A DNA stretch of 64,000 nt from Paragemmobacter straminiformis (GTDB lineage: Bacteria; Pseudomonadota; Alphaproteobacteria; Rhodobacterales; Rhodobacteraceae): positions 186,001 to 250,000 of the forward strand of contig NZ_JACLQD010000003.1 of NCBI RefSeq assembly GCF_014243445.1. The letters run 5' to 3'. Positions within the stretch are counted from its first letter, which is position 1, and every line of letters begins with the position of its first letter. The notes beneath the pieces are model-generated. The model worked only from the letters and a program-made list of their open reading frames with translations. It was not told where the DNA came from and searched no databases. The position numbers and the translations under genes were made by a program. Shown piece by piece: positions 1 to 64,000 of this stretch.

Positions 1-10
1 GGCCAATTCA

Positions 11-104
11 CCCCCCGAGGATATTTGCAGCAAGAGGAAGCGGGGCATGCCTTCCTCTTGCCCTAAATATCCTCGGGGGGTGCGGGGGGCAGACGGCCCC
101 CCGC
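11..104. repeat. Composite intergenic palindrome downstream of alkB-like gene
   Basis: Two stacked inverted repeats. The outer pair is CCCCCCGAGGATATTT at 11-26 facing AAATATCCTCGGGGGG at 65-80. The second is GCGGGGGGC (82-90), a 5-nt loop, then GCCCCCCGC (96-104). Related elements recur at about 10.8, 16.2, 17.8, 23.6 and 57.07 kb, always at gene ends. They probably act as REP-like elements or bidirectional terminators; the role is inferred and only the palindromes are seen. Confidence 0.75.
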
Positions 105-124
105 TGCCAGCGGGTAGGGCGCTT

Positions 125-197
125 TTGCGCCTCGCCTTTCAGGCTGCGGCGCGGGTTTTGACAGTATTGCGCCTCGCCTTTCAGGCTGCGGCGCGGG
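125..197. repeat. 31-bp direct repeat duplicating the alkB-like gene tail
   Basis: A 31-bp block starting TTGCGCCTCGCCTTTCAGGC occurs at 125-155 and again, identically, at 167-197 (period 42 bp). The right copy contains the last codons and the TGA of the minus-strand AlkB-like gene. The left copy is a non-coding duplicate just beyond the stop and also carries an in-frame-looking TGA. It looks like a recent small tandem duplication. Confidence 0.85.
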
Positions 198-1317
198 GGC
201 GGGGGTTTTGCGCCTTGTTATAGGCGTGCCAGTCGGTGACATCGGGGTAAAATGTCCGCCGCCATGCGCGGACGCGGGGGTTCATGATGCGCCGCCAGAG
301 CGGGGGGACAAGGGCTGCCATCGTCATCAGCGGGTAGCCGAGGGGAAGTTGCGGCGCCTCTGAGGCATCGTAGGTTTGCAGAAGGGGAAAGCGCCGGTCG
401 GGTTTGTAGTGATGGTCCGAGTGGCGTTGCAGGTTGATAAGCAGCCAGTTCGACGCGCGGTGCGAGGCGTTCCACGAATGGCGCGGCAGGACATGTTCGT
501 ATTTCCCGTTCCCCAGGTGGCGGCGGGTCAGGCCGTAATGTTCGATGTAATTGACAAGCTCGAGTTGCCACACCGCAACCAGCGCCTGATAAAGGAACAG
601 GCCAAGGCCCCAGATCCCGCCAAGGGTAAGGGCCAGCGCGAGCATGAGGGCTTGCAGGGTCCAGTAGCGCCAATAGGGGTTCGAGCGGTCGCGCCATGTC
701 AGCCCCTTGCGGGCGAGGAGGGCGCATTCGGCCCGCCACGCCGAGCGGCGGCATTGGTAGAGGACGCGGGGAAAGAAGCGGTGGAAGCCCTCGTTATAGC
801 GCGCGGTGACCGGATCGGCGGGAGTGCCGACCCAAAGGTGATGCACGCGCAGGTGTTCCGAGCGGAAATGGCTGTAAAGGACCATCGCAAGCAGGATGTC
901 GCCCAGCCAGCGTTCGAGCCGTGATTTCTGGTGCATCAGCTCGTGGCTGTAGTTGATGCCCACCGTGCCCGAGACGATGCCCACACCGAAGAACACCGCG
1001 ATCTTTTCGGCAGCGCCCAGATGGGCGGCCTGCGGGACATAGGCGATCAGGCCGAAGAGGGTGACGAGTTGGACCGGAACCCAGAGCAGCGTGACAAGGC
1101 GATAGGCGTGGAGCGATGACTCGGGGGTGGCGGGGTCGGGGTTATCCTCGTTCCGTCCGGCGAGGGCGTCGAGGACCGAGAAGAGGCCCCAGCTTGCCAG
1201 TGGCGGGAGCAGAAGCGCCCATCCGCCGAAGGCCGCCGCGGCGATGACCGAAGGCGGCAAAAGGAGCGAGAGCCAGAAGGGAAGGGCTGCCGGAAGGGGG
1301 GTGCGGTTGCGGATCAT
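181..1317 (-). CDS. alkB: AlkB-type integral membrane alkane 1-monooxygenase
   Basis: A 378-residue membrane non-haem di-iron hydroxylase; the family oxidises the terminal carbon of alkanes or related hydrophobic chains at the inner membrane, using electrons from rubredoxin. The histidine clusters of the family are present in order: HELMH (about 125-129), HLRVHH (about 155-160), the NYIEHYGL signature and LQRHSDHH near residue 315. Hydrophobic segments lie at about 12-50, 73-95, 105-122 and 245-270. The ATG at 1317 is chosen because upstream in-frame sequence is proline-rich and unlike the family N-terminus. No rubredoxin or rubredoxin reductase gene lies nearby, so the redox partner must be encoded elsewhere. 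The 3' end is duplicated just downstream. A xylene-monooxygenase-like or other fatty-chain hydroxylase is the main alternative, so the substrate is uncertain. Confidence 0.85.
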   Translation of the reverse strand: MIRNRTPLPAALPFWLSLLLPPSVIAAAAFGGWALLLPPLASWGLFSVLDALAGRNEDNPDPATPESSLHAYRLVTLLWVPVQLVTLFGLIAYVPQAAHLGAAEKIAVFFGVGIVSGTVGINYSHELMHQKSRLERWLGDILLAMVLYSHFRSEHLRVHHLWVGTPADPVTARYNEGFHRFFPRVLYQCRRSAWRAECALLARKGLTWRDRSNPYWRYWTLQALMLALALTLGGIWGLGLFLYQALVAVWQLELVNYIEHYGLTRRHLGNGKYEHVLPRHSWNASHRASNWLLINLQRHSDHHYKPDRRFPLLQTYDASEAPQLPLGYPLMTMAALVPPLWRRIMNPRVRAWRRTFYPDVTDWHAYNKAQNPRPRAAA

Positions 1318-1465
1318 GGTTACTCGTTCATCGCCTTGCGTGCTGCACCCTGCTGCGGGAGGGGGCGGGTGTGCGGCCTTGGGGCAAGATTGCACGGCTT
1401 TGCGGCAGCGGGGAAGTGTGACGCTTGGTCAGGGGGGGCAAGGGGCGGGGTCAGGGGGGGCGGGG

Positions 1466-2530
1466 TCAGGGATGCGCGCGCCCGTTGGCGGCAAGGTCAT
1501 GGGCCTTGCGCATGACGGTGGGCAGGTCGGCGGGGCGGAAGGTGGCTTGCGGGTGCCATTCGCCGCGCAGGGGGTTGGTGCCTTGGGCGAGGGTGGCGGT
1601 CTGGACGGTCAGGATCAGGTGGAAATGGGTGAAGGTGTGGCGCACCTCTCCCGCCGCCTGCCAGTCGGCGGGGGCGGGGGCGGGGCCGCCCGCGCCGTCC
1701 CAGCCGGTGCCGGGAAAGCCGAGCATGCCGCCGAGAAGGCCACGGTCGGGGCGGCGTTCGAGAAGCCAGTCACCGCCGGTGCTGCGGGCGATCCAGACGG
1801 TGCCCTCCCGCAGGGGTTTGGCGGCTTTGGGCGTTTTGCGGGGAAGGGTGGCCTCGACCCCCTCGGCGCGGGCGCGGCAGGGGCTGCGCCACGGGCAGAT
1901 GCCGCAGGCGGGGCTGCGCGGGGTGCAGATGGTGGCGCCAAGGTCCATGATGGCCTGGGCATAGTCGCCCGCGCGCGCGGCGGGGGTAAGTTCAGCGGCG
2001 AGGCGGGTGAGTTCCGCTTTCGACGCGGGCAGCGGGTCGGTGACGAGGCGGAGGCGCGAGATCACGCGTTCCACATTGCCGTCGACCACGGTGGCGGCTT
2101 CGTCATGGGCGATCGAGGCGATGGCGGCGGCGGTATAGGGGCCGATGCCGGGAAGGGTGAGGAGGGCCTCGCGCGTTGCGGGGAAAATGCCGCCGTGCAG
2201 GTCGACCACGGCGCGGGCGCAGGCGAGCAGGTTGCGGGCGCGGGCGTAGTAGCCGAGGCCCGCCCATTCGGCCATGACATCGGCATCGGCGGCGGCGGCA
2301 AGGTCGGCCACGGTGGGCCAGCGGGCGGTGAAGCGGGTGAAGTAGTCGCGCACGGCGGCGACGGTGGTCTGTTGCAGCATCACCTCGGACAGCCAGACGC
2401 GGTACGGATCGGGCTTTGTGCCATTCCGGCGGTCGGCGGGCGGGGTGCGCCACGGCATGGAACGGGCGTGGACATCATACCAGTCGAGCAGAAGCGCGGG
2501 CAGGTCGGGGGTATCGGCGCTGTCACGCAT
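1466..2530 (-). CDS. mutY: A/G-specific adenine DNA glycosylase MutY
   Basis: Base-excision repair enzyme (354 aa) that removes adenine mispaired with 8-oxoguanine. Visible motifs are MPWR near residue 25, the SEVMLQQT helix with catalytic Glu49, the helix-hairpin-helix LPGIGPYTAAA at about 126-136, the catalytic Asp in VVDGNVERV (Asp150), and the [4Fe-4S] cysteines 202, 209, 212 and 218 with the family spacing C-X6-C-X2-C-X5-C. The C-terminal third is the NUDIX-like 8-oxoG recognition domain. Length is normal for the family. The gene is divergent from the DUF721 gene, with about 80 bp between their starts that must hold both promoters. Confidence 0.97.
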   Translation of the reverse strand: MRDSADTPDLPALLLDWYDVHARSMPWRTPPADRRNGTKPDPYRVWLSEVMLQQTTVAAVRDYFTRFTARWPTVADLAAAADADVMAEWAGLGYYARARNLLACARAVVDLHGGIFPATREALLTLPGIGPYTAAAIASIAHDEAATVVDGNVERVISRLRLVTDPLPASKAELTRLAAELTPAARAGDYAQAIMDLGATICTPRSPACGICPWRSPCRARAEGVEATLPRKTPKAAKPLREGTVWIARSTGGDWLLERRPDRGLLGGMLGFPGTGWDGAGGPAPAPADWQAAGEVRHTFTHFHLILTVQTATLAQGTNPLRGEWHPQATFRPADLPTVMRKAHDLAANGRAHP

Positions 2531-2611
2531 TCTTTATGGCCTGTCATGGGTCGGCATTTGCAAGCCGGTGGGCTGGCTGCATAGAATAGCGGCAAGAGCC
2601 GAAAGGACCAG

Positions 2612-3136
2612 ATGAGCAAAGCACCCCTGCCACCGCCCAACCCTTCGCGACGGATGCGCGGGTTCGAGCCGACCTTCGGGCTGGTGAAGGACCCCATCCG
2701 CGCGGCGGGCGAGTCGCGCGGCTTTGCCGTAACGCGGTTGCTGACGCATTGGCCCGAGGTGGTGGGCGAGGAGCTTGCCGGAATGACGCGGCCGGTGAAG
2801 ATCGGCTATGCGCGCGACGGGTTCGGGGCGACGTTGACGGTGCTTGTGTCTTCGGCCCATGCGCCGATGGTGCAGATGCAACTGCCCAAGATCATCGAGA
2901 AGGTGAACGCGGTTTACGGCTATGCCGCCATCTCGCGCATCAGCCTGACACAGACCGCCCCCACGGGTTTTGCCGAAGGTCAGGCCGAGTTCATGCCCGC
3001 GCCCAAGGTCGCAGCCAAGCCCGATCCGGTGGTTCTGGCCAAGGCCGCCGAGACGGCGGCACCCATCGCCGATGCGGGTTTGCGGGCGGCCCTTGAAGCC
3101 CTTGCCCAAAACATCTTAACTCGTCGCAAGACATAA
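2612..3136 (+). CDS. DUF721/DciA-like protein
   Basis: A 174-residue protein with the DUF721 (DciA-like) fold at about residues 35-115: an aromatic-rich start (LLTHWPEVVGEELAG) followed by a beta-rich stretch with VLVSSAHAPMVQMQLPKI. DciA proteins help load the replicative helicase DnaB in bacteria that lack DnaC; many alphaproteobacterial DUF721 members are only assigned by domain. The C-terminal 50 residues are Ala/Pro-rich and probably flexible. It lies directly upstream of the thioredoxin-fold gene, 14 bp away, in the order DUF721-DsbA common in Rhodobacterales, which suggests co-transcription. Helicase loading is inferred from the family. Confidence 0.8.
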   Translation: MSKAPLPPPNPSRRMRGFEPTFGLVKDPIRAAGESRGFAVTRLLTHWPEVVGEELAGMTRPVKIGYARDGFGATLTVLVSSAHAPMVQMQLPKIIEKVNAVYGYAAISRISLTQTAPTGFAEGQAEFMPAPKVAAKPDPVVLAKAAETAAPIADAGLRAALEALAQNILTRRKT

Positions 3137-3150
3137 GAAGGTTGAACGAT

Positions 3151-3783
3151 ATGCTGAAGAAATTGGCCGCCGTGCTGGCGCTTGCCCTGACCCCGATGCT
3201 GGCCCATGCGCAAGAGGCGACGCCGTCGCCTTCGCCCGCTGCATCGCCTGCGGTCGAGGTGCAGGATTTCTCGCTGGGGGATCCGGCGGCAAAGGTGCAG
3301 ATCACGGAATATGCCTCGTTCACCTGCCCGCATTGCGCGCGGTTCCACGAAACGGTCTGGTCGGACCTGAAGAAGAATTACATCGACACCGGAAAGGTGC
3401 ATTTCACCTATCGCGAGGTGTATTTCGACCGCTACGGGCTTTGGGCGGCGATGATGGCGCGCTGCGGGGGCGAACTGCGGTATTTCGGGATCGTCGACAT
3501 CCTGTTCAGCACGCAAAAGGAATGGGCGGGGTCCGAGGATCCGAATGTCACGGTTGAAAACCTGAAAAAGATCGGGCGCTCGGTCGGGATGGATGATGCG
3601 GGCCTTGATGTCTGCATGAAGGATCAGGCGCAGGCCGAGGCGCTGGTGGCGCATTTCCAGAAGGGCATGACCGACGACGGGATTGAAGGGACGCCGACTT
3701 TCATCGTCAACGGCACCAAGCATTCGGGCGAGATGTCCTACGAGGAATTCGCCAAGATCGTCGATGACGAGCTGGCGAAGTAA
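3151..3783 (+). CDS. DsbA-family periplasmic thiol oxidoreductase
   Basis: A 210-residue thioredoxin-fold protein of the DsbA/Com1-like type. A signal peptide is clear (MLKKLAAVLALAL, cleavage after AHA at about residue 20), followed by a short Pro/Ser/Ala linker and the active site CPHC at residues 59-62. The cis-proline loop is GIEGTPTFIVNG near residue 185. It should introduce or isomerise disulfides in exported proteins. An in-frame TTG lies at 3142, but ATG 3151 is preferred because AGAAGG at 3136-3141 gives a 9-nt spacing. The stop overlaps the next start by one base (TAATG), so translation is probably coupled. Confidence 0.9.
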   Translation: MLKKLAAVLALALTPMLAHAQEATPSPSPAASPAVEVQDFSLGDPAAKVQITEYASFTCPHCARFHETVWSDLKKNYIDTGKVHFTYREVYFDRYGLWAAMMARCGGELRYFGIVDILFSTQKEWAGSEDPNVTVENLKKIGRSVGMDDAGLDVCMKDQAQAEALVAHFQKGMTDDGIEGTPTFIVNGTKHSGEMSYEEFAKIVDDELAK

Positions 3784-4910
3784 TGTCCGCACCCCTTGCC
3801 GGAATAAAGGTCGTCGAACTGGCGCGGATTCTGGCTGGCCCCTGGGCTGGCCAGACCCTTGCCGACCTTGGCGCGGATGTGGTCAAGGTCGAGGCGCCCG
3901 AGGGGGATGATACCCGCCGCTGGGGGCCGCCTTTCATCGAGCGCGAGGGGGACCGTTCGGCCGCCTATTTCCACGCGACCAATCGGGGCAAGCGGTCGAT
4001 CACCTGCGATTTCCGCGAGCCCGCGGGGCAAGAGGTGGTGCGGCGGCTGGTGGCCGGGGCCGATGTGGTGATCGAGAATTTCAAGGTGGGCGGGCTGGCG
4101 AAATACGGGCTGGATTATGAAAGCCTGCGCGCGGTGAACCCGCGTCTGATCTATTGTTCGATCACCGGTTTCGGGCAGACCGGCCCCTATGCGCATCGGG
4201 CGGGCTATGACTTCATCATTCAGGGCATGGCCGGATTGATGAGCGTGACAGGCGCGCCGGACGGGCAGCCGCAAAAGGTGGGCGTGGCGGTGACCGATGT
4301 GTTCACCGGCGTCTATGCGGCGACGGCGATTCTGGCGGCGCTGGTGCAGCGGGGGGTGACCGGCACGGGGCAGCATATCGACATGGCGCTGATGGATGTG
4401 GCGGTTTCCATCATGGCGAACCAGTCGATGAACTACCTTGCCACGGGTGTCGCGCCGAAGATGATGGGCAACGCGCATCCGAACCTTGCGCCCTATGCCG
4501 TGTTCGATTGCGCCGACGGGTGGATCATTCTGGCCACGGGGAATGACGGGCAATACCGCAAGCTGTGCGGGATTCTGGGGCTTGGCGATATGGCCGGGGC
4601 GGCAGAGTTCCTGACGAATGCCGACAGGATCGCCAACCGCGAGGCGATGACGGCGCGGATCACGGCGGCGACAAAGGGCTGGGCCAAGGCGGATCTGTTG
4701 GCCGCCTGCGAGGCCGAGGGGGTTCCGGCTGGGCCGATCAACGATCTGGCCGAGGTGTTCGCGGACCCGCAGGTTATCGCCCGGGGGATGCAGCTTGACC
4801 TTGGCGGCGTGCCGGGGGTGCGGTCGCCCTTTACCTTCTCGGATGCCGAATTGGCGCTGGACCGCGCCGCTCCGAAACTGGGCGAGCATCAGGACGAGGT
4901 TTCGGGCTAA
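3783..4910 (+). CDS. CaiB/BaiF (class III) CoA-transferase
   Basis: A 375-residue type III CoA-transferase that moves CoA between carboxylic acids through an aspartyl-CoA intermediate. The N-terminal Rossmann-like part begins [16 protein letters not shown] and includes [12 protein letters not shown]; the segment [18 protein letters not shown] is typical, and Asp172 in VAVTDVFTG lies where the catalytic Asp of formyl-CoA transferase aligns. The substrate cannot be told from sequence. The start ATG overlaps the DsbA-like stop by one base. At its 3' end it overlaps lpxK tail to tail: the TAA at 4908-4910 and lpxK's TAG on the other strand share bases. Confidence 0.92.
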
Positions 4911-5896
4911 AGGCCCAAGGCAGCAAAGGCTTTGTCGAGCGGGGACCAGTCGTCCAGCGCAAGGCGGACGGGGAAGGTCAGCACCTTGGGGCGGAAGGAC
5001 GCGGGCAGGCGCACGGCGTCTTTCTCGGTCGTGACAAGCTGCGCGCCACGGGCTTTCGATTCGAGTTCGAGCCGTGTCAGCAGCGGCAGCGACAGCGGCT
5101 GATGATCGCCAAGCGCGACGGTGCGGATGAGGTCGGCCCCTTCGGCGCGCAGGCTGGCGAAGAATTTCTCGGGCCTGCCGATGCCCGCAAAGGCGATGGT
5201 GCGGGTGCCTTGCCAGTCCATGCCCATGCGCAGGGGGTTCAGGCTTGCGGTCAGATGCGGCAGGGGAAGGGCGGGCCATTGGCGGGCAAAGGCGGCCTGC
5301 GCCCCGGGCGGGCCGATGGACAGGATCAGGTCGGCGCGGGCAAGGCCCGTGGCAACCGGCTCGCGCAGCGGGCCTGCGGGCAGGCAGCGGGCGTTGCCGA
5401 AACCGGTGGCGGCATCGACGACGACGATGGACAGGTCTTTGACCACGGCAGGGTTCTGGAAACCGTCGTCAAGGATGACGACAGTTGCCCCCGCCGCGCT
5501 TGCGGCCTGCACGCCCGCCGCGCGGTCCTTGGCGACCCATGTCGGGGCAAAGGCCGCAAGAAGCAGGGGTTCGTCCCCCACGAGGGCGGCGTTGTGCTTG
5601 CCCTCGATCACCCGCAGCGGGCCTGTGGCGCTGCCGCCGTAGCCGCGTGTCACCACATGCGGGGTCTGGCCGCGCGCGGTCAGCCGTTCGATCAGGGCGA
5701 TGGCCGTAGGGGTCTTGCCCGTGCCGCCGACGTTGATGTTGCCGATGCAGATGACGGGGATGCCCGCCTTGACCCCGCCTTGGCGCAGGCGGCGGGCGGT
5801 CGCGGCGGCATAGGCCCGGCCGAGCGGTGCCAGCAGCCGCGCCTGCCATGCGGGGCGGTCGGGCGGGGTGGACCAGAAGGCGGGCGGGCGCATCAT
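4907..5896 (-). CDS. lpxK: Tetraacyldisaccharide 4'-kinase LpxK
   Basis: Inner-membrane kinase (329 aa) that phosphorylates the 4' position of the lipid A disaccharide precursor. The P-loop is [14 protein letters not shown] at about residues 53-66, preceded by the usual [10 protein letters not shown] strand. An N-terminal hydrophobic/basic segment is consistent with membrane association. The start ATG at 5896 overlaps the TGA of waaA (ATGA); a second in-frame ATG follows directly at 5893. It is the last gene of the DUF4170-waaA-lpxK operon, so lipid A phosphorylation and Kdo addition are probably co-expressed. Confidence 0.95.
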
Positions 5897-7086
5897 TCGC
5901 CATCCGTGATGTTGCGGATGAGGAGATGGACCTTGTCCGTCACCTCGGCCCCGTCCGAGGTGACAGCCCATGCGGCCTGCGCCAGACGCGCGGCGCGGTC
6001 GGGCGAGAGAAGGTCGCCCAAAGCCTCGGCCAGATCGGTGGGCGAGCCTACGGCGCGGGCGGCGCGGGCGGCGCCCAGACGGCCGAAGGTGGTGCCGAAC
6101 AGGCCGGGGCGCGGGCCGTAGAGGATGGCCGAACCAAGGGCCGCAGGTTCGAGCGGGTCACGGATGCAGCCCTGACCCGACAGGCTGCCGCCCATGAAGG
6201 TGATGGGCGCAAGCCGGTACCAGAGGCCGAATTCCTGTGCGTTGTCGGCGATGTAAACTTCGGTCTCGGTGTCGGGTTCCTGATCTTCCGAGCGGCGGGC
6301 GACGGTCCAGCCTTCGGCCTCGGCCATGCGCGCGGCGAGGGGTTCGGCGCGGGCGGGGTCTTCGGGAACGATGATCAGCAACAGGCGGTGGGCAAGGCGC
6401 AGCGCGGCGCGATGGGCGGTGATGGCGGCGGCTTCCTCGGCCTCGGGCAGGCTGGCGGCCAGCCAGACGGGGCGGGTGGCAAGCTGCCGCGCGAGGGCTT
6501 CGCGTTCGGCTTCGAGATGGGGAAGGGCGGCGGATTCCTCTTCCATCTTGCCCGTCACCTCGACCGCCGAAAGCGAGGCCCCTGCCTTGCGGAAGGCGCG
6601 GGCCGAGGCTTCGTCGATGGTCAGCACATGGCGGAAGGTCGCGAGCAGGCCGCGCATCAGGCCGGGATACCAGCCATCGCGCTCGCGCAGGATATAGGGC
6701 ATGCGGCCGGCAACCATCAGGACGGGAAGTTTGCGTTCGTTGGCTTCGTGCAGCAGGGCGGGGCGCAGCTCGCCCTCGGAGAAAAGCGCGATCTCGGGGG
6801 CCCAGTGGTCGAGAAAGGCGCGGGCCTCGGCGGGCGTGTCGGCGGGCGGGCGTTGCAGGATCAGCCCCGCGCGGGGCGCGATCTCGGCGGGGCAGGTGAG
6901 CAGGACGGGAAGGCCGTCTTCGTCGATCAGGCGGCGGGCGAGTTCGAGCATGGAGCGCGCCACTTCGGCATTGGGCGCATGCAGCCAGACAAGCCGCCCG
7001 AGAGGGCGCGGCGGCCGGTCGACCGCCTGCCCCGCATCGCGGCGGTTGGACAGGTTGTAGAATGTGAGCCCTAGGGAATAGGCCAT
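5893..7086 (-). CDS. waaA: 3-deoxy-D-manno-octulosonic acid (Kdo) transferase WaaA/KdtA
   Basis: Glycosyltransferase (397 aa) that attaches Kdo to the lipid A precursor at the cytoplasmic face of the inner membrane. The N-terminal acceptor domain begins with [13 protein letters not shown] near residue 32, where the canonical motif is HA-x-SxGE; the putative catalytic Glu is kept but the preceding Ser and Gly are not. The C-terminal donor domain has [20 protein letters not shown], the region binding CMP-Kdo (canonical GGSL...GGxxxLEP-like). The context upstream of lpxK supports the assignment. The divergent N-terminal motif leaves open a specialised second Kdo transferase. Confidence 0.9.
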
Positions 7087-7098
7087 GAAATGAAAGGT

Positions 7099-7344
7099 TT
7101 ACTCGCCCAGCTCTTCGGTCGACGAGCCTGCGGCGGCCTCGTCCCGCAGGCGGTGGATATGGGCGATGTAATAGCGCATATGCGCGTTGTCGACGGTGCG
7201 CTGGGCTTCGGCCTTCCATGCCGAAAAGGCGGTGGCATAGTCGGGAAACATTCCGACGATGTGGATTTTCGAGACGTCCTTGAAGACGTTCTTCTGGGGG
7301 GAAACCAGTTCGCCGCCGAAAACGAGGTGAAGGCGTTGGGTCAT
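7099..7344 (-). CDS. DUF4170 small protein
   Basis: An 81-residue soluble protein of the DUF4170 family, found in alphaproteobacteria next to Kdo/lipid A genes. It has no signal peptide or membrane segment; conserved-looking features are the VFGGELVSPQ start and an aromatic patch (MRYYIAHIHRL). It ends 12 bp before waaA on the same strand and is almost certainly in that operon. Molecular function is unknown. Confidence 0.85.
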   Translation of the reverse strand: MTQRLHLVFGGELVSPQKNVFKDVSKIHIVGMFPDYATAFSAWKAEAQRTVDNAHMRYYIAHIHRLRDEAAAGSSTEELGE

Positions 7345-7502
7345 CTTTACAGCTGCTCCGAGGGGGAAGAGACGCGCCTAGGGTAACGGGTGGCGGGGCG
7401 GGTTGGAAGGGGGCGCGGGCCTGCCGGCCCCGTGCCATGCCCGGCGCAGGCGGTCTGGCCGCGCCGCCGCGATGCGGGCGGGAAGGGAAGTGGCCGCCCC
7501 GT

Positions 7503-7937
7503 TCAGCGCAAGAGTTCGTAAACCTCGGCGAAATCGGGCGAGAACCTTTGATGCACGAAGGTCCATTGCCCGTCGATCCGCGAGGCGGCAAGAAAGGCGT
7601 AGAGGCGGCCTTTGTCGGCGCCGAACATCATCAGATAGACCTCGAATTCGGTGCTGAGGGGGCGGGCCACCAGCACGGCGCAATCGTCATAGCCCAAGGG
7701 CGCGCGGGCTTCGAGTTCGGCGATCATCGCCTGACGGTCGCCCGTCAGCATCACGGCGGCGGGGTCGAGCGCCTCGGTCAGTTCGCGGTAGTCGCCGCGC
7801 AGGACCGAATCGATCACCGGAGTGAGCAGCGGGGCCGAGCCTGTGGTCAGGCCATCTTCGCACAGACCGGCATGGGCGGCGGGTGCTGCCAGTGCAAGGG
7901 CGGCACAGCAGGCGAGGATGCGGAAAAGCTGGGGCAT
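7503..7937 (-). CDS. Secreted hypothetical protein
   Basis: A 144-residue protein that I do not recognise. ATG 7937 is chosen because it starts a clean signal peptide (MPQLFRILACCAALALA, cleavage after AHA near residue 22); longer in-frame sequence upstream looks non-coding. The mature part has two or three cysteines and alternating hydrophobic segments such as CAVLVARPLSTEFEVYLMMF, resembling a small alpha/beta fold of the NTF2-like kind, but this is only an impression. It lies between DUF4170 and the divergent helicase gene and may be transcribed alone. Confidence 0.7.
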   Translation of the reverse strand: MPQLFRILACCAALALAAPAAHAGLCEDGLTTGSAPLLTPVIDSVLRGDYRELTEALDPAAVMLTGDRQAMIAELEARAPLGYDDCAVLVARPLSTEFEVYLMMFGADKGRLYAFLAASRIDGQWTFVHQRFSPDFAEVYELLR

Positions 7938-8180
7938 GGGCCTGTCGGGGTTGGGATGTCGCCCCAAGCCATAGCCGCTGAAGGCCGGTCGGGGAAGGAA
8001 GATTAACGGCCCGCGCGACGTCAAGGCTGTATACAAAGGGCCGCCGATCCTGTAGGCGGCAGCGTGTTACGGCCCGAGATATCCGGGGCAGGGGGCGAGG
8101 AGGCCGCCCTGCGCAGGGGAGAGAGGTGCCGGACTTTTGGTGCTTTTCGGGCGCGATACGCCGCCCCTTCAGGAAATGAC

Positions 8181-10661
8181 ATGAACGATCTGGATATTGC
8201 CGCGCCTTTGGCTGCGGCCCTTTCGGCCAAGGGCTATGAAGCCCTGACCGCTGTGCAACTTGCGGTGATCGCACCCGAAATCGCAGGGCGCGATTTGCTG
8301 GTGTCGGCCCAGACGGGCAGCGGCAAGACCGTGGCCTTTGGCCTTGCGATGGCTGCCGAGGTGTTGGGCGGCGTGGACAAGCTGCTTTACGCCGACAAGC
8401 CGCTGGCGCTGGTCGTCGCGCCGACGCGCGAGTTGGCGCAGCAGGTGCAGCGCGAATTCGAATGGCTTTACGCCGGAACGGGCGCGCTGATCGCATCCTG
8501 CGTGGGCGGGATGGATTACCGCACCGAAAAGCGGGCGCTGGACCGCGGGGCGCATATCGTCGTGGGCACGCCGGGGCGCTTGCGCGACCATATCGAGCGG
8601 CGCTCGCTTGACCTGTCGGGCGTGAAGGCCGTGGTGCTGGACGAGGCCGACGAGATGCTGGATCTGGGCTTTGCCGAGGATCTGGAATTCATCCTCGGTT
8701 CCGCAGCGGAAGAGCGGCGGACCATGATGTTTTCGGCCACGGTGCCGAAAGAGATCGAAAAGCTGGCGGCGACCTTCCAGCGCGACGCGCTGCGGATCGT
8801 GGCGCAGGGGGAATCGAAGCAGCATACCGATATCGAATACCGGGCGCTTTCGGTGCAGGCGCGCGATCGGGAACATGCGATCTTCAACGTGCTGCGTTTC
8901 TACGAGGCGCAGACCGCCATCGTCTTTTGCAAGACGCGGGTGAACGTGAACCATCTGCTTGCCCGCATGGCGAACCGTGGCTTTCAGGCCGTGGCGCTGT
9001 CGGGCGAGTTGAGCCAGACCGAACGGATGCACGCGCTTCAGGCGCTGCGCGACGGGCGGGCGCGGATTTGCATCGCCACCGACGTTGCGGCGCGGGGCAT
9101 CGACCTGCCGGGGTTGGAGCTGGTGATCCATGCGGATCTGCCCAGCAATTCCGAAACGCTGCTGCACCGGTCGGGCCGGACGGGGCGTGCGGGCAAGAAG
9201 GGCACTTCGGTGCTGATCGTGCCGCCGGCCGAGTTCAAGAAGGCGCAGCGCCTGCTGCAGGGGGCGAAGCTGGCTGCCGAATGGGGCAAGGCCCCGTCGG
9301 CGGAAGAGGTGCAGGCCAAGGATGACGTGCGCCTGCTGGAGCATCCGGCGCTGGCCGCCGATGCGGCGGACGAGACGGTGATGGTGACGCAGCTGCTTGA
9401 GCGGTTCGGACCCGAGCAGGTCGCCGCCGGTTTCGTGCGGCTGTGGCGCGAGGGGCGGTCGGCCCCCGAGGTTCTGTCGGATGCGGTGACGCCGGTTGCC
9501 AGCGCCCCGCGCGAACGCGGCGAGTTCGGGCCTTCGGTCTGGTTCTCGCTGTCGGTCGGGCATACGGGGCGGGCCGAGGCGCGTTGGCTGCTGCCCAAGG
9601 TCTGCGAGACGGGTGGCATCACCAAGGACGGGATCGGCGCGATCCGCGTGCAGCAGGAACAGACCTTCGTGCAGATCGCCGATCAGGTGGCGGGGCGCTT
9701 CCCCGCTTCGGTCGAGATCGAACCCGGTCTTGTGATGACCAAGCTTGACGGCGAGCCGTCGATGGAGCGGCCCGAGCGTCCGGCCTTTGGCGCCAAGCCC
9801 GAGCGGCGCGCGCCTGCGCCGCGTGCCGTGCGCGAGGAGCGGCCGGCACGCGAAGAGCGGCCGGTGACCGCCGAGCGGGCGGAGCGGCCGAGCTATTCGG
9901 GCAAGCCGCCGCGCGTGGTGGAAGAGGGCGCCGAGGGGTCGGGCTGGTCGCCCGCCACCGACACCGCCCCGCCGCGCGAGGCCGAGGGTGCGCGCAGCTA
10001 TGACAAAAAGCCCTATGCGCCGCGTGCGGCCTATGGCGAGAAGAAAGCCTATACGCCGCGGGCGGCCGAGGGCGAGAAGAAGCCCTATGCCCCCCGTGCG
10101 GCCTATGGCGACAAGAAGCCCTATGCCCCGCGCGATGCGGATGGCGAGAAAAAGCCCTATGCGCCGCGTGCCGCCTATGGCGACAAGAAACCCTACGCCC
10201 CGCGCGAGGGTGGTGGCTATGGCGACAAGAAGCCCTATGCGCCGCGTGCCGCAGGGGCCGAGGGCGAAACCGCAAAGCCGCGCTGGAAAGGCGAGGCGGG
10301 CAAGTCGGCGGGTTTCAAGAGCCACGGCGGGTCGCCGGACCGTCCGGCCAAGGCCGCTGGGTTCAAGACGCATGGCGACAAGCCGGCCTATGCGCCGCGT
10401 GGTGACGGGCCTGCCAAGCCGCGGGGCGAATGGGCCCCCAAGGCGGATGGCGCGAAACCCTATCGCGGCAAGTCCGAAGGTGGCGCGGATGCGCGCCCCT
10501 ACAAGGGCAAGCCGGATGGTGCCAAGCCCGAGGGCCGGACATGGGGCAGCAAGCCCGCAGGGTCGGGCGGGGCCAAGCCCTTTGCCAAGCCGAAGCCTGC
10601 CGCGCCGCGGATGGATGCCAAGGACACCTCGAAGCGGTTCGTGCCGCCGAAGAAGAAGTGA
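8181..10661 (+). CDS. DEAD-box RNA helicase with DbpA-type RNA-binding domain and repetitive basic tail
   Basis: An 826-residue ATP-dependent RNA helicase of the CsdA/DbpA kind, expected to act in ribosome assembly or RNA turnover. Helicase motifs appear in order: SAQTGSGKT (Walker A, about 42-50), PTRELAQQ, DEADEMLDLGF, SAT, ARGIDLPG and HRSGRTGRAGKKG. A DbpA RNA-binding domain follows at about 455-525 (VWFSLSVGHTGRAEARWLLP). From about 555 to the end the protein is low-complexity, Lys/Arg/Pro/Gly-rich, with near-tandem KKPYAPR repeats; such tails bind RNA and can drive phase separation. ATG 8181 has AGGAA five bases upstream. The leader back to the divergent gene is long (243 bp), as is common for cold-shock-type helicases. 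A factor-independent terminator follows. Confidence 0.93.
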   Translation: MNDLDIAAPLAAALSAKGYEALTAVQLAVIAPEIAGRDLLVSAQTGSGKTVAFGLAMAAEVLGGVDKLLYADKPLALVVAPTRELAQQVQREFEWLYAGTGALIASCVGGMDYRTEKRALDRGAHIVVGTPGRLRDHIERRSLDLSGVKAVVLDEADEMLDLGFAEDLEFILGSAAEERRTMMFSATVPKEIEKLAATFQRDALRIVAQGESKQHTDIEYRALSVQARDREHAIFNVLRFYEAQTAIVFCKTRVNVNHLLARMANRGFQAVALSGELSQTERMHALQALRDGRARICIATDVAARGIDLPGLELVIHADLPSNSETLLHRSGRTGRAGKKGTSVLIVPPAEFKKAQRLLQGAKLAAEWGKAPSAEEVQAKDDVRLLEHPALAADAADETVMVTQLLERFGPEQVAAGFVRLWREGRSAPEVLSDAVTPVASAPRERGEFGPSVWFSLSVGHTGRAEARWLLPKVCETGGITKDGIGAIRVQQEQTFVQIADQVAGRFPASVEIEPGLVMTKLDGEPSMERPERPAFGAKPERRAPAPRAVREERPAREERPVTAERAERPSYSGKPPRVVEEGAEGSGWSPATDTAPPREAEGARSYDKKPYAPRAAYGEKKAYTPRAAEGEKKPYAPRAAYGDKKPYAPRDADGEKKPYAPRAAYGDKKPYAPREGGGYGDKKPYAPRAAGAEGETAKPRWKGEAGKSAGFKSHGGSPDRPAKAAGFKTHGDKPAYAPRGDGPAKPRGEWAPKADGAKPYRGKSEGGADARPYKGKPDGAKPEGRTWGSKPAGSGGAKPFAKPKPAAPRMDAKDTSKRFVPPKKK
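9996..10251 (+). repeat. Coding tandem repeat, KKPYAPR units
   Basis: About seven imperfect repeats of a 12-13 codon unit (KKPYAPRAAYGD and variants) inside the helicase tail, residues about 606-690. The DNA copies differ at synonymous sites, so they are not freshly duplicated. The region could change length by slippage or recombination. Confidence 0.85.
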
Positions 10662-10680
10662 TCTTTCGGTTGTGAACCGG

Positions 10681-10710
10681 GGGCCGTGCAGGGAACTGCG
10701 CGGCCCTTTT
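10681..10710 (+). terminator. Rho-independent terminator of the helicase gene
   Basis: GGGCCGTGCAG (10681-10691), loop GGAA, then CTGCGCGGCCC (10696-10706) and a T run. One G-U pair in an 11-bp stem; it begins 20 bp after the helicase stop. Confidence 0.9.
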
Positions 10711-10774
10711 GCTTTGCTGCCAGCCCGATTGCCAGCCCGATCGCGCGGCTGCGCCGCATGCCTGTTGCGAAGGC

Positions 10775-10849
10775 GGGGGGCGTTGCCCCCCTGACGGTGC
10801 CGCGGGGCGGCACCTCCCCCCAGAGTATTTGGCGCAAGGATGAAGGGGG
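10775..10849. repeat. Intergenic palindrome element copy
   Basis: GGGGGGC (10775-10781), loop GTT, GCCCCCC (10785-10791), followed by CCCCCCAGAGTATTT and GCAAGGATGAA. This is the second sequence type of the dispersed family, here between the convergent helicase and cysQ genes. Confidence 0.65.
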
Positions 10850-10860
10850 TTTCGGGGCGG

Positions 10861-11631
10861 TCAGAGACGGGCGAGGAGGGCTGCGTGCAGCGCGGGGGCG
10901 GCGGCGATCAGGCCATCGGATTGCGGGTGGGGGCGGTTGAACCGCAGGGGTTCGCCCCTGGCATCCGTGACCGTCGCGCCTGCGCGCTGGCAGATGAGCG
11001 CGCCTGCGGCGATGTCCCATTCCCAGCCCTGCCGGAAGGAGAGCATCCCGTCGAAGCGGCCCTGTGCCACGAGGGCGAGGCGGTAGGCGACCGAGGCGCG
11101 GAAGGAGCGTTTCAGGTCGGGCACGCCGCCGGGCCAGAGATCGGGCCTCATGTTGGCGGCGGGGGTGAGGATGGTCGCGCCCTCGATCCCCGCGATGGTG
11201 CTGGCGGTGATCGGATCGCCGTTGAGCGTGGCAGGGCCTTGGGCGGTGGCGGCGAAAAGGCGGTTCAGCGCGGGGAGGTAGACGACCCCCGCCGTGACCT
11301 GCCCGCCCTTTGCGATGGCGATGGCGTGGCTGAAGCTGTCTTCGCCCGCGATGAAGGCGCGGGTGCCGTCGATCGGGTCGAGGATGAACTGGGAGTCGGT
11401 CGACAGGCGGGCGGGGTCGTCGGGCGTTTCCTCGGACAGCCAGCCATAGGCGGGGCGGGCGGCGCGCAGGTGCTTTTGCAGCGCGTCGTTCACGGCGATG
11501 TCGGCTTCGGTGACGGGGCCTTCGTCGCCCTTTTCCCACTGCTTCGGGCTGCGCTTCCAGTAGCGGAGCGCGATGCGGCCTGCGATGCGGGCGGCGTCGA
11601 TCAGCAGGGCAAGGTCATCAGCTTCCGGCAA
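10861..11631 (-). CDS. cysQ: 3'(2'),5'-bisphosphate nucleotidase CysQ (inositol monophosphatase family)
   Basis: A 256-residue Mg-dependent phosphatase that hydrolyses 3'-phosphoadenosine 5'-phosphate, recycling the by-product of sulfotransferases and PAPS reductase. Metal-site motifs are SEET at about 67-70, LDPIDGTRAFIAG at about 84-96 and WEWDIAAG near 200. The only in-frame start before an upstream stop is TTG at 11631, 14 nt inside the end of pmbA, so translation is probably coupled. The sulfotransferase-like genes at 37-44 kb would produce its substrate if they use PAPS. Other inositol-phosphatase-family specificities are possible. Confidence 0.88.
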   Translation of the reverse strand: MPEADDLALLIDAARIAGRIALRYWKRSPKQWEKGDEGPVTEADIAVNDALQKHLRAARPAYGWLSEETPDDPARLSTDSQFILDPIDGTRAFIAGEDSFSHAIAIAKGGQVTAGVVYLPALNRLFAATAQGPATLNGDPITASTIAGIEGATILTPAANMRPDLWPGGVPDLKRSFRASVAYRLALVAQGRFDGMLSFRQGWEWDIAAGALICQRAGATVTDARGEPLRFNRPHPQSDGLIAAAPALHAALLARL

Positions 11632-12961
11632 GGGTCATCCCGTCGATCAGGCAGGAGGGGACGCGGGTGGAGAGGTGGTCGCGGGCGTCATTGGCGGGGA
11701 CGAGGCGGAGGAGCATGTCGCGCAGGTTGCCGGCGATGGTGCATTCGTTGACGGGGTGCGCGATTTCGCCGTTCACCACCCAGAAGCCCGCCGCCCCGCG
11801 CGAGTAGTCGCCCGTGGTGGGGTTGATGGTGGAGCCGATCATCGAGGTGACGTAGAGGCCGGTTCCCATGTCGCGCAGCAACGCCTCGCGCGAGAGGGGG
11901 CCTTGGGTCAGGTCGATGTTCGAGGTCGAGGGCGAGGGCGGCGAGGAGGTGCCGCGCGTGGCGTTGGCGGTGCTTTGCATGCCCAGTTTGCGGGCGGTGC
12001 CAAGGTCGAGCGTCCAGCCCGTCAGGATGCCGTTTTCGACGATGGCGCGGCGGGCGGTGGGCAGGCCTTCGGCGTCAAAAGGGCGCGAGCCGCCGATGCG
12101 GGGGCGGTGCGGGTCTTCGATCACCGAGAGGGCGGCGGGAAGCACCTGTTGGCCGAGCGCGTCGCGGAGCCACGAGGCGCCGCGGGCGATGGCCGCGCCG
12201 TTGATGGCGGAAAGGAGATGTCCGATCAGCGAGGCGGCGACGCGTTCGTCGAAGAGGACGGGGTAGGTGCCGGTTTTCGGCTTCGTGGCCCCCGCGCGGG
12301 CAAGGGCGCGGTCGGCGGCAAGCTCTCCGATGCCGCGGGCTGCGGGCAGGTCGGATTGGTAGGTGCGCGATTCGCCGGACCAGTCGCGTTCCATCTGCGT
12401 GCCGGACCCGGTGAAGGCCACGGCGGACAGGCTGCGCGAGGTGCGGGAATAGCCGCCGGAAAAGCCGTTGGTCGCCGCGATGTGCAGGGCGCGCGCGGAA
12501 TAGCCGGCCGAGGCTTCGACCTGCGAGATGCCCGCGCGTGACAGGGCGGCGGCTTCGACGGCGCGGCAATCCTGTTCCAGAGCGGCGGCCGAGGGTTCGG
12601 GGGCGCTGTCGGCAAGGTCGAGCGCGGCAAGGTTCCAGTCGCGGGCGATTTGCGACGGGTCGGCAAGGCCGACGGTCGGGTCCTGCGGGGCCTCGCGCGC
12701 CATGGCCACGGCGCGTTCGGCCAAGGCGGCAATCGTGCGGTCCGAAAGGTCCGATGCCGAAACGCAGGCCTGACGCCCGCCCAGCAGCACGCGCAGGCCG
12801 ATTTCCACGGCCTCGGCCCGTTCCGCCTGTTCGAGCGCGCCTTGGCGCAGGTCGATCGAGAGCGAGGTTCCCGAGACGGCCATTGCATCGGCAGCCTCGG
12901 CCCCCGCTTTTTTCGCGGCGTCGAGCAGGCGGGCGGTGAGGGTTTCGAGCGATGCGGTCAT
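11618..12961 (-). CDS. pmbA: TldE/PmbA-family metalloprotease subunit
   Basis: A 447-residue member of the TldD/TldE (PmbA) family, whose heterodimer is a cytosolic protease that trims peptides such as microcin precursors. Typical stretches are IDLRQGALEQAERAEAVEIG near the N-terminus, TNGFSGGYSRT in the middle, and GDYSRGAAGFWVVNGEIAHP near the C-terminus. It lacks a TldD-type HExxxH site, as expected for the E subunit. The ATG at 12961 starts MTASLETL and excludes an Arg/Pro-rich upstream reading. The gene overlaps cysQ downstream by 14 nt; no tldD gene is in this window. Confidence 0.9.
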   Translation of the reverse strand: MTASLETLTARLLDAAKKAGAEAADAMAVSGTSLSIDLRQGALEQAERAEAVEIGLRVLLGGRQACVSASDLSDRTIAALAERAVAMAREAPQDPTVGLADPSQIARDWNLAALDLADSAPEPSAAALEQDCRAVEAAALSRAGISQVEASAGYSARALHIAATNGFSGGYSRTSRSLSAVAFTGSGTQMERDWSGESRTYQSDLPAARGIGELAADRALARAGATKPKTGTYPVLFDERVAASLIGHLLSAINGAAIARGASWLRDALGQQVLPAALSVIEDPHRPRIGGSRPFDAEGLPTARRAIVENGILTGWTLDLGTARKLGMQSTANATRGTSSPPSPSTSNIDLTQGPLSREALLRDMGTGLYVTSMIGSTINPTTGDYSRGAAGFWVVNGEIAHPVNECTIAGNLRDMLLRLVPANDARDHLSTRVPSCLIDGMTLAGS

Positions 12962-13082
12962 GGCGTTCCCTTTGGGCTGCGGGATGGAGGTAGTCCGGCC
13001 GCGCCGCCGCTGCAAGCGGCGGGTCGCAAATGGCACGGCCCCCGCGAGCGGTGCGGGGGCCGTGCCATCGGTACAGGCAGGC

Positions 13083-14630
13083 TTACTGCAGGCGCTGGCC
13101 GTTGGCGTAGAAGCCCTTGTCCTTGAATTCGAGGGTCGAGGAAAGCTCGTCCTCGCCCGTGGCATTGGCGAACATGGACAGCATCATGCGCATACCCATG
13201 ACCTGATCTTCGGGCATGAGGCCCATCGCCACCAGCTTGTCCATCAGGGTGTTGGCCCCCGTCGCCTTGAGGTCGATCTTGCCGGTGGGGGCGGGCATTC
13301 CGCCATAGGTCGTGGTGTCGGTGTTGTCGAAGGTGAAAGCCCCGTTGCCGGTGAGTTCGGCCCCCGCGAATTTGGCGCGGAGTTCCGTCACCTCGAGCGA
13401 GTTCAGCTCGCCCGGCGGGGTGGCGGTCTGGCCTGCGGCCTTCATCGCGGCGGCGTCGAAGAGGCTGGCTTTCAGCGTGGCGGTGCCTTTGGTGTCGATC
13501 ACCAGTGTCGCGGGGTCGCGCGGCAGTTGCTTGGTCGGGTCGAACATGTCCCACACCTCGTCCGAGATGGTGAAATCGACGAGCTTGGTGAGAAGCTTGA
13601 AATCGGCAGGGGTTTCGGACGCGCTGACCGGCATCAGGAAATCGAACGCGGTTTCGGCGTAGGACAGCGAGATTTGCGGGAAGGGAATGTCGGGCGAGGA
13701 CATGGTGGTGGTCACGCCCGTGGCGCTGCCGGAATAGGCGATGCGCTGGTCGTTCATGCCGAAGGACAGGGCGGCGGTGGCCCCCTTGCCCGACAGCTTG
13801 GTGTTGCCCCGCGCGTCGGTCACATCGACCTCGACGGTGGATTCGCCGGCATTGAAGCTGCCGTCGGTGGCGAAGCCCGCCTTGAGGGCGGCCGCCATGT
13901 CGGCCATCGCGGCGGCGTTCAGGATGGTGCCGTTGGTGGTGCCGGTGATGTCCTTCATGGTGAAGGCGACCGTGCCGCTGGACGGCGCGGCGGTGCCGTC
14001 GGTCGAGGGCGAGGGATCGGGGTCGGTGCCTGCAAAGGAAACGGTCAGGCTGTCGGCGGAATAGCTTGAGGAGAGCGCGTTCCTGTCGCCGTCGGGGGTG
14101 AAGATGTATTTGCCCGCCATATTGGCGAGTTCGGCCTTGGCGGTGATGTCGACCGCTTCGGTTTCCACGCCTTCGACCCCGGTCAGGGCGATGGTGACGC
14201 TGGGTCCGGTGAAGCTGTAGCTGGTTTCGGCAGTGTCGCCCGAGGCGAGGATGGTCAGGTCAGGCTGGTCGATCTGCAACGAGATGGTCGTGGGATCGCC
14301 CCCCGCCGCTTCGGGCGGAAGTGTCAGGGTCAGCGGGTAGCTGTCGGACATGGTGACCTTGACCGTGCCGTCGCCCATGTCGGCAAAGACCATTTCCCCG
14401 ATGGTGCCCGCGGCTTTCACCCCGTTCTGGTCGTAGTTGATGGCAAGGCCGGTCACGGTGAGCGTGTCGCCCTGATCGTCGACATTGCCTGCCGTCAGCG
14501 TCTGGCCGTAGCTGGCGGAGAGGTCCTGCCATGATTGCCAGACCTGCGCGGGGGTGACATCGGCGAAGGCCGGAACCTGCGCGCAAAGGGTGGCAAGGGC
14601 AGTGCTGCCCGCGAGCGACCAGAATTTCAT
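13083..14630 (-). CDS. DUF2125 exported protein
   Basis: A 515-residue protein of the DUF2125 family, common in Rhodobacterales. It starts with a signal peptide (MKFWSLAGSTALATLC, cleavage after AFA near residue 24) and is otherwise beta-rich, with many Thr/Ser/Asp and very few Cys, suggesting a periplasmic or outer-envelope protein. An acidic Pro/Ser linker lies near residues 205-220. ATG 14630 is chosen since the extra 21 upstream codons precede an obvious signal peptide. Function is unknown. It is divergent from the SDR gene, about 120 bp away. Confidence 0.85.
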   Translation of the reverse strand: MKFWSLAGSTALATLCAQVPAFADVTPAQVWQSWQDLSASYGQTLTAGNVDDQGDTLTVTGLAINYDQNGVKAAGTIGEMVFADMGDGTVKVTMSDSYPLTLTLPPEAAGGDPTTISLQIDQPDLTILASGDTAETSYSFTGPSVTIALTGVEGVETEAVDITAKAELANMAGKYIFTPDGDRNALSSSYSADSLTVSFAGTDPDPSPSTDGTAAPSSGTVAFTMKDITGTTNGTILNAAAMADMAAALKAGFATDGSFNAGESTVEVDVTDARGNTKLSGKGATAALSFGMNDQRIAYSGSATGVTTTMSSPDIPFPQISLSYAETAFDFLMPVSASETPADFKLLTKLVDFTISDEVWDMFDPTKQLPRDPATLVIDTKGTATLKASLFDAAAMKAAGQTATPPGELNSLEVTELRAKFAGAELTGNGAFTFDNTDTTTYGGMPAPTGKIDLKATGANTLMDKLVAMGLMPEDQVMGMRMMLSMFANATGEDELSSTLEFKDKGFYANGQRLQ

Positions 14631-14749
14631 GAAAACCTCGTGACCTGAAGAGAAATGCGGGGAAAGCATCCTCTTCGGAACGGGAGGGGTCAAGGGATTA
14701 CATCGGAAACGGTGTGCGGCTATTTGTAGGGAAAAGCGGAGGAGTGGGC

Positions 14750-15496
14750 ATGCAGGGCAAGGTTGTGGTGATCACCGGCGCAAGCCGTGGCATCGGTGCG
14801 GCGGCGGCGCGGGAATTTGCGGCGGCAGGGGCAAAGCTGGCGCTTCTGGCGCGCAGCGGCGGCGAGATCGCGGCTTTGGCGGACGAACTGGGGCCCGAGG
14901 CGATGGCCCTGCCCTGCGATGTGGCCGAGTGGACCTCGGTTCGCGGGGCGGTGGCGGCGGTGGTGGCGCGGTTCGGGCGCATCGACGTCATGGTGAACAA
15001 TGCCGGGGTGATCGAGCCGATCGCGCGGCTTGCTGATGCGGAAGCCGGAGATTTCGGGCGGGCGGTGGACATCAACCTGAAGGGCGTGTTCCACGGGATG
15101 AAGGCGGTCATTCCGCAGATGCGGGCGCAGGGGGCGGGGACGGTCATCACCGTTTCGTCCGGTGCGGCGGTGAACCCGCTCGAGGGTTGGGGCGGATACT
15201 GTTCGTCGAAGGCGGGGGCGCTGATGCTGACGCGGGTGGCGGATGTCGAGGAACGGCCCAACGGCCTGCGCGTGCTGGGCTTGTCGCCCGGCACGGTGGC
15301 GACCGGCATGCAGGTGACGATCCGGGCGAGCGGGGTGAATGCGGTCAGCCGTCTGGACCCTTCGGCCCATATCCCCGCCGAATGGGCGGCCAAGGCGCTG
15401 GTCTGGATGTGCGGGGCGGCGGCGGACCCGTGGCTGGGGGCCGATGTGTCGCTGCGCGAGGAGCGGGTACGGCGGGCCGTGGGGCTGATCGCGTGA
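14750..15496 (+). CDS. Short-chain dehydrogenase/reductase
   Basis: A 248-residue classical SDR, an NAD(P)-dependent oxidoreductase of unknown substrate. The cofactor glycine motif TGASRGIG is at residues 10-17, NNAG near 83-86, the catalytic Ser in VSSGAA, and the YCSSK form of YxxxK near 150. The ATG at 14750 has a GGAGGAG ribosome site about 6-11 nt upstream. It shares GTGA with the following enoyl-CoA hydratase gene, so the two are translationally coupled and may act on the same CoA- or acyl-linked substrate, as in beta-oxidation-type steps. Confidence 0.92.
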   Translation: MQGKVVVITGASRGIGAAAAREFAAAGAKLALLARSGGEIAALADELGPEAMALPCDVAEWTSVRGAVAAVVARFGRIDVMVNNAGVIEPIARLADAEAGDFGRAVDINLKGVFHGMKAVIPQMRAQGAGTVITVSSGAAVNPLEGWGGYCSSKAGALMLTRVADVEERPNGLRVLGLSPGTVATGMQVTIRASGVNAVSRLDPSAHIPAEWAAKALVWMCGAAADPWLGADVSLREERVRRAVGLIA

Positions 15497-16101
15497 TCCG
15501 CGTTCACGACGAGGGGGGCTTGGAGGGGGGCTTGCGCCTTGTGGTGCTGGACCGCGCCGACAAGGCCAATGCGCTGACGGCGGCGATGCTGGCCGATCTG
15601 GCGGCGGCGGTGGAAACGGCCGAGGGCTTTGCTGCGCTGGTGGTGACCGGAGCGGGAAAGGTGTTCTCGGCCGGTGCGGATTTGCAGGGCATGGCCGAAG
15701 GGCTTGGCGATGCGCCCGAATGGGGGCGGCTGACGGCGGCGCTGGACGGGTTTCGCGGCCTGTCGGTGGCGGCGCTGAACGGAACGCTGGCGGGGGGCGC
15801 CTTTGGCATGGCGCTGGCCTGCGATTTGCGGGTTTGCGTGCCGGGGGCCGAATTCTTCTATCCGGTGATGAAACGCGGCTACCTGCCGCAACCGTCCGAC
15901 CCGAAGCGGTTGGCCGCGCTGGTCGGCCCGTCGCGGGCGCGGATGATCCTGCTGGCGGGGGCGCGGATCGGTGCGGCCGAGGCACTGGGCTGGGGGCTTG
16001 TGGACCGCGTCGCGGATGATGCGCTGGCTGCGGCGCGGGCCTTGTGTGCCGATGCGCTGGCGGCGGGCGCGCATGGGGCGCGGATCAAGGCGCTGTTCTG
16101 A
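15493..16101 (+). CDS. Enoyl-CoA hydratase/isomerase family protein, short form
   Basis: A 202-residue crotonase-fold protein. The N-terminal core is normal: ANALTAAMLADL, then VVTGAGKVFSAGADLQGM (oxyanion hole) and LNGTLAGGAFGMALACDLRV (second oxyanion glycine region). The position of one catalytic Glu of hydratases holds residues YPVMKRGYLP rather than a clear EVxLG, and the protein stops about 50-60 residues earlier than typical members, lacking most of the C-terminal helical domain. It starts at GTG 15493, overlapping the SDR stop. Isomerase or non-hydratase activity is possible. Confidence 0.82.
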   Translation: MIRVHDEGGLEGGLRLVVLDRADKANALTAAMLADLAAAVETAEGFAALVVTGAGKVFSAGADLQGMAEGLGDAPEWGRLTAALDGFRGLSVAALNGTLAGGAFGMALACDLRVCVPGAEFFYPVMKRGYLPQPSDPKRLAALVGPSRARMILLAGARIGAAEALGWGLVDRVADDALAAARALCADALAAGAHGARIKALF

Positions 16102-16190
16102 GGGCGACCACCTTTGCCCCCGGTCGCGTCGCCGCAGCAAAGGGGGCGCGGCCGTTCCGGAACGTCGGCTTCGGGTGCCGCCCGTGCTGT

Positions 16191-16211
16191 GAGTATTTGG
16201 GCAAGGATGAA
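16191..16211. repeat. Single-arm copy of the GAGTATTTGG-CAAGGATGAA element
   Basis: The 21-bp block beginning GAGTATTTGGGCAAGGATGA sits between the convergent hydratase and HNH genes. It matches one arm of the palindrome at 23615-23676 and the copy near 10822-10844. Confidence 0.65.
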
Positions 16212-16215
16212 GCGG

Positions 16216-16506
16216 TCAGCGTTTCCGTTTCGGCACGCGGGACAGGAATTCGGGCGGGCGTCTGGCGACCCAGTTCAGAAAGGGTTCGAGGCGCGGATCG
16301 GCCCGCAGCGCCTCGGGGGTGTTGAGGGTTCGGGCCAGCTCGGCCTCGGAAATGCGGGCGTGGATTTCCTTGTGGCAGATGTGATGCAAAAGCACGGTCG
16401 GACCGCCCTTGCCACCTTTGAGCTTGGGGATCAGATGGTGCAGGCTTTGCGGCACCCCGGGCGGGATGGGGCGCAGGCAGAGCGGGCAAAGGGGTGTGTC
16501 TTGCAT
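16216..16506 (-). CDS. HNH endonuclease domain protein
   Basis: A 96-residue protein with a CPLC zinc-type pair at residues 7-10 and an HNH core HHLIPKLKGG...LLHHICHKEIH at about 24-52, followed by a basic tail ending PKRKR. It fits the small stand-alone HNH nuclease group (5-methylcytosine-restriction-like/homing nuclease fold), whose cellular role is generally unknown. The ATG at 16506 is used because it directly precedes the CPLC motif. Its start codon overlaps an ATG of the opposite-strand flavoprotein reading frame at 16505, so the two genes share a very compact divergent control region. Confidence 0.82.
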   Translation of the reverse strand: MQDTPLCPLCLRPIPPGVPQSLHHLIPKLKGGKGGPTVLLHHICHKEIHARISEAELARTLNTPEALRADPRLEPFLNWVARRPPEFLSRVPKRKR

Positions 16507-16543
16507 GGGTGACAAGAATGGCGCGGAAACGGGCGGGGGCAAG

Positions 16544-17704
16544 ATGGACGCGCTGGTGATCGGGGCGGGGCCTGCGGGGCTGATGGCGGCGGAAGAGCTG
16601 GCGCGCGCGGGGCGGCGCGTGGTGATCTGCGAGGCCAAGCCGAGCGCGGGGCGCAAGTTCCTGATGGCGGGGAAATCGGGGCTGAACGTCACCAAGGACG
16701 AGGAGGCGGCGCGGTTTCTGGCGGCCTACGGGTCGGGCTGGCTGGCGCCGATGCTGGCCGAATTCGGGCCGCAGGCGGTGCAGGACTGGTGCCGCGGGCT
16801 GGGGCAAGAGGTGTTCACGGGTTCCTCGGGGCGGGTGTTTCCGGTGGCGATGAAGGCCTCGCCGCTGCTGCGGGCGTGGCTGGCGCGGCTGGGTGGCATG
16901 GGGGTCGAGTTGCGCGTGCGCTGGCGCTGGGAGGGGTTCGGGGGCGAGGGAGAGGGCGAGGGCGGGGGCCTGCGCTTTCTGACGCCTGCGGGGGTGCAGG
17001 TGCTGCATCCGGCGGTGACGGTGCTGGCGCTTGGCGGGGCAAGCTGGGCGCGGCTCGGGTCGGACGGGGTCTGGGTGCCGTGGTTGCGCGCGCGCGGGGT
17101 CGAGGTGGCGGCCTTCCGGCCCGCGAACATGGGGTTCGGTGTGGTCTGGTCGACGCATATGGCAAAATGGTTCGGGCAGCCCGTGAAGGGGGCGGCGCTG
17201 CTTGTCGGGGCGCGGCGCGAGCGGGGCGAGTTCGTGATCTCGGCGCGCGGGCTCGAGGGCGGGGGCATCTATGCCGTCAGCCGCGATCTGCGCGAAGGGG
17301 CGGCGCTGGCGCTGGATTTCCTGCCCGACCTGCCCGAGGCCGAGGTGGCCGCGCGGCTGGCAAGACTGAAGCCGGGCGAGACGCTGGCGAACCGCCTGCG
17401 CAAGCTGGGGCTGTCGCCTGTGGCGGTCGCGCTTGTGATGGAATGGGGGCGGGGGCTGCCGCCCGCGCAGGCGGCCAAGCACCTGCCGGTGCCGCTGGGG
17501 GGGCCAAGACCGCTCGACGAGGCGATTTCGGTCGCCGGAGGTGTGACACAGGGGGCGGTCACCGAAGGGCTTGAATTGAAGGCCGTGCCGCGCGTCTTTG
17601 TCTGCGGCGAGATGCTGGATTGGGAGGCGCCGACGGGGGGCTATCTGCTGACCGGATGCCTTGCCACGGGGCGCCGGGCGGGCAGGGCTGCGGCCTTGGC
17701 CTGA
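16544..17704 (+). CDS. HI0933/YhiN-like NAD(P)/FAD-dependent flavoprotein (TIGR03862 type)
   Basis: A 386-residue FAD protein of the HI0933/BaiN-like family. The dinucleotide fold begins at residue 2 (DALVIGAGPAGLMAAEELA), followed by the family motif GRKFLMAGKSGLNVT near 38-52; a second FAD contact is VAGGVTQGAV, and FVCGEMLDWEAPTGGYLL at the C-terminus is diagnostic. The physiological substrate is unknown. An in-frame ATG at 16505 would add 13 residues but collides with the divergent HNH start; the ATG at 16544 places the Rossmann strand at the N-terminus as usual. Note an acidic GEGEGEGGG stretch at about 138-146. Confidence 0.88.
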   Translation: MDALVIGAGPAGLMAAEELARAGRRVVICEAKPSAGRKFLMAGKSGLNVTKDEEAARFLAAYGSGWLAPMLAEFGPQAVQDWCRGLGQEVFTGSSGRVFPVAMKASPLLRAWLARLGGMGVELRVRWRWEGFGGEGEGEGGGLRFLTPAGVQVLHPAVTVLALGGASWARLGSDGVWVPWLRARGVEVAAFRPANMGFGVVWSTHMAKWFGQPVKGAALLVGARRERGEFVISARGLEGGGIYAVSRDLREGAALALDFLPDLPEAEVAARLARLKPGETLANRLRKLGLSPVAVALVMEWGRGLPPAQAAKHLPVPLGGPRPLDEAISVAGGVTQGAVTEGLELKAVPRVFVCGEMLDWEAPTGGYLLTGCLATGRRAGRAAALA

Positions 17705-17712
17705 CCGTTGCA

Positions 17713-17868
17713 CGGGGGGCTGTCTGCCCCCCGCGGCGCAGGAAGCGCCGCCCCCCCGAGGATATTTCCGCGAGTATGAAAGCCGGCTGACGGCTTTGCC
17801 CCTTCATCCTTGTCCAAATACTCTCGGGGGGAGTCGCGCCCTGCGCGACGGGGGGCGGACAGCCCCCC
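17713..17868. repeat. Large composite palindrome between convergent genes
   Basis: Four nested or adjacent stem-loops: GGGGGGC/GCCCCCC at 17714-17732; outer arms CCCCCCGAGGATATTT (about 17752-17767) facing AAATACTCTCGGGGGG (about 17816-17831); an inner perfect AAAGCCG-GCTGA-CGGCTTT at 17779-17797; and GGGGGGC-GGACA-GCCCCCC at 17850-17868. It lies between converging genes and may terminate both. It is the largest member of the family in the window. Confidence 0.75.
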
Positions 17869-17901
17869 TTTGTGCGGTTTGCAGGCGGCGACCGGCTTGC
17901 C

Positions 17902-19344
17902 CTAGTGCTTGATCATCACGTGGCGGACCACGGTGTAATCTTCCAGCGCATAGGCGGACATGTCCTTGCCGTAGCCGGATTGCTTCAGCCCGCCGTGGGG
18001 CATTTCGTTGACCAGCATGAAATGCGTGTTCACCCAGGTGCAGCCGTAGCGCAGGCGGGCGGCGGTGGACATGGCGCGGCCCACGTCGCGGGTCCAGACC
18101 GACGAGGCGAGGCCGTAGTCGCTGTCGTTGGCCCAGGTCACCGCCTGATCCGGGTCGGTGAAGGGGGTGATCGACACGACGGGGCCGAAAACCTCGCGCC
18201 GGACGATCTCGTCCTCTTGGCGGGCGCCGGCGATGACGGTGGGTTTGTAGTAGAAGCCGTTCGGCATCACCTCGCCGCCGGTCGTGACCTCGATATGCCC
18301 TACCTCGCGCGCGCGGTTGACGAAGCTTGCGACGCGGTCGCGCTGGCGCAGCGAGATGAGCGGCCCGATTTCGTTGGCGCTGTCGTCATCAAGCCCGAGG
18401 GCGATGGAGGAGACGGCCGAGGTGAGGTCGGCCACCAGCCGGTCATAGACCTTCTTGCCGGCGTAGATGCGGCAGGCGGCGGTGCAATCCTGCCCGGCGT
18501 TGTAATAGCCGAATGCGCGCAGCCCTTCGACGACCTGATCCACATCGGCATCGTCGAACACGATCACCGGGGCCTTGCCGCCAAGTTCGAGATGGGTGCG
18601 TTTGACGGTCTTTGCCGCCGCGTCCAGCATCTTCTTGCCGGTCGCCACGTCACCCGTGAGCGAGATCATGTCCACGCCGGGATGGTTGATGAGGTAGCTG
18701 CCCACCGTCTGGCCGCGCCCTGTCAGGACCGAGACCACGCCTTCGGGCAGTTCCTCGGCCAATATCCGCGCCATTTTCAGCGCGGTGAGCGGGGTTTGCT
18801 CGGAAGGTTTGAAAACCACCGTATTGCCGCCGCCGATGGCGGGGCCGAGTTTCCATGCCATCATCATCAGCGGATAGTTCCACGGCGCGATCGAGGCGAT
18901 GACGCCCACGGGGTCGCGGCGGATCATGCTGGTATGGCCGGCCATGTATTCCCCCGCGAGCGATCCGTGCTGGGTGCGGACGGCGCCTGCGAAGAAGCGG
19001 TAGCAATCGACGATGGCGGGGATTTCGTCGTTGCGCGCGGCGTTGATCGGCTTGCCGCAGTTCAGCGCCTCGAGTGCGGCGAAGGCGTCGGCTTCGGCCT
19101 CGATCCGGTCTGCGATGCGCAGCAGGGCGGCGGCGCGTTCGGCGGGCGTGGTGCGCGACCATCCGTCAAAGGCGCGGCGGGCGGCGGCGACGGCGCGGTC
19201 GACCTGTGCGGTCGAGGCCTCGGGCACGTCGAGGATCAGCGCGCCGGTGCGCGGGTTGAGGACGGGTTCCTTGGCCTCTTGTCCCTGCTCGAAGGCAGAG
19301 CCGATCAGAAGCTGGGTGTCGATGGTCATATGCGCGCTGTCCAT
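17902..19344 (-). CDS. Aminobutyraldehyde dehydrogenase-like ALDH (PatD/YdcW type)
   Basis: A 480-residue NAD-dependent aldehyde dehydrogenase. The catalytic Cys is in [13 protein letters not shown], the general base Glu in [13 protein letters not shown], and the cofactor-site segments [15 protein letters not shown] and [15 protein letters not shown] are intact. Sequence and the neighbouring transporter match the E. coli YdcW/PatD context, an enzyme oxidising 4-aminobutanal to GABA in putrescine breakdown. ATG 19344 is chosen over 19329 because GGGAGG sits about 6 nt upstream. It is the last gene of a five-gene operon, 13 bp after the permease gene. Betaine aldehyde dehydrogenase is the alternative; conserved Asp/Trp specificity residues were not checked. 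Confidence 0.87.
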
Positions 19345-19357
19345 GTGGACCTCCCTT

Positions 19358-20164
19358 TCATTTGCCCGAACCGGCGGTCTCGGCGCCGTCGCGGGTGAGG
19401 TAATAGGCGATGAGGATGGGGAAGAAGGTGGCGAGAAAGACGACGATGGCGACGACGTTGGTCACGGGGCGTTCACGCGGCCGCACCAGTTCTTGCAGCA
19501 TCCAGATGGGCAGGGTGCTTTGCTGGCCTGCGGTGAAGGTGGTCACGATCACCTCGTCGAAGGACAGGGCGAAGGCGAGCATCCCCCCCGCCAGCAGCGC
19601 CGAGCCGAGGTTGGGCAAAAGCACGTGGCGGAAGGTCTGGAAGCTGTTCGCGCCAAGGTCGGCCGACGCCTCGAGGATACCGCCCGACAGGCGGCGGAAG
19701 CGGGCGACGGCGTTGTTGTAGACGATGACGATGCAAAAGGTGGCGTGGCCGAGGATGATCGTCAGCGTCGAGAACGGGATGTCCATGATCGAGAAGGCCG
19801 AGCGCAGCGACATGCCGGTGATGACGCCGGGCAGGGCGATGGGCAGCAGGATCAGAAGCGAGATCTGGTCGCGCCCGAAGAAGCGGCTTTGCACCATCGC
19901 CGCCGATACGAGCGTGCCGAGGATCAGCGCCAGCAGCGTCGAAACCGAGGCGACCCAGAGCGAGAGGTAGAGCGGCGGCCAGATGTCGGCGCGGTTCCAT
20001 GCCACGGCAAACCATTGGGTGGTCAGGCCGGGGGGCGGAAAGGCGTAGGATTTCTCCTCGGTCGTGAAGGCATAGAGGAAAACGACGAGGATCGGCAGGT
20101 GCAGGAACAGCAGCCCCGCCGTGGCCGAGAGACGCAGGCCGATCGAGGCGCGGTCAGAGTGCAT
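19358..20164 (-). CDS. ABC transporter permease (YdcV/PotC-like)
   Basis: A 268-residue inner-membrane permease of the spermidine/putrescine/2-aminoethylphosphonate type with about six hydrophobic segments, beginning [22 protein letters not shown]. The EAA-like loop that contacts the ATPase is [21 protein letters not shown] at about 183-203. Start ATG 20164 overlaps the preceding permease gene by 11 nt. With the other three transporter genes it should form a complete importer. Confidence 0.92.
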
Positions 20165-21101
20165 CGAAGGCCCCCATGCGCTTGGCGACGGTCAGGTAGA
20201 GCAGCATGATGACGATGGGCACCACGGCAAAGGCGGCGGCGAGGGGGATGTTTCCGGCGGTGCCCTGCAACTGGTAGACCGCAAGGCCGATGAAGCGGGC
20301 CGAGGTGCCGACGATCTGGGGGATGATGTAATCGCCCATCGTCAGCGAGAATGTGAAGATGGACCCCGCGATGATGCCCGGAAGCGCCAGCGGAAAGACC
20401 ACCGTGCGGAAGGTCTGCGACCGGCTGGCGCCGAGGTCGGCCGAGGCTTCGAGCATGGAGTTCGGCACGCGTTCCAGCGCGGCCTGCATCGGCAGGATCA
20501 TGTAGGGAAGCCAGATGTAGACAAAGACGAGGAAGGTGCCGATCCACGATGTGGACAGGGAATTGCCGCCGATACCGGGGATGGAGAGGACCGCGTTCAG
20601 CACCATCGACAGGTGCAGCGCGTCTGCGGCCCATGTGATGATGCCCTCTTTGGCAAGGATCAGTTTCCAGGCGTAGACCTTGACCAGATAGCTCGACCAC
20701 AGCGGCAGCATCACGCCGAGGTAGAACACCGCCTTCCAGCGCCCCTTGGCGAAACGGGCGGCGTAATAGGCGATGGGAAAGGCGATGATCGCACAGCCCA
20801 AGGTGACGGCGGCAGACATCAGAAGTGTGCGGATGATGATGTCGAGGTTCTGCGCGCGGAAAAGCTCGGCATAGGTTTTCAGGGTGAATTCCTGTTTCAC
20901 CACGCCCGAGAATTCGTCGATGGAATAGAAGGATTGCAGCAAGAGCGCCGCCAGAGACCCGAGGTAGACAAGGCCGAGCCAGATCAGCGGCGGGGCGAGC
21001 AGGATGCCCAGAAGCAGGCGCGGACGGCGCCAGAAGATTGCCGTGAGCCGGTCGGCAAGGCCGCGTTCGGCAAGGATGGCAGGGGCGGCGGCGGGTATCA
21101 T
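20154..21101 (-). CDS. ABC transporter permease (YdcU/PotB-like)
   Basis: A 315-residue inner-membrane permease, partner of the YdcV-like protein. Six or so hydrophobic segments follow a cytoplasmic N-terminus; the ATPase-contact loop is [19 protein letters not shown] near residue 220. The ATG at 21101 forms an ATGA overlap with the ATPase gene, which fixes the start; the longer in-frame extension upstream is Arg-rich antisense-like sequence. Confidence 0.92.
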
Positions 21102-22135
21102 CCCTCGCCCTCCATCACATGCAGGGCAGCGGGATCGAAGGCGATGCCGACGGTCGCGCCGGTTTCGGGCAAGGGCTGGCCCGCTGGGACGAGGGCCGAG
21201 ATTTCCGTGCCCTGCGTCGCCACGGTCACGCGGTTGCCTGCGCCGAGGTAGCGGTGGGTCGTGACGGTGCCCGACAGCGCCACGCCGTCGGGCGCGGTCA
21301 GGCGCAGCGCCTCGGGCCGCAGCGAGGACCATGCGGCGGGGCCGCCGAAGGCGCGGGTCACATCGGGCGGCAGCACGTTGGACGAGCCGACGAAATCGGC
21401 CACAAAGCGCGTGCGCGGCCGGGCGTAGACCTGTGCCGGCGTGCCGATCTGGGCGATGCGGCCATTGTTGAACACGGCAAGGCTGTCGGCCATGCTCAGC
21501 GCCTCGCCCTGGTCATGGGTGACGAAGATGAAGGTGATGCCGAGGCGGGCTTGCAGGGTTTTCAATTCGTCCTGCATCGCCTCGCGCAGCTTGAGGTCGA
21601 GCGCGCCGAGCGGTTCGTCGAGCAAGAGAACGCGGGGTTCGTTGACGAGGGCGCGGGCAAGGGCGACGCGCTGGCGCTGGCCGCCGGAAAGCTGGGCGGG
21701 CTTGCGGTCTCCGTAGCCGTCGAGCTTGACGAGCGACAGCATCTCTTCGGCGCGGTCGTCGCGAGTGCGGCGGTCGACGCCCTTGACCATCAGCCCGTAG
21801 GCCACGTTGTCGCGCACGCTCATATGCGGAAAGAGCGCGTAGTCCTGAAAGACGGTGTTCACGTTGCGGCGGTTGGGGGGGATGTCGGAAACGTCCTGCC
21901 CGAAGATGCGGATGCTGCCCGCCGTGGGTTTCTCGAAGCCCGAGATCAGCCGCAGGCAGGTGGTCTTGCCGGAACCCGAGGGGCCGAGCATGGCGAAGAA
22001 CGAGCCTTCGGCAATGGTCAGGTCAACCCCGTCGACCGCCTTCACCGGCGCCGTGGCAGGGCCGAAGTGACGCGAGACAGAGCGGAATTCGACTGCGGGG
22101 GACGGGGCGGCAGGGGACGGGGCGGCAGGGGACAT
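21098..22135 (-). CDS. ABC transporter ATP-binding protein (YdcT/PotA-like)
   Basis: A 345-residue import ATPase. Walker A is GPSGSGKTT near residue 51, the signature [15 protein letters not shown] near 149, Walker [13 protein letters not shown] near 172 and the switch His in FVTHDQGEA. The C-terminal about 100 residues form a TOBE-like regulatory domain ([10 protein letters not shown]). The N-terminus carries a [12 protein letters not shown] repeat before the fold, which is unusual and may be a non-conserved extension. Start is ATG 22135. Confidence 0.94.
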
Positions 22136-22162
22136 GGGGCAACCGGGACATGAAGGGAAATT

Positions 22163-22217
22163 CCCCCGCGACGGGCGCGGGGGTCAGTCAGGTCGTGGCC
22201 CCGCTGCCGGGGCCACG
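22163..22217 (-). promoter_or_regulatory. Two stem-loops between binding-protein and ATPase genes
   Basis: On the transcribed minus strand the first stem is CGTGGCCCC with a 6-nt loop (22217-22194, 9 bp), the second CCCCCGCG with a 5-nt loop (22183-22163, 8 bp). Neither has a T run. Such hairpins after a binding-protein gene commonly protect its mRNA or reduce read-through so that the binding protein is made in excess; that role is inferred. Confidence 0.6.
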
Positions 22218-22229
22218 GGACGCGCGGTC

Positions 22230-23396
22230 TTAGCGGCCGCCGATCACGCCGATGTAGTCGGACACCCAGCGGTAGTAGGGCACGCAGGCGCCTTCGCCCA
22301 GCGAGCAGTCCGAAACGGGGGTGGTCCAGAAGCGGATCTTGTCGAAGTCGTCATAGCCGTTGGCGTGGCAGCCTTCGGCGGTTTGCATGCCGCGCCCGTC
22401 GGTGCAGGCGGCGGGAACCGACGGCACCGCGCCGAACCAGACCGACAGGTCGGATTGCAGGTTGGACGAAAGCTGGTGGTCGAACCACTTGTAGGCGCAG
22501 TTCGGGTGTTCGCTGTCGACGTGCAGCATGGTGGTATCGGCCCAGCCCGTCGCGCCCTCTTGCGGGATGGTCGAGGCGATGGGCAGTTTCTCGCCCTGAA
22601 GCAGATTGACCTGGAAGGGCCAGGAGCCGGAGGCAACCACGCCTTCGTTCTTGAAATCGTCGATCTGGATAAAGGCGTCATGCCAGTAGCGGCTGACAAG
22701 CTGGCGCTGGCCGCGCAGCAGGTCGAGCGCGGCCTTGTACTGGTCCTCGTTCAGTTCGTAGGGCGATTTGATGCCAAGCTCGGGCTTGTGGAACATCAGG
22801 TATTGCGCGGCATCCGCGATATGGATCGGGCCGTCATAGGCCTGAACGCGGCCTTCGTTCGACTTGCCGTCGGGCAGGTCCATCTTTTCAAAGACGACAT
22901 TCCACGAGGTCGGCGGTTCCTTGAACACCTCGGTGTTGTACATCAGCACGTTGGGGCCCCACATGTAGGGCACGCCGTAATGCTTGCCGTCGACCGTGTG
23001 CCACGGCGCGTCTTGCAGGCGCGGGTCGATGGTCGACCACGAGGGGATCAGGTCCTTGTTGATTTCCTGCACGCGGCCGCCCGCGATCAGGCGCAGCGAG
23101 GCGTCGCCCGAAGCGGTGACAAGGTCGAAGCCGCCTTCGTTCATCAGGGCGACCATCTCGTCCGAGGTGTTGGCGGTCTTGACCGTCACCTTGCAGCCGG
23201 TCGATTCCTCGAATTTGGTCACCCAGTCATAGGCGGGGTCGGTTTCGCCGCGTTCGACATAGCCCGCCCAGGCAACGATCGAGAGCGCACCTTCGCCTTC
23301 GCCGACTTCGGTCATCTGGGCGAGGGCGGGCGAGAGGCCCGTGGCGAGGGCGAGGCTGGCGGTGCAGAGGCCGGTCGTGAACTTCGTGAAGGTCAT
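22230..23396 (-). CDS. Periplasmic substrate-binding protein (YdcS/PotD-like)
   Basis: A 388-residue solute-binding protein of the polyamine/spermidine type. A signal peptide is present (MTFTKFTTGLCTASLALATG, cleavage after ALA near residue 27). The mature part begins LSIVAWAGYVERGETDP and includes NTSDEMVALMNEGGFDLVTASGD and VPYMWGPNVLMYNTEVF, typical of this fold. It has several Cys, including CSLGEGAC near the C-terminus, that could form disulfides. ATG 23396 has AGGGAGAA just upstream. It is the first gene of the transporter operon. Polyamine, GABA or related amine uptake is inferred from family plus the aldehyde dehydrogenase. Confidence 0.9.
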   Translation of the reverse strand: MTFTKFTTGLCTASLALATGLSPALAQMTEVGEGEGALSIVAWAGYVERGETDPAYDWVTKFEESTGCKVTVKTANTSDEMVALMNEGGFDLVTASGDASLRLIAGGRVQEINKDLIPSWSTIDPRLQDAPWHTVDGKHYGVPYMWGPNVLMYNTEVFKEPPTSWNVVFEKMDLPDGKSNEGRVQAYDGPIHIADAAQYLMFHKPELGIKSPYELNEDQYKAALDLLRGQRQLVSRYWHDAFIQIDDFKNEGVVASGSWPFQVNLLQGEKLPIASTIPQEGATGWADTTMLHVDSEHPNCAYKWFDHQLSSNLQSDLSVWFGAVPSVPAACTDGRGMQTAEGCHANGYDDFDKIRFWTTPVSDCSLGEGACVPYYRWVSDYIGVIGGR

Positions 23397-23707
23397 GAGA
23401 TTCTCCCTGTGAGAATGTGCGTGCCGAATTTTTCCGGTCATCCGCGAAGAGTAGAGCGAGGGAGGCCTTTCGCAATATCAAAAATGGGATGGGCGGTATC
23501 GGTTTTTCCGATGGGTCGAACGGGGGGCCGCCCTTGGGGGGCATCGAGCCCCCGCGCGGGCGGGCTGCCGCGCGGCGGGTCTGCGGGGGCGCGCGGGTGC
23601 CTGCGGTTGGGCCGAGTATTTGGGCAAGGGTGAAAGGGCATCGCGCCGCGCCTGTTCATCCTTGCCGCAAATACTCATCTTGCGGCGTTTCGTGCAGGGC
23701 GCGCGGT
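23397..23707. repeat. 311-bp gap with a long inverted repeat of the dispersed family
   Basis: No gene seen. The gap holds the leader of the transporter operon and, at 23615-23676, an imperfect palindrome with about 21-bp arms: GAGTATTTGGGCAAGGGTGA facing TTCATCCTTGCCGCAAATAC. GC-rich GGGGGGCC/GCCCCCC blocks lie around 23522-23560. The palindrome sits between the LysR stop and the transporter promoter region and may terminate the LysR transcript. Confidence 0.65.
23400..23416 (-). promoter_or_regulatory. Small inverted repeat over the binding-protein ribosome site
   Basis: ATTCTC-CCTGT-GAGAAT, a perfect 6-bp-arm palindrome covering the AGGGAGAAT ribosome site of the binding-protein gene and ending 3 bp before its ATG. 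It could be an operator or a translation-controlling hairpin. Confidence 0.4.
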
Positions 23708-24610
23708 CTAGCGTTCCGGAACGCCCGTCTGCGCCGAGCGCACGAAATTGAGCGCGGGCGGCGAGAGTGGCGCGCCGCGCCGCCATGCAAGGCCCACTTG
23801 CACCGAAGGCAGATCGCCCGAGACGTCGCGGATTTCGATGCGGTCGCCTTCGAGCGACCACGGGCGGTAGACGAGGCTGGGCAGGATGGCGAGGCCCGCG
23901 CCGGTGGCGACGAGCGAGCGCACGGCCTCGACGCTGCGGGTGCGGAAGGCGATTTCGGGTTTCACGGGAAGGGCTGCGGTGAGGCGGCGGGTGGATTCCT
24001 CGATCTCGTCCACCATGAGCTGGATGAGCGGAAGGCCCGCAAGCTCTTCGAGGGCGATGGATTCCTGCTGCGCCAGCGCGTGGCCGAGCGGCAGCCAGAG
24101 GCGGTAGGGCGAGACGAGCAGGGTTTCGACGTTCAGCGCCAGACGGTCGCGGACCGAGGAGGTGAGCAGGACTGCGACGTCAAGCTCTCCGCCGATGAGC
24201 AGATGTTGCAGGTATTCGCCCGAATCCTCGATGACGTTGAGTTCCACCTTTGGGAAGGCGCGGCGGAAGCGTTGCAGGATGTCGGAGAGGACATAGCCCG
24301 CGACGAGTTGCGTCACTCCGAGCGACAGGCGGCCCGTGGCGGTTTCGGCCTCTTCGCGAAAGGAGGAGCGGGCGGTGGCGACGTCTGACAGGATTTGCCG
24401 CGCGTGGCGCAGGAAGGCCGAGCCTTTGTGCGTGATCAGCAGGCCGCGCGCCTGACGGTCGAAGAGCGTGACGCCGAGATCGTCCTCGAGGGCGCGGATC
24501 GCCTCGGTCACCGAGGATTGCGAGATGGACAGGGCGCGCGCGGCACCCGAGACAGAGCCGGCCTCGGCCGCGGCGATGAAGAACTGAAGCTGGCGGAGCG
24601 TGAAGGCCAT
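23708..24610 (-). CDS. LysR-family transcriptional regulator
   Basis: A 300-residue regulator with an N-terminal winged helix (LRQLQFFIAAAEAGSVSGAARAL, then SQSSVTEAIRALEDDLGV) and a periplasmic-binding-like ligand domain from about residue 90. It is encoded directly upstream of, and in the same direction as, the transporter-aldehyde dehydrogenase operon, so regulation of that operon in response to an amine or its product is the obvious inference. A divergent target is absent: the next gene upstream (GAF) runs the same way. Confidence 0.92.
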   Translation of the reverse strand: MAFTLRQLQFFIAAAEAGSVSGAARALSISQSSVTEAIRALEDDLGVTLFDRQARGLLITHKGSAFLRHARQILSDVATARSSFREEAETATGRLSLGVTQLVAGYVLSDILQRFRRAFPKVELNVIEDSGEYLQHLLIGGELDVAVLLTSSVRDRLALNVETLLVSPYRLWLPLGHALAQQESIALEELAGLPLIQLMVDEIEESTRRLTAALPVKPEIAFRTRSVEAVRSLVATGAGLAILPSLVYRPWSLEGDRIEIRDVSGDLPSVQVGLAWRRGAPLSPPALNFVRSAQTGVPER

Positions 24611-24677
24611 GACCGGTGCTGTTGCGGCAGGCCGCCGGAGGATGCATGTCGCATCCGCCGGACCCCCTGCGGGATAT

Positions 24678-25118
24678 TCAGGTGGCTGTGAACAAGGCGT
24701 CGGTGAGCAGTGTCGCGCGGGCTTCGGCCACGAGGGACAGGTAGGCTTGCAGCTTTTCGGGCGTGAAGTGGTGGGCTTCGGCCAAAAGGTTGACCGTGGC
24801 GGTTATGGTGCCCGTGACATCGGCGACGGGGATGTTCAGCGCCGAGCCGAGCCCCATCGAGGTGATGAGCGCGTGGTCGAAGAAATGCTTCTCGAACTCG
24901 GCCGGGGTGTTGGCGAGGAAGGGTCGGGCCTTGCGGATGCAATGGTCGAACCATGCGTCATCCAGCATCGGCTTGGTGCCTTGGGCCGGATATTCGGCCG
25001 GATGCGAGGTATAGGCGCGGCGTGACAGCCCCGCCGCGCGGTCAAGGATCGAGACGGTGAAAAGCCGCGTGCCGAGGGCGGCGCAGGCTTGGTGCAATCG
25101 GGCGATGGGATGGGTCAT
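24678..25118 (-). CDS. GAF domain protein
   Basis: A 146-residue stand-alone GAF-fold protein (MTHPIARLHQACAALGTRLF..., then SALNIPVADVTGTITATVNLLAEAHHF). GAF domains bind small ligands or sense redox state; a single-domain protein of this size next to a transporter cluster may be a sensor, but its partner is unknown. The start could also be ATG 25127, three codons earlier; no strong ribosome site distinguishes them. It contains two Cys (about residues 11 and 58), which do not fit the methionine-sulfoxide-reductase GAF pattern. Confidence 0.75.
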   Translation of the reverse strand: MTHPIARLHQACAALGTRLFTVSILDRAAGLSRRAYTSHPAEYPAQGTKPMLDDAWFDHCIRKARPFLANTPAEFEKHFFDHALITSMGLGSALNIPVADVTGTITATVNLLAEAHHFTPEKLQAYLSLVAEARATLLTDALFTAT

Positions 25119-25159
25119 GCGGCCCATATCGCCACGAGAGGCGGCGGCTGTCCAGAGGG

Positions 25160-26227
25160 TCAGGCACCGCGCAGGCGGGCGGCGAGCAGCGCGATGAGGT
25201 CGGAGCGCGTGACGAGCCCCGCGAGGGCCGTGCCGTTCAGGATGGGCACGGCTTGCTGGTGGCCGTCGGAAAGCAGGTTCATCAGCGTGGCGGCTGTGGT
25301 TTCGGGCGTGGCCGTTTCGACCGGGGTTGCCAGATCGGCGGCGGTCAGGGTGGCATCGGTCAGGCCAAGGAGGGCGGCCTGGTCGAGAAGCCCCGCGTAG
25401 TGGCCGCCGTCGGTGACGGGCAGGGTCTTGAAGCGGTGGGTGCGGAATTCCTGCGCGAGGGTCGCCAGCGGCGTCGCGGGCGGCACGGTCACCAGATCGC
25501 GCGACATGATGTCGGCGGCGGTGAGGTCGCCCAGATGGTGGGCGGCGGCTTCGGTCTCGGCGGCGGTGATGACGCGGGCAAGGTCTTCGACGCCGATGTT
25601 GGGGGTCATCCGGAGGCGGTCGAGAATGGTTGCCAGCTCGGGCGGGGTAAGGCCGAGGCGGCGGTCGGGGAGCGGATCCTTGGTGCCGTGCGGAGAGGGC
25701 GCGGGCTGGCGGAAGGGATAGACGCGGCCCGTCGCGTGGTTCCAGACGATGCCTGCGGCCACGAGAAGGGCTGTGCCTGCGGCCACGGGGGCAAGGGCAA
25801 AGGCCCATGTCGGCGGATGCGCGCCGCCCGCGGCAAGGACCGTGGCGAGTGCGACGGCCCCGGCAGGGGGATGGAACGAGCGGGTTGCCCCCATCGCGGC
25901 GATGGCAAGCGCCACGGCAAGGGGGGCGGCGATCAGCGGCGTCTGCGTCACCTGCAGCGTCACAAGGGCGGCGAGGGCGGCAAGCGTGTTGCCCGCGATG
26001 GCGCTGAAGGGCTGGGCAAGCGGGCTGTTCGGCACGACGAAGATCAGGAAGGCCGACGCGCCAAAGGGGGCGATCAGCGTCAGATGCGTGGGATCGCCGC
26101 CCGAAAGGCTCCACAGGATCAGGTCGCAGGCGAGAAGGCCCAAGGCGGCACCGAGGGCGGCGCGTGTCACCTCGGCCGCATGGGGGGTGGGCATGACGGG
26201 GCCGAACATGCGGAGGAGGCGGGACAT
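25160..26227 (-). CDS. HPP-family membrane protein with tandem CBS domains
   Basis: A 355-residue protein. The N-terminal half (about 10-170) is an HPP membrane domain with four hydrophobic segments and the signature THLTLIAPFGASAFLIF and RSFHPPAGAVALATVLAAGG. The C-terminal part has two CBS motifs (about 235-290 and 300-355, e.g. IMSRDLVTVPPATPL), which bind adenine nucleotides. HPP proteins have been linked to nitrite transport in chloroplasts and cyanobacteria; the substrate here is unknown. ATG 26227 is chosen because upstream in-frame sequence has no family likeness. Confidence 0.85.
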   Translation of the reverse strand: MSRLLRMFGPVMPTPHAAEVTRAALGAALGLLACDLILWSLSGGDPTHLTLIAPFGASAFLIFVVPNSPLAQPFSAIAGNTLAALAALVTLQVTQTPLIAAPLAVALAIAAMGATRSFHPPAGAVALATVLAAGGAHPPTWAFALAPVAAGTALLVAAGIVWNHATGRVYPFRQPAPSPHGTKDPLPDRRLGLTPPELATILDRLRMTPNIGVEDLARVITAAETEAAAHHLGDLTAADIMSRDLVTVPPATPLATLAQEFRTHRFKTLPVTDGGHYAGLLDQAALLGLTDATLTAADLATPVETATPETTAATLMNLLSDGHQQAVPILNGTALAGLVTRSDLIALLAARLRGA

Positions 26228-26362
26228 GGGCGCGGGCCTTATGGTGTATTTCTGCCCGATGTTTAGGCAGTTGGCGCGGGAATGGCGAGGGGGCGGCACG
26301 TGCCGGGGCGTTTCTGACGCAAGATTCGGGTTGGGCGGAGCGGTTGCCGTGAGGGCGATATC

Positions 26363-26408
26363 CGTTTCCTGCGTCAGGAAACGTCGCAAATCCTGCGTCA
26401 GGATTTGC
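26363..26408. repeat. Two stacked hairpins with a shared CCTGCGTCAGG core
   Basis: First: CGTTTCCTG-CGT-CAGGAAACG (26363-26383), 9-bp perfect arms. Second: GCAAATCCTG-CGT-CAGGATTTGC (26386-26408), 10-bp perfect arms, touching the holA stop. Loops are identical. A degenerate TTTCTGACGCAAGATT lies 50 bp to the left (about 26310). It lies at the holA 3' end and may terminate or protect that transcript. Confidence 0.8.
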
Positions 26409-27430
26409 TAGCGGCGCTGGGCCAGCATGGCGAGGCGGATCAGCGCGCGTTCCATCAGCGCAAGCGAGGGCGCGCGCGAGGCGGAGCGGAGCGTGAGGTC
26501 GGTTTCCACCAGCAGGGTGATGGCATCCTCGAGCTTGCGGGTGCCCCAGTTCGATGCCTGCCGCTGCATCGCATCGCGGGCCTTGAAGGGAATGCCGCGC
26601 GCCTTGGCGATGCCTGCCGACACGCCGCCCGGATCGGTGACCGCGCCGTAAAGGGCGCGGAAATGGCGCATGGCGGCGATGCAGAGGGCGACGGGCTGGG
26701 TGCCCTGCGCTTCAAGCCGGCGCAGCAGGGGGGCGAGGTCGGTCACGCGGCCCTCGGCTGCGGCGGTGATGAGGTCGTCGACCTCGGCCTCGATGGTGGC
26801 GGGGGCAAGGGCGGCCACCTCGGCCGGGGTGAGGGGGGTCGCATCGCCGTATTTGTAGAGCGCGATCTTGTCGAGCGTCTGGCGGAAATCGCCGGGGTCG
26901 ATGGCGCGGGCAAGGGCGGCAAGGTCGGTCATCGCCTCTCGGTCGATGTTTGTCAGGCCGGCTTTGGCAAGTGCGGCCTCGATCTCCTCGCGGCTGGGCG
27001 GGTCGTCATAAAGGCCCGCGCAGAAGGCCGAAGGGTGCTTTTCGAACAGCGTCTTGAGGGTGGATTTGCCGGTGAGGTTTCCGGCGGTGACGACGATCTG
27101 GGCATCGCCCGCGCGCCATTCCATCAGGGCGGTGGTCAGCGTGGCGGTCAGCGTGTCGGTGGCGTCTTCGACAAAGGCCACGCGCGGGCCGGGAAAGAAC
27201 CCCTGCGATTTGATCGCGTCGAGCAGCAGGGCTGCATCTTTGCGCAGGTCGGCGGCGGGAATGCGACTGAGGCGCATCTCCTGTTCGCCCTGCGGGCCGA
27301 TCAGGGCGGCGATCACCTCTTGCCGCTTGAGGGCGACGCGCATGGTATCGGCGCCAAAGATCAGCAGGCCGGTCTTGGCGGGGTCGGGTTTGGCGAAATA
27401 GCGGGTCGCCTCGGCCCCCCGAAGGATCAT
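26408..27430 (-). CDS. holA: DNA polymerase III delta subunit HolA
   Basis: A 340-residue clamp-loader subunit that opens the beta clamp. Recognisable segments are GLLIFGADTMRVALKRQEVI near the start, FVEDATDTLTATLTTALMEW, VTAGNLTGKSTLKTLFE, and the C-terminal collar region ending LMERALIRLAMLAQR. The ATG at 27430 overlaps the lptE stop (ATGA), which fixes the start; the 38 upstream in-frame codons are Arg/His-rich noise. The order leuS-lptE-holA is conserved in alphaproteobacteria. Confidence 0.93.
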   Translation of the reverse strand: MILRGAEATRYFAKPDPAKTGLLIFGADTMRVALKRQEVIAALIGPQGEQEMRLSRIPAADLRKDAALLLDAIKSQGFFPGPRVAFVEDATDTLTATLTTALMEWRAGDAQIVVTAGNLTGKSTLKTLFEKHPSAFCAGLYDDPPSREEIEAALAKAGLTNIDREAMTDLAALARAIDPGDFRQTLDKIALYKYGDATPLTPAEVAALAPATIEAEVDDLITAAAEGRVTDLAPLLRRLEAQGTQPVALCIAAMRHFRALYGAVTDPGGVSAGIAKARGIPFKARDAMQRQASNWGTRKLEDAITLLVETDLTLRSASRAPSLALMERALIRLAMLAQRR

Positions 27431-27909
27431 GGCGCTTCGGCGATCAGCCGTGCGACGATGTCGTCGGCGAGGATGGTCATGAGCCGCTCGGCCGCCGCCT
27501 CTTCGGCGGTGACGCCCGCCACGGTGCTGCCGGTTGCCGACCACGAGGTGAAGTTGCGCACGGTGCCGCCTGCCGCGCGGGTGCCGGTGGCGTTTTCGGT
27601 CAGCGTATAGGTGGCCTCGCCCTTGAGCGTGTAGCGCGTGATATCGTTGGCGGGCGAAATGCCGCCGCTGACACGTTCGACCCTCAGGCTGTAGGTCAGG
27701 GTGTATTCGGCGGTGCTTGCCTGCCCGAGGCGCGCGCTGAGCCGCCCGGCAAAGGCGAATTCGTTGCGGCTGTCGGGGGCCTGGACGGCGACGCGGCCGC
27801 GCAGCCTGTCACCGCCCGCGCCGGGGGCATAGGCGGGGGTAAAGCCGCAGGCCGCCACCGGAAGGGCGGCCAGCAGGATCAGGAACTGGCGACGGTCAGA
27901 CGACGACAT
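27427..27909 (-). CDS. lptE: LPS-assembly lipoprotein LptE
   Basis: A 160-residue outer-membrane lipoprotein that plugs the LptD barrel and helps deliver LPS to the surface. The lipobox is LPVAAC at about residues 16-21, following a hydrophobic stretch (FLILLAAL). The mature part is short and beta-rich ([26 protein letters not shown]), typical of LptE. It overlaps leuS by 14 nt and holA by 4 nt. Confidence 0.92.
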
Positions 27910-30454
27910 TGATGATACGCCCCGGAACGACGATGATCTTCTTCACGGGTTGCCCCGCGAGGAATTTGACCACAGCTTCGTCGGTGAGGGCGATCTTTTC
28001 AACCTCGGATGCGGGCATGTCGGCCGGAACGGTGATTTCCGCGCGGCGCTTGCCGTTGATCTGGATCGGCAGGGTGATGCTGTCGTCGACCAGCAGGGCC
28101 GGATCGGCCTTTGGCCATGCCGCCTGCGCCACAAGGCCCGCGCCGCCCAGCATTTGCCAGACCTCTTCGGCAAGGTGCGGGGTCATCGGCGACATGAGCT
28201 GCGCCATGACGCGCATGGCATCGGCCTTGGCGGCGGTGCCTGCGGCCGAGCGGTGCAGGGTGTTGGTGAATTCGTAAAGCTTGGCGATGGCCTTGTTGAA
28301 GGCAAAGCTTTCGATGCCGCGGGTGACTTCGTCCACGGCCTTGGCGGAGGCCTTGGCAAGGGCGGCATCTTCGGCCGCATTGGCAGGGGTGTTGCCGCGT
28401 GTCAGTTCGTCGGCGATGCGCCAGACGCGGGCGAGGTGTTTGTACGCGGCTTCGGCGCCCGAGGCGGTCCATTCCACGTCACGCTCGGGCGGGCTGTCGG
28501 ACATGACGAACCAGCGCGCGGTATCGGCCCCGAAAGAGGCGATGATGTTCATCGGGTCGACGACGTTCTTCTTCGACTTGGACATCTTGGCCGAGGGGAT
28601 CACCTCGATCGCGGTGCCGTCTTTCAGCGTCGCGCCGCTTTCGCTGCGGATGATGTCTTCGGGCAGGTGATAGACGGGGCGGCCGTTGGCATCGGTGGTC
28701 TTGTAGATCTCGTGCGTGACCATGCCTTGGGTGAAAAGCGCGTTGAAGGGTTCGATGGCCTTTTGCGGCAGGTGGCCCGTCTTGTGCATCGCGCGGGCGA
28801 AGAAGCGCGAGTAGAGCAGGTGGAGAATCGCGTGTTCGATGCCGCCGATGTACTGGTCGACGTTCATCCAGTAATCGGCATCCTCGGCCACGGTGGGGGT
28901 GGTGGCGCGGGGGGCGGTGAAGCGGGCGTAATACCACGAGGAATCGACGAAAGTGTCCATCGTGTCGGTTTCGCGCCGTGCCGCCGCGCCGCATTTCGGG
29001 CAGGTGCAGTCGCGCCATGTGGGATGGCGGTCGAGCGGGTTGCCCGGCTGGTCGAAGGTGACGTCGTCGGGCAATCTGACGGGCAGGTTCGCCTTGGATT
29101 CAGCGACCACGCCGCAGGTGACGCAATGCACGACCGGAATCGGGCAGCCCCAGTAGCGCTGGCGCGAGATGCCCCAGTCGCGCAGGCGGTAGTTGGTGAC
29201 CCCGCGCCCGATGCCGTTCGATTCGCATTGGGCGATGGCGGCGGCGACGGCGTCCTCGCCGGTCTGCACCTCGGCTCCGGCGAAGCCGCGCAGGTAGCGG
29301 ACGCGTTCGGATTTCATCGGGGCGAAGGCTTCGGCCAGCAGGGATTCGTCGGTGCCTTCGGCGGTGAACACGGACTTGATCGGCAGGCCGTATTTAGAGG
29401 CGAATTCGAAATCGCGCTGGTCATGGGCGGGGCAGCCGAAGATGGCGCCGGTGCCGTAATCCATCAGGATGAAATTGGCGATGTAGACGGGCAGTTCCCA
29501 TGTGTTGTCAAAGGGGTGCAGCACGCGGATGCCGGTATCGAGCCCGCGCTTTTCGGCCTTTTCCAAGGCTTCCTCGCTGGTGCCGATGCGGCGGCATTCG
29601 GCGACGAATTCGGCAACCTTGGGGTCGTGGCGTTCAAGCTGTTTGGCCAAGGGGTGATCGGGCGAGATGGCCGCGAAGGACGCACCGAGCAGCGTGTCGG
29701 GGCGGGTGGTATAGACCTCGAGCCGGTCAAAGCCTTCGGGCGCGCCGGTGGTGGTAAAGGCGAATTGCAGGCCGCGCGACTTGCCGATCCAGTTGGCCTG
29801 CATCAGGCGGACTTTCTCGGGCCAGTCCTTGAGCGTGTCCAAAGCCTCGAGCAGCTCGCCGGAATAGTCCGAGATGCGGAAGAACCATTGCGTCAGCTCG
29901 CGCCGTTCGACCAGCGCGCCCGACCGCCAGCCGCGACCGTCGATCACCTGTTCGTTGGCAAGCACGGTCATGTCGACCGGATCCCAGTTCACCACGGCGT
30001 TCTTGCGGTAGATCAGGCCCGCTTCCATCATGTCGATGAACATGGCCTGTTGCTGGCCGTAATATTCGGGGTCGCAGGTGGCGAATTCGCGCGACCAGTC
30101 GATTGACAGGCCAAGCGGTTTCATCTGGCCGCGCATGTCGGCGATGTTGGAATAGGTCCATTCCTTGGGGTGGCCGCCGCGTTCCATCGCGGCATTCTCG
30201 GCGGGCATGCCAAAGGCGTCCCAGCCCATCGGGTGCAGGACCGAGAAGCCGCTTGCCGCCTTGTAGCGGGCGACCACGTCACCCATCGTATAGTTGCGCA
30301 CATGGCCCATGTGGATGCGCCCCGAGGGGTAGGGGAACATTTCCAGCACGTAGTATTTCGGCTTGGACGGGTCGCGCCTGGCCGTAAAGGTGCCAGCCGC
30401 ATCCCATGCGGCTTGCCATTTCGGTTCGGTCTGGCTTGGTTCGTAGCGCGACAT
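27896..30454 (-). CDS. leuS: Leucyl-tRNA synthetase
   Basis: An 852-residue class I synthetase charging tRNA-Leu. The HIGH motif appears as [15 protein letters not shown] near residue 42, the CP1 editing domain spans about 220-420, and the KMSKS loop is [13 protein letters not shown] near residue 617. A zinc-type CPKCG is seen in the [15 protein letters not shown] stretch. ATG 30454 is preferred over the GTG one codon earlier because GAGGGG lies 6 nt upstream of it. It heads the leuS-lptE-holA operon. Confidence 0.97.
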
Positions 30455-30547
30455 CACTGGCCCCTCGGCGTATCCTGCGGGCGTGGTTATACCCGTGGAA
30501 CCGCCAAGGTCCAGCGGCTTACGCCGCCGCGTGACGTGCCTAAGCGA

Positions 30548-31102
30548 TCAAAGTTTGCTGTCGCGGATGCGGATCTGGCGCGCGCGGGTCAGGATGGCGT
30601 CTTCCACCGCGCGGGCGGTTTCGGGCGGGACGGCGGCACCGCCGCGCGATTGCAGCGCGACCTTGAGGCTGCGGGCGTCAAGCGCAGGGTCCTGCACGTA
30701 GATCGTGGCGCGATAGGCGCGGCCACCGCCGGGGGGCGTGCCGTAGCCCGTCACGATGACCCCGGTGAAGGGGTCGACCGATTCGATGGGCAGGAAGTCC
30801 AGCACCTCGAGCGAGGCCTGCCAGAGATACTTGTTCACCTCGACCGTGGTGTTCGGATCGGCCGAGTTCTTGAACAGGTCGAAGAGCGTGGATTTGGGCT
30901 TGTCCTCGCCGGTGGCGCGGGCCTGTGCGGCGCGCTGGGCATCGGCGCGGGCCTTGCGGTCCTGCTGGTCGACCGAGGGGATTCCCGAGCGGTCGCGGCG
31001 GAACAATCCGCTGTCGCCGCTGCCGATTCCCGTGCCGCAGGCCGAGAGCGTGATGAGAAGGCCGCCGATCAGCGCGATCCGTGCCAAGCGATGCAGGTCC
31101 AT
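30548..31102 (-). CDS. DUF3576 lipoprotein
   Basis: A 184-residue DUF3576 protein. A lipoprotein signal is visible (LARIALIGGLLITLSAC, lipid on Cys22), followed by a charged linker and the conserved domain (LFDLFKNSADPNTTVEVNKY, then LPIESVDPFTGVIVTGYG). Likely anchored in the outer or inner membrane facing the periplasm; function unknown. ATG 31102 has a GGGGGTGGG stretch upstream; a longer start at ATG 31144 would place 14 polar residues before the signal peptide. Confidence 0.88.
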   Translation of the reverse strand: MDLHRLARIALIGGLLITLSACGTGIGSGDSGLFRRDRSGIPSVDQQDRKARADAQRAAQARATGEDKPKSTLFDLFKNSADPNTTVEVNKYLWQASLEVLDFLPIESVDPFTGVIVTGYGTPPGGGRAYRATIYVQDPALDARSLKVALQSRGGAAVPPETARAVEDAILTRARQIRIRDSKL

Positions 31103-31518
31103 ACCCACCCCCGTTATCCTGTTGGGGTTGTCTAGCCCAGCCATCCGGGCCTGCCAAGGCTTTTCCCGGTGTCGATGCGTTCGCGACCGCGTTGCAGGGC
31201 CTGTCCGGCGAAAGAAAGCGCGCCCGCCCCCCTGACCGTCACCCTGCGGTAACAGATGGCACGCACGCGCCCCGCATGCGCCGTGCGCGCGAGGGGGCTG
31301 CCGGGGCGGTGATGCGGGCGGTGACAGGGGCGCGCGCAGCGCCGACCGGCGCTTGCCCCGCCGCGACAGGGCGGGGTGTGGCGGAGTTGCACCACGCAGA
31401 GGCGCATTCACATTGATTAACATGCGGGCGTTGCAATCGGGGTCGTTAGGAATGATTAACGATCCATCCCCACTCCGGATTCCCCTGGGCTGGGTTCCTT
31501 AAGACAACGAGGGAAACT
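31103..31518 (+). promoter_or_regulatory. 416-bp intergenic region upstream of porin 1
   Basis: No convincing gene. The left 300 bp is GC-rich. The right 110 bp is AT-richer and carries two TGATTAAC boxes (31414-31421 and 31453-31460). A weak promoter candidate is TTGCAA (31431) with TGATTA or GATTAA 16-17 bp downstream. The ribosome site GAGGG lies just before the porin ATG. A strongly regulated porin promoter is inferred, not shown. Confidence 0.4.
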
Positions 31519-32409
31519 ATGAAAAAGATTCTTCTTGCGACCACTGTTCTGGTCGGCACCGCTGGCTTCGCCGCTGCCGAAGTGACCCTGTCGGGCGACG
31601 CCCGCATGGGTATCGTCAACGACGGTGACACCACCGAATTCTCGAGCCGCGCTCGCGTCGCTTTCACCCTCTCGGGCGAAACCGATGGCGGCCTGTCGTT
31701 CGGCGCTTCGTTCCGTGCTGACAACGCTGTTGGCGCCAACGGCAACACCGACACCACCGACGGTTCCGTGTTCATCTCGGGCGCTTTCGGCAAACTGTCG
31801 ATGGGCAACGTTGCTGGCGCTGCTGAAGCTGCCGTCGGCGACCTGTCGGGCGTTGGCTACACCGGCCTCGGCGACTTCTCGGACACCGTCTACCTGACCG
31901 GTGACGGCGCTGAAGGCGAGCCGATCGTCCAGTACGCCTACACCGCTGGCGACCTGTCGGTCTACGCTTCGGCCTCGGACGGCGCCCAGGTGTCGAACTA
32001 CGCCCTCGGCCTCGGCTACAAGATGGGCGACTACAACTTCGGCATCGGCTACGAATCGACCGATGACGGCCTCTTTGGCGACGATGCGACCCACGTCGTG
32101 GCGTCGGCTGGCGGCACCTTCGGCGCTGTCTCGGCCAAAGTCGTGTACGGCCAGGCTGACCTCGGCTCGGGCTTCGACCTGACCCAGTACGGCCTGTCGG
32201 CCACCTACTCGGCGGACGCTCTGGCTGTGACCGGCTACTACAAAGTGGTCGACACCGACTTCATCGCCGGTGAAACCACCGCTGTTGGCCTCGGCGCTTC
32301 CTACGACCTCGGCGGCGGCGCTTCGGTCAAGGGCGGCGTTGTGAACGTCGACAACGAGTTCCTCGGCGACAACACCGCCTACGACCTCGGCGTGACCTTC
32401 TCGTTCTGA
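31519..32409 (+). CDS. Outer-membrane porin (Rhodobacter type), copy 1
   Basis: A 296-residue general porin; it forms water-filled channels for small solutes in the outer membrane. Signal peptide MKKILLATTVLVGTAGFAAA is cleaved before EVTLSGDARMGI. The mature protein is Gly/Asp/Ala-rich with alternating strands, an acidic loop, and ends in Phe (VTFSF), the outer-membrane assembly signal. Codon use is strongly biased to C-ending codons, as expected of a very highly expressed gene. Two paralogues lie at 45026 and 52699; signal-peptide DNA is identical over 56 bp to the latter. Confidence 0.94.
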   Translation: MKKILLATTVLVGTAGFAAAEVTLSGDARMGIVNDGDTTEFSSRARVAFTLSGETDGGLSFGASFRADNAVGANGNTDTTDGSVFISGAFGKLSMGNVAGAAEAAVGDLSGVGYTGLGDFSDTVYLTGDGAEGEPIVQYAYTAGDLSVYASASDGAQVSNYALGLGYKMGDYNFGIGYESTDDGLFGDDATHVVASAGGTFGAVSAKVVYGQADLGSGFDLTQYGLSATYSADALAVTGYYKVVDTDFIAGETTAVGLGASYDLGGGASVKGGVVNVDNEFLGDNTAYDLGVTFSF

Positions 32410-32432
32410 TCCTAACCGGTCAAACGATATGG

Positions 32433-32460
32433 AAAGAGCGGGCCTTGTGCCCGCTCTTTT
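32433..32460 (+). terminator. Terminator of porin 1
   Basis: AAAGAGCGGGC-CTTGT-GCCCGCTCTTT, 11-bp perfect stem with T run, starting 24 bp after the porin stop. Same loop as the porin 2 terminator. Confidence 0.95.
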
Positions 32461-32582
32461 CATTTGCGGGTGCAAGGCCCGGTGCTTGGCATGACCCCCG
32501 GCTTTGTCTTAAGGGTGGCTGTGATAACTTTCGTTAATGCGGTAAGACGCCGCAAAGCGGACAGGCAGGCGAGGGCACTGGA

Positions 32583-33257
32583 ATGATGAACGTCTTTATC
32601 GGTTTCGATGAACGCGAGGCGATTGCCTACCACGTATGTGTCAACAGCATCATCCGGCATTCGTCGGATGTGGTGGCGGTCACGCCGCTCGCCCTCAAGA
32701 ACCTGTCGACCTACAAGGAAACCCACAGCGACGGGTCGAACGCCTTTATCTACACGCGCTTTCTGGTGCCTTCGCTGATGAACTACCAGGGCTGGGCGCT
32801 GTTCATCGACGGCGACATGATCCTGCGCGACGATCTGGCGAAGCTGTGGGCGCTGCGCGACGAAAGCAAGGCCGTGCTGTGCGTGCATCATGATTACAAG
32901 ACGCGGCAATCGACGAAATACCTTGGCTCGGCGAACGAGGATTACCCGCGCAAGAACTGGTCGAGCGTGGTGCTGTGGAACTGCGGCCATCCGGCCAACC
33001 GCGTGGTCACGCCCGATTTCGTGGCCAAGGGCACCGGCGCGCAGCTGCACCGCTTTACGTGGCTGAGCGACGATCTGGTGGGCGAATTGCCCAAGGTCTG
33101 GAACTGGCTGCCCGACGAGCTGGGCGAGAACCCCGATGCCAAGCTGTTGCATTACACGCTGGGCACGCCCTGTTTCCACGAATACGCCGATACGCCGATG
33201 GGCAGCGAATGGCACCGCGAGCGGATGCTGACGGATTACTGCGCACAGCGCGATTGA
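32583..33257 (+). CDS. Family 8-like glycosyltransferase
   Basis: A 224-residue GT-A-fold candidate. It starts NVFIGFDEREAIAYHVC, typical of GT8-like enzymes, and has the metal/nucleotide-sugar motif DGD in WALFIDGDMILRDDL near residue 75, plus a C-terminal HYTLGTPCFHEY segment that resembles the second metal ligand His. Donor and acceptor are unknown. It is the first gene after porin 1 and opens the accessory surface-polymer region. ATG codons at 32583 and 32586 are both possible. Confidence 0.75.
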   Translation: MMNVFIGFDEREAIAYHVCVNSIIRHSSDVVAVTPLALKNLSTYKETHSDGSNAFIYTRFLVPSLMNYQGWALFIDGDMILRDDLAKLWALRDESKAVLCVHHDYKTRQSTKYLGSANEDYPRKNWSSVVLWNCGHPANRVVTPDFVAKGTGAQLHRFTWLSDDLVGELPKVWNWLPDELGENPDAKLLHYTLGTPCFHEYADTPMGSEWHRERMLTDYCAQRD

Positions 33258-33302
33258 CCGCCCGCCGCCGCAAGGCAGGGCCAAGCGCGGGACGCGGAAC
33301 AG

Positions 33303-34211
33303 ATGCTGGATCCTTTCGGTTTCATCGGACGATGGTTGGCGGCGCGGCGCGACCTGCAGACCGCCTTTGCGCATGAGCTGGCGGTTTGCGCCATCTTCAA
33401 GAACGAGGCGCGCTATCTCGACGAATGGCTGACATTTCACCACGGCGTCGGGGTCGGGCATTTCTATCTGTACAACGACGGCAGCACCGACGGTTTCGCC
33501 GAGGTGCTTGCCCCGTGGATCGCGGCGGGAAAGATCACCCTGACCGACTGGACGGTAAAGCCGCAGGTGCCTGCCTATAACGACTGCATCCTGCGGCGGC
33601 GGACCGAGGCGCGCTGGATCGCCTTTATCGACCTTGACGAATTCCTGTTCAGCCCGACCGGCGCGCCCCTGCCCGAGGTGCTGCGTGGCTATGCCGAGGC
33701 GGCGGCGGTCTTTGTCTATTGGGTGCTGTTCGGGTCGGGCGGGCACGAGGCGCAGCCCGATCTGCCGGTGGTCGAGGCCTATACCGCCTGCATGGGCCAT
33801 GCCGCGGCGCTGGCTGACGGTTTCGACCACGGCAAGGTCAAGGACAGGTCCAACTATGTGACCGGCTGGTCGCGCGACGGCAAAAGCATCGTGAACCCGC
33901 GCAAGGTGCGGTTTCAGGGGGTTCACGCGCCACGGGCTGTCTGGTCGGGGGCGACGGTCGACGAACGGGGCCGCCCGCCACGGCAGCGGTCGGACGATTG
34001 CGACCTGCCCTATGCGGTGTTGCGGATCAACCACTACTGGTCGAAGTCGCTTGACGAGTTCCGCGCCAAGATCGTTCGCGGCAGCATTGCCAACCGCACC
34101 CGCCCCGCGCGCAATCTGGCGCGCTGGCTGGAACGCGAGGCGATGCTGAACAGCGACCGCGACGAGACGATCTTGCCGATCTGGCGCCGGATCGTCGCGG
34201 CCCGCCGCTAG
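33303..34211 (+). CDS. Family 92-like glycosyltransferase
   Basis: A 302-residue protein with the GT92/GT2-like pattern: AVCAIFKNEARYLDEWLTFH, then FYLYNDGSTDGF, and the metal-binding ARWIAFIDLDEFLF near residue 107. The C-terminal half has LRINHYWSKSLDEFRAKI, common in this family. Probably transfers a sugar to a surface polymer or lipid-linked intermediate. It follows the family 8-like gene at 45 bp. Its TAG overlaps the stop of the opposite-strand adenylation gene. Confidence 0.82.
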   Translation: MLDPFGFIGRWLAARRDLQTAFAHELAVCAIFKNEARYLDEWLTFHHGVGVGHFYLYNDGSTDGFAEVLAPWIAAGKITLTDWTVKPQVPAYNDCILRRRTEARWIAFIDLDEFLFSPTGAPLPEVLRGYAEAAAVFVYWVLFGSGGHEAQPDLPVVEAYTACMGHAAALADGFDHGKVKDRSNYVTGWSRDGKSIVNPRKVRFQGVHAPRAVWSGATVDERGRPPRQRSDDCDLPYAVLRINHYWSKSLDEFRAKIVRGSIANRTRPARNLARWLEREAMLNSDRDETILPIWRRIVAARR

Positions 34212-36907
34212 GGACCAAGCAGGTGTTTGCGCAGGAAGGGCTTCAGCTCTCCCTTGCGGTGCAAAAGGTAGAGCAGCGGGTGTTCGTCAAAGCGCGGGTC
34301 TCCGGCCAGCGTGGCGCGGGGGAACAGGGCCGCCAGATCGGCGGCGGCGTCGCGGTCGCGGTCCTTGCCCGCCGAAAAGGCGATGGTGACGCGGGTTTCG
34401 GGCGACTGGTCAAGCCGCGTGGCCGCCTGCGCCAGAGGTGCCGCGAAATGCGGGTGCCGCTTGGGCGAGTCGGCCCCTGACAGCAGGATGCGGCGGCATC
34501 CGTTCTGCAGGCCCACGACCAGCGCCGGAATGCCGCCCGCGCTGGTGCCAAGCGCCACGGTTTCGCGATAGGCAAGCGGGGCCTGCCAATCGGCGATCCA
34601 GCGCGCCACCCCGCCAAGCGAGGTCGCCACCCCCGGCACGCCCGAGAAGTAATGCCTCCGGTCGGGGTCGCGCAGCAGCAAAAGGTCGTGCTGTGCAGGG
34701 TCGAGCGCGCAGAGGATCTGGTAGGTGGGCGCGGTCAGGCGCATGGCGCGGCTGGTAAAGCCGATGACCAGCGTCTTGCGGTTCGAGGGGACCGAGGGAT
34801 CGGTCATCAGATCGACGTTGTCCGAAACCGTCACGCGCTGCCACGCCAGGGGATCGGTCGCGTCGGCAAGGGTGGCTGCCACCTCGCGCGACCAGTCGGC
34901 GCGGCGGCGGGCAAGGGCGGTCCTGCCAAAGGGCCACCAGCCGCGCTTTTCCGGAGATGCTGCGAAAAGGCGGGTCAGCAGGGCGGGCGGGGCCACGTTT
35001 TCAAGCGTATGGCGGATGATGTCGAGTTCGACGATGCTGGTGCAGCGTTGCAGCAGAGTGTCGTCAAAGCCGTCGCGGTCGGCGGTTGCGGCCTGCACCG
35101 CGTCAAGCAGGGCGTCGCGGTCCTTGCGGTCGGCCTTGGTGCGGAAGGGCGGCTTTTCGGTCGCGCCAAGGGTGACGAGGAAGGCCGACATTTGCCGCAC
35201 GGTGTCGATCTGGGCCACGGCGTCATCGGGAATGCGCAGGCCCGTCAGCCGCTCGACCGCCAGAATGAGGCGCATGCTCGACAGGGAATCGCCGCCGATC
35301 TGCGCGAAGTCGTCGTCCAGCCCCACCTGCGGCAGGTCGAGCTCCTCGGCCCAAAGGGTTGCGACGGCGGTTTCCAGCGGGCTGGCCCGTTCGGGCTGCC
35401 CTTCGGGCGGGTGATCGGCCGCCTGTGCCTGTTCGGTGAAAGCGGCCGTCAGGGCGGTGCGCAGCACCTTTCCGATCGGGTTGCGCGGCAAGGCATCGAC
35501 CAGCACCAGATGGCGCGGCACCTTGAAGGGGGCCAGCGATGCGCCGATGTGGGTCTTGATGTCGCGCAGCGTCAGCGCAGCGCCCGCGCGGGGCACGACG
35601 GCGATGGCGATATCTTCGCCCAAGGTGGCATGGGGCACCGGAAAGCAGGCGGCGTGCAGGATGTCGGGGTGGGACAGCGCCACCTCGTCCACCTCTTGCG
35701 GGGCGATCTTTTCGCCGCCACGGTTGATGATGTCCTTTGACCGACCCGTCAGGAACAGGTCGCCGTCGGTGTCGAGATAGCCGAGGTCGCCGGTATAGAA
35801 CCAGCCGTTGCGGAAGGATTCGGCATTGGCCTCGGGATTGTTCTCGTAGCCTGTAAAGACGTTCGGGCCGCGAATGGCGACCTCGCCCCGTTCCAGTGCG
35901 GGCAGGGGGGTGCCGTGGTCGTCCATGATGGCGATTTCGGTTCCGCAGGGGGTGCCTGCCGATCCGGGCTTGCGCAGGGCGGGCGGCAGGCGGGTCGAGG
36001 CGATGAGGGGCGATGCTTCGGTCATGCCGAAGGTGGTGATGACGGGCAGGGCGAAAAGCTGTTCCAGTTCGGCCAGCTGCGCCGCAGGCAGGGCCGCCGC
36101 GACCGAGCGCAGGAACCGCAGCGACGACCCGCGCGGGTCGCGGCCTTCGCGGCGGGCGAGGGTGGCAATATCGCCCAAGGTGGTGGGCACGCCCTGAAAC
36201 CATGTGGGCTGCGCGCTGCCGAGCAGGTCGAAGAAGCGTTGCGCATCGAAACGCCCCGAGGCGACGACGCTGCCGCCTGCGAAGATCGGGGCAAGCAGCA
36301 GGTCGACGATGCCGCCGACATGGTGCAATTCCCACATGCTGAGAACGCGGTCCTGCGCTGTCAGCCCGAGCGAGCGGGCGACCTCGCGCGTTCCGGCCAG
36401 CAGGTTCGCATGGGTCAGCGGCACCAGCTTGCCGCGCCCCGTGGTGCCCGATGTCATCAGCACGATGGCCAGATCGGACGGATCGGGTGCGGCAAGCCGC
36501 GCATCGGCTTGCGGGGCCGAGACCGCGTGAAAGTCGAGCAAGGGCAGGTCCAGCACCTGCGCCGCTTCGGCGGCGGCGGGCAGGGCCTGCGGCAGCGTCA
36601 GAACGGCGGCGACCCCGGCCATCGAGAAATAGGCCAGCAGTTCGGACAGGGTCGAGGACGGGTTGAACGGCACGGCAACGCCCGCGATGGCCGTGGCGAA
36701 AAGCGCCTGGCACATCTCGGCCCCTGCGGGAAGGACAATGGCGATACGGCGTTTCGCGAAGCCCTTGGCCTGAAGCCCTGCCGCAAGCGACAGGACCGCC
36801 GATTCGAACGCCGCATAGTCAAGCGTGACGCCCTGCGGGATGATCAGGGCAGGCGCGTCGGGCGCGCGGCGGGCTGCGTCTTGCAGAAGTGTAAGGACGG
36901 TGGACAA
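34208..36907 (-). CDS. AMP-forming acyl/aminoacyl ligase - carrier protein - hydrolase-like fusion
   Basis: An 899-residue three-part protein. Residues about 1-490 are an ANL adenylating domain: MTSGTTGRGKLVPLTH (151-166), FGMTEASP (293-300), FYTGDLGYLDTDGDLFLTGR (370-389) and the late Lys in NPIGKVLR (477-483). Residues about 510-580 are a carrier domain with the pantetheine Ser541 in IGGDSLSSM. Residues about 590-899 contain GTSAGG, a serine-hydrolase-like elbow, followed by a late DEHPLLYLL that could hold a catalytic His. It should load an acyl or amino acid onto its own carrier. The start is TTG 36907, with AGGA 8 nt upstream; the sulfotransferase gene ends 19 bp before. Substrate unknown; a fatty-acyl, hydroxyacyl or amino acid decoration of a glycan is inferred from neighbours. 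Confidence 0.8.
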   Translation of the reverse strand: MSTVLTLLQDAARRAPDAPALIIPQGVTLDYAAFESAVLSLAAGLQAKGFAKRRIAIVLPAGAEMCQALFATAIAGVAVPFNPSSTLSELLAYFSMAGVAAVLTLPQALPAAAEAAQVLDLPLLDFHAVSAPQADARLAAPDPSDLAIVLMTSGTTGRGKLVPLTHANLLAGTREVARSLGLTAQDRVLSMWELHHVGGIVDLLLAPIFAGGSVVASGRFDAQRFFDLLGSAQPTWFQGVPTTLGDIATLARREGRDPRGSSLRFLRSVAAALPAAQLAELEQLFALPVITTFGMTEASPLIASTRLPPALRKPGSAGTPCGTEIAIMDDHGTPLPALERGEVAIRGPNVFTGYENNPEANAESFRNGWFYTGDLGYLDTDGDLFLTGRSKDIINRGGEKIAPQEVDEVALSHPDILHAACFPVPHATLGEDIAIAVVPRAGAALTLRDIKTHIGASLAPFKVPRHLVLVDALPRNPIGKVLRTALTAAFTEQAQAADHPPEGQPERASPLETAVATLWAEELDLPQVGLDDDFAQIGGDSLSSMRLILAVERLTGLRIPDDAVAQIDTVRQMSAFLVTLGATEKPPFRTKADRKDRDALLDAVQAATADRDGFDDTLLQRCTSIVELDIIRHTLENVAPPALLTRLFAASPEKRGWWPFGRTALARRRADWSREVAATLADATDPLAWQRVTVSDNVDLMTDPSVPSNRKTLVIGFTSRAMRLTAPTYQILCALDPAQHDLLLLRDPDRRHYFSGVPGVATSLGGVARWIADWQAPLAYRETVALGTSAGGIPALVVGLQNGCRRILLSGADSPKRHPHFAAPLAQAATRLDQSPETRVTIAFSAGKDRDRDAAADLAALFPRATLAGDPRFDEHPLLYLLHRKGELKPFLRKHLLGP

Positions 36908-36926
36908 GCGGTTTTCCTGTGCTGGA

Positions 36927-37673
36927 TCAGCCGCGCTCGGCCGCGAGGGCGGCGGCGAGACGGGATTCGAGGGCGGTGATGTCGAGACCGGCAAACCCGC
37001 GCAGCGCCGCGCGTTCGATGCGTTCCCGCAACCCGATCGCGCTGCTGCGACGGTTGAGGGCGGGACGACGCGAATCCTGCAAGGGGCGGCCGACAAAGGC
37101 TTGCAGCCGCCGCAGTTCGGCATCGTCGGTCAGAAGGGTTTCGTAGTTGAGCAGGATGCGCCGCGCGGGGGCGGTCGAGTCATAGGCGGCGAGCATGCCG
37201 TGATTGTAGAGATACCATGCCCGCAGCGCCCGCGCGCCACGGCTGACCGAAAGGTGTTTGCGCGCGGTGTAGTGCCGCCGCACGCTTGCCGCGCTGCGAT
37301 AGACGCAGATCACGCGCAGGTCGGGCAGGGCTTCGGCCCAGAAGGCGTGGGTCAGGCAAGAGCGGGGGTCCTTGAACCCCCAGTCACCGCCGGGGGCCGC
37401 GATTTCGGACGCAAGGGCCCGTGCCTCGGCGATGCGGTCGGCATGGTCGGGGCCTGCGGCATAGGGGGTGATGACGCGCAGGCTGTTCGCCTCGCCGCAG
37501 CCCAGCAGGCGCTTGTTCAGGCCGTTCGTCGAGAGCCGTTCGAAATGGTTGCCCTGATCGTAGCTGCGGGAATCGACGCCCTCGATCATGCCGATACCCG
37601 ATGCGTCGAGCATCTGGCTAAGCAGGGTCGTGCCTGACTTGTGCATGCCGAGGATGGTGTAGACCGTGGTCAT
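36927..37673 (-). CDS. Sulfotransferase-family protein
   Basis: A 248-residue protein with a PAPS-type 5' phosphosulfate loop at the N-terminus (ILGMHKSGTTLLSQML, residues 7-22) and a candidate 3' phosphate motif VICVYRSAASVRRHY near 120. This fits P-loop sulfotransferases that move sulfate from PAPS to hydroxyl or amino groups. It is encoded 19 bp upstream of the ligase-carrier fusion, probably in one transcript. ATG 37673 gives AAGGAAAAA about 9 nt upstream. Acceptor unknown; some family members act on other phosphate groups. Confidence 0.8.
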   Translation of the reverse strand: MTTVYTILGMHKSGTTLLSQMLDASGIGMIEGVDSRSYDQGNHFERLSTNGLNKRLLGCGEANSLRVITPYAAGPDHADRIAEARALASEIAAPGGDWGFKDPRSCLTHAFWAEALPDLRVICVYRSAASVRRHYTARKHLSVSRGARALRAWYLYNHGMLAAYDSTAPARRILLNYETLLTDDAELRRLQAFVGRPLQDSRRPALNRRSSAIGLRERIERAALRGFAGLDITALESRLAAALAAERG

Positions 37674-37777
37674 CGGGCGTTTTTCCTTTAGCCGGGAAGG
37701 CGAAGTCGTTAATTCCTGCGAATCGGCGCCGGTCGCGGTTTGCGAAGGGGCCGGAGCATTCAGAAAGAGGTTCGGTC

Positions 37778-38404
37778 GTGGCAGTCTTTTCGTGTCGTGG
37801 GCATTCGGTGCTGTTCGTCCATATTCCGAAATGCGCCGGGACAAGCGTTACGGCCATGCTCGAGGGGTTGGGCGAAAAGCGGTTCGATGATCGCATCCGC
37901 ATCGGCCGGCACGCGCTGCGCCCGCGCCATTTGCCGCGCGAGGCGCTGGAGCGGATCTTCCTGCCGGGGATGTTCGATTACAGTTTCATGATGGTCCGCA
38001 ACCCTGTCGAGCGTGTGCTGAGCGAATATCGCTACCAGTGCCGCAAGGCCTTTCCGCGTTGGCAGGCCATTCTGGGATTTGACCGTTGGCTTGCGCTGTC
38101 TTTGGCCCGCGCGGCGCAAGACCCGTGGTACCGCGAGAACCATTTCCGCCCGCAGACCGATTTCCGCGTGTTCGACTGCGATGTGTTCCGCATCGAGGAG
38201 GGGCTTGCCCCGCTGGTCGGCAAGCTGGCCGCAATCACGGGAATGGACATGCCCGCCGTGACCGAACACAGGAACCGGACCGAAGCGCAGGACATCAGGA
38301 TGACGCGCAGATCGCTCGAGTCGATCCTGCGCACCTATCGCGCCGACTTCGAGGCGTTCGGATATCCTTCGGAGGTTCAAGACTATCACTCGCTGTTGCG
38401 CTAG
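37778..38404 (+). CDS. Sulfotransferase family 2-like protein
   Basis: A 208-residue protein of the carbohydrate sulfotransferase (Sulfotransfer_2) type: SVLFVHIPKCAGTSVTAML (residues 10-28) is the 5' phosphosulfate site and FMMVRNPVERVLSEYRY (69-85) the 3' site. Such enzymes sulfate sugars. It starts at GTG 37778 with AGAAAGAGG 7 nt upstream and is divergent from the other sulfotransferase by about 104 bp. The stop is 2 bp from the converging glycosyltransferase-like gene. Confidence 0.88.
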   Translation: MAVFSCRGHSVLFVHIPKCAGTSVTAMLEGLGEKRFDDRIRIGRHALRPRHLPREALERIFLPGMFDYSFMMVRNPVERVLSEYRYQCRKAFPRWQAILGFDRWLALSLARAAQDPWYRENHFRPQTDFRVFDCDVFRIEEGLAPLVGKLAAITGMDMPAVTEHRNRTEAQDIRMTRRSLESILRTYRADFEAFGYPSEVQDYHSLLR

Positions 38405-38405
38405 G

Positions 38406-39194
38406 TCAGAGGTGCCAGTGTTCCGCCGCGAACGGCGCCTGTTTCAGGTGGCCGTGGTGGCGGTGCAAGACGTCCTTGGGCTTGGTCTGGCCTGAAAACG
38501 AGACGATCGCCTCGCCCTTTCCCGGAAGGCGGGCCTTGCCCAGAAAGGCGGTGGTCAGGCCCAGTTGCCCGGCGCGGCGGCCGAGGAAATAGCTGAAGGA
38601 TCGGGCCGCGCAATCGACGCGGAAGATGATGATCTTGTTGTCGGGGAAATGGTCCATCTCGCGCCCTTTGAAATGGTGTTCAAGCCAGCGCTGTTCGCTG
38701 AAGGGGTTGTCGTTCTTGCCCGGCAGCCTGTTCGACCAGCCTTGGACATCGGCCACGAAGTCGTTCCAGATATGCGCCATCGAGCCGACCCGCAGCCGGT
38801 AGACCGCGCCATGCCCGCGCGAACGGGTGCGGCTTGCCCTGTGGCGGGCGATGACGAAATCGAGTTCGGGCCGGTCGGCAAGGAAATCGAGGCTGCCGAC
38901 GATCACGATGTCGATGTCGAGGCTGACGACGTAATCTTTCGGGCCAAGCCCGAGGAAGCCTTCGGAGAAGGTATAGATCTTGGGGCCGTTTCCGATGCGC
39001 CCCAATTCCGAGAGGGGGGCGGTTTCAATATCGGCGGCAAGGCCGGTCGTGTCATCGGTCAGGCAAAAGAACCGATGCGGAATCGACAGGTTGCGGCGCA
39101 CGCTGGCGCGCAGGATGTTCACTTCCTCAGACGAATACCGGTCGCCCCATTTGTAGCAGATGATATTGAGATGCTTGATGGGCGCATGTGACAT
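38406..39194 (-). CDS. Glycosyltransferase-like protein, paralogue A
   Basis: A 262-residue protein beginning KHLNIICYKWGDRYSSEEVN, with a DxD-like motif in YVVSLDIDIVIVGSLDFL near residue 90 that suggests a nucleotide-sugar-dependent GT-A fold. It is clearly related to the gene at 39476 (ICYKWG versus VCIKWG; FFCLTDD versus FICFTDN; LDIDIVIVG versus FDIDVVVTG). The two are divergent across about 280 bp. ATG 39194 is preferred; an ATG at 39251 would add 19 polar residues without a ribosome site. Donor and acceptor are unknown. Confidence 0.72.
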   Translation of the reverse strand: MSHAPIKHLNIICYKWGDRYSSEEVNILRASVRRNLSIPHRFFCLTDDTTGLAADIETAPLSELGRIGNGPKIYTFSEGFLGLGPKDYVVSLDIDIVIVGSLDFLADRPELDFVIARHRASRTRSRGHGAVYRLRVGSMAHIWNDFVADVQGWSNRLPGKNDNPFSEQRWLEHHFKGREMDHFPDNKIIIFRVDCAARSFSYFLGRRAGQLGLTTAFLGKARLPGKGEAIVSFSGQTKPKDVLHRHHGHLKQAPFAAEHWHL

Positions 39195-39354
39195 GGGCGT
39201 TTGCGGCTTTCCTTGTTTCGCCGGTATCAACCGACCGATCTTTCGAGACATTCAATCAATCTTTAGGTCCGTCCGAGCGACGTTTTCCCGCGGATGGCGG
39301 CCTGTTGCGGCCTAAATCCCGACTCCGGAACATGGACTTCGGCGCGTCGTTCAG

Positions 39355-39369
39355 TTAACCATCACTAAC
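39355..39369. promoter_or_regulatory. CtrA-like candidate site between divergent paralogues
   Basis: TTAACCATCACTAAC in the 281-bp divergent region of the two KWG-type genes. It resembles the alphaproteobacterial CtrA box (TTAA-N7-TTAA) but the right half is imperfect. Nothing else is evident in this gap. Confidence 0.3.
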
Positions 39370-39475
39370 AGAATGTTCAAACGGACTCTGGCGATCGCGC
39401 GTTTCGGAAAGCCGGTGCAACGGCGGTCCGGACGGCTTTCGTCATAGTTGTCCCTGCGTAAAGGCGTTGCCTGAT

Positions 39476-40249
39476 TTGGCCGACAAAGCACCAGTCAATG
39501 TCGTTTGCATAAAATGGGGCCAGAAATACGGGCAACATTATGTGAACAACCTGTATCGCGGCGTGTCGCGTTTCATGGACCGTGATTTCCGGTTCATCTG
39601 CTTTACCGACAATGCGCGCGGTCTCGACAGCGGGATAGAAATCCAGCCGATTCCGGTCGAACCTTTCGAGCATGCCTATGACTACGGCCGCACGCGCGAG
39701 GGGCGCAAAGGCGCGTGGCGCAAGATCTCGCTGTTCAAACCGGGTCTTGCCGGAATGCAGGGCCAGATGATCGGGTTCGACATCGATGTGGTCGTGACCG
39801 GACCGCTTGGCCCGATCCTCGACTTTGCGCCCGGGCGCGTGGCCTTTCGGCGCGAGTGGCGTTACGCGCGCTTCGGACGTCAGGGGGGGCACGGATCGGT
39901 CTTTACCTTCGACCCGTCGCTGCACCCCTATCTTTACGAGGATTTCGCCCGCGATCCGATCCGGATGATCGATATGCACAAGGGCAGCGAGCAATATTAC
40001 TCGTCGATCACGGCGCTGCGGCACGGGCAGCTCAGCTATCTGCCGAACGAGCTGGTTTGCAGCTACAAGCGCGACCTTCTGCCGGTTTTCCCGCTGAACC
40101 TGCTGCGCCAGCCGCAGCCGCCCAAAGGGTGCAGCGTGCTGTGCTTTCACGGCAAGCCGAGCATCGAAGAGGCGCTTGCCGGTGTCAGCCGGCCGCTGCG
40201 CTATCGGGCCAAGGGCTTTGAATGGTTGAAAGAATATTGGACGGCCTGA
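39476..40249 (+). CDS. Glycosyltransferase-like protein, paralogue B
   Basis: A 257-residue paralogue of the 38406 gene: VNVVCIKWGQKYGQHYVNNL at the N-terminus, FRFICFTDNARGL, and a DxD-like MIGFDIDVVVTGPLG near residue 100. A conserved late FHGKPSIEEAL may bind the acceptor or metal. No ATG is available; TTG 39476 is 11 nt after AAGG, whereas TTG 39467 would be only 2 nt from it, so the shorter start is preferred. Precedes the amidohydrolase gene by 43 bp on the same strand. Confidence 0.72.
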   Translation: MADKAPVNVVCIKWGQKYGQHYVNNLYRGVSRFMDRDFRFICFTDNARGLDSGIEIQPIPVEPFEHAYDYGRTREGRKGAWRKISLFKPGLAGMQGQMIGFDIDVVVTGPLGPILDFAPGRVAFRREWRYARFGRQGGHGSVFTFDPSLHPYLYEDFARDPIRMIDMHKGSEQYYSSITALRHGQLSYLPNELVCSYKRDLLPVFPLNLLRQPQPPKGCSVLCFHGKPSIEEALAGVSRPLRYRAKGFEWLKEYWTA

Positions 40250-40292
40250 ACCGCCGCCCCTTTGGTGCGGCCAGAGAAGAACGGAACATGCT

Positions 40293-41456
40293 GTGACGGA
40301 TGCTGCAATCAACGTGCCCGCGACACGGACGCCCTATTACAAGGAACTCGCCCGGGCGATCCAGGCGCATGGCGGCCATTTCAATTCGCATCTGCATCTG
40401 GACCGCGCCGGAACCTATCACGAGACGTTGCGGATCCTGACCGGAAGCACGCTTCAGGACGCGACCACGCTGACCCTTGCGGGAAAGCATGCGCTGATTC
40501 CGCTGATTCACCAAAGCGCGCTTTACGACCCGCCGGTGTTGGCCGAGCGCGTCGCCTTTTATCTGGACGAGATGATCGCCGCCGGAACGCGGCGGGCCGA
40601 CAGTGTGGTCGATACCACGGCGGATCGGGTGGAATTGTCGGCGCTGCACGTCTTTGCCGAATTGCAGGACCGGTATCGCGGGCGGCTCGACCTGCGCTTC
40701 GGGGCCTATACGCCGCTGGGCCTGCGCGATGACGAGCCGCGCCGCTGGGCGCTGCTGGAAGAAGGGGCGCGCTTTGCCGATTTTCTGGGGCTGTTGCCGG
40801 AACGCGATGACCGCGAGATGTATCCCGACCATATCGGGTTCCGCGAAAGCTGCCTGCGGGGCATTTCGCTGGCGCGGTCTTTGGGCAAGCACATCCACAT
40901 CCATGTCGATCAGGCGAACCACGCCGCCGAGGGTGCGACCGAAATCCTTCTGGATGTGCTGGACGAAATCGGCGGGCCGGTGCCGCAGCCCGAGCCGGAC
41001 GTCTGGCTTATTCACGTCATCTCGCCCTCGACCTATGACGAGGGGCGCTTCGAGACGCTGGTGCAGCGCATGGCCGGACATAATGTCGGTGTGATCACCT
41101 GCCCGTCGGGTGCGATCAGCATGCGGCAATATCGGGGCCTGACCTCGCCCACGTTCAACTCGATCGCGCGGGTTCTCGAGTTTCTGGCCGCCGGAATTCA
41201 GGTGCGGATCGGGTCGGACAACATCTGCGATGTCACCTCGCCGCTGGGCACGCCCGACATGATGGACGAGGTTTTCGTTCTGGCGAATGCGCTGCGCTTC
41301 TATGACATCGAAATCCTTGCGAAACTGGCCGCGGGCAAGGCGCTTGACGCTGCCGAGCGCGCGCGGATCGCGGCGCATCTTGAAAATGACCGCGAGATCG
41401 CGGGCAGGATCGAAGCCGGTGTGCGCGCCAAGCTTGACGCCCGGCCGCGCGGCTAG
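40293..41456 (+). CDS. Amidohydrolase-superfamily protein (cytosine deaminase-like)
   Basis: A 387-residue metal-dependent hydrolase. Metal-site motifs are NSHLHLDRAGTYHE (residues 31-44), HIHIHVDQANH near 202, a His in WLIHVISPS near 238 and the catalytic Asp in IGSDNICDVTSP near 310. This pattern fits adenosine/cytosine deaminase-like amidohydrolases acting on a ring or amidine C-N bond. It starts at GTG 40293 because no other in-frame start has support. Within a glycan-type cluster it might deacetylate or deaminate a nucleotide sugar or amine precursor; that is only inference from position. Confidence 0.78.
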   Translation: MTDAAINVPATRTPYYKELARAIQAHGGHFNSHLHLDRAGTYHETLRILTGSTLQDATTLTLAGKHALIPLIHQSALYDPPVLAERVAFYLDEMIAAGTRRADSVVDTTADRVELSALHVFAELQDRYRGRLDLRFGAYTPLGLRDDEPRRWALLEEGARFADFLGLLPERDDREMYPDHIGFRESCLRGISLARSLGKHIHIHVDQANHAAEGATEILLDVLDEIGGPVPQPEPDVWLIHVISPSTYDEGRFETLVQRMAGHNVGVITCPSGAISMRQYRGLTSPTFNSIARVLEFLAAGIQVRIGSDNICDVTSPLGTPDMMDEVFVLANALRFYDIEILAKLAAGKALDAAERARIAAHLENDREIAGRIEAGVRAKLDARPRG

Positions 41457-41459
41457 GCG

Positions 41460-42974
41460 TCATTCATAGGCGAAGGGCGCGGGGTCGATCTGCCCCGAGG
41501 GGATGCCGATCACCGGCGGCGCTGTGGCCGGTTTGGTTCCCGACAGGCAGGCGAGGATATCGCCAAGAAGGGCCGGGGTCGTCACCGGCCTGCCGCCATG
41601 ATCCAGCGCCGCGCAGGTGCCGGGGTATTTGACAGCCGCCAGAACGCCGAAGGTGTCGGTCAGGGCAAAGGCCGAAGCCTCGGGCGTTTGCGGCGCTTCC
41701 GACAGGCCCACGCCCATGTCGCCAAAGACGAAAACGATGGCATCGGGGCTTTGCGCCTCGATCTCGGTCAGAAGCCGGTCCATCAGCCGCGCGGCGGTTT
41801 CGGTCGAGGCGGCATAGCGTTCGGCGAAATCGGCGGTGGCGGCCGGATCGGGCGCGTCGAGCTTTGGCCCCCGATAGTGGTAGGGCGGGCGGAAATGGCC
41901 CAGAAGGACGGTCGGTTCCGGGTTCGCAAGCGCCGTGCCGATGGCGGCAGCATAGGTTTCGGCAAGATCGGCCTCGGTCGGGCCGAAGCTTGCGTAAAGG
42001 CGGCTGTCGCGCAGGGTGCAGGCCCCGATGAACAGCGTGTTCCGCACCGCATCGGGCAGGAAGGTATCGGCGCAAACCGAGGCATCGCGGGCGATGGTCA
42101 GCCGGTCGATAAAGGGTCCGGCGAAGCGGCCGAACTTGCGGTCCTCGGTGACGGCGTCGATCCTGTAGCCATTGGCGGCAAAGGCATCGAACACGGCACT
42201 GGGTTGCGCGCCGGTGAAGGCATGGCCCGAATCGTCGCTTTCGTCATCGGGCAGGATGCGGGCGTTGCCGAGGGTGAGCAGCGCTTCGTAAGAGCGGCGG
42301 GTCGGAGATGCGCCGGAAAAGCTGTTGGGAATGCGGGTCAGCCCGTGCCGTTCCAGCACATCCTGCAAGCCCGTCGCGGTCAGGCCAAGGTGGTCTTGCG
42401 CGATCCGGTCGGGAATGGCCGACAGGAAGCCGAGCAGAAAGACATCGGGGCGTTTGGCAAAGCGCGGGGCATTGGCGGAAGGCGCGGGCAGGTCGCGCGC
42501 GGCTTGCCCCTGCCACGCGGCGCGGCGGTCAAGCGCCTCGGGCGTCAGATAGGCGACGGACCCGACAAGCGCCGTGGCGGCAAGCGCGGTTGCCAGCGGA
42601 ACGATCAGGCTTTGGCTGCCGTCGGCCCTGCCCCTGCCGACCCATGCCCCCAGAAGGCACAGGGCGAAACCGCCAGCCGCAAGGGTCAGCCCGCTTGGCC
42701 CCGACGCGGGGGCCAGAAGGCAGGCGGTGTAGCCTTGCGCTCCGGCTGCCAGTGCTGCCGCCAGAAGCCAGCCGATCCGGCGCGGGGCAAAGGACAGAAG
42801 CGCGGTCGAGACCAGCAGCGCCAGAACCAGCGTCAGCAGGATGACCACGGCATCGGGCGTGGCGACGATGGGCCAAAGATAGCCAAGGCTCGCCGCGACT
42901 GCCGTGACCAGCGACGTTGCGGCAAAGACGACCGGACCGGAGACGGCGGCATCGGGGGCGGGTGTTCGGGTCAG
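41460..42974 (-). CDS. Membrane sulfatase-like protein with degenerate active site
   Basis: About 504 residues. Five N-terminal membrane segments (about 10-165) are followed by an alkaline phosphatase/sulfatase-like domain (about 195-500), as in phosphoethanolamine transferases and LTA-synthase-like proteins. The nucleophile region SGASPTRRSYEALLTLG is recognisable. However the first metal Asp (usual ViDSlR) is replaced in FLLGFLSAIPDRI, and the usual DHG is DMG in VFGDMGVGLS. The only in-frame start upstream of the first membrane segment is CTG 42974, overlapping the preceding TGA as CTGA and lying 8 nt after GGAG. It may be a pseudoenzyme or transfer an unusual group. Confidence 0.65.
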   Translation of the reverse strand: MTRTPAPDAAVSGPVVFAATSLVTAVAASLGYLWPIVATPDAVVILLTLVLALLVSTALLSFAPRRIGWLLAAALAAGAQGYTACLLAPASGPSGLTLAAGGFALCLLGAWVGRGRADGSQSLIVPLATALAATALVGSVAYLTPEALDRRAAWQGQAARDLPAPSANAPRFAKRPDVFLLGFLSAIPDRIAQDHLGLTATGLQDVLERHGLTRIPNSFSGASPTRRSYEALLTLGNARILPDDESDDSGHAFTGAQPSAVFDAFAANGYRIDAVTEDRKFGRFAGPFIDRLTIARDASVCADTFLPDAVRNTLFIGACTLRDSRLYASFGPTEADLAETYAAAIGTALANPEPTVLLGHFRPPYHYRGPKLDAPDPAATADFAERYAASTETAARLMDRLLTEIEAQSPDAIVFVFGDMGVGLSEAPQTPEASAFALTDTFGVLAAVKYPGTCAALDHGGRPVTTPALLGDILACLSGTKPATAPPVIGIPSGQIDPAPFAYE

Positions 42975-43753
42975 GAGGTAAGCTCCGCTGCGACGGGTTT
43001 CGGGGACAGACCGCGTTTGTAGGACAAGAGATCGAAGTCGCTGGCGAAAAGGTCGGTCACCAGCGCCTCGGCGGCGGGGGTGTAGAATTCGGCCAGTTTG
43101 GCGCTTGCCCTTGTGCGTGTCTGGCTGTTCACCTGACCCATCCGCTGGGCAAGATCGCGCCCGACGGGAATTTCGCGGCGGGTCAGCAGATCGATGAAGC
43201 AATCGGGAAATTCTTCGAAGCGCAGCACGCTGTCATAGGCCGAGAGCGGCGCGAAGATCAGCTTGTGCTGCGCGTCCCAATGCGGGTCTTTCGTCAAGGC
43301 GCCGTCGGCCAGCCATTTGAGAAAGTCGGAAAACCCGCCCCGGTCGAGAGGGAAGGCGCGGAAATCGCTTTGGTAGCTGTCCTTGGCGAATTTGTTCAGA
43401 AAGGCCGACAGCACGCGCGAATAGGGGTCGCGGGTGATGACGAAGAAATGCATGTCGCGCGCGCGGCGCAGTTCGGGCCAGCTTGCGCTTTCCAGATGGC
43501 GCAGGCTGCGCTTGGCAGACTGGTCTTCCAGCCGCCGCCCTGTTCCCAGTTCGGTCAGGATCGAGACGGTGGTCGAGTTGGCATTCTTTTTCACGCGGTT
43601 GTAGCCAAGGCCGATCTGCGGAAAGAGGCTGACATGACGGGCCGCCGCAGGGTTGACCGTGGCCGGATCGAAACGGTCGCCCAGCAGAACCGGCAGCATG
43701 CGCCGCGTCGCCGCGCGTTTGGTCCGTTCCAGCGCGTCGGACAGGATACTCAT
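42971..43753 (-). CDS. Sulfotransferase family 2-like protein
   Basis: A 260-residue protein resembling carbohydrate sulfotransferases. The 5' loop is less standard (IGLGYNRVKKNANSTTVSIL, residues 48-67), with NANSTT in place of a P-K-[CT]-[AG]-[ST] motif; the 3' site FVITRDPYSRVLSAFLNKF (about 104-122) is typical. The ATG overlaps the upstream gene stop (ATGA) and its own TGA overlaps the CTG of the sulfatase-like gene (CTGA), so three genes are translationally linked. The acceptor is unknown. Confidence 0.8.
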   Translation of the reverse strand: MSILSDALERTKRAATRRMLPVLLGDRFDPATVNPAAARHVSLFPQIGLGYNRVKKNANSTTVSILTELGTGRRLEDQSAKRSLRHLESASWPELRRARDMHFFVITRDPYSRVLSAFLNKFAKDSYQSDFRAFPLDRGGFSDFLKWLADGALTKDPHWDAQHKLIFAPLSAYDSVLRFEEFPDCFIDLLTRREIPVGRDLAQRMGQVNSQTRTRASAKLAEFYTPAAEALVTDLFASDFDLLSYKRGLSPKPVAAELTS

Positions 43754-44520
43754 GGTTTCACCATCATGACAAAAGGGGAAAGCTCGGGTTCGGTGGTGGA
43801 AAGCCGGTGCGTTCCGGCCAGCTTTTGCAGCAGGATCACATCGGCCTGAACGTGTTTCGGCAGCGCATCGGCGCGATTGGCCTTGTTGCGGGTGATCTCG
43901 CCGCCCATCAGGAATTCGTTGCGTCCGGCAAGGCCGATGCCCGACAGCACATAATGCGCATCGGGGCCGTTTTCCGCGATGGCGACCAGCAGCGCCAGAA
44001 GTCCGGTCGAGGGGCGGTATTTCGCCCGCGCGTCCTTGTGCCCTTGGCCCAAAAGCCAGCCGAGGCGCAGTTTCTGGATCTCGACCCAGTCGCGCGCCAC
44101 GACGGGCAGCGGCTGGCGAAAGAAACTGGCGTCGGTCACCGGATAGCCGCAGCCGCCGATGCGGCGGGTCAGGGCGCGGCGTTCGGCGACGCTGTAAAGC
44201 GTGGTGCCCTTGGCAAAGCCGCCTTCGAGCAGGCCGCGCGCCCGGTTGACCAGATCGCGCCCGCCCGGATCGGCGAAAAGGACCAGTCGGTCAAAGCCGC
44301 AGTGGCGGACCGTTTCCAGCTTGCGGCGGTAAAGCGCGTCGTTCGGCCCGCCCTCGATCAGCCCTTTGGCCATGACAAGGGCGCTGGCGACGACTGTCTT
44401 TTCGGCAAAGCCTGCGGCCTCGGACTCGCGGTCCATGATCGCGGCGTTGGCGGCATAGATCGCATCGCCGGCGGGAAGCGCCGATCCGGGTTTCGCGCCG
44501 AAGATGACGACTGTTTTCAG
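43750..44520 (-). CDS. Putative glycosyltransferase 29-like (sialyltransferase-type) protein
   Basis: About 256 residues. The fold begins immediately with a strand-glycine loop (LKTVVIFGAKPGSALPAGD), and a segment PSTGLLALLVAIAENGPDA near residue 170 resembles sialylmotif S of GT29 enzymes; SGIGL then follows. Recognition is weak. The first in-frame start that keeps this N-terminus is CTG 44520, with AAGGA 8 nt upstream; the alternative ATG 44616 adds 32 Arg/Pro-rich residues. It heads the three-gene overlapping set with the sulfotransferase and sulfatase-like genes. Confidence 0.5.
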   Translation of the reverse strand: MKTVVIFGAKPGSALPAGDAIYAANAAIMDRESEAAGFAEKTVVASALVMAKGLIEGGPNDALYRRKLETVRHCGFDRLVLFADPGGRDLVNRARGLLEGGFAKGTTLYSVAERRALTRRIGGCGYPVTDASFFRQPLPVVARDWVEIQKLRLGWLLGQGHKDARAKYRPSTGLLALLVAIAENGPDAHYVLSGIGLAGRNEFLMGGEITRNKANRADALPKHVQADVILLQKLAGTHRLSTTEPELSPFVMMVKP

Positions 44521-45025
44521 GGCATCGGTCCTTGCGTGCTGGGCGGGGCGGGGCGCGGAACAGGCGGCACGGGCGACAAGGAACACGGGGCGCAAGGTGG
44601 CGCGGCGCGGTAACATCGGGCCGCGCCGGATGCGCCGCATTTGGGTAGCACCGCAGGCCGCCTTGATCCAGCCCGCGGGTGGTTGGTGGCGAAAAATCGG
44701 TGCGGCCTGTCGTGAAGCGAATCGGGCGGGGGCGGGAATGGCGGGCCGTCCGCGACCGTTGCGTTAGCAGGGCCTTGGGCGTACGGGCCGTTCGGGCGGG
44801 CCGGGGTGACGCTGCGGAAGGCGGGCGCATCGGCCTTTGGATCAAGGGTTTACGCCCCCGCGCGCGGCGCTTTGCCTGTGATGCGCCAATGCATCGCACT
44901 GTGGCGATGATGCACCATGACACCCGCGTTTTCGCCGCATCTGCAACCTTGGGGTTCACCTGATACGGAAACGCAGACTATTTTCCGCCCCATCGGAGTG
45001 TTTGTAACCCGTAAGGAGAGTTCCT
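44521..45025 (+). promoter_or_regulatory. 505-bp intergenic region upstream of porin 2
   Basis: No convincing gene; short open frames here lack family resemblance or ribosome sites. The last 100 bp before the porin is AT-richer, with a weak promoter-like TTCACC...CTATTT pair 17 bp apart (about 44956-44984) and the ribosome site AAGGAGAG (45015-45022). It must also contain the promoter of the minus-strand GT29-like operon. Confidence 0.35.
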
Positions 45026-45973
45026 ATGAAAAAGATCCTGCTCGCGACGACCGTGTTCGTTGCAGCTTCCGCCGCCGCCCACGCTGAAGTGACCCTGTCG
45101 GGAACCGCGCGTATGGGCATCATCGCCCAGAACGTCGACACCGATCCGCTGTTCAACGGCGAGACGATTGAATCGCAAACCGGTCTGACCTCGCGCGCTC
45201 GCGTCGCCTTCAGTGCTTCGGGCACCAGCGACTCGGGCCTCGAGTTCGGCGCCGGCTTCCGCGCTGACAATGCCGCTGCCGCCAATTCGGGCACCGCTGG
45301 TTCGGTGTTTGTCTCGGGCGCCTTTGGCAAACTGGCTATGGGCGACGTCGACTCGGCCGCCAACACGCTGGTTGGCAACGTGTCGGGCGTGGGCCTGACC
45401 GGTCTGGGCGATTCGAACGAACTTGGCTATGTTGGCGGTCCGGCCGGTGCCTTGTACACCTACTCGTCGGGCGCTCTGAGCCTGGCTCTGTCGGTTAAGG
45501 GCCTTGGCGCTACGCCGGTCAACAACAAGGACACCGCTCTTGCGACCCTGACCGATGCAGACGCCAAAAATACCAAGGCTGACGCGCAGTCGATCGCCGT
45601 TGGTTACAAGACCGATGCCTACAGCGTTGCTCTGGGCTACGAAAAAGCCACCATCGACACCGACATCACGGCTGCTGGCACCACCGAAGACACCGTTGAC
45701 CAGCTTTCGCTGGGCGTTTCGGGCACCTTCGCTGGCGCGACCGTCAAAGCTGTCGTTGCCGACAACGGCACCAACGTGCTGAAAGCGGTTTCGGTTGACT
45801 ACACCGTGTCGGGCATCGTTGCGACCGCTTTCGCTGCTGACAAGGGCGACAACAACTCCTACGGCCTCGGCGGTTCGTACGACCTCGGCGGTGGCGCTTC
45901 CTTCGTTGCTGGTATCCAGCAAACCGAAGGTTCGGACACCCAGTACGACGCTGGTCTGTCGTTCTCGTTCTGA
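45026..45973 (+). CDS. Outer-membrane porin (Rhodobacter type), copy 2
   Basis: A 315-residue paralogue of porin 1. Signal peptide MKKILLATTVFVAASAAAHA precedes EVTLSGTARMGI. The N-terminal and C-terminal strands are close to porin 1 (LTSRARVAFSASGTSDSGLE; SYDLGGGASFVAGIQQ; ending LSFSF), while the central loops differ (a long KGLGATPVNNKDTAL insertion), suggesting different pore or receptor properties. Strong C-ending codon bias indicates high expression. With porin 1 it flanks the accessory surface-polymer genes in the same orientation. Confidence 0.94.
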   Translation: MKKILLATTVFVAASAAAHAEVTLSGTARMGIIAQNVDTDPLFNGETIESQTGLTSRARVAFSASGTSDSGLEFGAGFRADNAAAANSGTAGSVFVSGAFGKLAMGDVDSAANTLVGNVSGVGLTGLGDSNELGYVGGPAGALYTYSSGALSLALSVKGLGATPVNNKDTALATLTDADAKNTKADAQSIAVGYKTDAYSVALGYEKATIDTDITAAGTTEDTVDQLSLGVSGTFAGATVKAVVADNGTNVLKAVSVDYTVSGIVATAFAADKGDNNSYGLGGSYDLGGGASFVAGIQQTEGSDTQYDAGLSFSF

Positions 45974-45993
45974 TCCGTCAGAACCTGATGGGG

Positions 45994-46024
45994 AAAGGGC
46001 GGGCCTTGTGCCCGCCCTTTTTCT
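45994..46024 (+). terminator. Terminator of porin 2
   Basis: AAAGGGCGGGC-CTTGT-GCCCGCCCTTT (45994-46020), 11-bp stem with T run; same loop as porin 1 with two compensating arm changes. Confidence 0.95.
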
Positions 46025-46078
46025 TTGCTTTCCGTGGCGTTGCGGGGCGCTAGATTGGCGCTGAACACGGGGGTTGGC

Positions 46079-46735
46079 ATGGCTTTGCAGGACATTCAGG
46101 CGCGGATTGCGGCGGCAGAGGTTGCCTCGGGGCGGGCGGCGGGGTCGGTGCAGTTGATCGCCGTGTCCAAGGTGCAACCGCTTGAACGGGTCGTTGCCGT
46201 GCTGGAAAGCGGGCATCGGGTGTTCGGGGAAAACTATGTGCAGGAAGCGGCGGGCAAATGGCCCGACCTGCGCGCGCGCTTCGGCGCGGTTGCGGTGCAT
46301 ATGATCGGGCCGTTGCAGACCAACAAGGCCAAGCTGGCGGTGGACCTGTTCGACGCGATCCATACGGTGGACCGCCCCTCGCTTGCCGAAAAGCTGGCGC
46401 GTCTGGCGCAAGAGCGGGGGCGCTGTCCCAAGCTGTTCGTGCAGGTGAACACGGGCGAGGAACCGCAGAAAGCGGGTGTCCTTCCGGCCGATCTGGATGC
46501 GTTTCTGGCAAGCTGCCGTGGCATTGACCTGCCGCTAGAAGGGCTGATGTGCATCCCGCCCGAGGGCGAAGATTCGGCCCCGCATTTCGCCATGCTGTCG
46601 GATATGGCGGCGCAGAACGGGCTTGCGGGCCTGTCGATGGGGATGAGCGGCGATTTCGAGGCCGCGATTGCCGCAGGGGCCACGCATGTGCGCGTGGGCT
46701 CGGCCATCTTCGGCGCGCGGAACTACGCTAACTGA
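46079..46735 (+). CDS. YggS-family PLP-binding protein
   Basis: A 218-residue pyridoxal-phosphate homeostasis protein (YggS/PROSC). The PLP lysine lies in LIAVSKVQPLERV near residue 33, followed by FGENYVQEAAGKW, HMIGPLQTNKAK and the C-terminal phosphate site LSMGMSGDFEAAIAAGATHV and RVGSAIFGAR. It buffers PLP rather than catalysing a known reaction. ATG 46079 is the family-like start. Its stop overlaps the converging amylosucrase stop by 8 bp. Confidence 0.93.
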   Translation: MALQDIQARIAAAEVASGRAAGSVQLIAVSKVQPLERVVAVLESGHRVFGENYVQEAAGKWPDLRARFGAVAVHMIGPLQTNKAKLAVDLFDAIHTVDRPSLAEKLARLAQERGRCPKLFVQVNTGEEPQKAGVLPADLDAFLASCRGIDLPLEGLMCIPPEGEDSAPHFAMLSDMAAQNGLAGLSMGMSGDFEAAIAAGATHVRVGSAIFGARNYAN

Positions 46736-48614
46736 TCCACGCGCGGGCAAAGGGCGGCAGGGCGATGGCGCCCGCATGCACCGCGACCGCGTTGTCAGAC
46801 AACTCGTCATGCAGGTTCACGGCGCCGTTCTGGCGCAGCCAGCTTTCCGGCAGGTGGACCCAGTTTTCCGAGAAGTTGAACAGGCAGATCAGGTTTCCGG
46901 TCGGCGTTTCCCGCGCGAAAGCAAAGACTTGTGCCGCTTCGCAGGGCAGGATGCGCGTGGCGTTGCCGCCGTGCAGCGCGGGCGTGGCGCGGCGGCGGGA
47001 CAGGATGTGCTGCGTGCCCTGAAACACGCGCGCGGCGGGCGTGTCGCCTTGGTGGCGCGTGCGGGCAAGCTGCCAGTCCATGCGCGGGCGGTGAATCCAG
47101 CGGCTGTCATGGGCGTGTTCGGGCACCGCAAGGTAGCTGTCGTCGTTCAGCAGGGCGAGTTCGTCACCCATGTAGATCAGCGGGATGCCACCAAAGGCCG
47201 CGATCAGCGCGTGACCCATCAGGATGCGCTGCACGGCGTGGTCGATGGCGGTGCCATCATTGCTGGTAAGCGCCCGTTGCAGCCCCGCGAGCGAGGCGAA
47301 ACTGCCGGAAATGCGTTTGTCGCCCGTGGCTTCGTTATGCTGGAACAGTGCGCCTTGGGCAAAGGACCCGGGGAAGGAGCCTTCGTAAAAGTCGGACAGA
47401 TAGGCGCGGTGCGCGGGGCCGGAAAGGTGCAGGGCGGCGGCATCCTCGTCTGTCACGGCCCAGCCGATATCGTCGTGGCAGCGGATATAGGTGGCATAGG
47501 TCGCGTTGGTCAGTTTCGTCGGGAAATGCGTGCCCAGAACATGGGTCATCAGGCGCGTGTCGCGGGTGGCCAGTGCCGACCAGAATTGCACCATAAGGCT
47601 GTTGTGATAGGCGAGGTTGCCTTCGCGTCCGTCATGCCTGCCGCGGCCAAGATAGGGGATCATCTCGGCCGGGGCGACGATGGCCTCGGCAAGGTGGATC
47701 GTGGCGGGGGCCGCGATGCGCGAGGCGGCGCGCAGGGCCTGAAGGATCATGTGAACCTCGGGTTCCGACTGGCAGCGGGTTCCCATGCGCTTCCACATGA
47801 AGGCCACCGCGTCGAGCCGCAGGATGCTGGCCCCGCGATTGGCAAGCGCCAGCATGATATCGGTGATTTCAAGAAAGACCCAAGGGTTGGCCCAGTTCAG
47901 GTCCCACTGGTGTTCGTTGAAGGTGGTCCAGACCCATTTGCCGAAATCGGGGTAATGGGTGAAGTTGCCGGGGGCATTGTCGGGGAACACCTCGACCAGC
48001 GTTTCTTCATAACGCTTTGGAAGATCGGGGGTGTCGAACATCAGGTAATAGTCCTGATATTTCGGATCGCCCTTTGCGGCCTTTTTCGCCCATGCGTGTT
48101 CCTTGGCCGTGTGGTTCAGCACAAGGTCGATGCAGAGCGAGATGCCGTTTTCGCGAAAGGTGCGGGCGGCGGCTTCAAAGTCGTCCATCGTGCCGTAGGC
48201 GGGGTTGATGGCGCGGTAATCCATCACCGAATAGCCGCCGTCACTGTCGCCGGGGCGGGGCTTCAGGCAGGGCATGAAGTGGACGTATGTGATGCCAAGT
48301 TCTTGAAGATAGGGCAGTTTTTCAACGGCTTCGGGGATCGTTCCGGCGAAGCGGTCGATGTAGAACACATAGCCCGCCATGTCGGGGCGCTGGAACCAGT
48401 CGGGTTCCAGATCGCGTTTCAGGTCAAGGAGTTTGAGGTCGGCAGGCCGCGCCTTCCACGATTTCGCAAGGGTCTTGAGCAACGCCTCGCGGAAGGCGGG
48501 GTAATCCTCGCGGGTGCCGTAAAGGGCGTCGAGCATGGGCCAAAGATCGGGGGCCGAACGGGCAAGGCGCAGCGCGAAAATGTCGTCATCCGTGGTGGAC
48601 GGCGTTTTGGCCAT
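46728..48614 (-). CDS. Amylosucrase (GH13 sucrose:glucan glucosyltransferase)
   Basis: A 628-residue GH13 enzyme. The order and length match amylosucrase, which splits sucrose and polymerises the glucose as an alpha-1,4-glucan. Catalytic parts are the nucleophile Asp in ILRLDAVAFMW, the acid Glu in IHLAEAIVAP and the stabiliser Asp in YIRCHDDIGW; the N-terminal helical region and YVFYIDRFAGTIPEA are typical. ATG 48614 has GGGAGG about 9 nt upstream. No sucrose transporter or fructokinase lies adjacent, so it may use external or compatible-solute sucrose; sucrose phosphorylase-like activity is an alternative. Confidence 0.86.
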   Translation of the reverse strand: MAKTPSTTDDDIFALRLARSAPDLWPMLDALYGTREDYPAFREALLKTLAKSWKARPADLKLLDLKRDLEPDWFQRPDMAGYVFYIDRFAGTIPEAVEKLPYLQELGITYVHFMPCLKPRPGDSDGGYSVMDYRAINPAYGTMDDFEAAARTFRENGISLCIDLVLNHTAKEHAWAKKAAKGDPKYQDYYLMFDTPDLPKRYEETLVEVFPDNAPGNFTHYPDFGKWVWTTFNEHQWDLNWANPWVFLEITDIMLALANRGASILRLDAVAFMWKRMGTRCQSEPEVHMILQALRAASRIAAPATIHLAEAIVAPAEMIPYLGRGRHDGREGNLAYHNSLMVQFWSALATRDTRLMTHVLGTHFPTKLTNATYATYIRCHDDIGWAVTDEDAAALHLSGPAHRAYLSDFYEGSFPGSFAQGALFQHNEATGDKRISGSFASLAGLQRALTSNDGTAIDHAVQRILMGHALIAAFGGIPLIYMGDELALLNDDSYLAVPEHAHDSRWIHRPRMDWQLARTRHQGDTPAARVFQGTQHILSRRRATPALHGGNATRILPCEAAQVFAFARETPTGNLICLFNFSENWVHLPESWLRQNGAVNLHDELSDNAVAVHAGAIALPPFARAWIS

Positions 48615-48673
48615 GACTCGGACCCTCCCTTTTGCGCAAGGAGCATAAGGGTTCCAAAGCGTTTTGGAAAGGG

Positions 48674-49174
48674 TCAGCGGATGATGAGGCGGGTGGAATG
48701 GCGGATGCGGTTCGCGATCCACAGAAGATCGGGCAGGGCAAAGGCCACGCATCCCGCCGTGCCGTGGCGCGGGCGGCGCCATCCGTGCAGGAAGATGGCC
48801 GAGCCGAGACCGGGCACGGCTTGCGGCCAGTTCCAGTCGGTGAGCAGGATCAGGTCATACATCGGGTCGGCGCGTGTCAGGCGTTCGTGGCTGTAGCCAT
48901 GCGGGGCGCGGACCATCAGGTTGTAGTCGGGGTCGCGCGGGTCGTCCGACCAAAGGTCGGCGGGGCCGAAGGGCAGCGCCCAGTCGGGCAGTTGCGATGG
49001 CGACAGACGGTCGGGGCGGTAAAGCATGCCGACGATGCGGTGGGTGCCGAGCGGGGTTTTGCCGTCTCCCTCGCGCTTGCGGTCGGTGGTGCCATGCTTG
49101 CCGATGGCGCAAGGAAAGCGCCGCCCCATGAAGCGCGCGCCCCAGCGGGTCACCACCAGATCGGCAGGCTTCAC
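48674..49174 (-). CDS. L,D-transpeptidase (YkuD fold)
   Basis: A 166-residue YkuD-domain protein with the catalytic motif [16 protein letters not shown] near residue 130-145, where Cys is the nucleophile. L,D-transpeptidases cross-link peptidoglycan or anchor proteins to it. No signal peptide is evident on the predicted product, so export may be by another start or route. It starts at GTG 49174, sharing GTGA with the ribA stop, so translation is coupled to ribA. Confidence 0.88.
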
Positions 49175-50259
49175 AGCAGGTGCCCCGATTTCGCGGCCTT
49201 GGTGGCAAGGTATCCGGCGTTCTGCGCGGTCTGGCCGACCTGAAGCGGCACGCGTTCGGTCACGGTCAGGCCACAGCTTTCCATCATCGCCAGTTTGCGG
49301 GGGTTGTTGGTCAGCAGGCGCACGGCGGAAAAGCCCATCTGCCGCAGGATACCCGCGCCGATGCGGAAATCGCGCTCGTCATCCTCAAAGCCGAGACGGT
49401 GGTTGGCCTCGACCGTGTCGAAGCCCTGGTCTTGCAGGGAATAGGCGCGCATCTTGTTGGCAAGGCCGATCCCGCGCCCCTCTTGGTTGAGGTAGAGCAG
49501 CACGCCCGCGCCTTCGCTGCCCATCTGCGCAAGGGCCGCCCGCAGTTGCGGGCCGCAGTCGCATTTCAGGCTGCCCAGAACGTCGCCCGTGAAGCAGGCC
49601 GAATGCAGGCGGGCAAGAACCGGGGCCGAACGGTCGGGTTTGCCGATCTCGATGGCGTAATGTTCGGCCCCGCCGTCCTCGGGGCGAAAGATGTGAAGCC
49701 GCCCCGCCTGCGCCGCCTGCATCGGAAGGCGGGCGTTGACCACGCCGTGCAGCGGCGACATGCGGGCCAGTTCGGGCGTGATCTCGTGCAGCGGCAGCAG
49801 GGTCAGCCCGTTGGCTTCGGCCAGCGCCAGCCCGTGGGGAATTTGCACAAGCAGCGCGGCAGGCAAAAGCTGCGCCGACTTGACCAGTTGCAATGCCGCG
49901 CGGTGCAGCGTGGCCGCGCCATCGCGCAGCGACCGGAGCGGCCCTTTCATCGGCACGCGCAGGTCATCGGCCGGGTCGGCAAGGGCGCGCAGCCAGCGGG
50001 TGTCGCCATCGGACGGGACGGCGATGCGGGCAATGTCGCCGTCATAGGCCGGGGTTTTCAGCGTTTCGGCGCGGCGGGCGGTCAGGGCCAACTCCAGCGG
50101 CCCAAGCGCGCGCAGGGCGGCCAGACGATCGGCCGACAGCTCCTCGACCGCGACGAAGGCCACGGCCTGCCCGTCACCCGTCAGCACCACCGGCACGCCC
50201 ATGCGCAGGTCGCCACGGGCGCGGGCAAGGCGTTCGACGATGGTCGGATGTAGCGGCAT
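49171..50259 (-). CDS. ribA: GTP cyclohydrolase II RibA (riboflavin synthesis)
   Basis: A 362-residue enzyme opening the GTP ring in riboflavin synthesis. The GCH2 domain occupies the C-terminal half: zinc ligands in [15 protein letters not shown], the catalytic stretch [15 protein letters not shown], and the GTP-binding [16 protein letters not shown]. The N-terminal about 150 residues resemble a degenerate second domain seen in alphaproteobacterial RibA/RibB-like proteins. ATG 50259 has AGGAG 8 nt upstream. It overlaps the transpeptidase gene. Confidence 0.9.
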
Positions 50260-50415
50260 TGCGGGTTCTCCTGCCGGCCTATCTAAGCCGCCCGCGCGGA
50301 AATTGAAACATAGCCCGCCCAAGCGACACGTCCGCGTGAGGGTTTTGTTGCATATCTTGCCCGAAAGCGGGGGCAGGCGCATCTGTGGGGCCAAGGACAG
50401 AACGGAGTTCACCTG

Positions 50416-51102
50416 ATGGCCACTTTGCGGAAGATCCTTCTTGTCGATGATGACGACGACCTGCGCGAGGCGCTGAGCGAACAGCTGGTGATGACCGAGG
50501 ATTTCGATGTCTTCGAGGCGCGCACCGGCGCCGAGGGGATGGAGAAGGCCAAGGCGGGGCTTTACGACCTGCTGATCCTCGACGTGGGCCTGCCCGATAC
50601 CGACGGGCGCGAATTGTGCCGCCGGATGCGCAAGCAGGGCGTCAAATGCCCGGTGCTGATGCTGACAGGCCATGATTCGGATGCCGACACGATTCTGGGG
50701 CTGGACGCGGGGGCGAACGACTACGTCACCAAGCCGTTCAAGTTTCCGGTGTTGCTGGCGCGCATCAGGGCGCAGCTGCGCCAGCACGAACAATCCGAGG
50801 ACGCGATCTTCCAGCTTGGTCCCTACACCTTCAAGCCGGCGCAGAAGATGCTGGTGGACGAAAAGGAAAAGAAAATCCGCCTGACCGAAAAGGAAACCAA
50901 CATCCTGAAGTTCCTGTATCGGGCACAACAATCCGTAGTTGCGCGCGACGTGCTGTTGCACGAGGTCTGGGGATACAACGCAGGGGTTACCACGCATACG
51001 CTGGAAACCCACATCTACCGTCTGCGGCAAAAGATCGAACCTGATCCGTCGAACGCCCGTCTGCTTGTAACCGAGAGCGGCGGATACAGATTGGTCGCCT
51101 AG
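50416..51102 (+). CDS. cenR: OmpR-type response regulator, CenR-like
   Basis: A 228-residue regulator. The receiver domain has the acidic pair in [11 protein letters not shown], phospho-acceptor Asp in [13 protein letters not shown] (about 57), Thr in [12 protein letters not shown] and Lys in [10 protein letters not shown]. The winged helix includes [16 protein letters not shown] and [18 protein letters not shown]. The whole resembles CenR, the envelope-controlling regulator of alphaproteobacteria. No histidine kinase gene is adjacent; CenK would be elsewhere. The downstream 280 bp carry two small-RNA candidates. The assignment to CenR is from remembered family sequence. Confidence 0.83.
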
Positions 51103-51164
51103 GGTCTTATTGTCGCCAGATTCGATACCTATATGGGTATCAGGACGTTGCAGACAGTTCCCCT

Positions 51165-51235
51165 TGCCGTGTCGGGGTCATGACACGGCACCCTCCCTGT
51201 TGGACTTGGCCGGGCCTAGCGCCCGGCCTTTTTTC
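51165..51235 (+). ncRNA. Candidate small RNA 1 after cenR-like gene
   Basis: A 5' hairpin TGCCGTGTC-8 nt-GACACGGCA (51165-51190), an exposed CCTCCCTGTTGGACT (51192-51206) and a strong terminator (51208-51235). The same 15-mer plus terminator recurs 147 bp downstream. CCUCCC could pair with ribosome sites. The 5' end and a separate promoter are not established; CTATAT near 51128 is only suggestive. It might instead be the 3' end of the cenR transcript. Confidence 0.5.
51208..51235 (+). terminator. Terminator 1
   Basis: GGCCGGGC-CTAGC-GCCCGGCC followed by six T: a textbook Rho-independent terminator ending either cenR or small RNA 1. Confidence 0.95.
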
Positions 51236-51324
51236 TTTCGCGGGACCTGTTGCGAATACACGCCAAGGTAGACTTTCCGCTGGGTCGGCATCCGTTTTCC
51301 TTAAGGAATTTTATACGGTCCCGT

Positions 51325-51384
51325 GTTAAATAGGCTTACCTCCCTGTTGGACTCGGCCCGGGCCTTTGCGCCCGGGCTTTTTTT
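51325..51384 (+). ncRNA. Candidate small RNA 2, paralogue of the first
   Basis: Contains the identical CCTCCCTGTTGGACT at 51339-51353, then a related terminator. A short AT-rich upstream stretch has a perfect TTCCTTAAGGAA palindrome (51298-51309) and TTATAC near 51311, a possible -10. If real the RNA would be about 60 nt. Its T run overlaps the integrase stop on the other strand. Seen: sequence duplication; inferred: an expressed RNA. Confidence 0.5.
51356..51384 (+). terminator. Terminator 2
   Basis: GCCCGGGC-CTTTGC-GCCCGGGC followed by seven T. No plus-strand protein gene ends just before it, so it implies a transcript starting in the preceding 120 bp, or read-through from cenR. Confidence 0.93.
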
Positions 51385-52336
51385 ATTGTCCGGCCAAGGC
51401 GTGCGAGATCAGCTCGACCCGCTGTTGCAGCGTGTCGGGGTAAAGGTGGGCGTAGCGTTCGGTCATGCTGATGTGGTGGTGGCCCAGCAGCTTCTGCACC
51501 TCGTAGATCGTGGCGCCGTGGTTGATCAGGAAGCTGGCATAGGTGTGGCGCAGGTCGTGGATGCGCACCTCGCGCATGTTCAGACGGGTGCGGACACGAT
51601 CCCAAGCAAGGTGGAAGCTTTGGTAGGGCTTTTTCAGGTGCGGGTTCATGAACAGGTAGTCATCCGCCGCGATACCGAAGCCGAGCGTGGCCGTGCGCAG
51701 GCGGATGTCGTCGAGCAGTCGCACGGCGGCATCGTTCAGGATGATGCGGCGGGCGCGGCCGTTCTTCGAGATCGGCACGGTCCAGACGCGGCGCACCAGA
51801 TCGAATTCGCCCCACTTGGCAAGGCGGGCTTCCGAACTGCGCGCACCGGTCAGGATCAGCAGGTTGACGAACAGCCCGAGGTAGGGGTGGTTCTCGGTCT
51901 CGCAAGACCGGATCAGCCGCATCACTTCCTCGGATGACAGGAAGCGCTGCTTCGGGTCGCCCATCGGAATGCGGATCGAAATGCGCAATTCTTCCTTTGA
52001 TTTGCGCAAGACGCCCCATGTGCGGGCCACGTTCAGCACCCGTTTAAGGTAATTGATATGCTTGTTGATGGTGCCGGGTTTGTAATTCTTGCCGATATGG
52101 ATCGAAACCCAGTCGTCAAGAATCTGCGTGGTCAGCTGATTGATCTTGAAATGCCCGAGCGAGGCGCGGATGTGTTTGTTGAATACCAGCCTGTCCAATT
52201 CGGGACGGCGCTTCGTTATATTGGCATAGCCGATATAGCGATTGTCAAAAAACTCGGCCAGGGTCGGGTCGGCAAGGGGGGGTGGCTGGTCCTCGATGCG
52301 TGTGAGGTTTCTTTTGAAGACTTCCAGAATACCCAT
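51383..52336 (-). CDS. Tyrosine site-specific recombinase (integrase)
   Basis: A 317-residue phage-type integrase. A core-binding SAM-like region (about 25-130: ILDDWVSIHIGKNYKPGTIN) precedes the catalytic domain with Arg in LTGARSSEARLAKW, HDLRHTYASF, GHHHISMTERYAHL (His and Tyr nucleophile). All expected residues look intact. The stop codon TAA lies in the T tract of terminator 2. No cargo genes, excisionase or second recombinase are adjacent; upstream is a 362-bp AT-rich gap. It may be the remnant or core of an element inserted at the small-RNA terminator. Confidence 0.9.
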   Translation of the reverse strand: MGILEVFKRNLTRIEDQPPPLADPTLAEFFDNRYIGYANITKRRPELDRLVFNKHIRASLGHFKINQLTTQILDDWVSIHIGKNYKPGTINKHINYLKRVLNVARTWGVLRKSKEELRISIRIPMGDPKQRFLSSEEVMRLIRSCETENHPYLGLFVNLLILTGARSSEARLAKWGEFDLVRRVWTVPISKNGRARRIILNDAAVRLLDDIRLRTATLGFGIAADDYLFMNPHLKKPYQSFHLAWDRVRTRLNMREVRIHDLRHTYASFLINHGATIYEVQKLLGHHHISMTERYAHLYPDTLQQRVELISHALAGQ

Positions 52337-52698
52337 CGCTTCAGACCCATTCCCTGTGAACGCAACGTTCGCTGCCCTGATCGCACCGGTTTGTCACAGG
52401 CTTCAACCACCGACCTGTCGAAGGCCGCCGGATGGGATGGGCGAGTGAGTCGAATCGGTCACCGATTAAGGCGGGTTACGAATCTTATTATTCTGCAATT
52501 CGATTGTTTTATCAACATTAGACTGGGTTTATATATCTTTTGATTGCAATGGGCGCGAATCGTCAAAGCATTAAAACCCCGGATGCATCTGCATTCCGAA
52601 GGCACAGTCCGATATTTTAGTTAAAATATTCGCCCGCTTATTTAAGCCGCGAACGGGAAAGGAAACGCGGGCGGGAAAGACCCGCCCGCGTTGTCACA
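52337..52698. other. 362-bp AT-rich gap beside the integrase
   Basis: No gene found. The stretch from about 52460 to 52660 is markedly AT-richer than the rest of the window (runs such as TTTATATATCTTTTGATT). It contains a perfect ATATTTTA-GT-TAAAATAT palindrome at 52612-52629 and the porin 3 terminator at its right edge. It holds the integrase promoter region and could be residual mobile-element DNA or an attachment region. Confidence 0.6.
52664..52692 (-). terminator. Terminator of porin 3
   Basis: On the minus strand: AACGCGGGCGGG-TCTTT-CCCGCCCGCGTT, a 12-bp stem 7 nt after the porin stop, with an interrupted T tail (TCCTTT). Confidence 0.85.
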
Positions 52699-53736
52699 TC
52701 AGAATGCGAAGGTCAGGCCTGCATCCATCTTGGTGTCGCTCCAGTCGCCATCGTCGTTGAGGGCGTCATGCGACAGGCGGCTCAGGCCGGCCTGGGCCTT
52801 GGCACCACCGCCGAGGTCGTAGGACGCGCCCACGCCATAGCGGGTCGATTCCATGCCCCAGTCGGTGCCGTAGTAGTCATAGGCGACTTTGGCATGTGCG
52901 CCGAAAGCCGTCACCGACAGGGCGTCCATCGTGTAGGTGGCCGAAACGGCAACCTGCGTGCCGGTGGTCTTGTAGCCATTCGGCTCGTCCGGCAGGCCGT
53001 TGTAGGCTTCGCCCGAACCCATCGCGACGCGGCCTTTCAGGACCAGCGCGCCGAAGGTGGCGTCCGCACCCAGCGTCACTTGCGACGTCAGGTCGTTGCG
53101 CTCGGCATAGGTGTCTTCCGGATCGGTCGCATAGGCGTCGGCGCGGTCCGAGAACGAGTAGACGGCCTTGTCGCCACGCTCGATGGCGGCGCTGAAGCGG
53201 TAGTTGCCCATCTTGTACGATGCGGCGACCGAAGCGGCCTGCTTGGCGTTGCCGGTGTAGTTGGTGTCGCCGTCGATCTGGCCCATCGAGGCGGCAATCG
53301 TCAGGTCGCCCATCGTATAGGTGTACAGGGCCGAGGTGTCAGCTTCGCCAAGGAAGATGATTTCGTTCAGGTCGCCGTTGCCGGTGAAGCCGACGCCGTC
53401 AACCTGCCCGACCGTGGTCAGAGCGGCCGAATCGTTGTCGCCCATCGAGATCGAGCCGAAAGCGCCCGAAAGCGAAACGGTGCCAGCGGTGCCGCTGTTC
53501 GCGTCGCCGGCGTTGTCAGCGCGGAACGAAGCGCCGAAGGACAGGCCGCCATCGGTTTCGCCCGAAGCTGCAAAGTTCACGCGAGCGCGGCTCGAGAACT
53601 GGGTCTTGTTGGCGTCGTTGGTCGTGTCATAGGCATTGGTTATGCCCATGCGTGCCGAACCCGAAATCGTCACTTCGGCAGCGGCGAAGCCAGCGGTGCC
53701 GACCAGAACAGTGGTCGCAAGAAGACTCTTGTTCTG
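52699..53736 (-). pseudogene. Porin copy 3 lacking a start codon
   Basis: About 345 codons open to the stop, with strands and C-terminal Phe (LTFAF) like the two other porins. The signal-peptide codons KSLLATTVLVGTAGFAAA are intact and the DNA at 53669-53724 is identical over 56 bp to porin 1. But the position of the ATG holds CAG (53736-53734), and between an upstream in-frame TGA and the signal peptide there is no ATG, GTG or TTG. The first usable start, GTG 53673, would remove the signal peptide. Codon bias and the rest of the frame look functional, so the loss is recent or the copy is a silent reservoir. A sequencing error is possible. Confidence 0.75.
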
Positions 53737-53899
53737 CCCGGTTTCGGGCGTGGCTACTGTTGTCCTGCCGTCGGGAATCCGTGTTCAGGCCGCCATGTCG
53801 GCGCGTGCTTCGGGATATGCGCCCCGACCGGCTGACGGGCACTTGAGCGGGGGGGAAGTCGGCCTTAGGGTCTGGCGTCCCTGATGCCGGAGAATGAAG

Positions 53900-54688
53900 A
53901 TGAGTTTTACCCTCGCGACCTGGAACATCAACTCGGTGCGGCTGCGCGAAGGGTTGGTGGCGCGGCTGATGGCCGACGAGGGGCCGGACGTGCTGTGCTT
54001 GCAGGAATGCAAAAGCCCGGTCGAGAAAATCCCCGTCGAGACCTTCCGCAGCCTTGGCTACACCCACATGGTCGCGCGCGGGCAAAAGGGGTATAACGGC
54101 GTCGCCATCCTGTCGAAACTGCCGCTGGAAGATGCGGGCGGGCGCGATTACGCCGCATTGGGTCATGCGCGGCATGTGGCGGCGCGGCTGCCCAACGGCG
54201 TGGTGATCCACAATTGCTATGTTCCGGCGGGGGGCGACATTCCCGACCGCGCGGAAAACGAGAAATTCGGCCAGAAGCTCGATTTCCTGACCGAGATGCG
54301 GGACGAATTCTTTGCCGAACGGCCCGCGCGGTCGATTCTGGTCGGGGACCTCAACATCGCCCCGCGCGAGGATGACGTCTGGTCGCACAAGGCGCTGCTC
54401 AAGATCGTGTCGCACACGCCGGTCGAGGTAGAGCATCTGGGCGCGGTGATGGATGCGGGCAAATGGGTGGACGTGACGCGGCAGGATATCCCGCAGGGGC
54501 TGCTTTACAGCTGGTGGTCCTATCGCGCGGCGGATTGGGACACGGCCGACAAGGGGCGGCGGCTGGACCACATCTGGGCCACGCCCGACATTTCCGGCGC
54601 GGCGCATGGCAGCCGGATCCTGCGGCCCTGCCGTGGCTGGGAAGGCCCGAGCGACCACGTGCCGGTTTTTGCCTCGTTCGACCTTTGA
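53900..54688 (+). CDS. xthA: Exodeoxyribonuclease III
   Basis: A 262-residue AP endonuclease/3'-exonuclease of base-excision repair. Motifs of the exonuclease III fold: TLATWNINSVRLR at the N-terminus, the metal Glu in LCLQECKSP, HNCYVPAGG, VGDLNIAP (catalytic Asp/Asn) and the final SDHVPVFASF (Asp/His). ATG 53900 lies 7 nt after GGAG; the ATG two codons upstream is too close to it. It faces away from the porin copy across about 160 bp. Confidence 0.95.
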   Translation: MSFTLATWNINSVRLREGLVARLMADEGPDVLCLQECKSPVEKIPVETFRSLGYTHMVARGQKGYNGVAILSKLPLEDAGGRDYAALGHARHVAARLPNGVVIHNCYVPAGGDIPDRAENEKFGQKLDFLTEMRDEFFAERPARSILVGDLNIAPREDDVWSHKALLKIVSHTPVEVEHLGAVMDAGKWVDVTRQDIPQGLLYSWWSYRAADWDTADKGRRLDHIWATPDISGAAHGSRILRPCRGWEGPSDHVPVFASFDL

Positions 54689-54749
54689 GAGGGCTTTCGC
54701 GGGCCGCGCAATCTGCTAACCGGTTGCCCGAAGATTTGGAGAGAGTGCG

Positions 54750-55799
54750 ATGACGCATCTGTGGGTCAGGGCCGAGCAGCGCCCGAACGAGGAACGCGTG
54801 GGTCTGACGCCCGAAGGTGCTGCGGCGCTGGTCAGGGCGGGCATCCGCGTGACGGTCGAGCGGTCGTCGGTGCGGGCGATTCCGATCGATGGATATGTGG
54901 CGGCGGGCTGCGAGATCGTGGCCGAGAACCTGTGGCCCGAGGCACCAAGGGATGCGATCATCTTCGGGCTGAAGGAGTTGCCCGAGGATGGCACGCCGCT
55001 GGTCCACAAGCACATCATGTTCGGCCATGCCTACAAGGGGCAGCCTGCGGGGCGCGAGCTGCTCAAGCGGTTCAAGGCGGGCGGAGGGACGCTGTATGAT
55101 CTGGAATATCTGGTCGATGAAAGCGGGCGTCGTGTCGCGGCCTTCGGCTATTGGGCAGGGTTCGCGGGGGCTGCGGTCGCGCTGAAATGCTGGGCGGCGC
55201 AGCAGCGCGGAACCATCGCGGGGCCGGTTGCGAAATACCCCGGAACGGGCGCGCTGATCGCCGATTTGCAGCGCGAACTGGGCGATGCGGCGCGGCCTGC
55301 GGCGATTGTCATCGGTGCCTTGGGGCGCGTGGGGACGGGGGCTTCGGACCTGTGTTCGCAGATGGGTGTTGCTGTCACGAAATGGGACATGGCCGAAACG
55401 GCAAGCGGCGGGCCCTTTCCGCAGGTGTTGCAGCACGAGATTTTCCTCAACTGCATCCTCGCCCGTCCGGGCTGCCCGGTTTTCGTTCCGGCAAGTGCCA
55501 AGACCGATGCGCGCAGGCTGACGGTGATCGGGGATATCGCCTGCGACCCGACCTCGGATTTCTCGCCCATCAAGGTCTATGACCGCGCGACCGATTGGGA
55601 CGCGCCCGCGCTGCGCGTGGCAGAGAACCCGCCGCTCGACGTGACGGCCATCGACAACCTGCCGTCGCTTCTGCCGGTGGAAAGCAGCGAGGATTACGCG
55701 GCGCAACTGTTGCCGAGCCTGCTGACGCTGCGCGATCTGGGCGCGGGCGTCTGGGGGCGGGCAAAGGTGGAATACGACCGTCACATCGCCACGGTGTGA
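54750..55799 (+). CDS. Saccharopine dehydrogenase (lysine-forming type, LYS1-like)
   Basis: A 349-residue protein of the alanine dehydrogenase/saccharopine dehydrogenase fold. LWVRAEQRPNEERVGLTPEG at the N-terminus and FGHAYKGQPAGRELLKRF with a catalytic-type Lys/His are typical of LYS1-like enzymes, which interconvert saccharopine with lysine and 2-oxoglutarate. The NAD fold is AIVIGALGRVGTGASDLC (about 189-206). It pairs with the next gene, which acts on the other half of saccharopine. In bacteria the pair may serve lysine breakdown; direction cannot be told from sequence. Confidence 0.88.
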   Translation: MTHLWVRAEQRPNEERVGLTPEGAAALVRAGIRVTVERSSVRAIPIDGYVAAGCEIVAENLWPEAPRDAIIFGLKELPEDGTPLVHKHIMFGHAYKGQPAGRELLKRFKAGGGTLYDLEYLVDESGRRVAAFGYWAGFAGAAVALKCWAAQQRGTIAGPVAKYPGTGALIADLQRELGDAARPAAIVIGALGRVGTGASDLCSQMGVAVTKWDMAETASGGPFPQVLQHEIFLNCILARPGCPVFVPASAKTDARRLTVIGDIACDPTSDFSPIKVYDRATDWDAPALRVAENPPLDVTAIDNLPSLLPVESSEDYAAQLLPSLLTLRDLGAGVWGRAKVEYDRHIATV

Positions 55800-55808
55800 C
55801 GGTTTCAG

Positions 55809-55870
55809 GCAAATTCCTTGGAAGGAATTTGCAAAAATCTTCATAGATTTTTGCGGGGCGACGCGCCCCG
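55809..55870. repeat. Three stacked perfect hairpins between the saccharopine genes
   Basis: GCAAATTCCTT-GG-AAGGAATTTGC (55809-55832), CAAAAATCT-TCAT-AGATTTTTG (55832-55853) and CGGGGCG-ACG-CGCCCCG (55854-55870) are contiguous. The first resembles the GCAAATCCTG/CAGGATTTGC hairpin at 26386-26408. They fill most of the 86-bp gap in what is otherwise a likely operon. Confidence 0.85.
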
Positions 55871-55885
55871 AGGGGAGACGAGGAC

Positions 55886-57028
55886 ATGACGATTCATTGG
55901 TGCGGCACGGGGCTGTCGAGTGTGCCGGGTCTGCGGCGGCTGATCGAGGGCGGGCACAAGGTTGTGGTCTGGAACCGCACCGTCGGGAAGGCGCGCGAAG
56001 CGGTGGGCGACCTGACGGATGACATCCGCGCCTACAGCCTCGACGCGCTGCGCGATGCCTTGCAGGCGGGGGATGTGGCAATCTCGATGCTGCCGGCCGA
56101 CCAGCATGTCGGGATTGCGAAGGTCTGTCTTGAGAAGGGGGCGCATTTCGTCTCGTCCAGCTACATCGCGCCCGAGATGCGCGCGCTGGATGCCGAATTC
56201 CGCGCCAAGGGTCTGGCAAGCGTGAACGAGGTCGGGCTGGACCCCGGCATCGACCATCTGATGGCGCATGATCTGGTGGCGCGCTATCGGGCGTCAAAGG
56301 CGTTCCACCCCGACAACGTGCTGTCCTTCACCTCTTATTGCGGGGGGGTGCCCAAGGTGGCGAACCCGTTCCGCTACAAATTCTCGTGGTCGCCGCTGGG
56401 CGTGCTGAAGGCGCTGCGGTCGCCGTCGCGGTCGCTGAAGAACTTTGCCGAGTTCAAGGTGAACCGCCCCTGGGATGCGATCACCAGCTATGACGCGGCC
56501 TTGCCGACCCCCGAGAGCTTCGAGGTCTACCCGAACCGCGATTCCTATCCCTTCATGCAGGATTACCGCTTCGATCCGGCGTGGAAGGTGCGCGATTTCG
56601 TGCGCGGGACGATCCGTCTGAACGGCTGGGCCGAGGCATGGACGCCCGTGTTCCGCGAGATCGAGACGCTGGAAGGACCGGCGGGCGATGCGCGTCTGGC
56701 CGAGATGGCTGCCGAGTTCTGGGCCAACAATTCCTATGACGAGGGCGAGGCCGACCGCGTGGTCTTGTTCGTGTCGCTCAGGGCCGAGCGCGACGGGAAA
56801 ACCGTCTGGCACGAGGAGTGGACGATGGACGCATGGGGCGATGCGCGCGGCACGGCGATGGCGCGTCTGGTGTCGGTGCCGGTGTCGCTGGCCGTGGAAT
56901 CGGTCCTGTCGGGGGAATTGGGGGCCGGTGTCCACGCCGCCCCGCATGACCCTGCGCTGATCGGCAAATGGATGGGCCAGATCGCGGGGCTGGCGCAATA
57001 TCTGGAGCGCGTCGACCATCTGGCGTGA
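55886..57028 (+). CDS. Saccharopine dehydrogenase (glutamate-forming type)-like protein
   Basis: A 380-residue protein of the LYS9-like saccharopine dehydrogenase group: TIHWCGTGLSSVPGLRRLIE as the Rossmann start, HFVSSSYIAPEMRALD, and NEVGLDPGIDHLMAHDL, the strongest family signature. It would split saccharopine into glutamate and aminoadipate semialdehyde. It follows the LYS1-like gene after the hairpin set and precedes a terminator at 57106. A related reductase or homospermidine-synthase-like role is possible but less likely. Confidence 0.86.
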   Translation: MTIHWCGTGLSSVPGLRRLIEGGHKVVVWNRTVGKAREAVGDLTDDIRAYSLDALRDALQAGDVAISMLPADQHVGIAKVCLEKGAHFVSSSYIAPEMRALDAEFRAKGLASVNEVGLDPGIDHLMAHDLVARYRASKAFHPDNVLSFTSYCGGVPKVANPFRYKFSWSPLGVLKALRSPSRSLKNFAEFKVNRPWDAITSYDAALPTPESFEVYPNRDSYPFMQDYRFDPAWKVRDFVRGTIRLNGWAEAWTPVFREIETLEGPAGDARLAEMAAEFWANNSYDEGEADRVVLFVSLRAERDGKTVWHEEWTMDAWGDARGTAMARLVSVPVSLAVESVLSGELGAGVHAAPHDPALIGKWMGQIAGLAQYLERVDHLA

Positions 57029-57060
57029 AACGGGGGGCGCGCGCCGTCCCTTGGCGCGGG

Positions 57061-57136
57061 GCCAAGGCCCCCTCCCCCGAGGATTTGATGACAGAAAATC
57101 CATTGGACCGGCTTGTCGGGTGACAGGCCGGTCTTT
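57061..57136 (+). terminator. Terminator after the saccharopine pair, with element half-site
   Basis: GACCGGCTTGTC-GGGT-GACAGGCCGGTC (57106-57133, one G-U pair) followed by TTT. Just before it, CCCCCGAGGATTTG (57075-57088) matches one arm of the dispersed palindrome family. Confidence 0.85.
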
Positions 57137-57201
57137 CGTTGCGTAAGATCGGGAAGGGACTCGGGGGTGAACAATCCGGGCCGGGGCAGGTGGGGGCGCG
57201 C

Positions 57202-58896
57202 ATGGCGGGCGGCTTGAGGCAAAGGCTTGGCAACCGGATCGCCCTTTGGCGGGCGGGGCGGGTGCGTGCCGCGACCGGCTTCACCTCGCAGCCCGAGCCG
57301 AGGTCTATCGGCACATTCGCGCGCGGGCGGCAGTTGATTGCCGGAAATTTCCTGTTCGCGGGGCATCTGGTCGAGGCGCGGGATACCTCGATCTGGGCGT
57401 TGCGCGCGCCGGATGCGGCCTTTGCCGCCGAGGTGCAGGGGTTCGGCTGGCTGGATGATCTGGCTGCCGTGGGGGATGCTGCGGCGCGAAAGCGGGCGCA
57501 GGCTTGGACATTCGAATGGATCGCGTCGCAGGGGCGCGGGCAGGGCGCGGGCTGGACGCCCGACCTGACGGGGCGGCGGCTGATCCGGTGGATCAACCAC
57601 GCGGTGCTGTTGCTTCAGGGGCAGGACAGGGCGGCGCAGGCGGCCTATTTCAGGGCGCTGACGGTGCAGGTGGCCTATCTGTCGCGGCAATGGCGGCAGG
57701 CGGCGGCGGGCCTTGCGCGGTTCGAGGCGCTGACGGGGCTGATCGTGGCGGGGTTGGCGCTCGAGGGGGTGCAGGGGCAGGTGGCCCCCGCGCTGTCGGC
57801 GCTGGCCCGCGACTGCCTGCGCGAGGTGGACAGCGAAGGCGGCATCGCCACGCGCAACCCCGAGGAATTGCTCGAAGTGTTCACGCTGCTGAACTGGGCC
57901 GAGATGGCCCTGTCCGAGGCGGGGCGGGCGGTGCCTGCGGAATTGACGGGCGCGATCGAGCGGATCGCTCCGGTGCTGCGGGCGCTGCGCCATGCCGATG
58001 GCGGGCTGGCGCGGTTCCACGGCGGCGGGCGGGGCCTTGAGGGGCGGCTTGACATGGCGCTGGCCAATGCGGGGGTGCGGCGCGCGGTCGGGCATGAACC
58101 GGCGATGGGCTTCGCGCGGCTGGCGGCAGGGCGGACGACCGTGATCGTCGATGCCGCCCCGCCCGCGCCGGTGGGCCACGCCTCGACACTTGCCTTCGAG
58201 ATGACCTCGGGTCGGCGGCCCGTGGTGGTGAATTGCGGATCGGGCAAGCCCTTTGGCGCGGAATGGGAACTGGCGGGGCGGGCCACGGCGTCGCATTCGG
58301 TGCTGTCGCTTGACGGGGTGTCGTCGTCGCGCATGGGGCGGGATGGCGGCGCGCTGGCCGAACGGGCGGGCGTTCCGGTCTGCCAGATGGTCAGTGACGG
58401 GGCGGGGCACCACCATTCGGGCGAGCATACCGGCTGGTCGGTGACGCATGGCCTGCGCCACGCAAGGGTGCTGAGCCTTGACGGGCAGGGGCGGCGGCTG
58501 ACGGGGACGGATACGCTGGTTGCTGAAACCCCCGGCGAACAGAAACGCTTCCGGCAGATGATGGCGAACCGGCCCGAGGGTGTCGGCTTTGCCATCCGCT
58601 TCCACCTGCACCCCGATGTCGATGCGACCATCGACCTTGGCGGAACGGCGGTGTCCCTGGCGCTGAAGTCGGGCGAGATCTGGGTGTTCCGGCACGACGG
58701 GCGCACAAAATTGACGCTCGAGGCTTCGGTTCATCTGGAAAAAGGGCGTTTGCAGCCCCGACCTGCGCGTCAGATCGTCCTTTCGGGGGTGACGGACGGT
58801 TTCGAGATGCGGATCGGCTGGACCTTGGCCAAGGCACAGGATACTCCGCTGGCCATCCGCGATCTGGACCGCGAGGATTTGCCGGTTCCGGTCTGA
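57202..58896 (+). CDS. Heparinase II/III-like protein
   Basis: A 564-residue protein with an alpha-toroid N-terminal half ([16 protein letters not shown]...) and a C-terminal beta-sandwich lyase-like domain (about 330-540) containing [34 protein letters not shown] and [11 protein letters not shown]. The heparinase II/III family cleaves acidic polysaccharides; a Rhodobacterales member of this kind sits next to purH and has no proven substrate. No signal peptide is clear on ATG 57202. It may act on a surface or storage polysaccharide. Confidence 0.85.
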
Positions 58897-58925
58897 GTTC
58901 CGTCGTTGCTGGAGGGCCTACCCCG

Positions 58926-60512
58926 ATGACCAACCTTGTTCCCATTGGCCGTGCGTTGATTTCGGTTTCCGACAAGACGGGATTGCTTGATCTGGCAAGG
59001 GCGCTGGCGGCGCGTGGGGTCGAGCTGATCTCGACCGGCGGCACGTCGGGGATGCTGCGCACGGCGGGCCTGACGGTGCGCGATGTGTCCGAGGTGACGG
59101 GCTTTCCCGAGATGATGGACGGGCGGGTCAAGACGCTGCACCCGAATGTGCATGGCGCGCTTCTGGCGCTGCGGGATGATGACGAGCATCTGCTGGCGAT
59201 GGCCGCGCACGGGATCGAGCCGATCGATCTGCTCATCGTGAACCTGTATCCCTTTGAGGAAACGGTGGCCAAGGGGGCGGACCACGCGACCTGCATCGAG
59301 AACATCGACATCGGCGGGCCTGCGATGATCCGCGCGGCGTCGAAGAACCACAAGTTCGTGACCGTGCTGACCGACCCTGCCGATTACCAGCCCTTGCTCG
59401 ACCAGTTGGCCGCGCATGACGGGGCGACGACGATGGCTTTCCGCCAGAAGATGGCGCTGACGGCCTATTCCAAGACGGCGGCCTATGATGCGGCGGTGTC
59501 GAACTGGCTGGCGGGCGAGATCGGTGAAAAGACGCCGCGCTACAAATCCTTTGCCGGAAAGCTGGCGCAGGGGCTGCGCTATGGCGAGAACCCGCATCAG
59601 GCGGCGGCCTTCTATGTCGACGGATCGAAGCGCGACGGGGTTTCGACCGCGCGGCAATGGCAGGGCAAGGAATTGTCCTACAACAACATCAACGACACGG
59701 ACGCGGCCTTTGAGCTGGTGGCCGAGTTTGCGGGCGATGCGCCGGCTTGCGCGATCATCAAGCATGCCAATCCCTGCGGCGTGGCCGTGGGCGCAACTTT
59801 GGCCGAGGCCTATGCCCGCGCCTATGACTGCGACCGCACCAGCGCCTTTGGCGGAATCGTGGCGCTGAACCAGCCGCTCGATGCCGAGACGGCCGAGAAG
59901 ATCGTCGAGATCTTTACCGAGGTCGTCATCGCTCCGGGTGCCAGCGATGCCGCGCGGGCGATCTTTGCCGCCAAGAAGAACCTGCGCCTGCTGACCACGG
60001 CGGGCCTGCCCGATGCGCGGTCGCCCGGAACGGCGTTCAAACAGGTGGCGGGCGGCTTTCTGGTGCAGGACCGCGACGCCGGGGCGTTGAACCCGCGCGA
60101 TCTGAAGGTGGTGACCAAACGCGCGCCGACCGATGCGGAAATGGCCGATCTGTTGTTTGCGTGGAAGGTGGCCAAGCACGTGAAGTCGAACGCCATCATC
60201 TATGTGAAGGGCGGGGCCACGGTGGGCGTGGGCGCGGGGCAGATGAGCCGGATCGACAGCACCCGCATCGCGGCGCGCAAATCGCAGGACATGGCCGAGG
60301 CGCTGGGGCTGTCGCAGCCGCTGACCATCGGGTCTGTCGTCGCGTCCGACGCGTTCTTTCCCTTTGCCGACGGGCTGGTTGCCGCGGCCGAGGCCGGGGC
60401 GACGGCGATCATCCAGCCCGGCGGGTCGATGCGCGACGAGGATGTGATCGCGGCGGCGGATGCGGCGGGGCTGGCGATGGTCTTTACCGGCATGCGCCAT
60501 TTCCGGCACTGA
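58926..60512 (+). CDS. purH: Bifunctional AICAR transformylase/IMP cyclohydrolase PurH
   Basis: A 528-residue enzyme for the last two steps of IMP synthesis. The cyclohydrolase half begins [19 protein letters not shown] with [13 protein letters not shown] near residue 65; the transformylase half has [28 protein letters not shown] (catalytic Lys-His) and the C-terminal [14 protein letters not shown] and GMRHFRH. Start ATG 58926 is 29 bp after the heparinase-like gene, and lspA follows after 13 bp. Confidence 0.97.
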
Positions 60513-60525
60513 CAGGGAGGCGGGA

Positions 60526-61038
60526 ATGCGGCTTGCGGCTTGGGTGACGGGGGCGGTTTTCGCGCTGGATCAGGTGACCAAGGTTCTGGTGGTTCAGGTC
60601 CTGGGCCTGATCGACCGCGGGGGAATCGATGTCCTGCCGCCCTTCCTCGTGTTCCGCATGGCGTGGAATCGGGGCATCAACTTCGGCCTTTTTGCCGGCG
60701 ATGCCGAGGTGATGCGCTGGATTCTCATCGCCGTGGCGCTGGCCGTTTCTGTCTGGGTCTGGCTTTGGGTGCGGCGCGAGGGCGCGGGGCGCTGGCAACA
60801 GATATCGGCGGGGCTGCTGATCGGCGGGGCGCTGGGCAATGTCGTGGACCGCGTGATCTATGGCGCCGTGGCCGATTTTCTGAACATGTCCTGCTGCGGG
60901 ATCGAGAATCCCTATGCCTTCAACGTGGCCGATGTGGCGATTTTTGCGGGTGCATTGGGTTTGGTGCTGTTTTCCGGACAGGATAAGACCGATAAGGCGA
61001 AGAAGCGGGCGGCATTGCGAAGCAAGCTGCGCAAGTGA
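60526..61038 (+). CDS. lspA: Lipoprotein signal peptidase LspA
   Basis: A 170-residue inner-membrane aspartyl protease that cleaves lipoprotein signal peptides. Four membrane segments are visible; the catalytic Asp pair is in [10 protein letters not shown] and [10 protein letters not shown] near residues 107 and 127, and the NRGINFGLF motif is present. ATG 60526 has GGGAGG upstream; a longer frame from 60460 overlaps purH without support. The basic C-terminus [12 protein letters not shown] is cytoplasmic. It would process the LptE, DUF3576 and DUF3035 lipoproteins of this window. Confidence 0.95.
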
Positions 61039-61123
61039 CGGGTCTTGCCAAGGGCGGAAAGACCCCGTGACGCGCGGGATGCGATGCGCTAAGACGGGGC
61101 GAACGGGTTTGACGGAGGCGGGA

Positions 61124-61660
61124 ATGCAGGCAGCACGGGGGGTTCTCGTGATCGCGGTGGCGGTCATGCTGACGCTTGCGGGCTGCAGCAAGGGGGACAA
61201 GGTCCCCTCGCTGATGAACATCCGCTCGACGACGCAGGGGCCGGACGAATTTGCGGTGCTGCCGCCCAAGCCATTGTCCTTGCCCGAAGATCTGACCGCC
61301 TTGCCCGAGCCCACTCCGGGCGGGGCAAACCTGACCGATCCGACACCCGAAGCCGATGCGATCGCGGCTCTTGGCGGCAATCTGCGCGCGGCGGGCGGCA
61401 TTCCGGCGGGCGACGGCGGTCTGGTGAACTATGCGGCGCGGTTCGGCGTGGCGGGCGACATCCGCGACACGCTGGCCACCGAGGACCTTGCCTGGCGGCA
61501 AAAGAACGATGGCCGCCTGCTTGAGCGGTTGCTCAAGGTCAACGTCTATTTCAAGGCCTACGAGGCCATGTGGCTTGACCAGCAGGCCGAGCTGTGGCGC
61601 TGGCGCCGCGCGGGCGTAAAGACGCCGTCGGCCCCGCCGCCGCAACCGGGCGAGGAATAG
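61124..61660 (+). CDS. DUF3035 lipoprotein
   Basis: A 178-residue DUF3035 protein. Lipobox LTLAGC with Cys near residue 23 follows a hydrophobic signal. The mature part begins with charged residues and includes EFAVLPPKPLSLPEDLTALP, then a C-terminal Arg/Trp/Pro region. Function unknown. It follows lspA and precedes the M16 proteases, an order common in Rhodobacterales. Confidence 0.88.
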   Translation: MQAARGVLVIAVAVMLTLAGCSKGDKVPSLMNIRSTTQGPDEFAVLPPKPLSLPEDLTALPEPTPGGANLTDPTPEADAIAALGGNLRAAGGIPAGDGGLVNYAARFGVAGDIRDTLATEDLAWRQKNDGRLLERLLKVNVYFKAYEAMWLDQQAELWRWRRAGVKTPSAPPPQPGEE

Positions 61661-61763
61661 GCCTTTCACAACCGCGTAGGGGCGGCTTGATCCCGGCCGC
61701 ATCGCAGCGCACCTTGGGCGCAAGGCAACCGCCACCGGCGGAGCGGGCAGGAGAATTGCGCGA

Positions 61764-63107
61764 ATGGTCAGGGGTTTGGGCTTTGTGGTGGCGGCCTTGG
61801 TGCTGTTCACCCCGTTCAGGGCGGCATGGGCCGATGATGTCAGCACCTTCAAGCTGGCGAACGGGCTAGAGGTGGTGGTGATCGAGGATCATCGCGCGCC
61901 CGTCGTGGTGCATATGGTCTGGTACCGTGTCGGGTCCGCCGACGAACCTGCGGGCAAGTCGGGCATCGCGCATTTTCTGGAACATCTGATGTTCAAGGGC
62001 ACCAAGACGCTGGGGCCGGGCGAATTCTCGGACACGGTCGAGGCGCAGGGCGGCGACGACAACGCCTTTACCAGCTGGGACTACACCGCGTTTTTCCAGC
62101 ATGTTTCGGCCGACCGTCTGCCCCTGATGATGCAGATCGAAGCGGACCGCATGCAGAACCTGCAACTGACCGATGACGTGGTGAAGCCCGAGCGCGACGT
62201 GATCGTGGAAGAGCGCAACCAGCGCACCGATACCAGCCCCGGCGCCCTGCTGACCGAACAGATGCGCGCGGCGCAATACCTCAACAGCCCCTACCGCATC
62301 CCGATCATCGGCTGGAAGCACGAGATGTCGACGCTGACGCGCGACGATGCGCTGGCCTTCTACAAGGCGCATTACGCGCCGAACAACGCGATCCTTGTCG
62401 TTGCGGGCGATGTGACGCCCGATCAGGTGAAAACCCTTGCCGAGACCTATTACGGCCCGATCCCGCCCGCAGCGCATGTCGTGCCGCGCCAGCGCCCGCA
62501 AGATCCGCCGCAGCTTGCCGAGCGGCGTCTGGTCTATAAGGATCCGAGGGTTTCGGAACCCTATCTGACCCGCAGCTACCTTGCACCCGAGCGCGACGCG
62601 GGCGACCAGAAAACCGCAGCCGCCCTTGCGATTCTGGCGGAATTGCTGGGCGGGAACGGCCAGACCTCGGTTCTTGCGCAGGCGCTGCAATTCGGGGATG
62701 CGCCCAAGGCGACCTATGCGGCCGCGATCTATGACGGCAGCTCGCTGGACGACACGACCTTTACCCTTCTGGCGGTGCCGGTGCCGGAGGTGACGCTCGA
62801 GGCGCTGGAAGCCGAGATGGACAAGGTGATCGCCAAATTCATGGCCGAGGGGCCGGACCCCAAGGCCTTTGCGCGGATCAAGACGCAAATCAGGGCGGCT
62901 GATATCTACGCCCGCGACGACAGCCGTGGCCTTGCGCAGCGCTATGGCGAGGGTCTGGCCACGGGGCTGACGGTCGAGGATATCAAGGCCTGGCCCGCCG
63001 TGCTGGATTCGGTCACGACCGAGGATGTGATGGCGGCGGCGAAGCTGGTCTTCGACCGCAAGAATGCCGTCACCGGATACCTTATGCAGGATGAGGCCGC
63101 CCAATGA
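61764..63107 (+). CDS. M16-family zinc metalloprotease, catalytic subunit
   Basis: A 447-residue exported protease. A signal peptide is present (cleavage near AWADD). The inverted zinc motif HFLEH is in SGIAHFLEHLMFKGT (about 69-83), and the distal Glu in LTDDVVKPERDVIVEERNQR. M16 proteins trim peptides in the periplasm. Its TGA overlaps the ATG of the next gene (ATGA), and the neighbour lacks the zinc site, as in heterodimeric M16B proteases. Confidence 0.93.
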   Translation: MVRGLGFVVAALVLFTPFRAAWADDVSTFKLANGLEVVVIEDHRAPVVVHMVWYRVGSADEPAGKSGIAHFLEHLMFKGTKTLGPGEFSDTVEAQGGDDNAFTSWDYTAFFQHVSADRLPLMMQIEADRMQNLQLTDDVVKPERDVIVEERNQRTDTSPGALLTEQMRAAQYLNSPYRIPIIGWKHEMSTLTRDDALAFYKAHYAPNNAILVVAGDVTPDQVKTLAETYYGPIPPAAHVVPRQRPQDPPQLAERRLVYKDPRVSEPYLTRSYLAPERDAGDQKTAAALAILAELLGGNGQTSVLAQALQFGDAPKATYAAAIYDGSSLDDTTFTLLAVPVPEVTLEALEAEMDKVIAKFMAEGPDPKAFARIKTQIRAADIYARDDSRGLAQRYGEGLATGLTVEDIKAWPAVLDSVTTEDVMAAAKLVFDRKNAVTGYLMQDEAAQ

Positions 63108-64000
63108 GCATGATGCGTTTCGCCGCCGGCTTGGCGCTGGCCGTCACCCTTGCCCTGCCCGCGCGCGCGGCTGTGGACATTCAAGAGGTCACCTCGCCCG
63201 GCGGGCTTACGGCCTGGCTGGTCGAGGACCACAACATTCCCTTCACCGCGCTTGAAGTGCGCTTTCGCGGCGGCAGTTCGGTCGAAGACCCGTTGAAGCG
63301 CGGGGCGGTGAACCTGATGACCGCGCTGATCGAGGAAGGCACGGGCGACATGGATTCGCTTGCCTTTGCCGAAGCGCGCGACGATCTGGCGGCCTCGTTC
63401 AGCTTCAGCTCCGATCAGGATTCGGTCGGGGTCTCGGCGCAGTTCCTGACCGAGAACCGCGACAAGGCGGTCGATCTGTTGCGGCAGGCGATCACCGCGC
63501 CGCGCTTCGACGCCGATGCGATCGAACGGGTGCGCGGGCAGGTGTTGTCGAACCTGCGGGCCAGCGAGAAAGACCCCGGCGACATGGCAGGCAAGGCCTT
63601 CAACGCGCAGGCTTTCGGCGACCACCCCTATGCGACCTCGGGCGACGGGACGGTGGAGAGTGTCACGGCGCTGACGCGGGATGATCTGGTGGCCGCGCAT
63701 CAGGCCACGCTGGCGCGCGACCGCATCTATATTGCGGCGGCAGGCGATATTTCGGCCGAGGATCTGGGCAAGCTGGTCGATACGCTGTTCGGGGCCTTGC
63801 CCGCGACAGGTGCGCCGCTGCCCGCGCGCGCGCCCTTTGACCTGACGGGCGGGACGACGGTGATCGACTATCCCGGCCCGCAGTCGGTGGTGCTGTGGGG
63901 CGAGCAGGGGATCAAACGCGACGACCCCGATTTCTTTGCCGCAAGCATCCTGAACGAGATCATGGGCGGGTCGCGCTTTTCGGCGCGGCTGATGACCGAG
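63104..64000 (+). CDS. M16-family protease homologue, non-catalytic subunit (runs off the window)
   Basis: At least 299 residues, incomplete at the 3' end. It starts MSMMRFAAGLALAVTL, a signal peptide cut after ARA near residue 22. Where the catalytic subunit has HFLEH, this has NLMTA in GAVNLMTALIEEGTG, so zinc binding is lost. Later segments (VLSNLRASEKDP, FGDHPYATSGDG, FAASILNEIMGG) are typical M16. It is expected to dimerise with the preceding protein and shape the peptide chamber. Confidence 0.92.
   Translation, partial: MSMMRFAAGLALAVTLALPARAAVDIQEVTSPGGLTAWLVEDHNIPFTALEVRFRGGSSVEDPLKRGAVNLMTALIEEGTGDMDSLAFAEARDDLAASFSFSSDQDSVGVSAQFLTENRDKAVDLLRQAITAPRFDADAIERVRGQVLSNLRASEKDPGDMAGKAFNAQAFGDHPYATSGDGTVESVTALTRDDLVAAHQATLARDRIYIAAAGDISAEDLGKLVDTLFGALPATGAPLPARAPFDLTGGTTVIDYPGPQSVVLWGEQGIKRDDPDFFAASILNEIMGGSRFSARLMTE

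Follow-up and report, generated by a model that had tools for sequence, protein, structure and literature searches.

Among variable surface-polysaccharide regions, a glycan gene region on pSymB of Sinorhizobium meliloti (L156, L188) combines GT92, GT8-like, ELM1/GtrOC1, GT39, KpsF/GutQ and sulfotransferase family 2 genes. In a K-antigen region of pSymB, which may be a different stretch, the rkp genes stay in place while neighbouring transferase genes are replaced, according to the published account (PMC5429615). Other parallels come from adenylation-carrier-thioesterase (NRPS-like) loading modules, in which AMP-binding, AMP-binding_C and PP-binding domains are followed by an alpha/beta-hydrolase-fold domain, and from cytosine-deaminase-like amidohydrolases of the PRK06886 and PRK07583 type.

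Here we analyse an eleven-gene block in a window of 64,000 nucleotides (the whole stretch of DNA studied) from Paragemmobacter straminiformis. Relatives of its GT8 (45%), GT92 (33%), GTa (29%) and Sulfotransfer_2 proteins are encoded within ~17 kb on pSymB, near KpsF/GutQ, GT39 and polysaccharide pyruvyl transferase genes, but the pSymB region has no match to the amidohydrolase, ligase-carrier fusion or porins of the window (36.8 kb searched, E 1e-3). The fusion protein shares the domain order of the NRPS-like modules. It differs from them in that its ligase part is nearest to oxalate-CoA ligases in the PDB (closest entry 5ie0) and not to amino-acid adenylation domains, in that its C-terminal domain has no Pfam match, and in that it is paired with an amidohydrolase. 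The amidohydrolase resembles the PRK06886 and PRK07583 type in sequence and in its HxH, HxDQ and (S/T)DN motifs, but it matches six NCBIfam models each below its cut-off and is linked to a carrier protein. Cytosine deaminase has HCDE where the block amidohydrolase has HxDQ.

A porin-bracketed site with lineage-dependent content

The block lies between two co-oriented Porin_4 genes, as the preliminary description had proposed: porA (31519-32409, forward strand, 131.1 bits) and porB (45026-45973, forward strand, 94.0 bits; cut-off 27), whose proteins are 39% identical. The eleven genes between them are closely packed, with frames open where stated below. Flanking genes match DUF3576 (96.1 bits), LptE (37.5 bits) and DNA_pol3_delta_C (27.4 bits, cut-off 27).

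We compared this site across a genus sample of 19 genomes, 18 of which, including our own (G000), have the yggS anchor; G010 had no yggS match and was left out. Two anchored genomes carry the block. Six hold a TPR-sulfotransferase gene in the slot (G001, G003, G007, G009, G012, G018), five have two adjacent porins and nothing between them (G002, G004, G005, G006, G015), one (G013) has an ATP-grasp gene, and another (G017), in which one porin was found, has an IS-like remnant. The remaining three sites are interrupted by contig ends and unreadable. The TPR-sulfotransferase resembles the block in its inter-porin position and in being a sulfotransferase, but it is a single gene with TPR repeats, and it has no match in either block-bearing genome at E 1e-60. 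In the empty site of G002, the sequences on the two sides of the block are contiguous: by alignment with this one genome, the block sits 3' of the first-porin terminator and 5' of the second-porin promoter, and the region upstream of porB (44860..45025, forward strand, limits approximate) resembles the second part of the G002 inter-porin gap. The same conserved flanks thus enclose differing cargo across the 18 genomes. This synteny bears out the suggestion that the block is accessory, and it places it in a slot whose content depends on the species. The leuS-DUF3576-porin-porin-yggS site predates the block and is ancestral in the genus.

Probable gain of the block and the role of the porins

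The whole block is present, with order and orientation identical, in G016, one of the 17 other anchored genomes of the genus. G000 and G016 are sisters in the tree (support 0.983), the empty G002 branches next, and pairwise dN/dS against G016 ranges from 0.10 to 0.44 over all eleven genes. The simplest account is a single acquisition in the last shared ancestor of G000 and G016, after which selection kept the block; from its conservation, the empty site, the sister relation and the low dN/dS we infer a gain instead of repeated loss. It could also be that unrelated genes, serving no common pathway, gathered at a permissive site. The mixed strands would suit such a collection, as would the single genes of other families that fill the slot in other species. 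Against it stand the unchanged order of eleven genes in G016 and the occurrence of five block genes together in another genus (L083, 42-67% identity). Conservation and low dN/dS in G016 indicate more than chance gathering, and we regard this explanation as the least probable of those considered.

The porin pair had been proposed to offer homologous ends for gain or loss of the block. The cargo that the co-oriented paralogous porins enclose does vary from species to species, no direct repeats other than the porins and their terminators were found at the flanks (short stretches reach 86-92% identity), and G000 and G016 have unlike first porins, that of G016 having porC as its best match (53%). 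However, all five empty species retain both porins, and the DNA identity of porA and porB is only 58%, their longest perfectly matching stretch being 17 bp. We therefore rejected a porin-porin crossover as the cause of loss, and recombination between porA and porB is very unlikely to have itself driven gain and loss. The sole candidate for a single-porin or chimeric product among the genomes compared is G017. Since the only flanking direct repeats found are the porins and terminators, exchange with donor DNA via the flanks is a candidate route, in which the conserved flanks may have served as homology arms.

The terminator loop that the preliminary description saw behind both porins is present (cores at 32439 and 46000). 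Identical copies of the core, however, stand behind porins in G016, G013, G001, G002 and G012 as well. It is therefore a porin terminator common in the genus, and we rejected it as a mark of the block because species with empty or otherwise filled sites have it too. The Pfam results of the block genes include no integrase or transposase domain, and direct repeats over 31300-46300 comprise one internal pair in addition to the porins and their terminators, with no non-gene terminal repeats. Recent import is unsupported by composition, as the GC content of the block (0.58-0.69 in 1-kb windows) overlaps that of the flanks. Promoter-like and terminator-like sites occur in numbers at chance level.

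In the contexts examined outside the genus, the genes occur apart from relatives of these porins, an outcome that the preliminary description had named as counting against its reading. Searches there with the three porins of the window (tblastn, E 1e-5 to 1e-3) gave no match beside core genes, L083 and L186 being short contigs, although on the Gemmobacter plasmid the neighbourhood includes a gene for an outer-membrane pore from a different family. The porins thus look like markers of the site that stand outside the pathway.

Predicted encoded functions

Two glycosyltransferase genes follow porA on the forward strand, and their labels hold up against curated thresholds: a GT8-like gene (32583..33257; PF01501, 30.0 bits, cut-off 24.3; dN/dS 0.10) and a GT92-like gene (33303..34211; PF01697, 90.6 bits, cut-off 23; dN/dS 0.16). 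The GT8-like protein is 94% identical to its G016 counterpart, and the gene is found in three of the 19 genus genomes, the G015 copy being only a 44% relative located elsewhere. The paralogue pair noted earlier consists of GTa (38406..39206, reverse strand, start approximate), which has a DxD stretch (SLDIDIVIVG), and GTb (39467..40249, forward strand, an open frame recognised by comparison with GTa). The two are 30% identical over 161 aa (E 2e-19), and neither has a Pfam match. GTa relatives occur at 65 loci of genome contigs and are mostly distant: only L082-L085 are at least 59% identical over most of the length of GTa, and the remaining loci were searched with the window proteins, L086 alone being gene-called further.

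A GT29-like candidate (43750..44517, reverse strand; the start codon is uncertain and the frame stays open to 44640) rests on a weak family match, and its membership of GT29 is unconfirmed. The protein itself has no meaningful Pfam match, although one of three alignment members reaches Glyco_transf_29 at E 0.27. Its AF2 model (pLDDT 64.3) has no PDB fold match at E 0.001, and hhalign gave probabilities of 8.5 and 0.5 for two S. meliloti proteins and 0.1 for part of a bacterial PF00777 member. A search of 72,556 plasmid records for the gene gave no match. Sequence searches of the PDB with the GT29-like protein, GTa and ST2b (Sulfotransfer_2) returned no relatives (E limits 1, in one search 0.1).

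All three sulfotransferase-like genes score above curated cut-offs: one Sulfotransfer_3 (36927..37673, reverse strand; PF13469, 53.9 bits) and two Sulfotransfer_2 (37778..38404, forward strand, 57.3 bits; 42971..43753, reverse strand, 53.5 bits; both PF03567). By family score they are predicted PAPS-dependent sulfotransferases, and the 42971..43753 protein shares a KKNxNSTT stretch with three relatives in alignment. The sulfatase label of the adjoining membrane protein (41460..43000, reverse strand; the mechanical ORF extends to 43202, but translation probably begins near 43000) is marginal. This protein has hydrophobic segments and the highest dN/dS of the eleven (0.44); it does not match PF00884 itself, and an orthologue reaches E 0.098 (12.4 bits, cut-off 25).

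The adenylation-carrier fusion (34208..36913, reverse strand, start approximate, open to 37123) has AMP-binding, AMP-binding_C and PP-binding domains above cut-off (PF00501, PF13193, PF00550). We did not adopt oxalate as the specificity of the ligase part, since aligned residues differ, for example AMTEATH in 5ie0 and GMTEASP here. The C-terminal 302 aa (AF2 pLDDT 73.7) give Foldseek matches to alpha/beta hydrolases with probability 1.00 but TM-scores of only ~0.35-0.64. The carrier motif GDSLS and the hydrolase motif GTSxG occur in all four fusion proteins aligned; by motifs, AF2 and Foldseek, an adenylation domain, a carrier with its serine and a GxSxG alpha/beta hydrolase make up an NRPS-type adenylation-carrier-thioesterase architecture. 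The amidohydrolase (40293..41456, forward strand) is cytosine-deaminase-like by sequence match, and its three motifs are present in all eight aligned proteins, including that of the window.

As first described, the block has no standard capsule export gene: the Pfam matches of the eleven genes include no polymerase, flippase or exporter, four of the proteins being without an assigned family. The single Poly_export match of the genome is on another contig, with no link to the block seen. The block genes form six alternating strand groups and not one operon.

A recurring amidohydrolase-fusion couple

A new finding here is that the amidohydrolase recurs as a couple with the ligase-carrier-hydrolase fusion. 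In nine of ten contexts examined, at most 10 kb separate the amidohydrolase from the fusion or from its ligase part. One of the ten (G344) was found through the fusion and two (G016, L083) through GTa, which leaves seven, counting the window, that were reached via the amidohydrolase; the couple holds in six of the seven. A sulfotransferase-type gene is nearby in six of the ten contexts. The contexts include L083, in which fusion, amidohydrolase, GTa, ST2b and GT29-like genes are the five that occur together. Plasmid matches were found in eight records, and the one examined, from Gemmobacter (61.5%), is considered below. The literature listings searched yielded no description of the couple's chemistry.

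Proposed function and alternatives

The gene set fits the earlier suggestion of a system that builds or decorates a surface glycan or glycolipid bearing sulfate and perhaps acyl groups, a function that stays conditional. We lean, with some reserve, towards an ancestral slot with lineage-dependent cargo, in which the block, gained once, modifies a surface glycan or glycolipid that is produced elsewhere. It would do so by transferring sugars, by PAPS-dependent sulfation and by acylation from a carrier. The GT8-, GT92- and GTa/GTb-type enzymes would add the sugars, as may the GT29-like protein, and the three sulfotransferases would sulfate these sugars. The ligase-carrier-hydrolase protein would adenylate a carboxylic acid, hold it on its own phosphopantetheine and use its alpha/beta-hydrolase-fold domain, with the serine of GTSAG, to transfer it onto a glycan hydroxyl or amine, with the amidohydrolase preparing the acid or freeing the amine. 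The porins would mark the site and take no part in the pathway.

Alternatively, the block may use an NRPS-like carrier to make a small sulfated metabolite of acyl or amino-acyl type that diffuses away, with the glycosyltransferases glycosylating that metabolite and not a surface polymer. The fusion resembles A-PCP-TE logic, and Pfam recognises a Thioesterase at the C-terminus of the Gemmobacter aquarius plasmid fusion (28.3 bits, cut-off 26.4). A cytochrome P450 gene stands beside the couple in five of the ten contexts (in G246, beside the amidohydrolase alone), and NMT1-type substrate-binding protein genes are near it in G850 (259.4 bits) and G283 (23.6 bits). Given these neighbours, small-molecule chemistry fits the couple as well. 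Counter to this, the block itself has three sulfotransferase genes and five for glycosyltransferases or GT-like proteins, one of the five unconfirmed, the relatives of GT8, GT92 and GTa lie among S. meliloti polysaccharide genes, and in G769 the couple sits between a Sulfotransfer_4 gene and a gene for a 1171-aa WbsX (403.8 bits) + GT2 protein. We consider a metabolite product rather unlikely, if worth keeping in view.

The block could also remodel nonulosonic acids, the amidohydrolase removing an N-acyl group, the ligase-carrier-hydrolase adding another and the GT29-like protein transferring the sugar. In G344, the amidohydrolase and fusion genes are separated by those for a NeuB-family synthase (143.7 bits) and for a CTP_transf_3 cytidylyltransferase (62.1 bits), with a sulfotransferase nearby, and our own genome encodes PseB, PseC, PseF, PseG and PseI above NCBIfam cut-offs. 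Yet such CMP-nonulosonate genes accompany the couple in only one of the ten contexts, the Pse locus lies ~160 kb from the block on this contig and may act for some other structure, the flagellum for instance, and the GT29-like protein is only a candidate member of its family. Nonulosonic acid remodelling is improbable as the function of the block. For the couple more generally, we offer as speculation, and as an unlikely one, an undescribed two-protein acyl-exchange system. One enzyme would strip an amide-linked group, and the other would adenylate a small acid, carry it on phosphopantetheine and install it on the freed amine or hydroxyl, serving sulfated surface glycans (nonulosonic acids included) or, with a P450, small-molecule pathways.

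Implications

Returning to the preferred reading of surface decoration, a conserved block in a slot where relatives hold other genes or nothing is probably an exchangeable module that alters cell-surface chemistry. Because empty, single-gene and eleven-gene states occur in comparable positions, both the gain and its effect can be tested by simple deletions. The locus provides an example, in one genus of Rhodobacteraceae, of a porin pair that serves as a slot for probable surface-modifying genes, and it brings to light a recurring amidohydrolase and ligase-carrier-hydrolase couple that keeps company with sulfotransferases and P450s alike.

Conservation of the block between two porins

The preliminary description had two porins enclosing eleven genes at 31519-45973, and this layout is borne out: open frames are present and both flanking genes, porA (31519-32409) and porB (45026-45973), match Pfam Porin_4 well above the cut-off, with 39% protein identity to each other. 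In order, with strands, the block encodes GT8-like (+) and GT92-like (+) proteins, an AMP-ligase-carrier fusion (-), a Sulfotransfer_3 protein (-), a Sulfotransfer_2 protein (+), the GT-like paralogues GTa (-) and GTb (+), for which no Pfam family was found, an amidohydrolase (+), a membrane sulfatase-like protein (-), a second Sulfotransfer_2 protein (ST2b, 42971-43753, -) and a GT29-like candidate (-). Packing is tight, with three convergent pairs whose ends lie -4 to +3 bp apart, and GC does not distinguish the block from its surroundings. As mechanically called, the sulfatase-like frame runs 232 bp into the adjacent gene; because the copy in the same-genus genome G016 starts just past the sulfotransferase stop, the true start is probably near 43000.

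The eleven genes form a conserved accessory unit under purifying selection in the porin-pair slot. Each has a counterpart in G016 (Rhodobacteraceae bacterium isolate D8_MAG_00063, JAIXZW010000003.1), where gene order and strands are unchanged, two porins again enclose the set and protein identities are 50-94%. Pairwise dN/dS between the window's genome (G000) and G016 ranges from 0.10 (GT8) to 0.44 (sulfatase-like), single values being rough because dS reaches 1.04; the flanking genes leuS and yggS give 0.09 and 0.07. GT8 occurs in 3 of 19 genus genomes, the third being a 44% relative at another place in G015.

Anchoring on yggS placed 18 of the 19 same-genus genomes (G000 counted), and up to 20 kb of the leuS side from 17 other genomes was searched with the window proteins, four stretches being short at contig ends. 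By this search the slot is empty in G002, G004, G005, G006 and G015. It holds a TPR-sulfotransferase gene in G001, G003, G007, G009, G012 and G018, and an ATP-grasp gene (RimK, 43.6 bits in Pfam) adjoining a third porin in G013. In G017 one porin was detected together with an IS-like remnant (HTH_21), and in G008, G011 and G014 contig ends make the slot unreadable. The G018 TPR-sulfotransferase, the one of the six scanned with Pfam, is a Sulfotransfer_3 protein (138.7 bits). As a query against the 19 whole genomes it found itself (100%), slot relatives of 51-78% in the other five carriers and a 33% relative in G002 away from the slot; the other 12, including G000 and G016, gave no match at E 1e-60.

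In a midpoint-rooted tree of leuS, yggS, DUF3576 and DNA-polymerase-delta-like genes (tips G008, G009, G011 and G014 from yggS alone), G000 and G016 are sisters (0.983), followed by the empty G002 and then G013. The first part of the G002 inter-porin gap aligns to the porA terminator region and the last part to the region upstream of porB. The two porins thus predate the block, which lies at their junction. A single gain in the ancestor of G000 and G016 is the simplest account.

Means of exchange

The porin pair had been proposed as homologous ends for gain or loss. For loss this is not supported: crossover between porA and porB would produce a single chimeric gene, but two porins are present in each of the five empty species. 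At the DNA level porA and porB are 58% identical and share no exact match longer than 17 bp. The porins and their terminators are the only direct repeats found on either side of the block, so these flanks may have served for exchange with donor DNA. Pfam found no integrase or transposase domain among the block genes. A Phage_integrase-family gene (102.6 bits) lies at 51383-52336 on the minus strand, 5.4 kb past porB; its 53% relative in G001 (L060:6093-7046) sits between the porin pair and an extra, third porin.

The window also has a third Porin_4 gene, at 52699-53673 on the opposite strand, with 65% DNA identity to porA. The 3' end of this gene contains an ARAGORN tRNA-Leu call (52746-52843), probably a false one. 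An LptE-family gene (27427-27909, 37.5 bits) adjoins leuS, two genes ahead of the slot.

The amidohydrolase and its ligase-carrier partner

The amidohydrolase is rare: among 295 family genomes four have it at E 1e-20, and among 292 order genomes, searched with the copy from L083 (a Marinosulfonomonas MAG), four have it at E 1e-40, G000 counted in both. We compared ten contexts: the window, G016, L083, L155 (a Gemmobacter aquarius plasmid), G283, G170, G246, G344, G769 and G850. In nine, the amidohydrolase has a ligase-carrier gene, or the ligase part of one, no more than 10 kb away; seven contexts, our own included, were reached via the amidohydrolase, and the couple is present in six of these. 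The exception, G246, has the ligase elsewhere on the same contig.

A sulfotransferase-type gene is nearby in six contexts (window, G016, L083, L155, G344, G769); searches with the window's sulfotransferases, as opposed to a gene-by-gene scan, gave no match in G283, G170, G246 and G850. A P450 is nearby in five: L155 (annotated), G283 (PF00067), and G170, G246 and G850 (30-33% to that of G283). In L083 the couple is accompanied by GTa, ST2b and the GT29-like gene. In G344 a NeuB-family synthase and a cytidylyltransferase sit between amidohydrolase and fusion, and in G769 the couple is flanked by a Sulfotransfer_4 gene and, at the opposite end, by a Sulfotransfer_3-like/GT2/WbsX protein. In couple contexts from other genera, the window porins had no relative within the E-value limits applied. 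NMT1-type binding-protein genes near the couple in G850 and G283 count against a purely glycan role.

In G850 (L187) the ligase-carrier, P450 and amidohydrolase genes adjoin an NMT1/THI5-type gene (259.4 bits), with thiamine-gene-like frames and ABC importer-like parts judged by eye. The L155 plasmid (NZ_CP028919.1, 284 kb) has two alpha/beta hydrolases, a P450, a sulfotransferase, a pore-forming outer membrane protein and IS elements near its couple.

In the window's fusion, Pfam identifies clear ligase and carrier domains. The closest solved relatives of the ligase are oxalate-CoA ligases (5ie0, E 1.5e-89); oxalate was not assigned as substrate, as aligned residues differ from 5ie0. The C-terminal 302 residues have no Pfam match. 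Their AF2 model (pLDDT 73.7, with lower values towards the N-terminus) resembles alpha/beta-hydrolases in Foldseek (best E 3.7e-7, prob 1.00), with TM-scores of only about 0.35-0.64, and a GTSxG serine is common to four aligned proteins. A profile of this domain (E 1e-8, 394 family genomes), which would miss ligase-carrier proteins ending in another domain, found long fusions (frames >900 aa) in G000, G283 and G344 alone and stand-alone forms of 299-369 aa in six others, 9 of 394 in total. In the long frames of G170, G246 and G150 the match stops at residues 568-581; in the Gemmobacter protein the C-terminal domain is a Pfam Thioesterase. A three-gene module at L175:7941-10145 comprises a no-Pfam protein, a carrier (PF00550) and a stand-alone relative of the C-terminal domain; similar frames, judged by eye, occur in L177 and L178.

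Possible glycan links and overall reading

The GT29 label was not confirmed by the tests run. At E 1e-6 the gene is found in 1 of 394 family genomes, the window's own, and besides in G016 and L083. Its alignment contains a strongly conserved stretch, RAKYRPSTG...LSGIG, which we take to resemble sialyl motif S. About 160 kb from the block, at about 391-397 kb of the same contig (C10), PseB, PseC, PseF, PseG and PseI exceed NCBIfam cut-offs, so the genome probably makes CMP-pseudaminate. Within this pathway (391105-396541) PseG is joined to a domain that resembles PseH weakly and scores below cut-off. GTa/GTb-type proteins occur in many Planctomycetes, Verrucomicrobia and Opitutae genomes (L086-L146).

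Parts of the gene set are already known from other systems, and S. meliloti pSymB carries relatives of GT8, GT92 and GTa plus a Sulfotransfer_2 gene, all within about 17 kb; no description of this eleven-gene set was found in the literature searched. Taken together, the eleven genes would decorate a surface glycan or glycolipid, combining glycosylation, sulfation and carrier-borne acylation.
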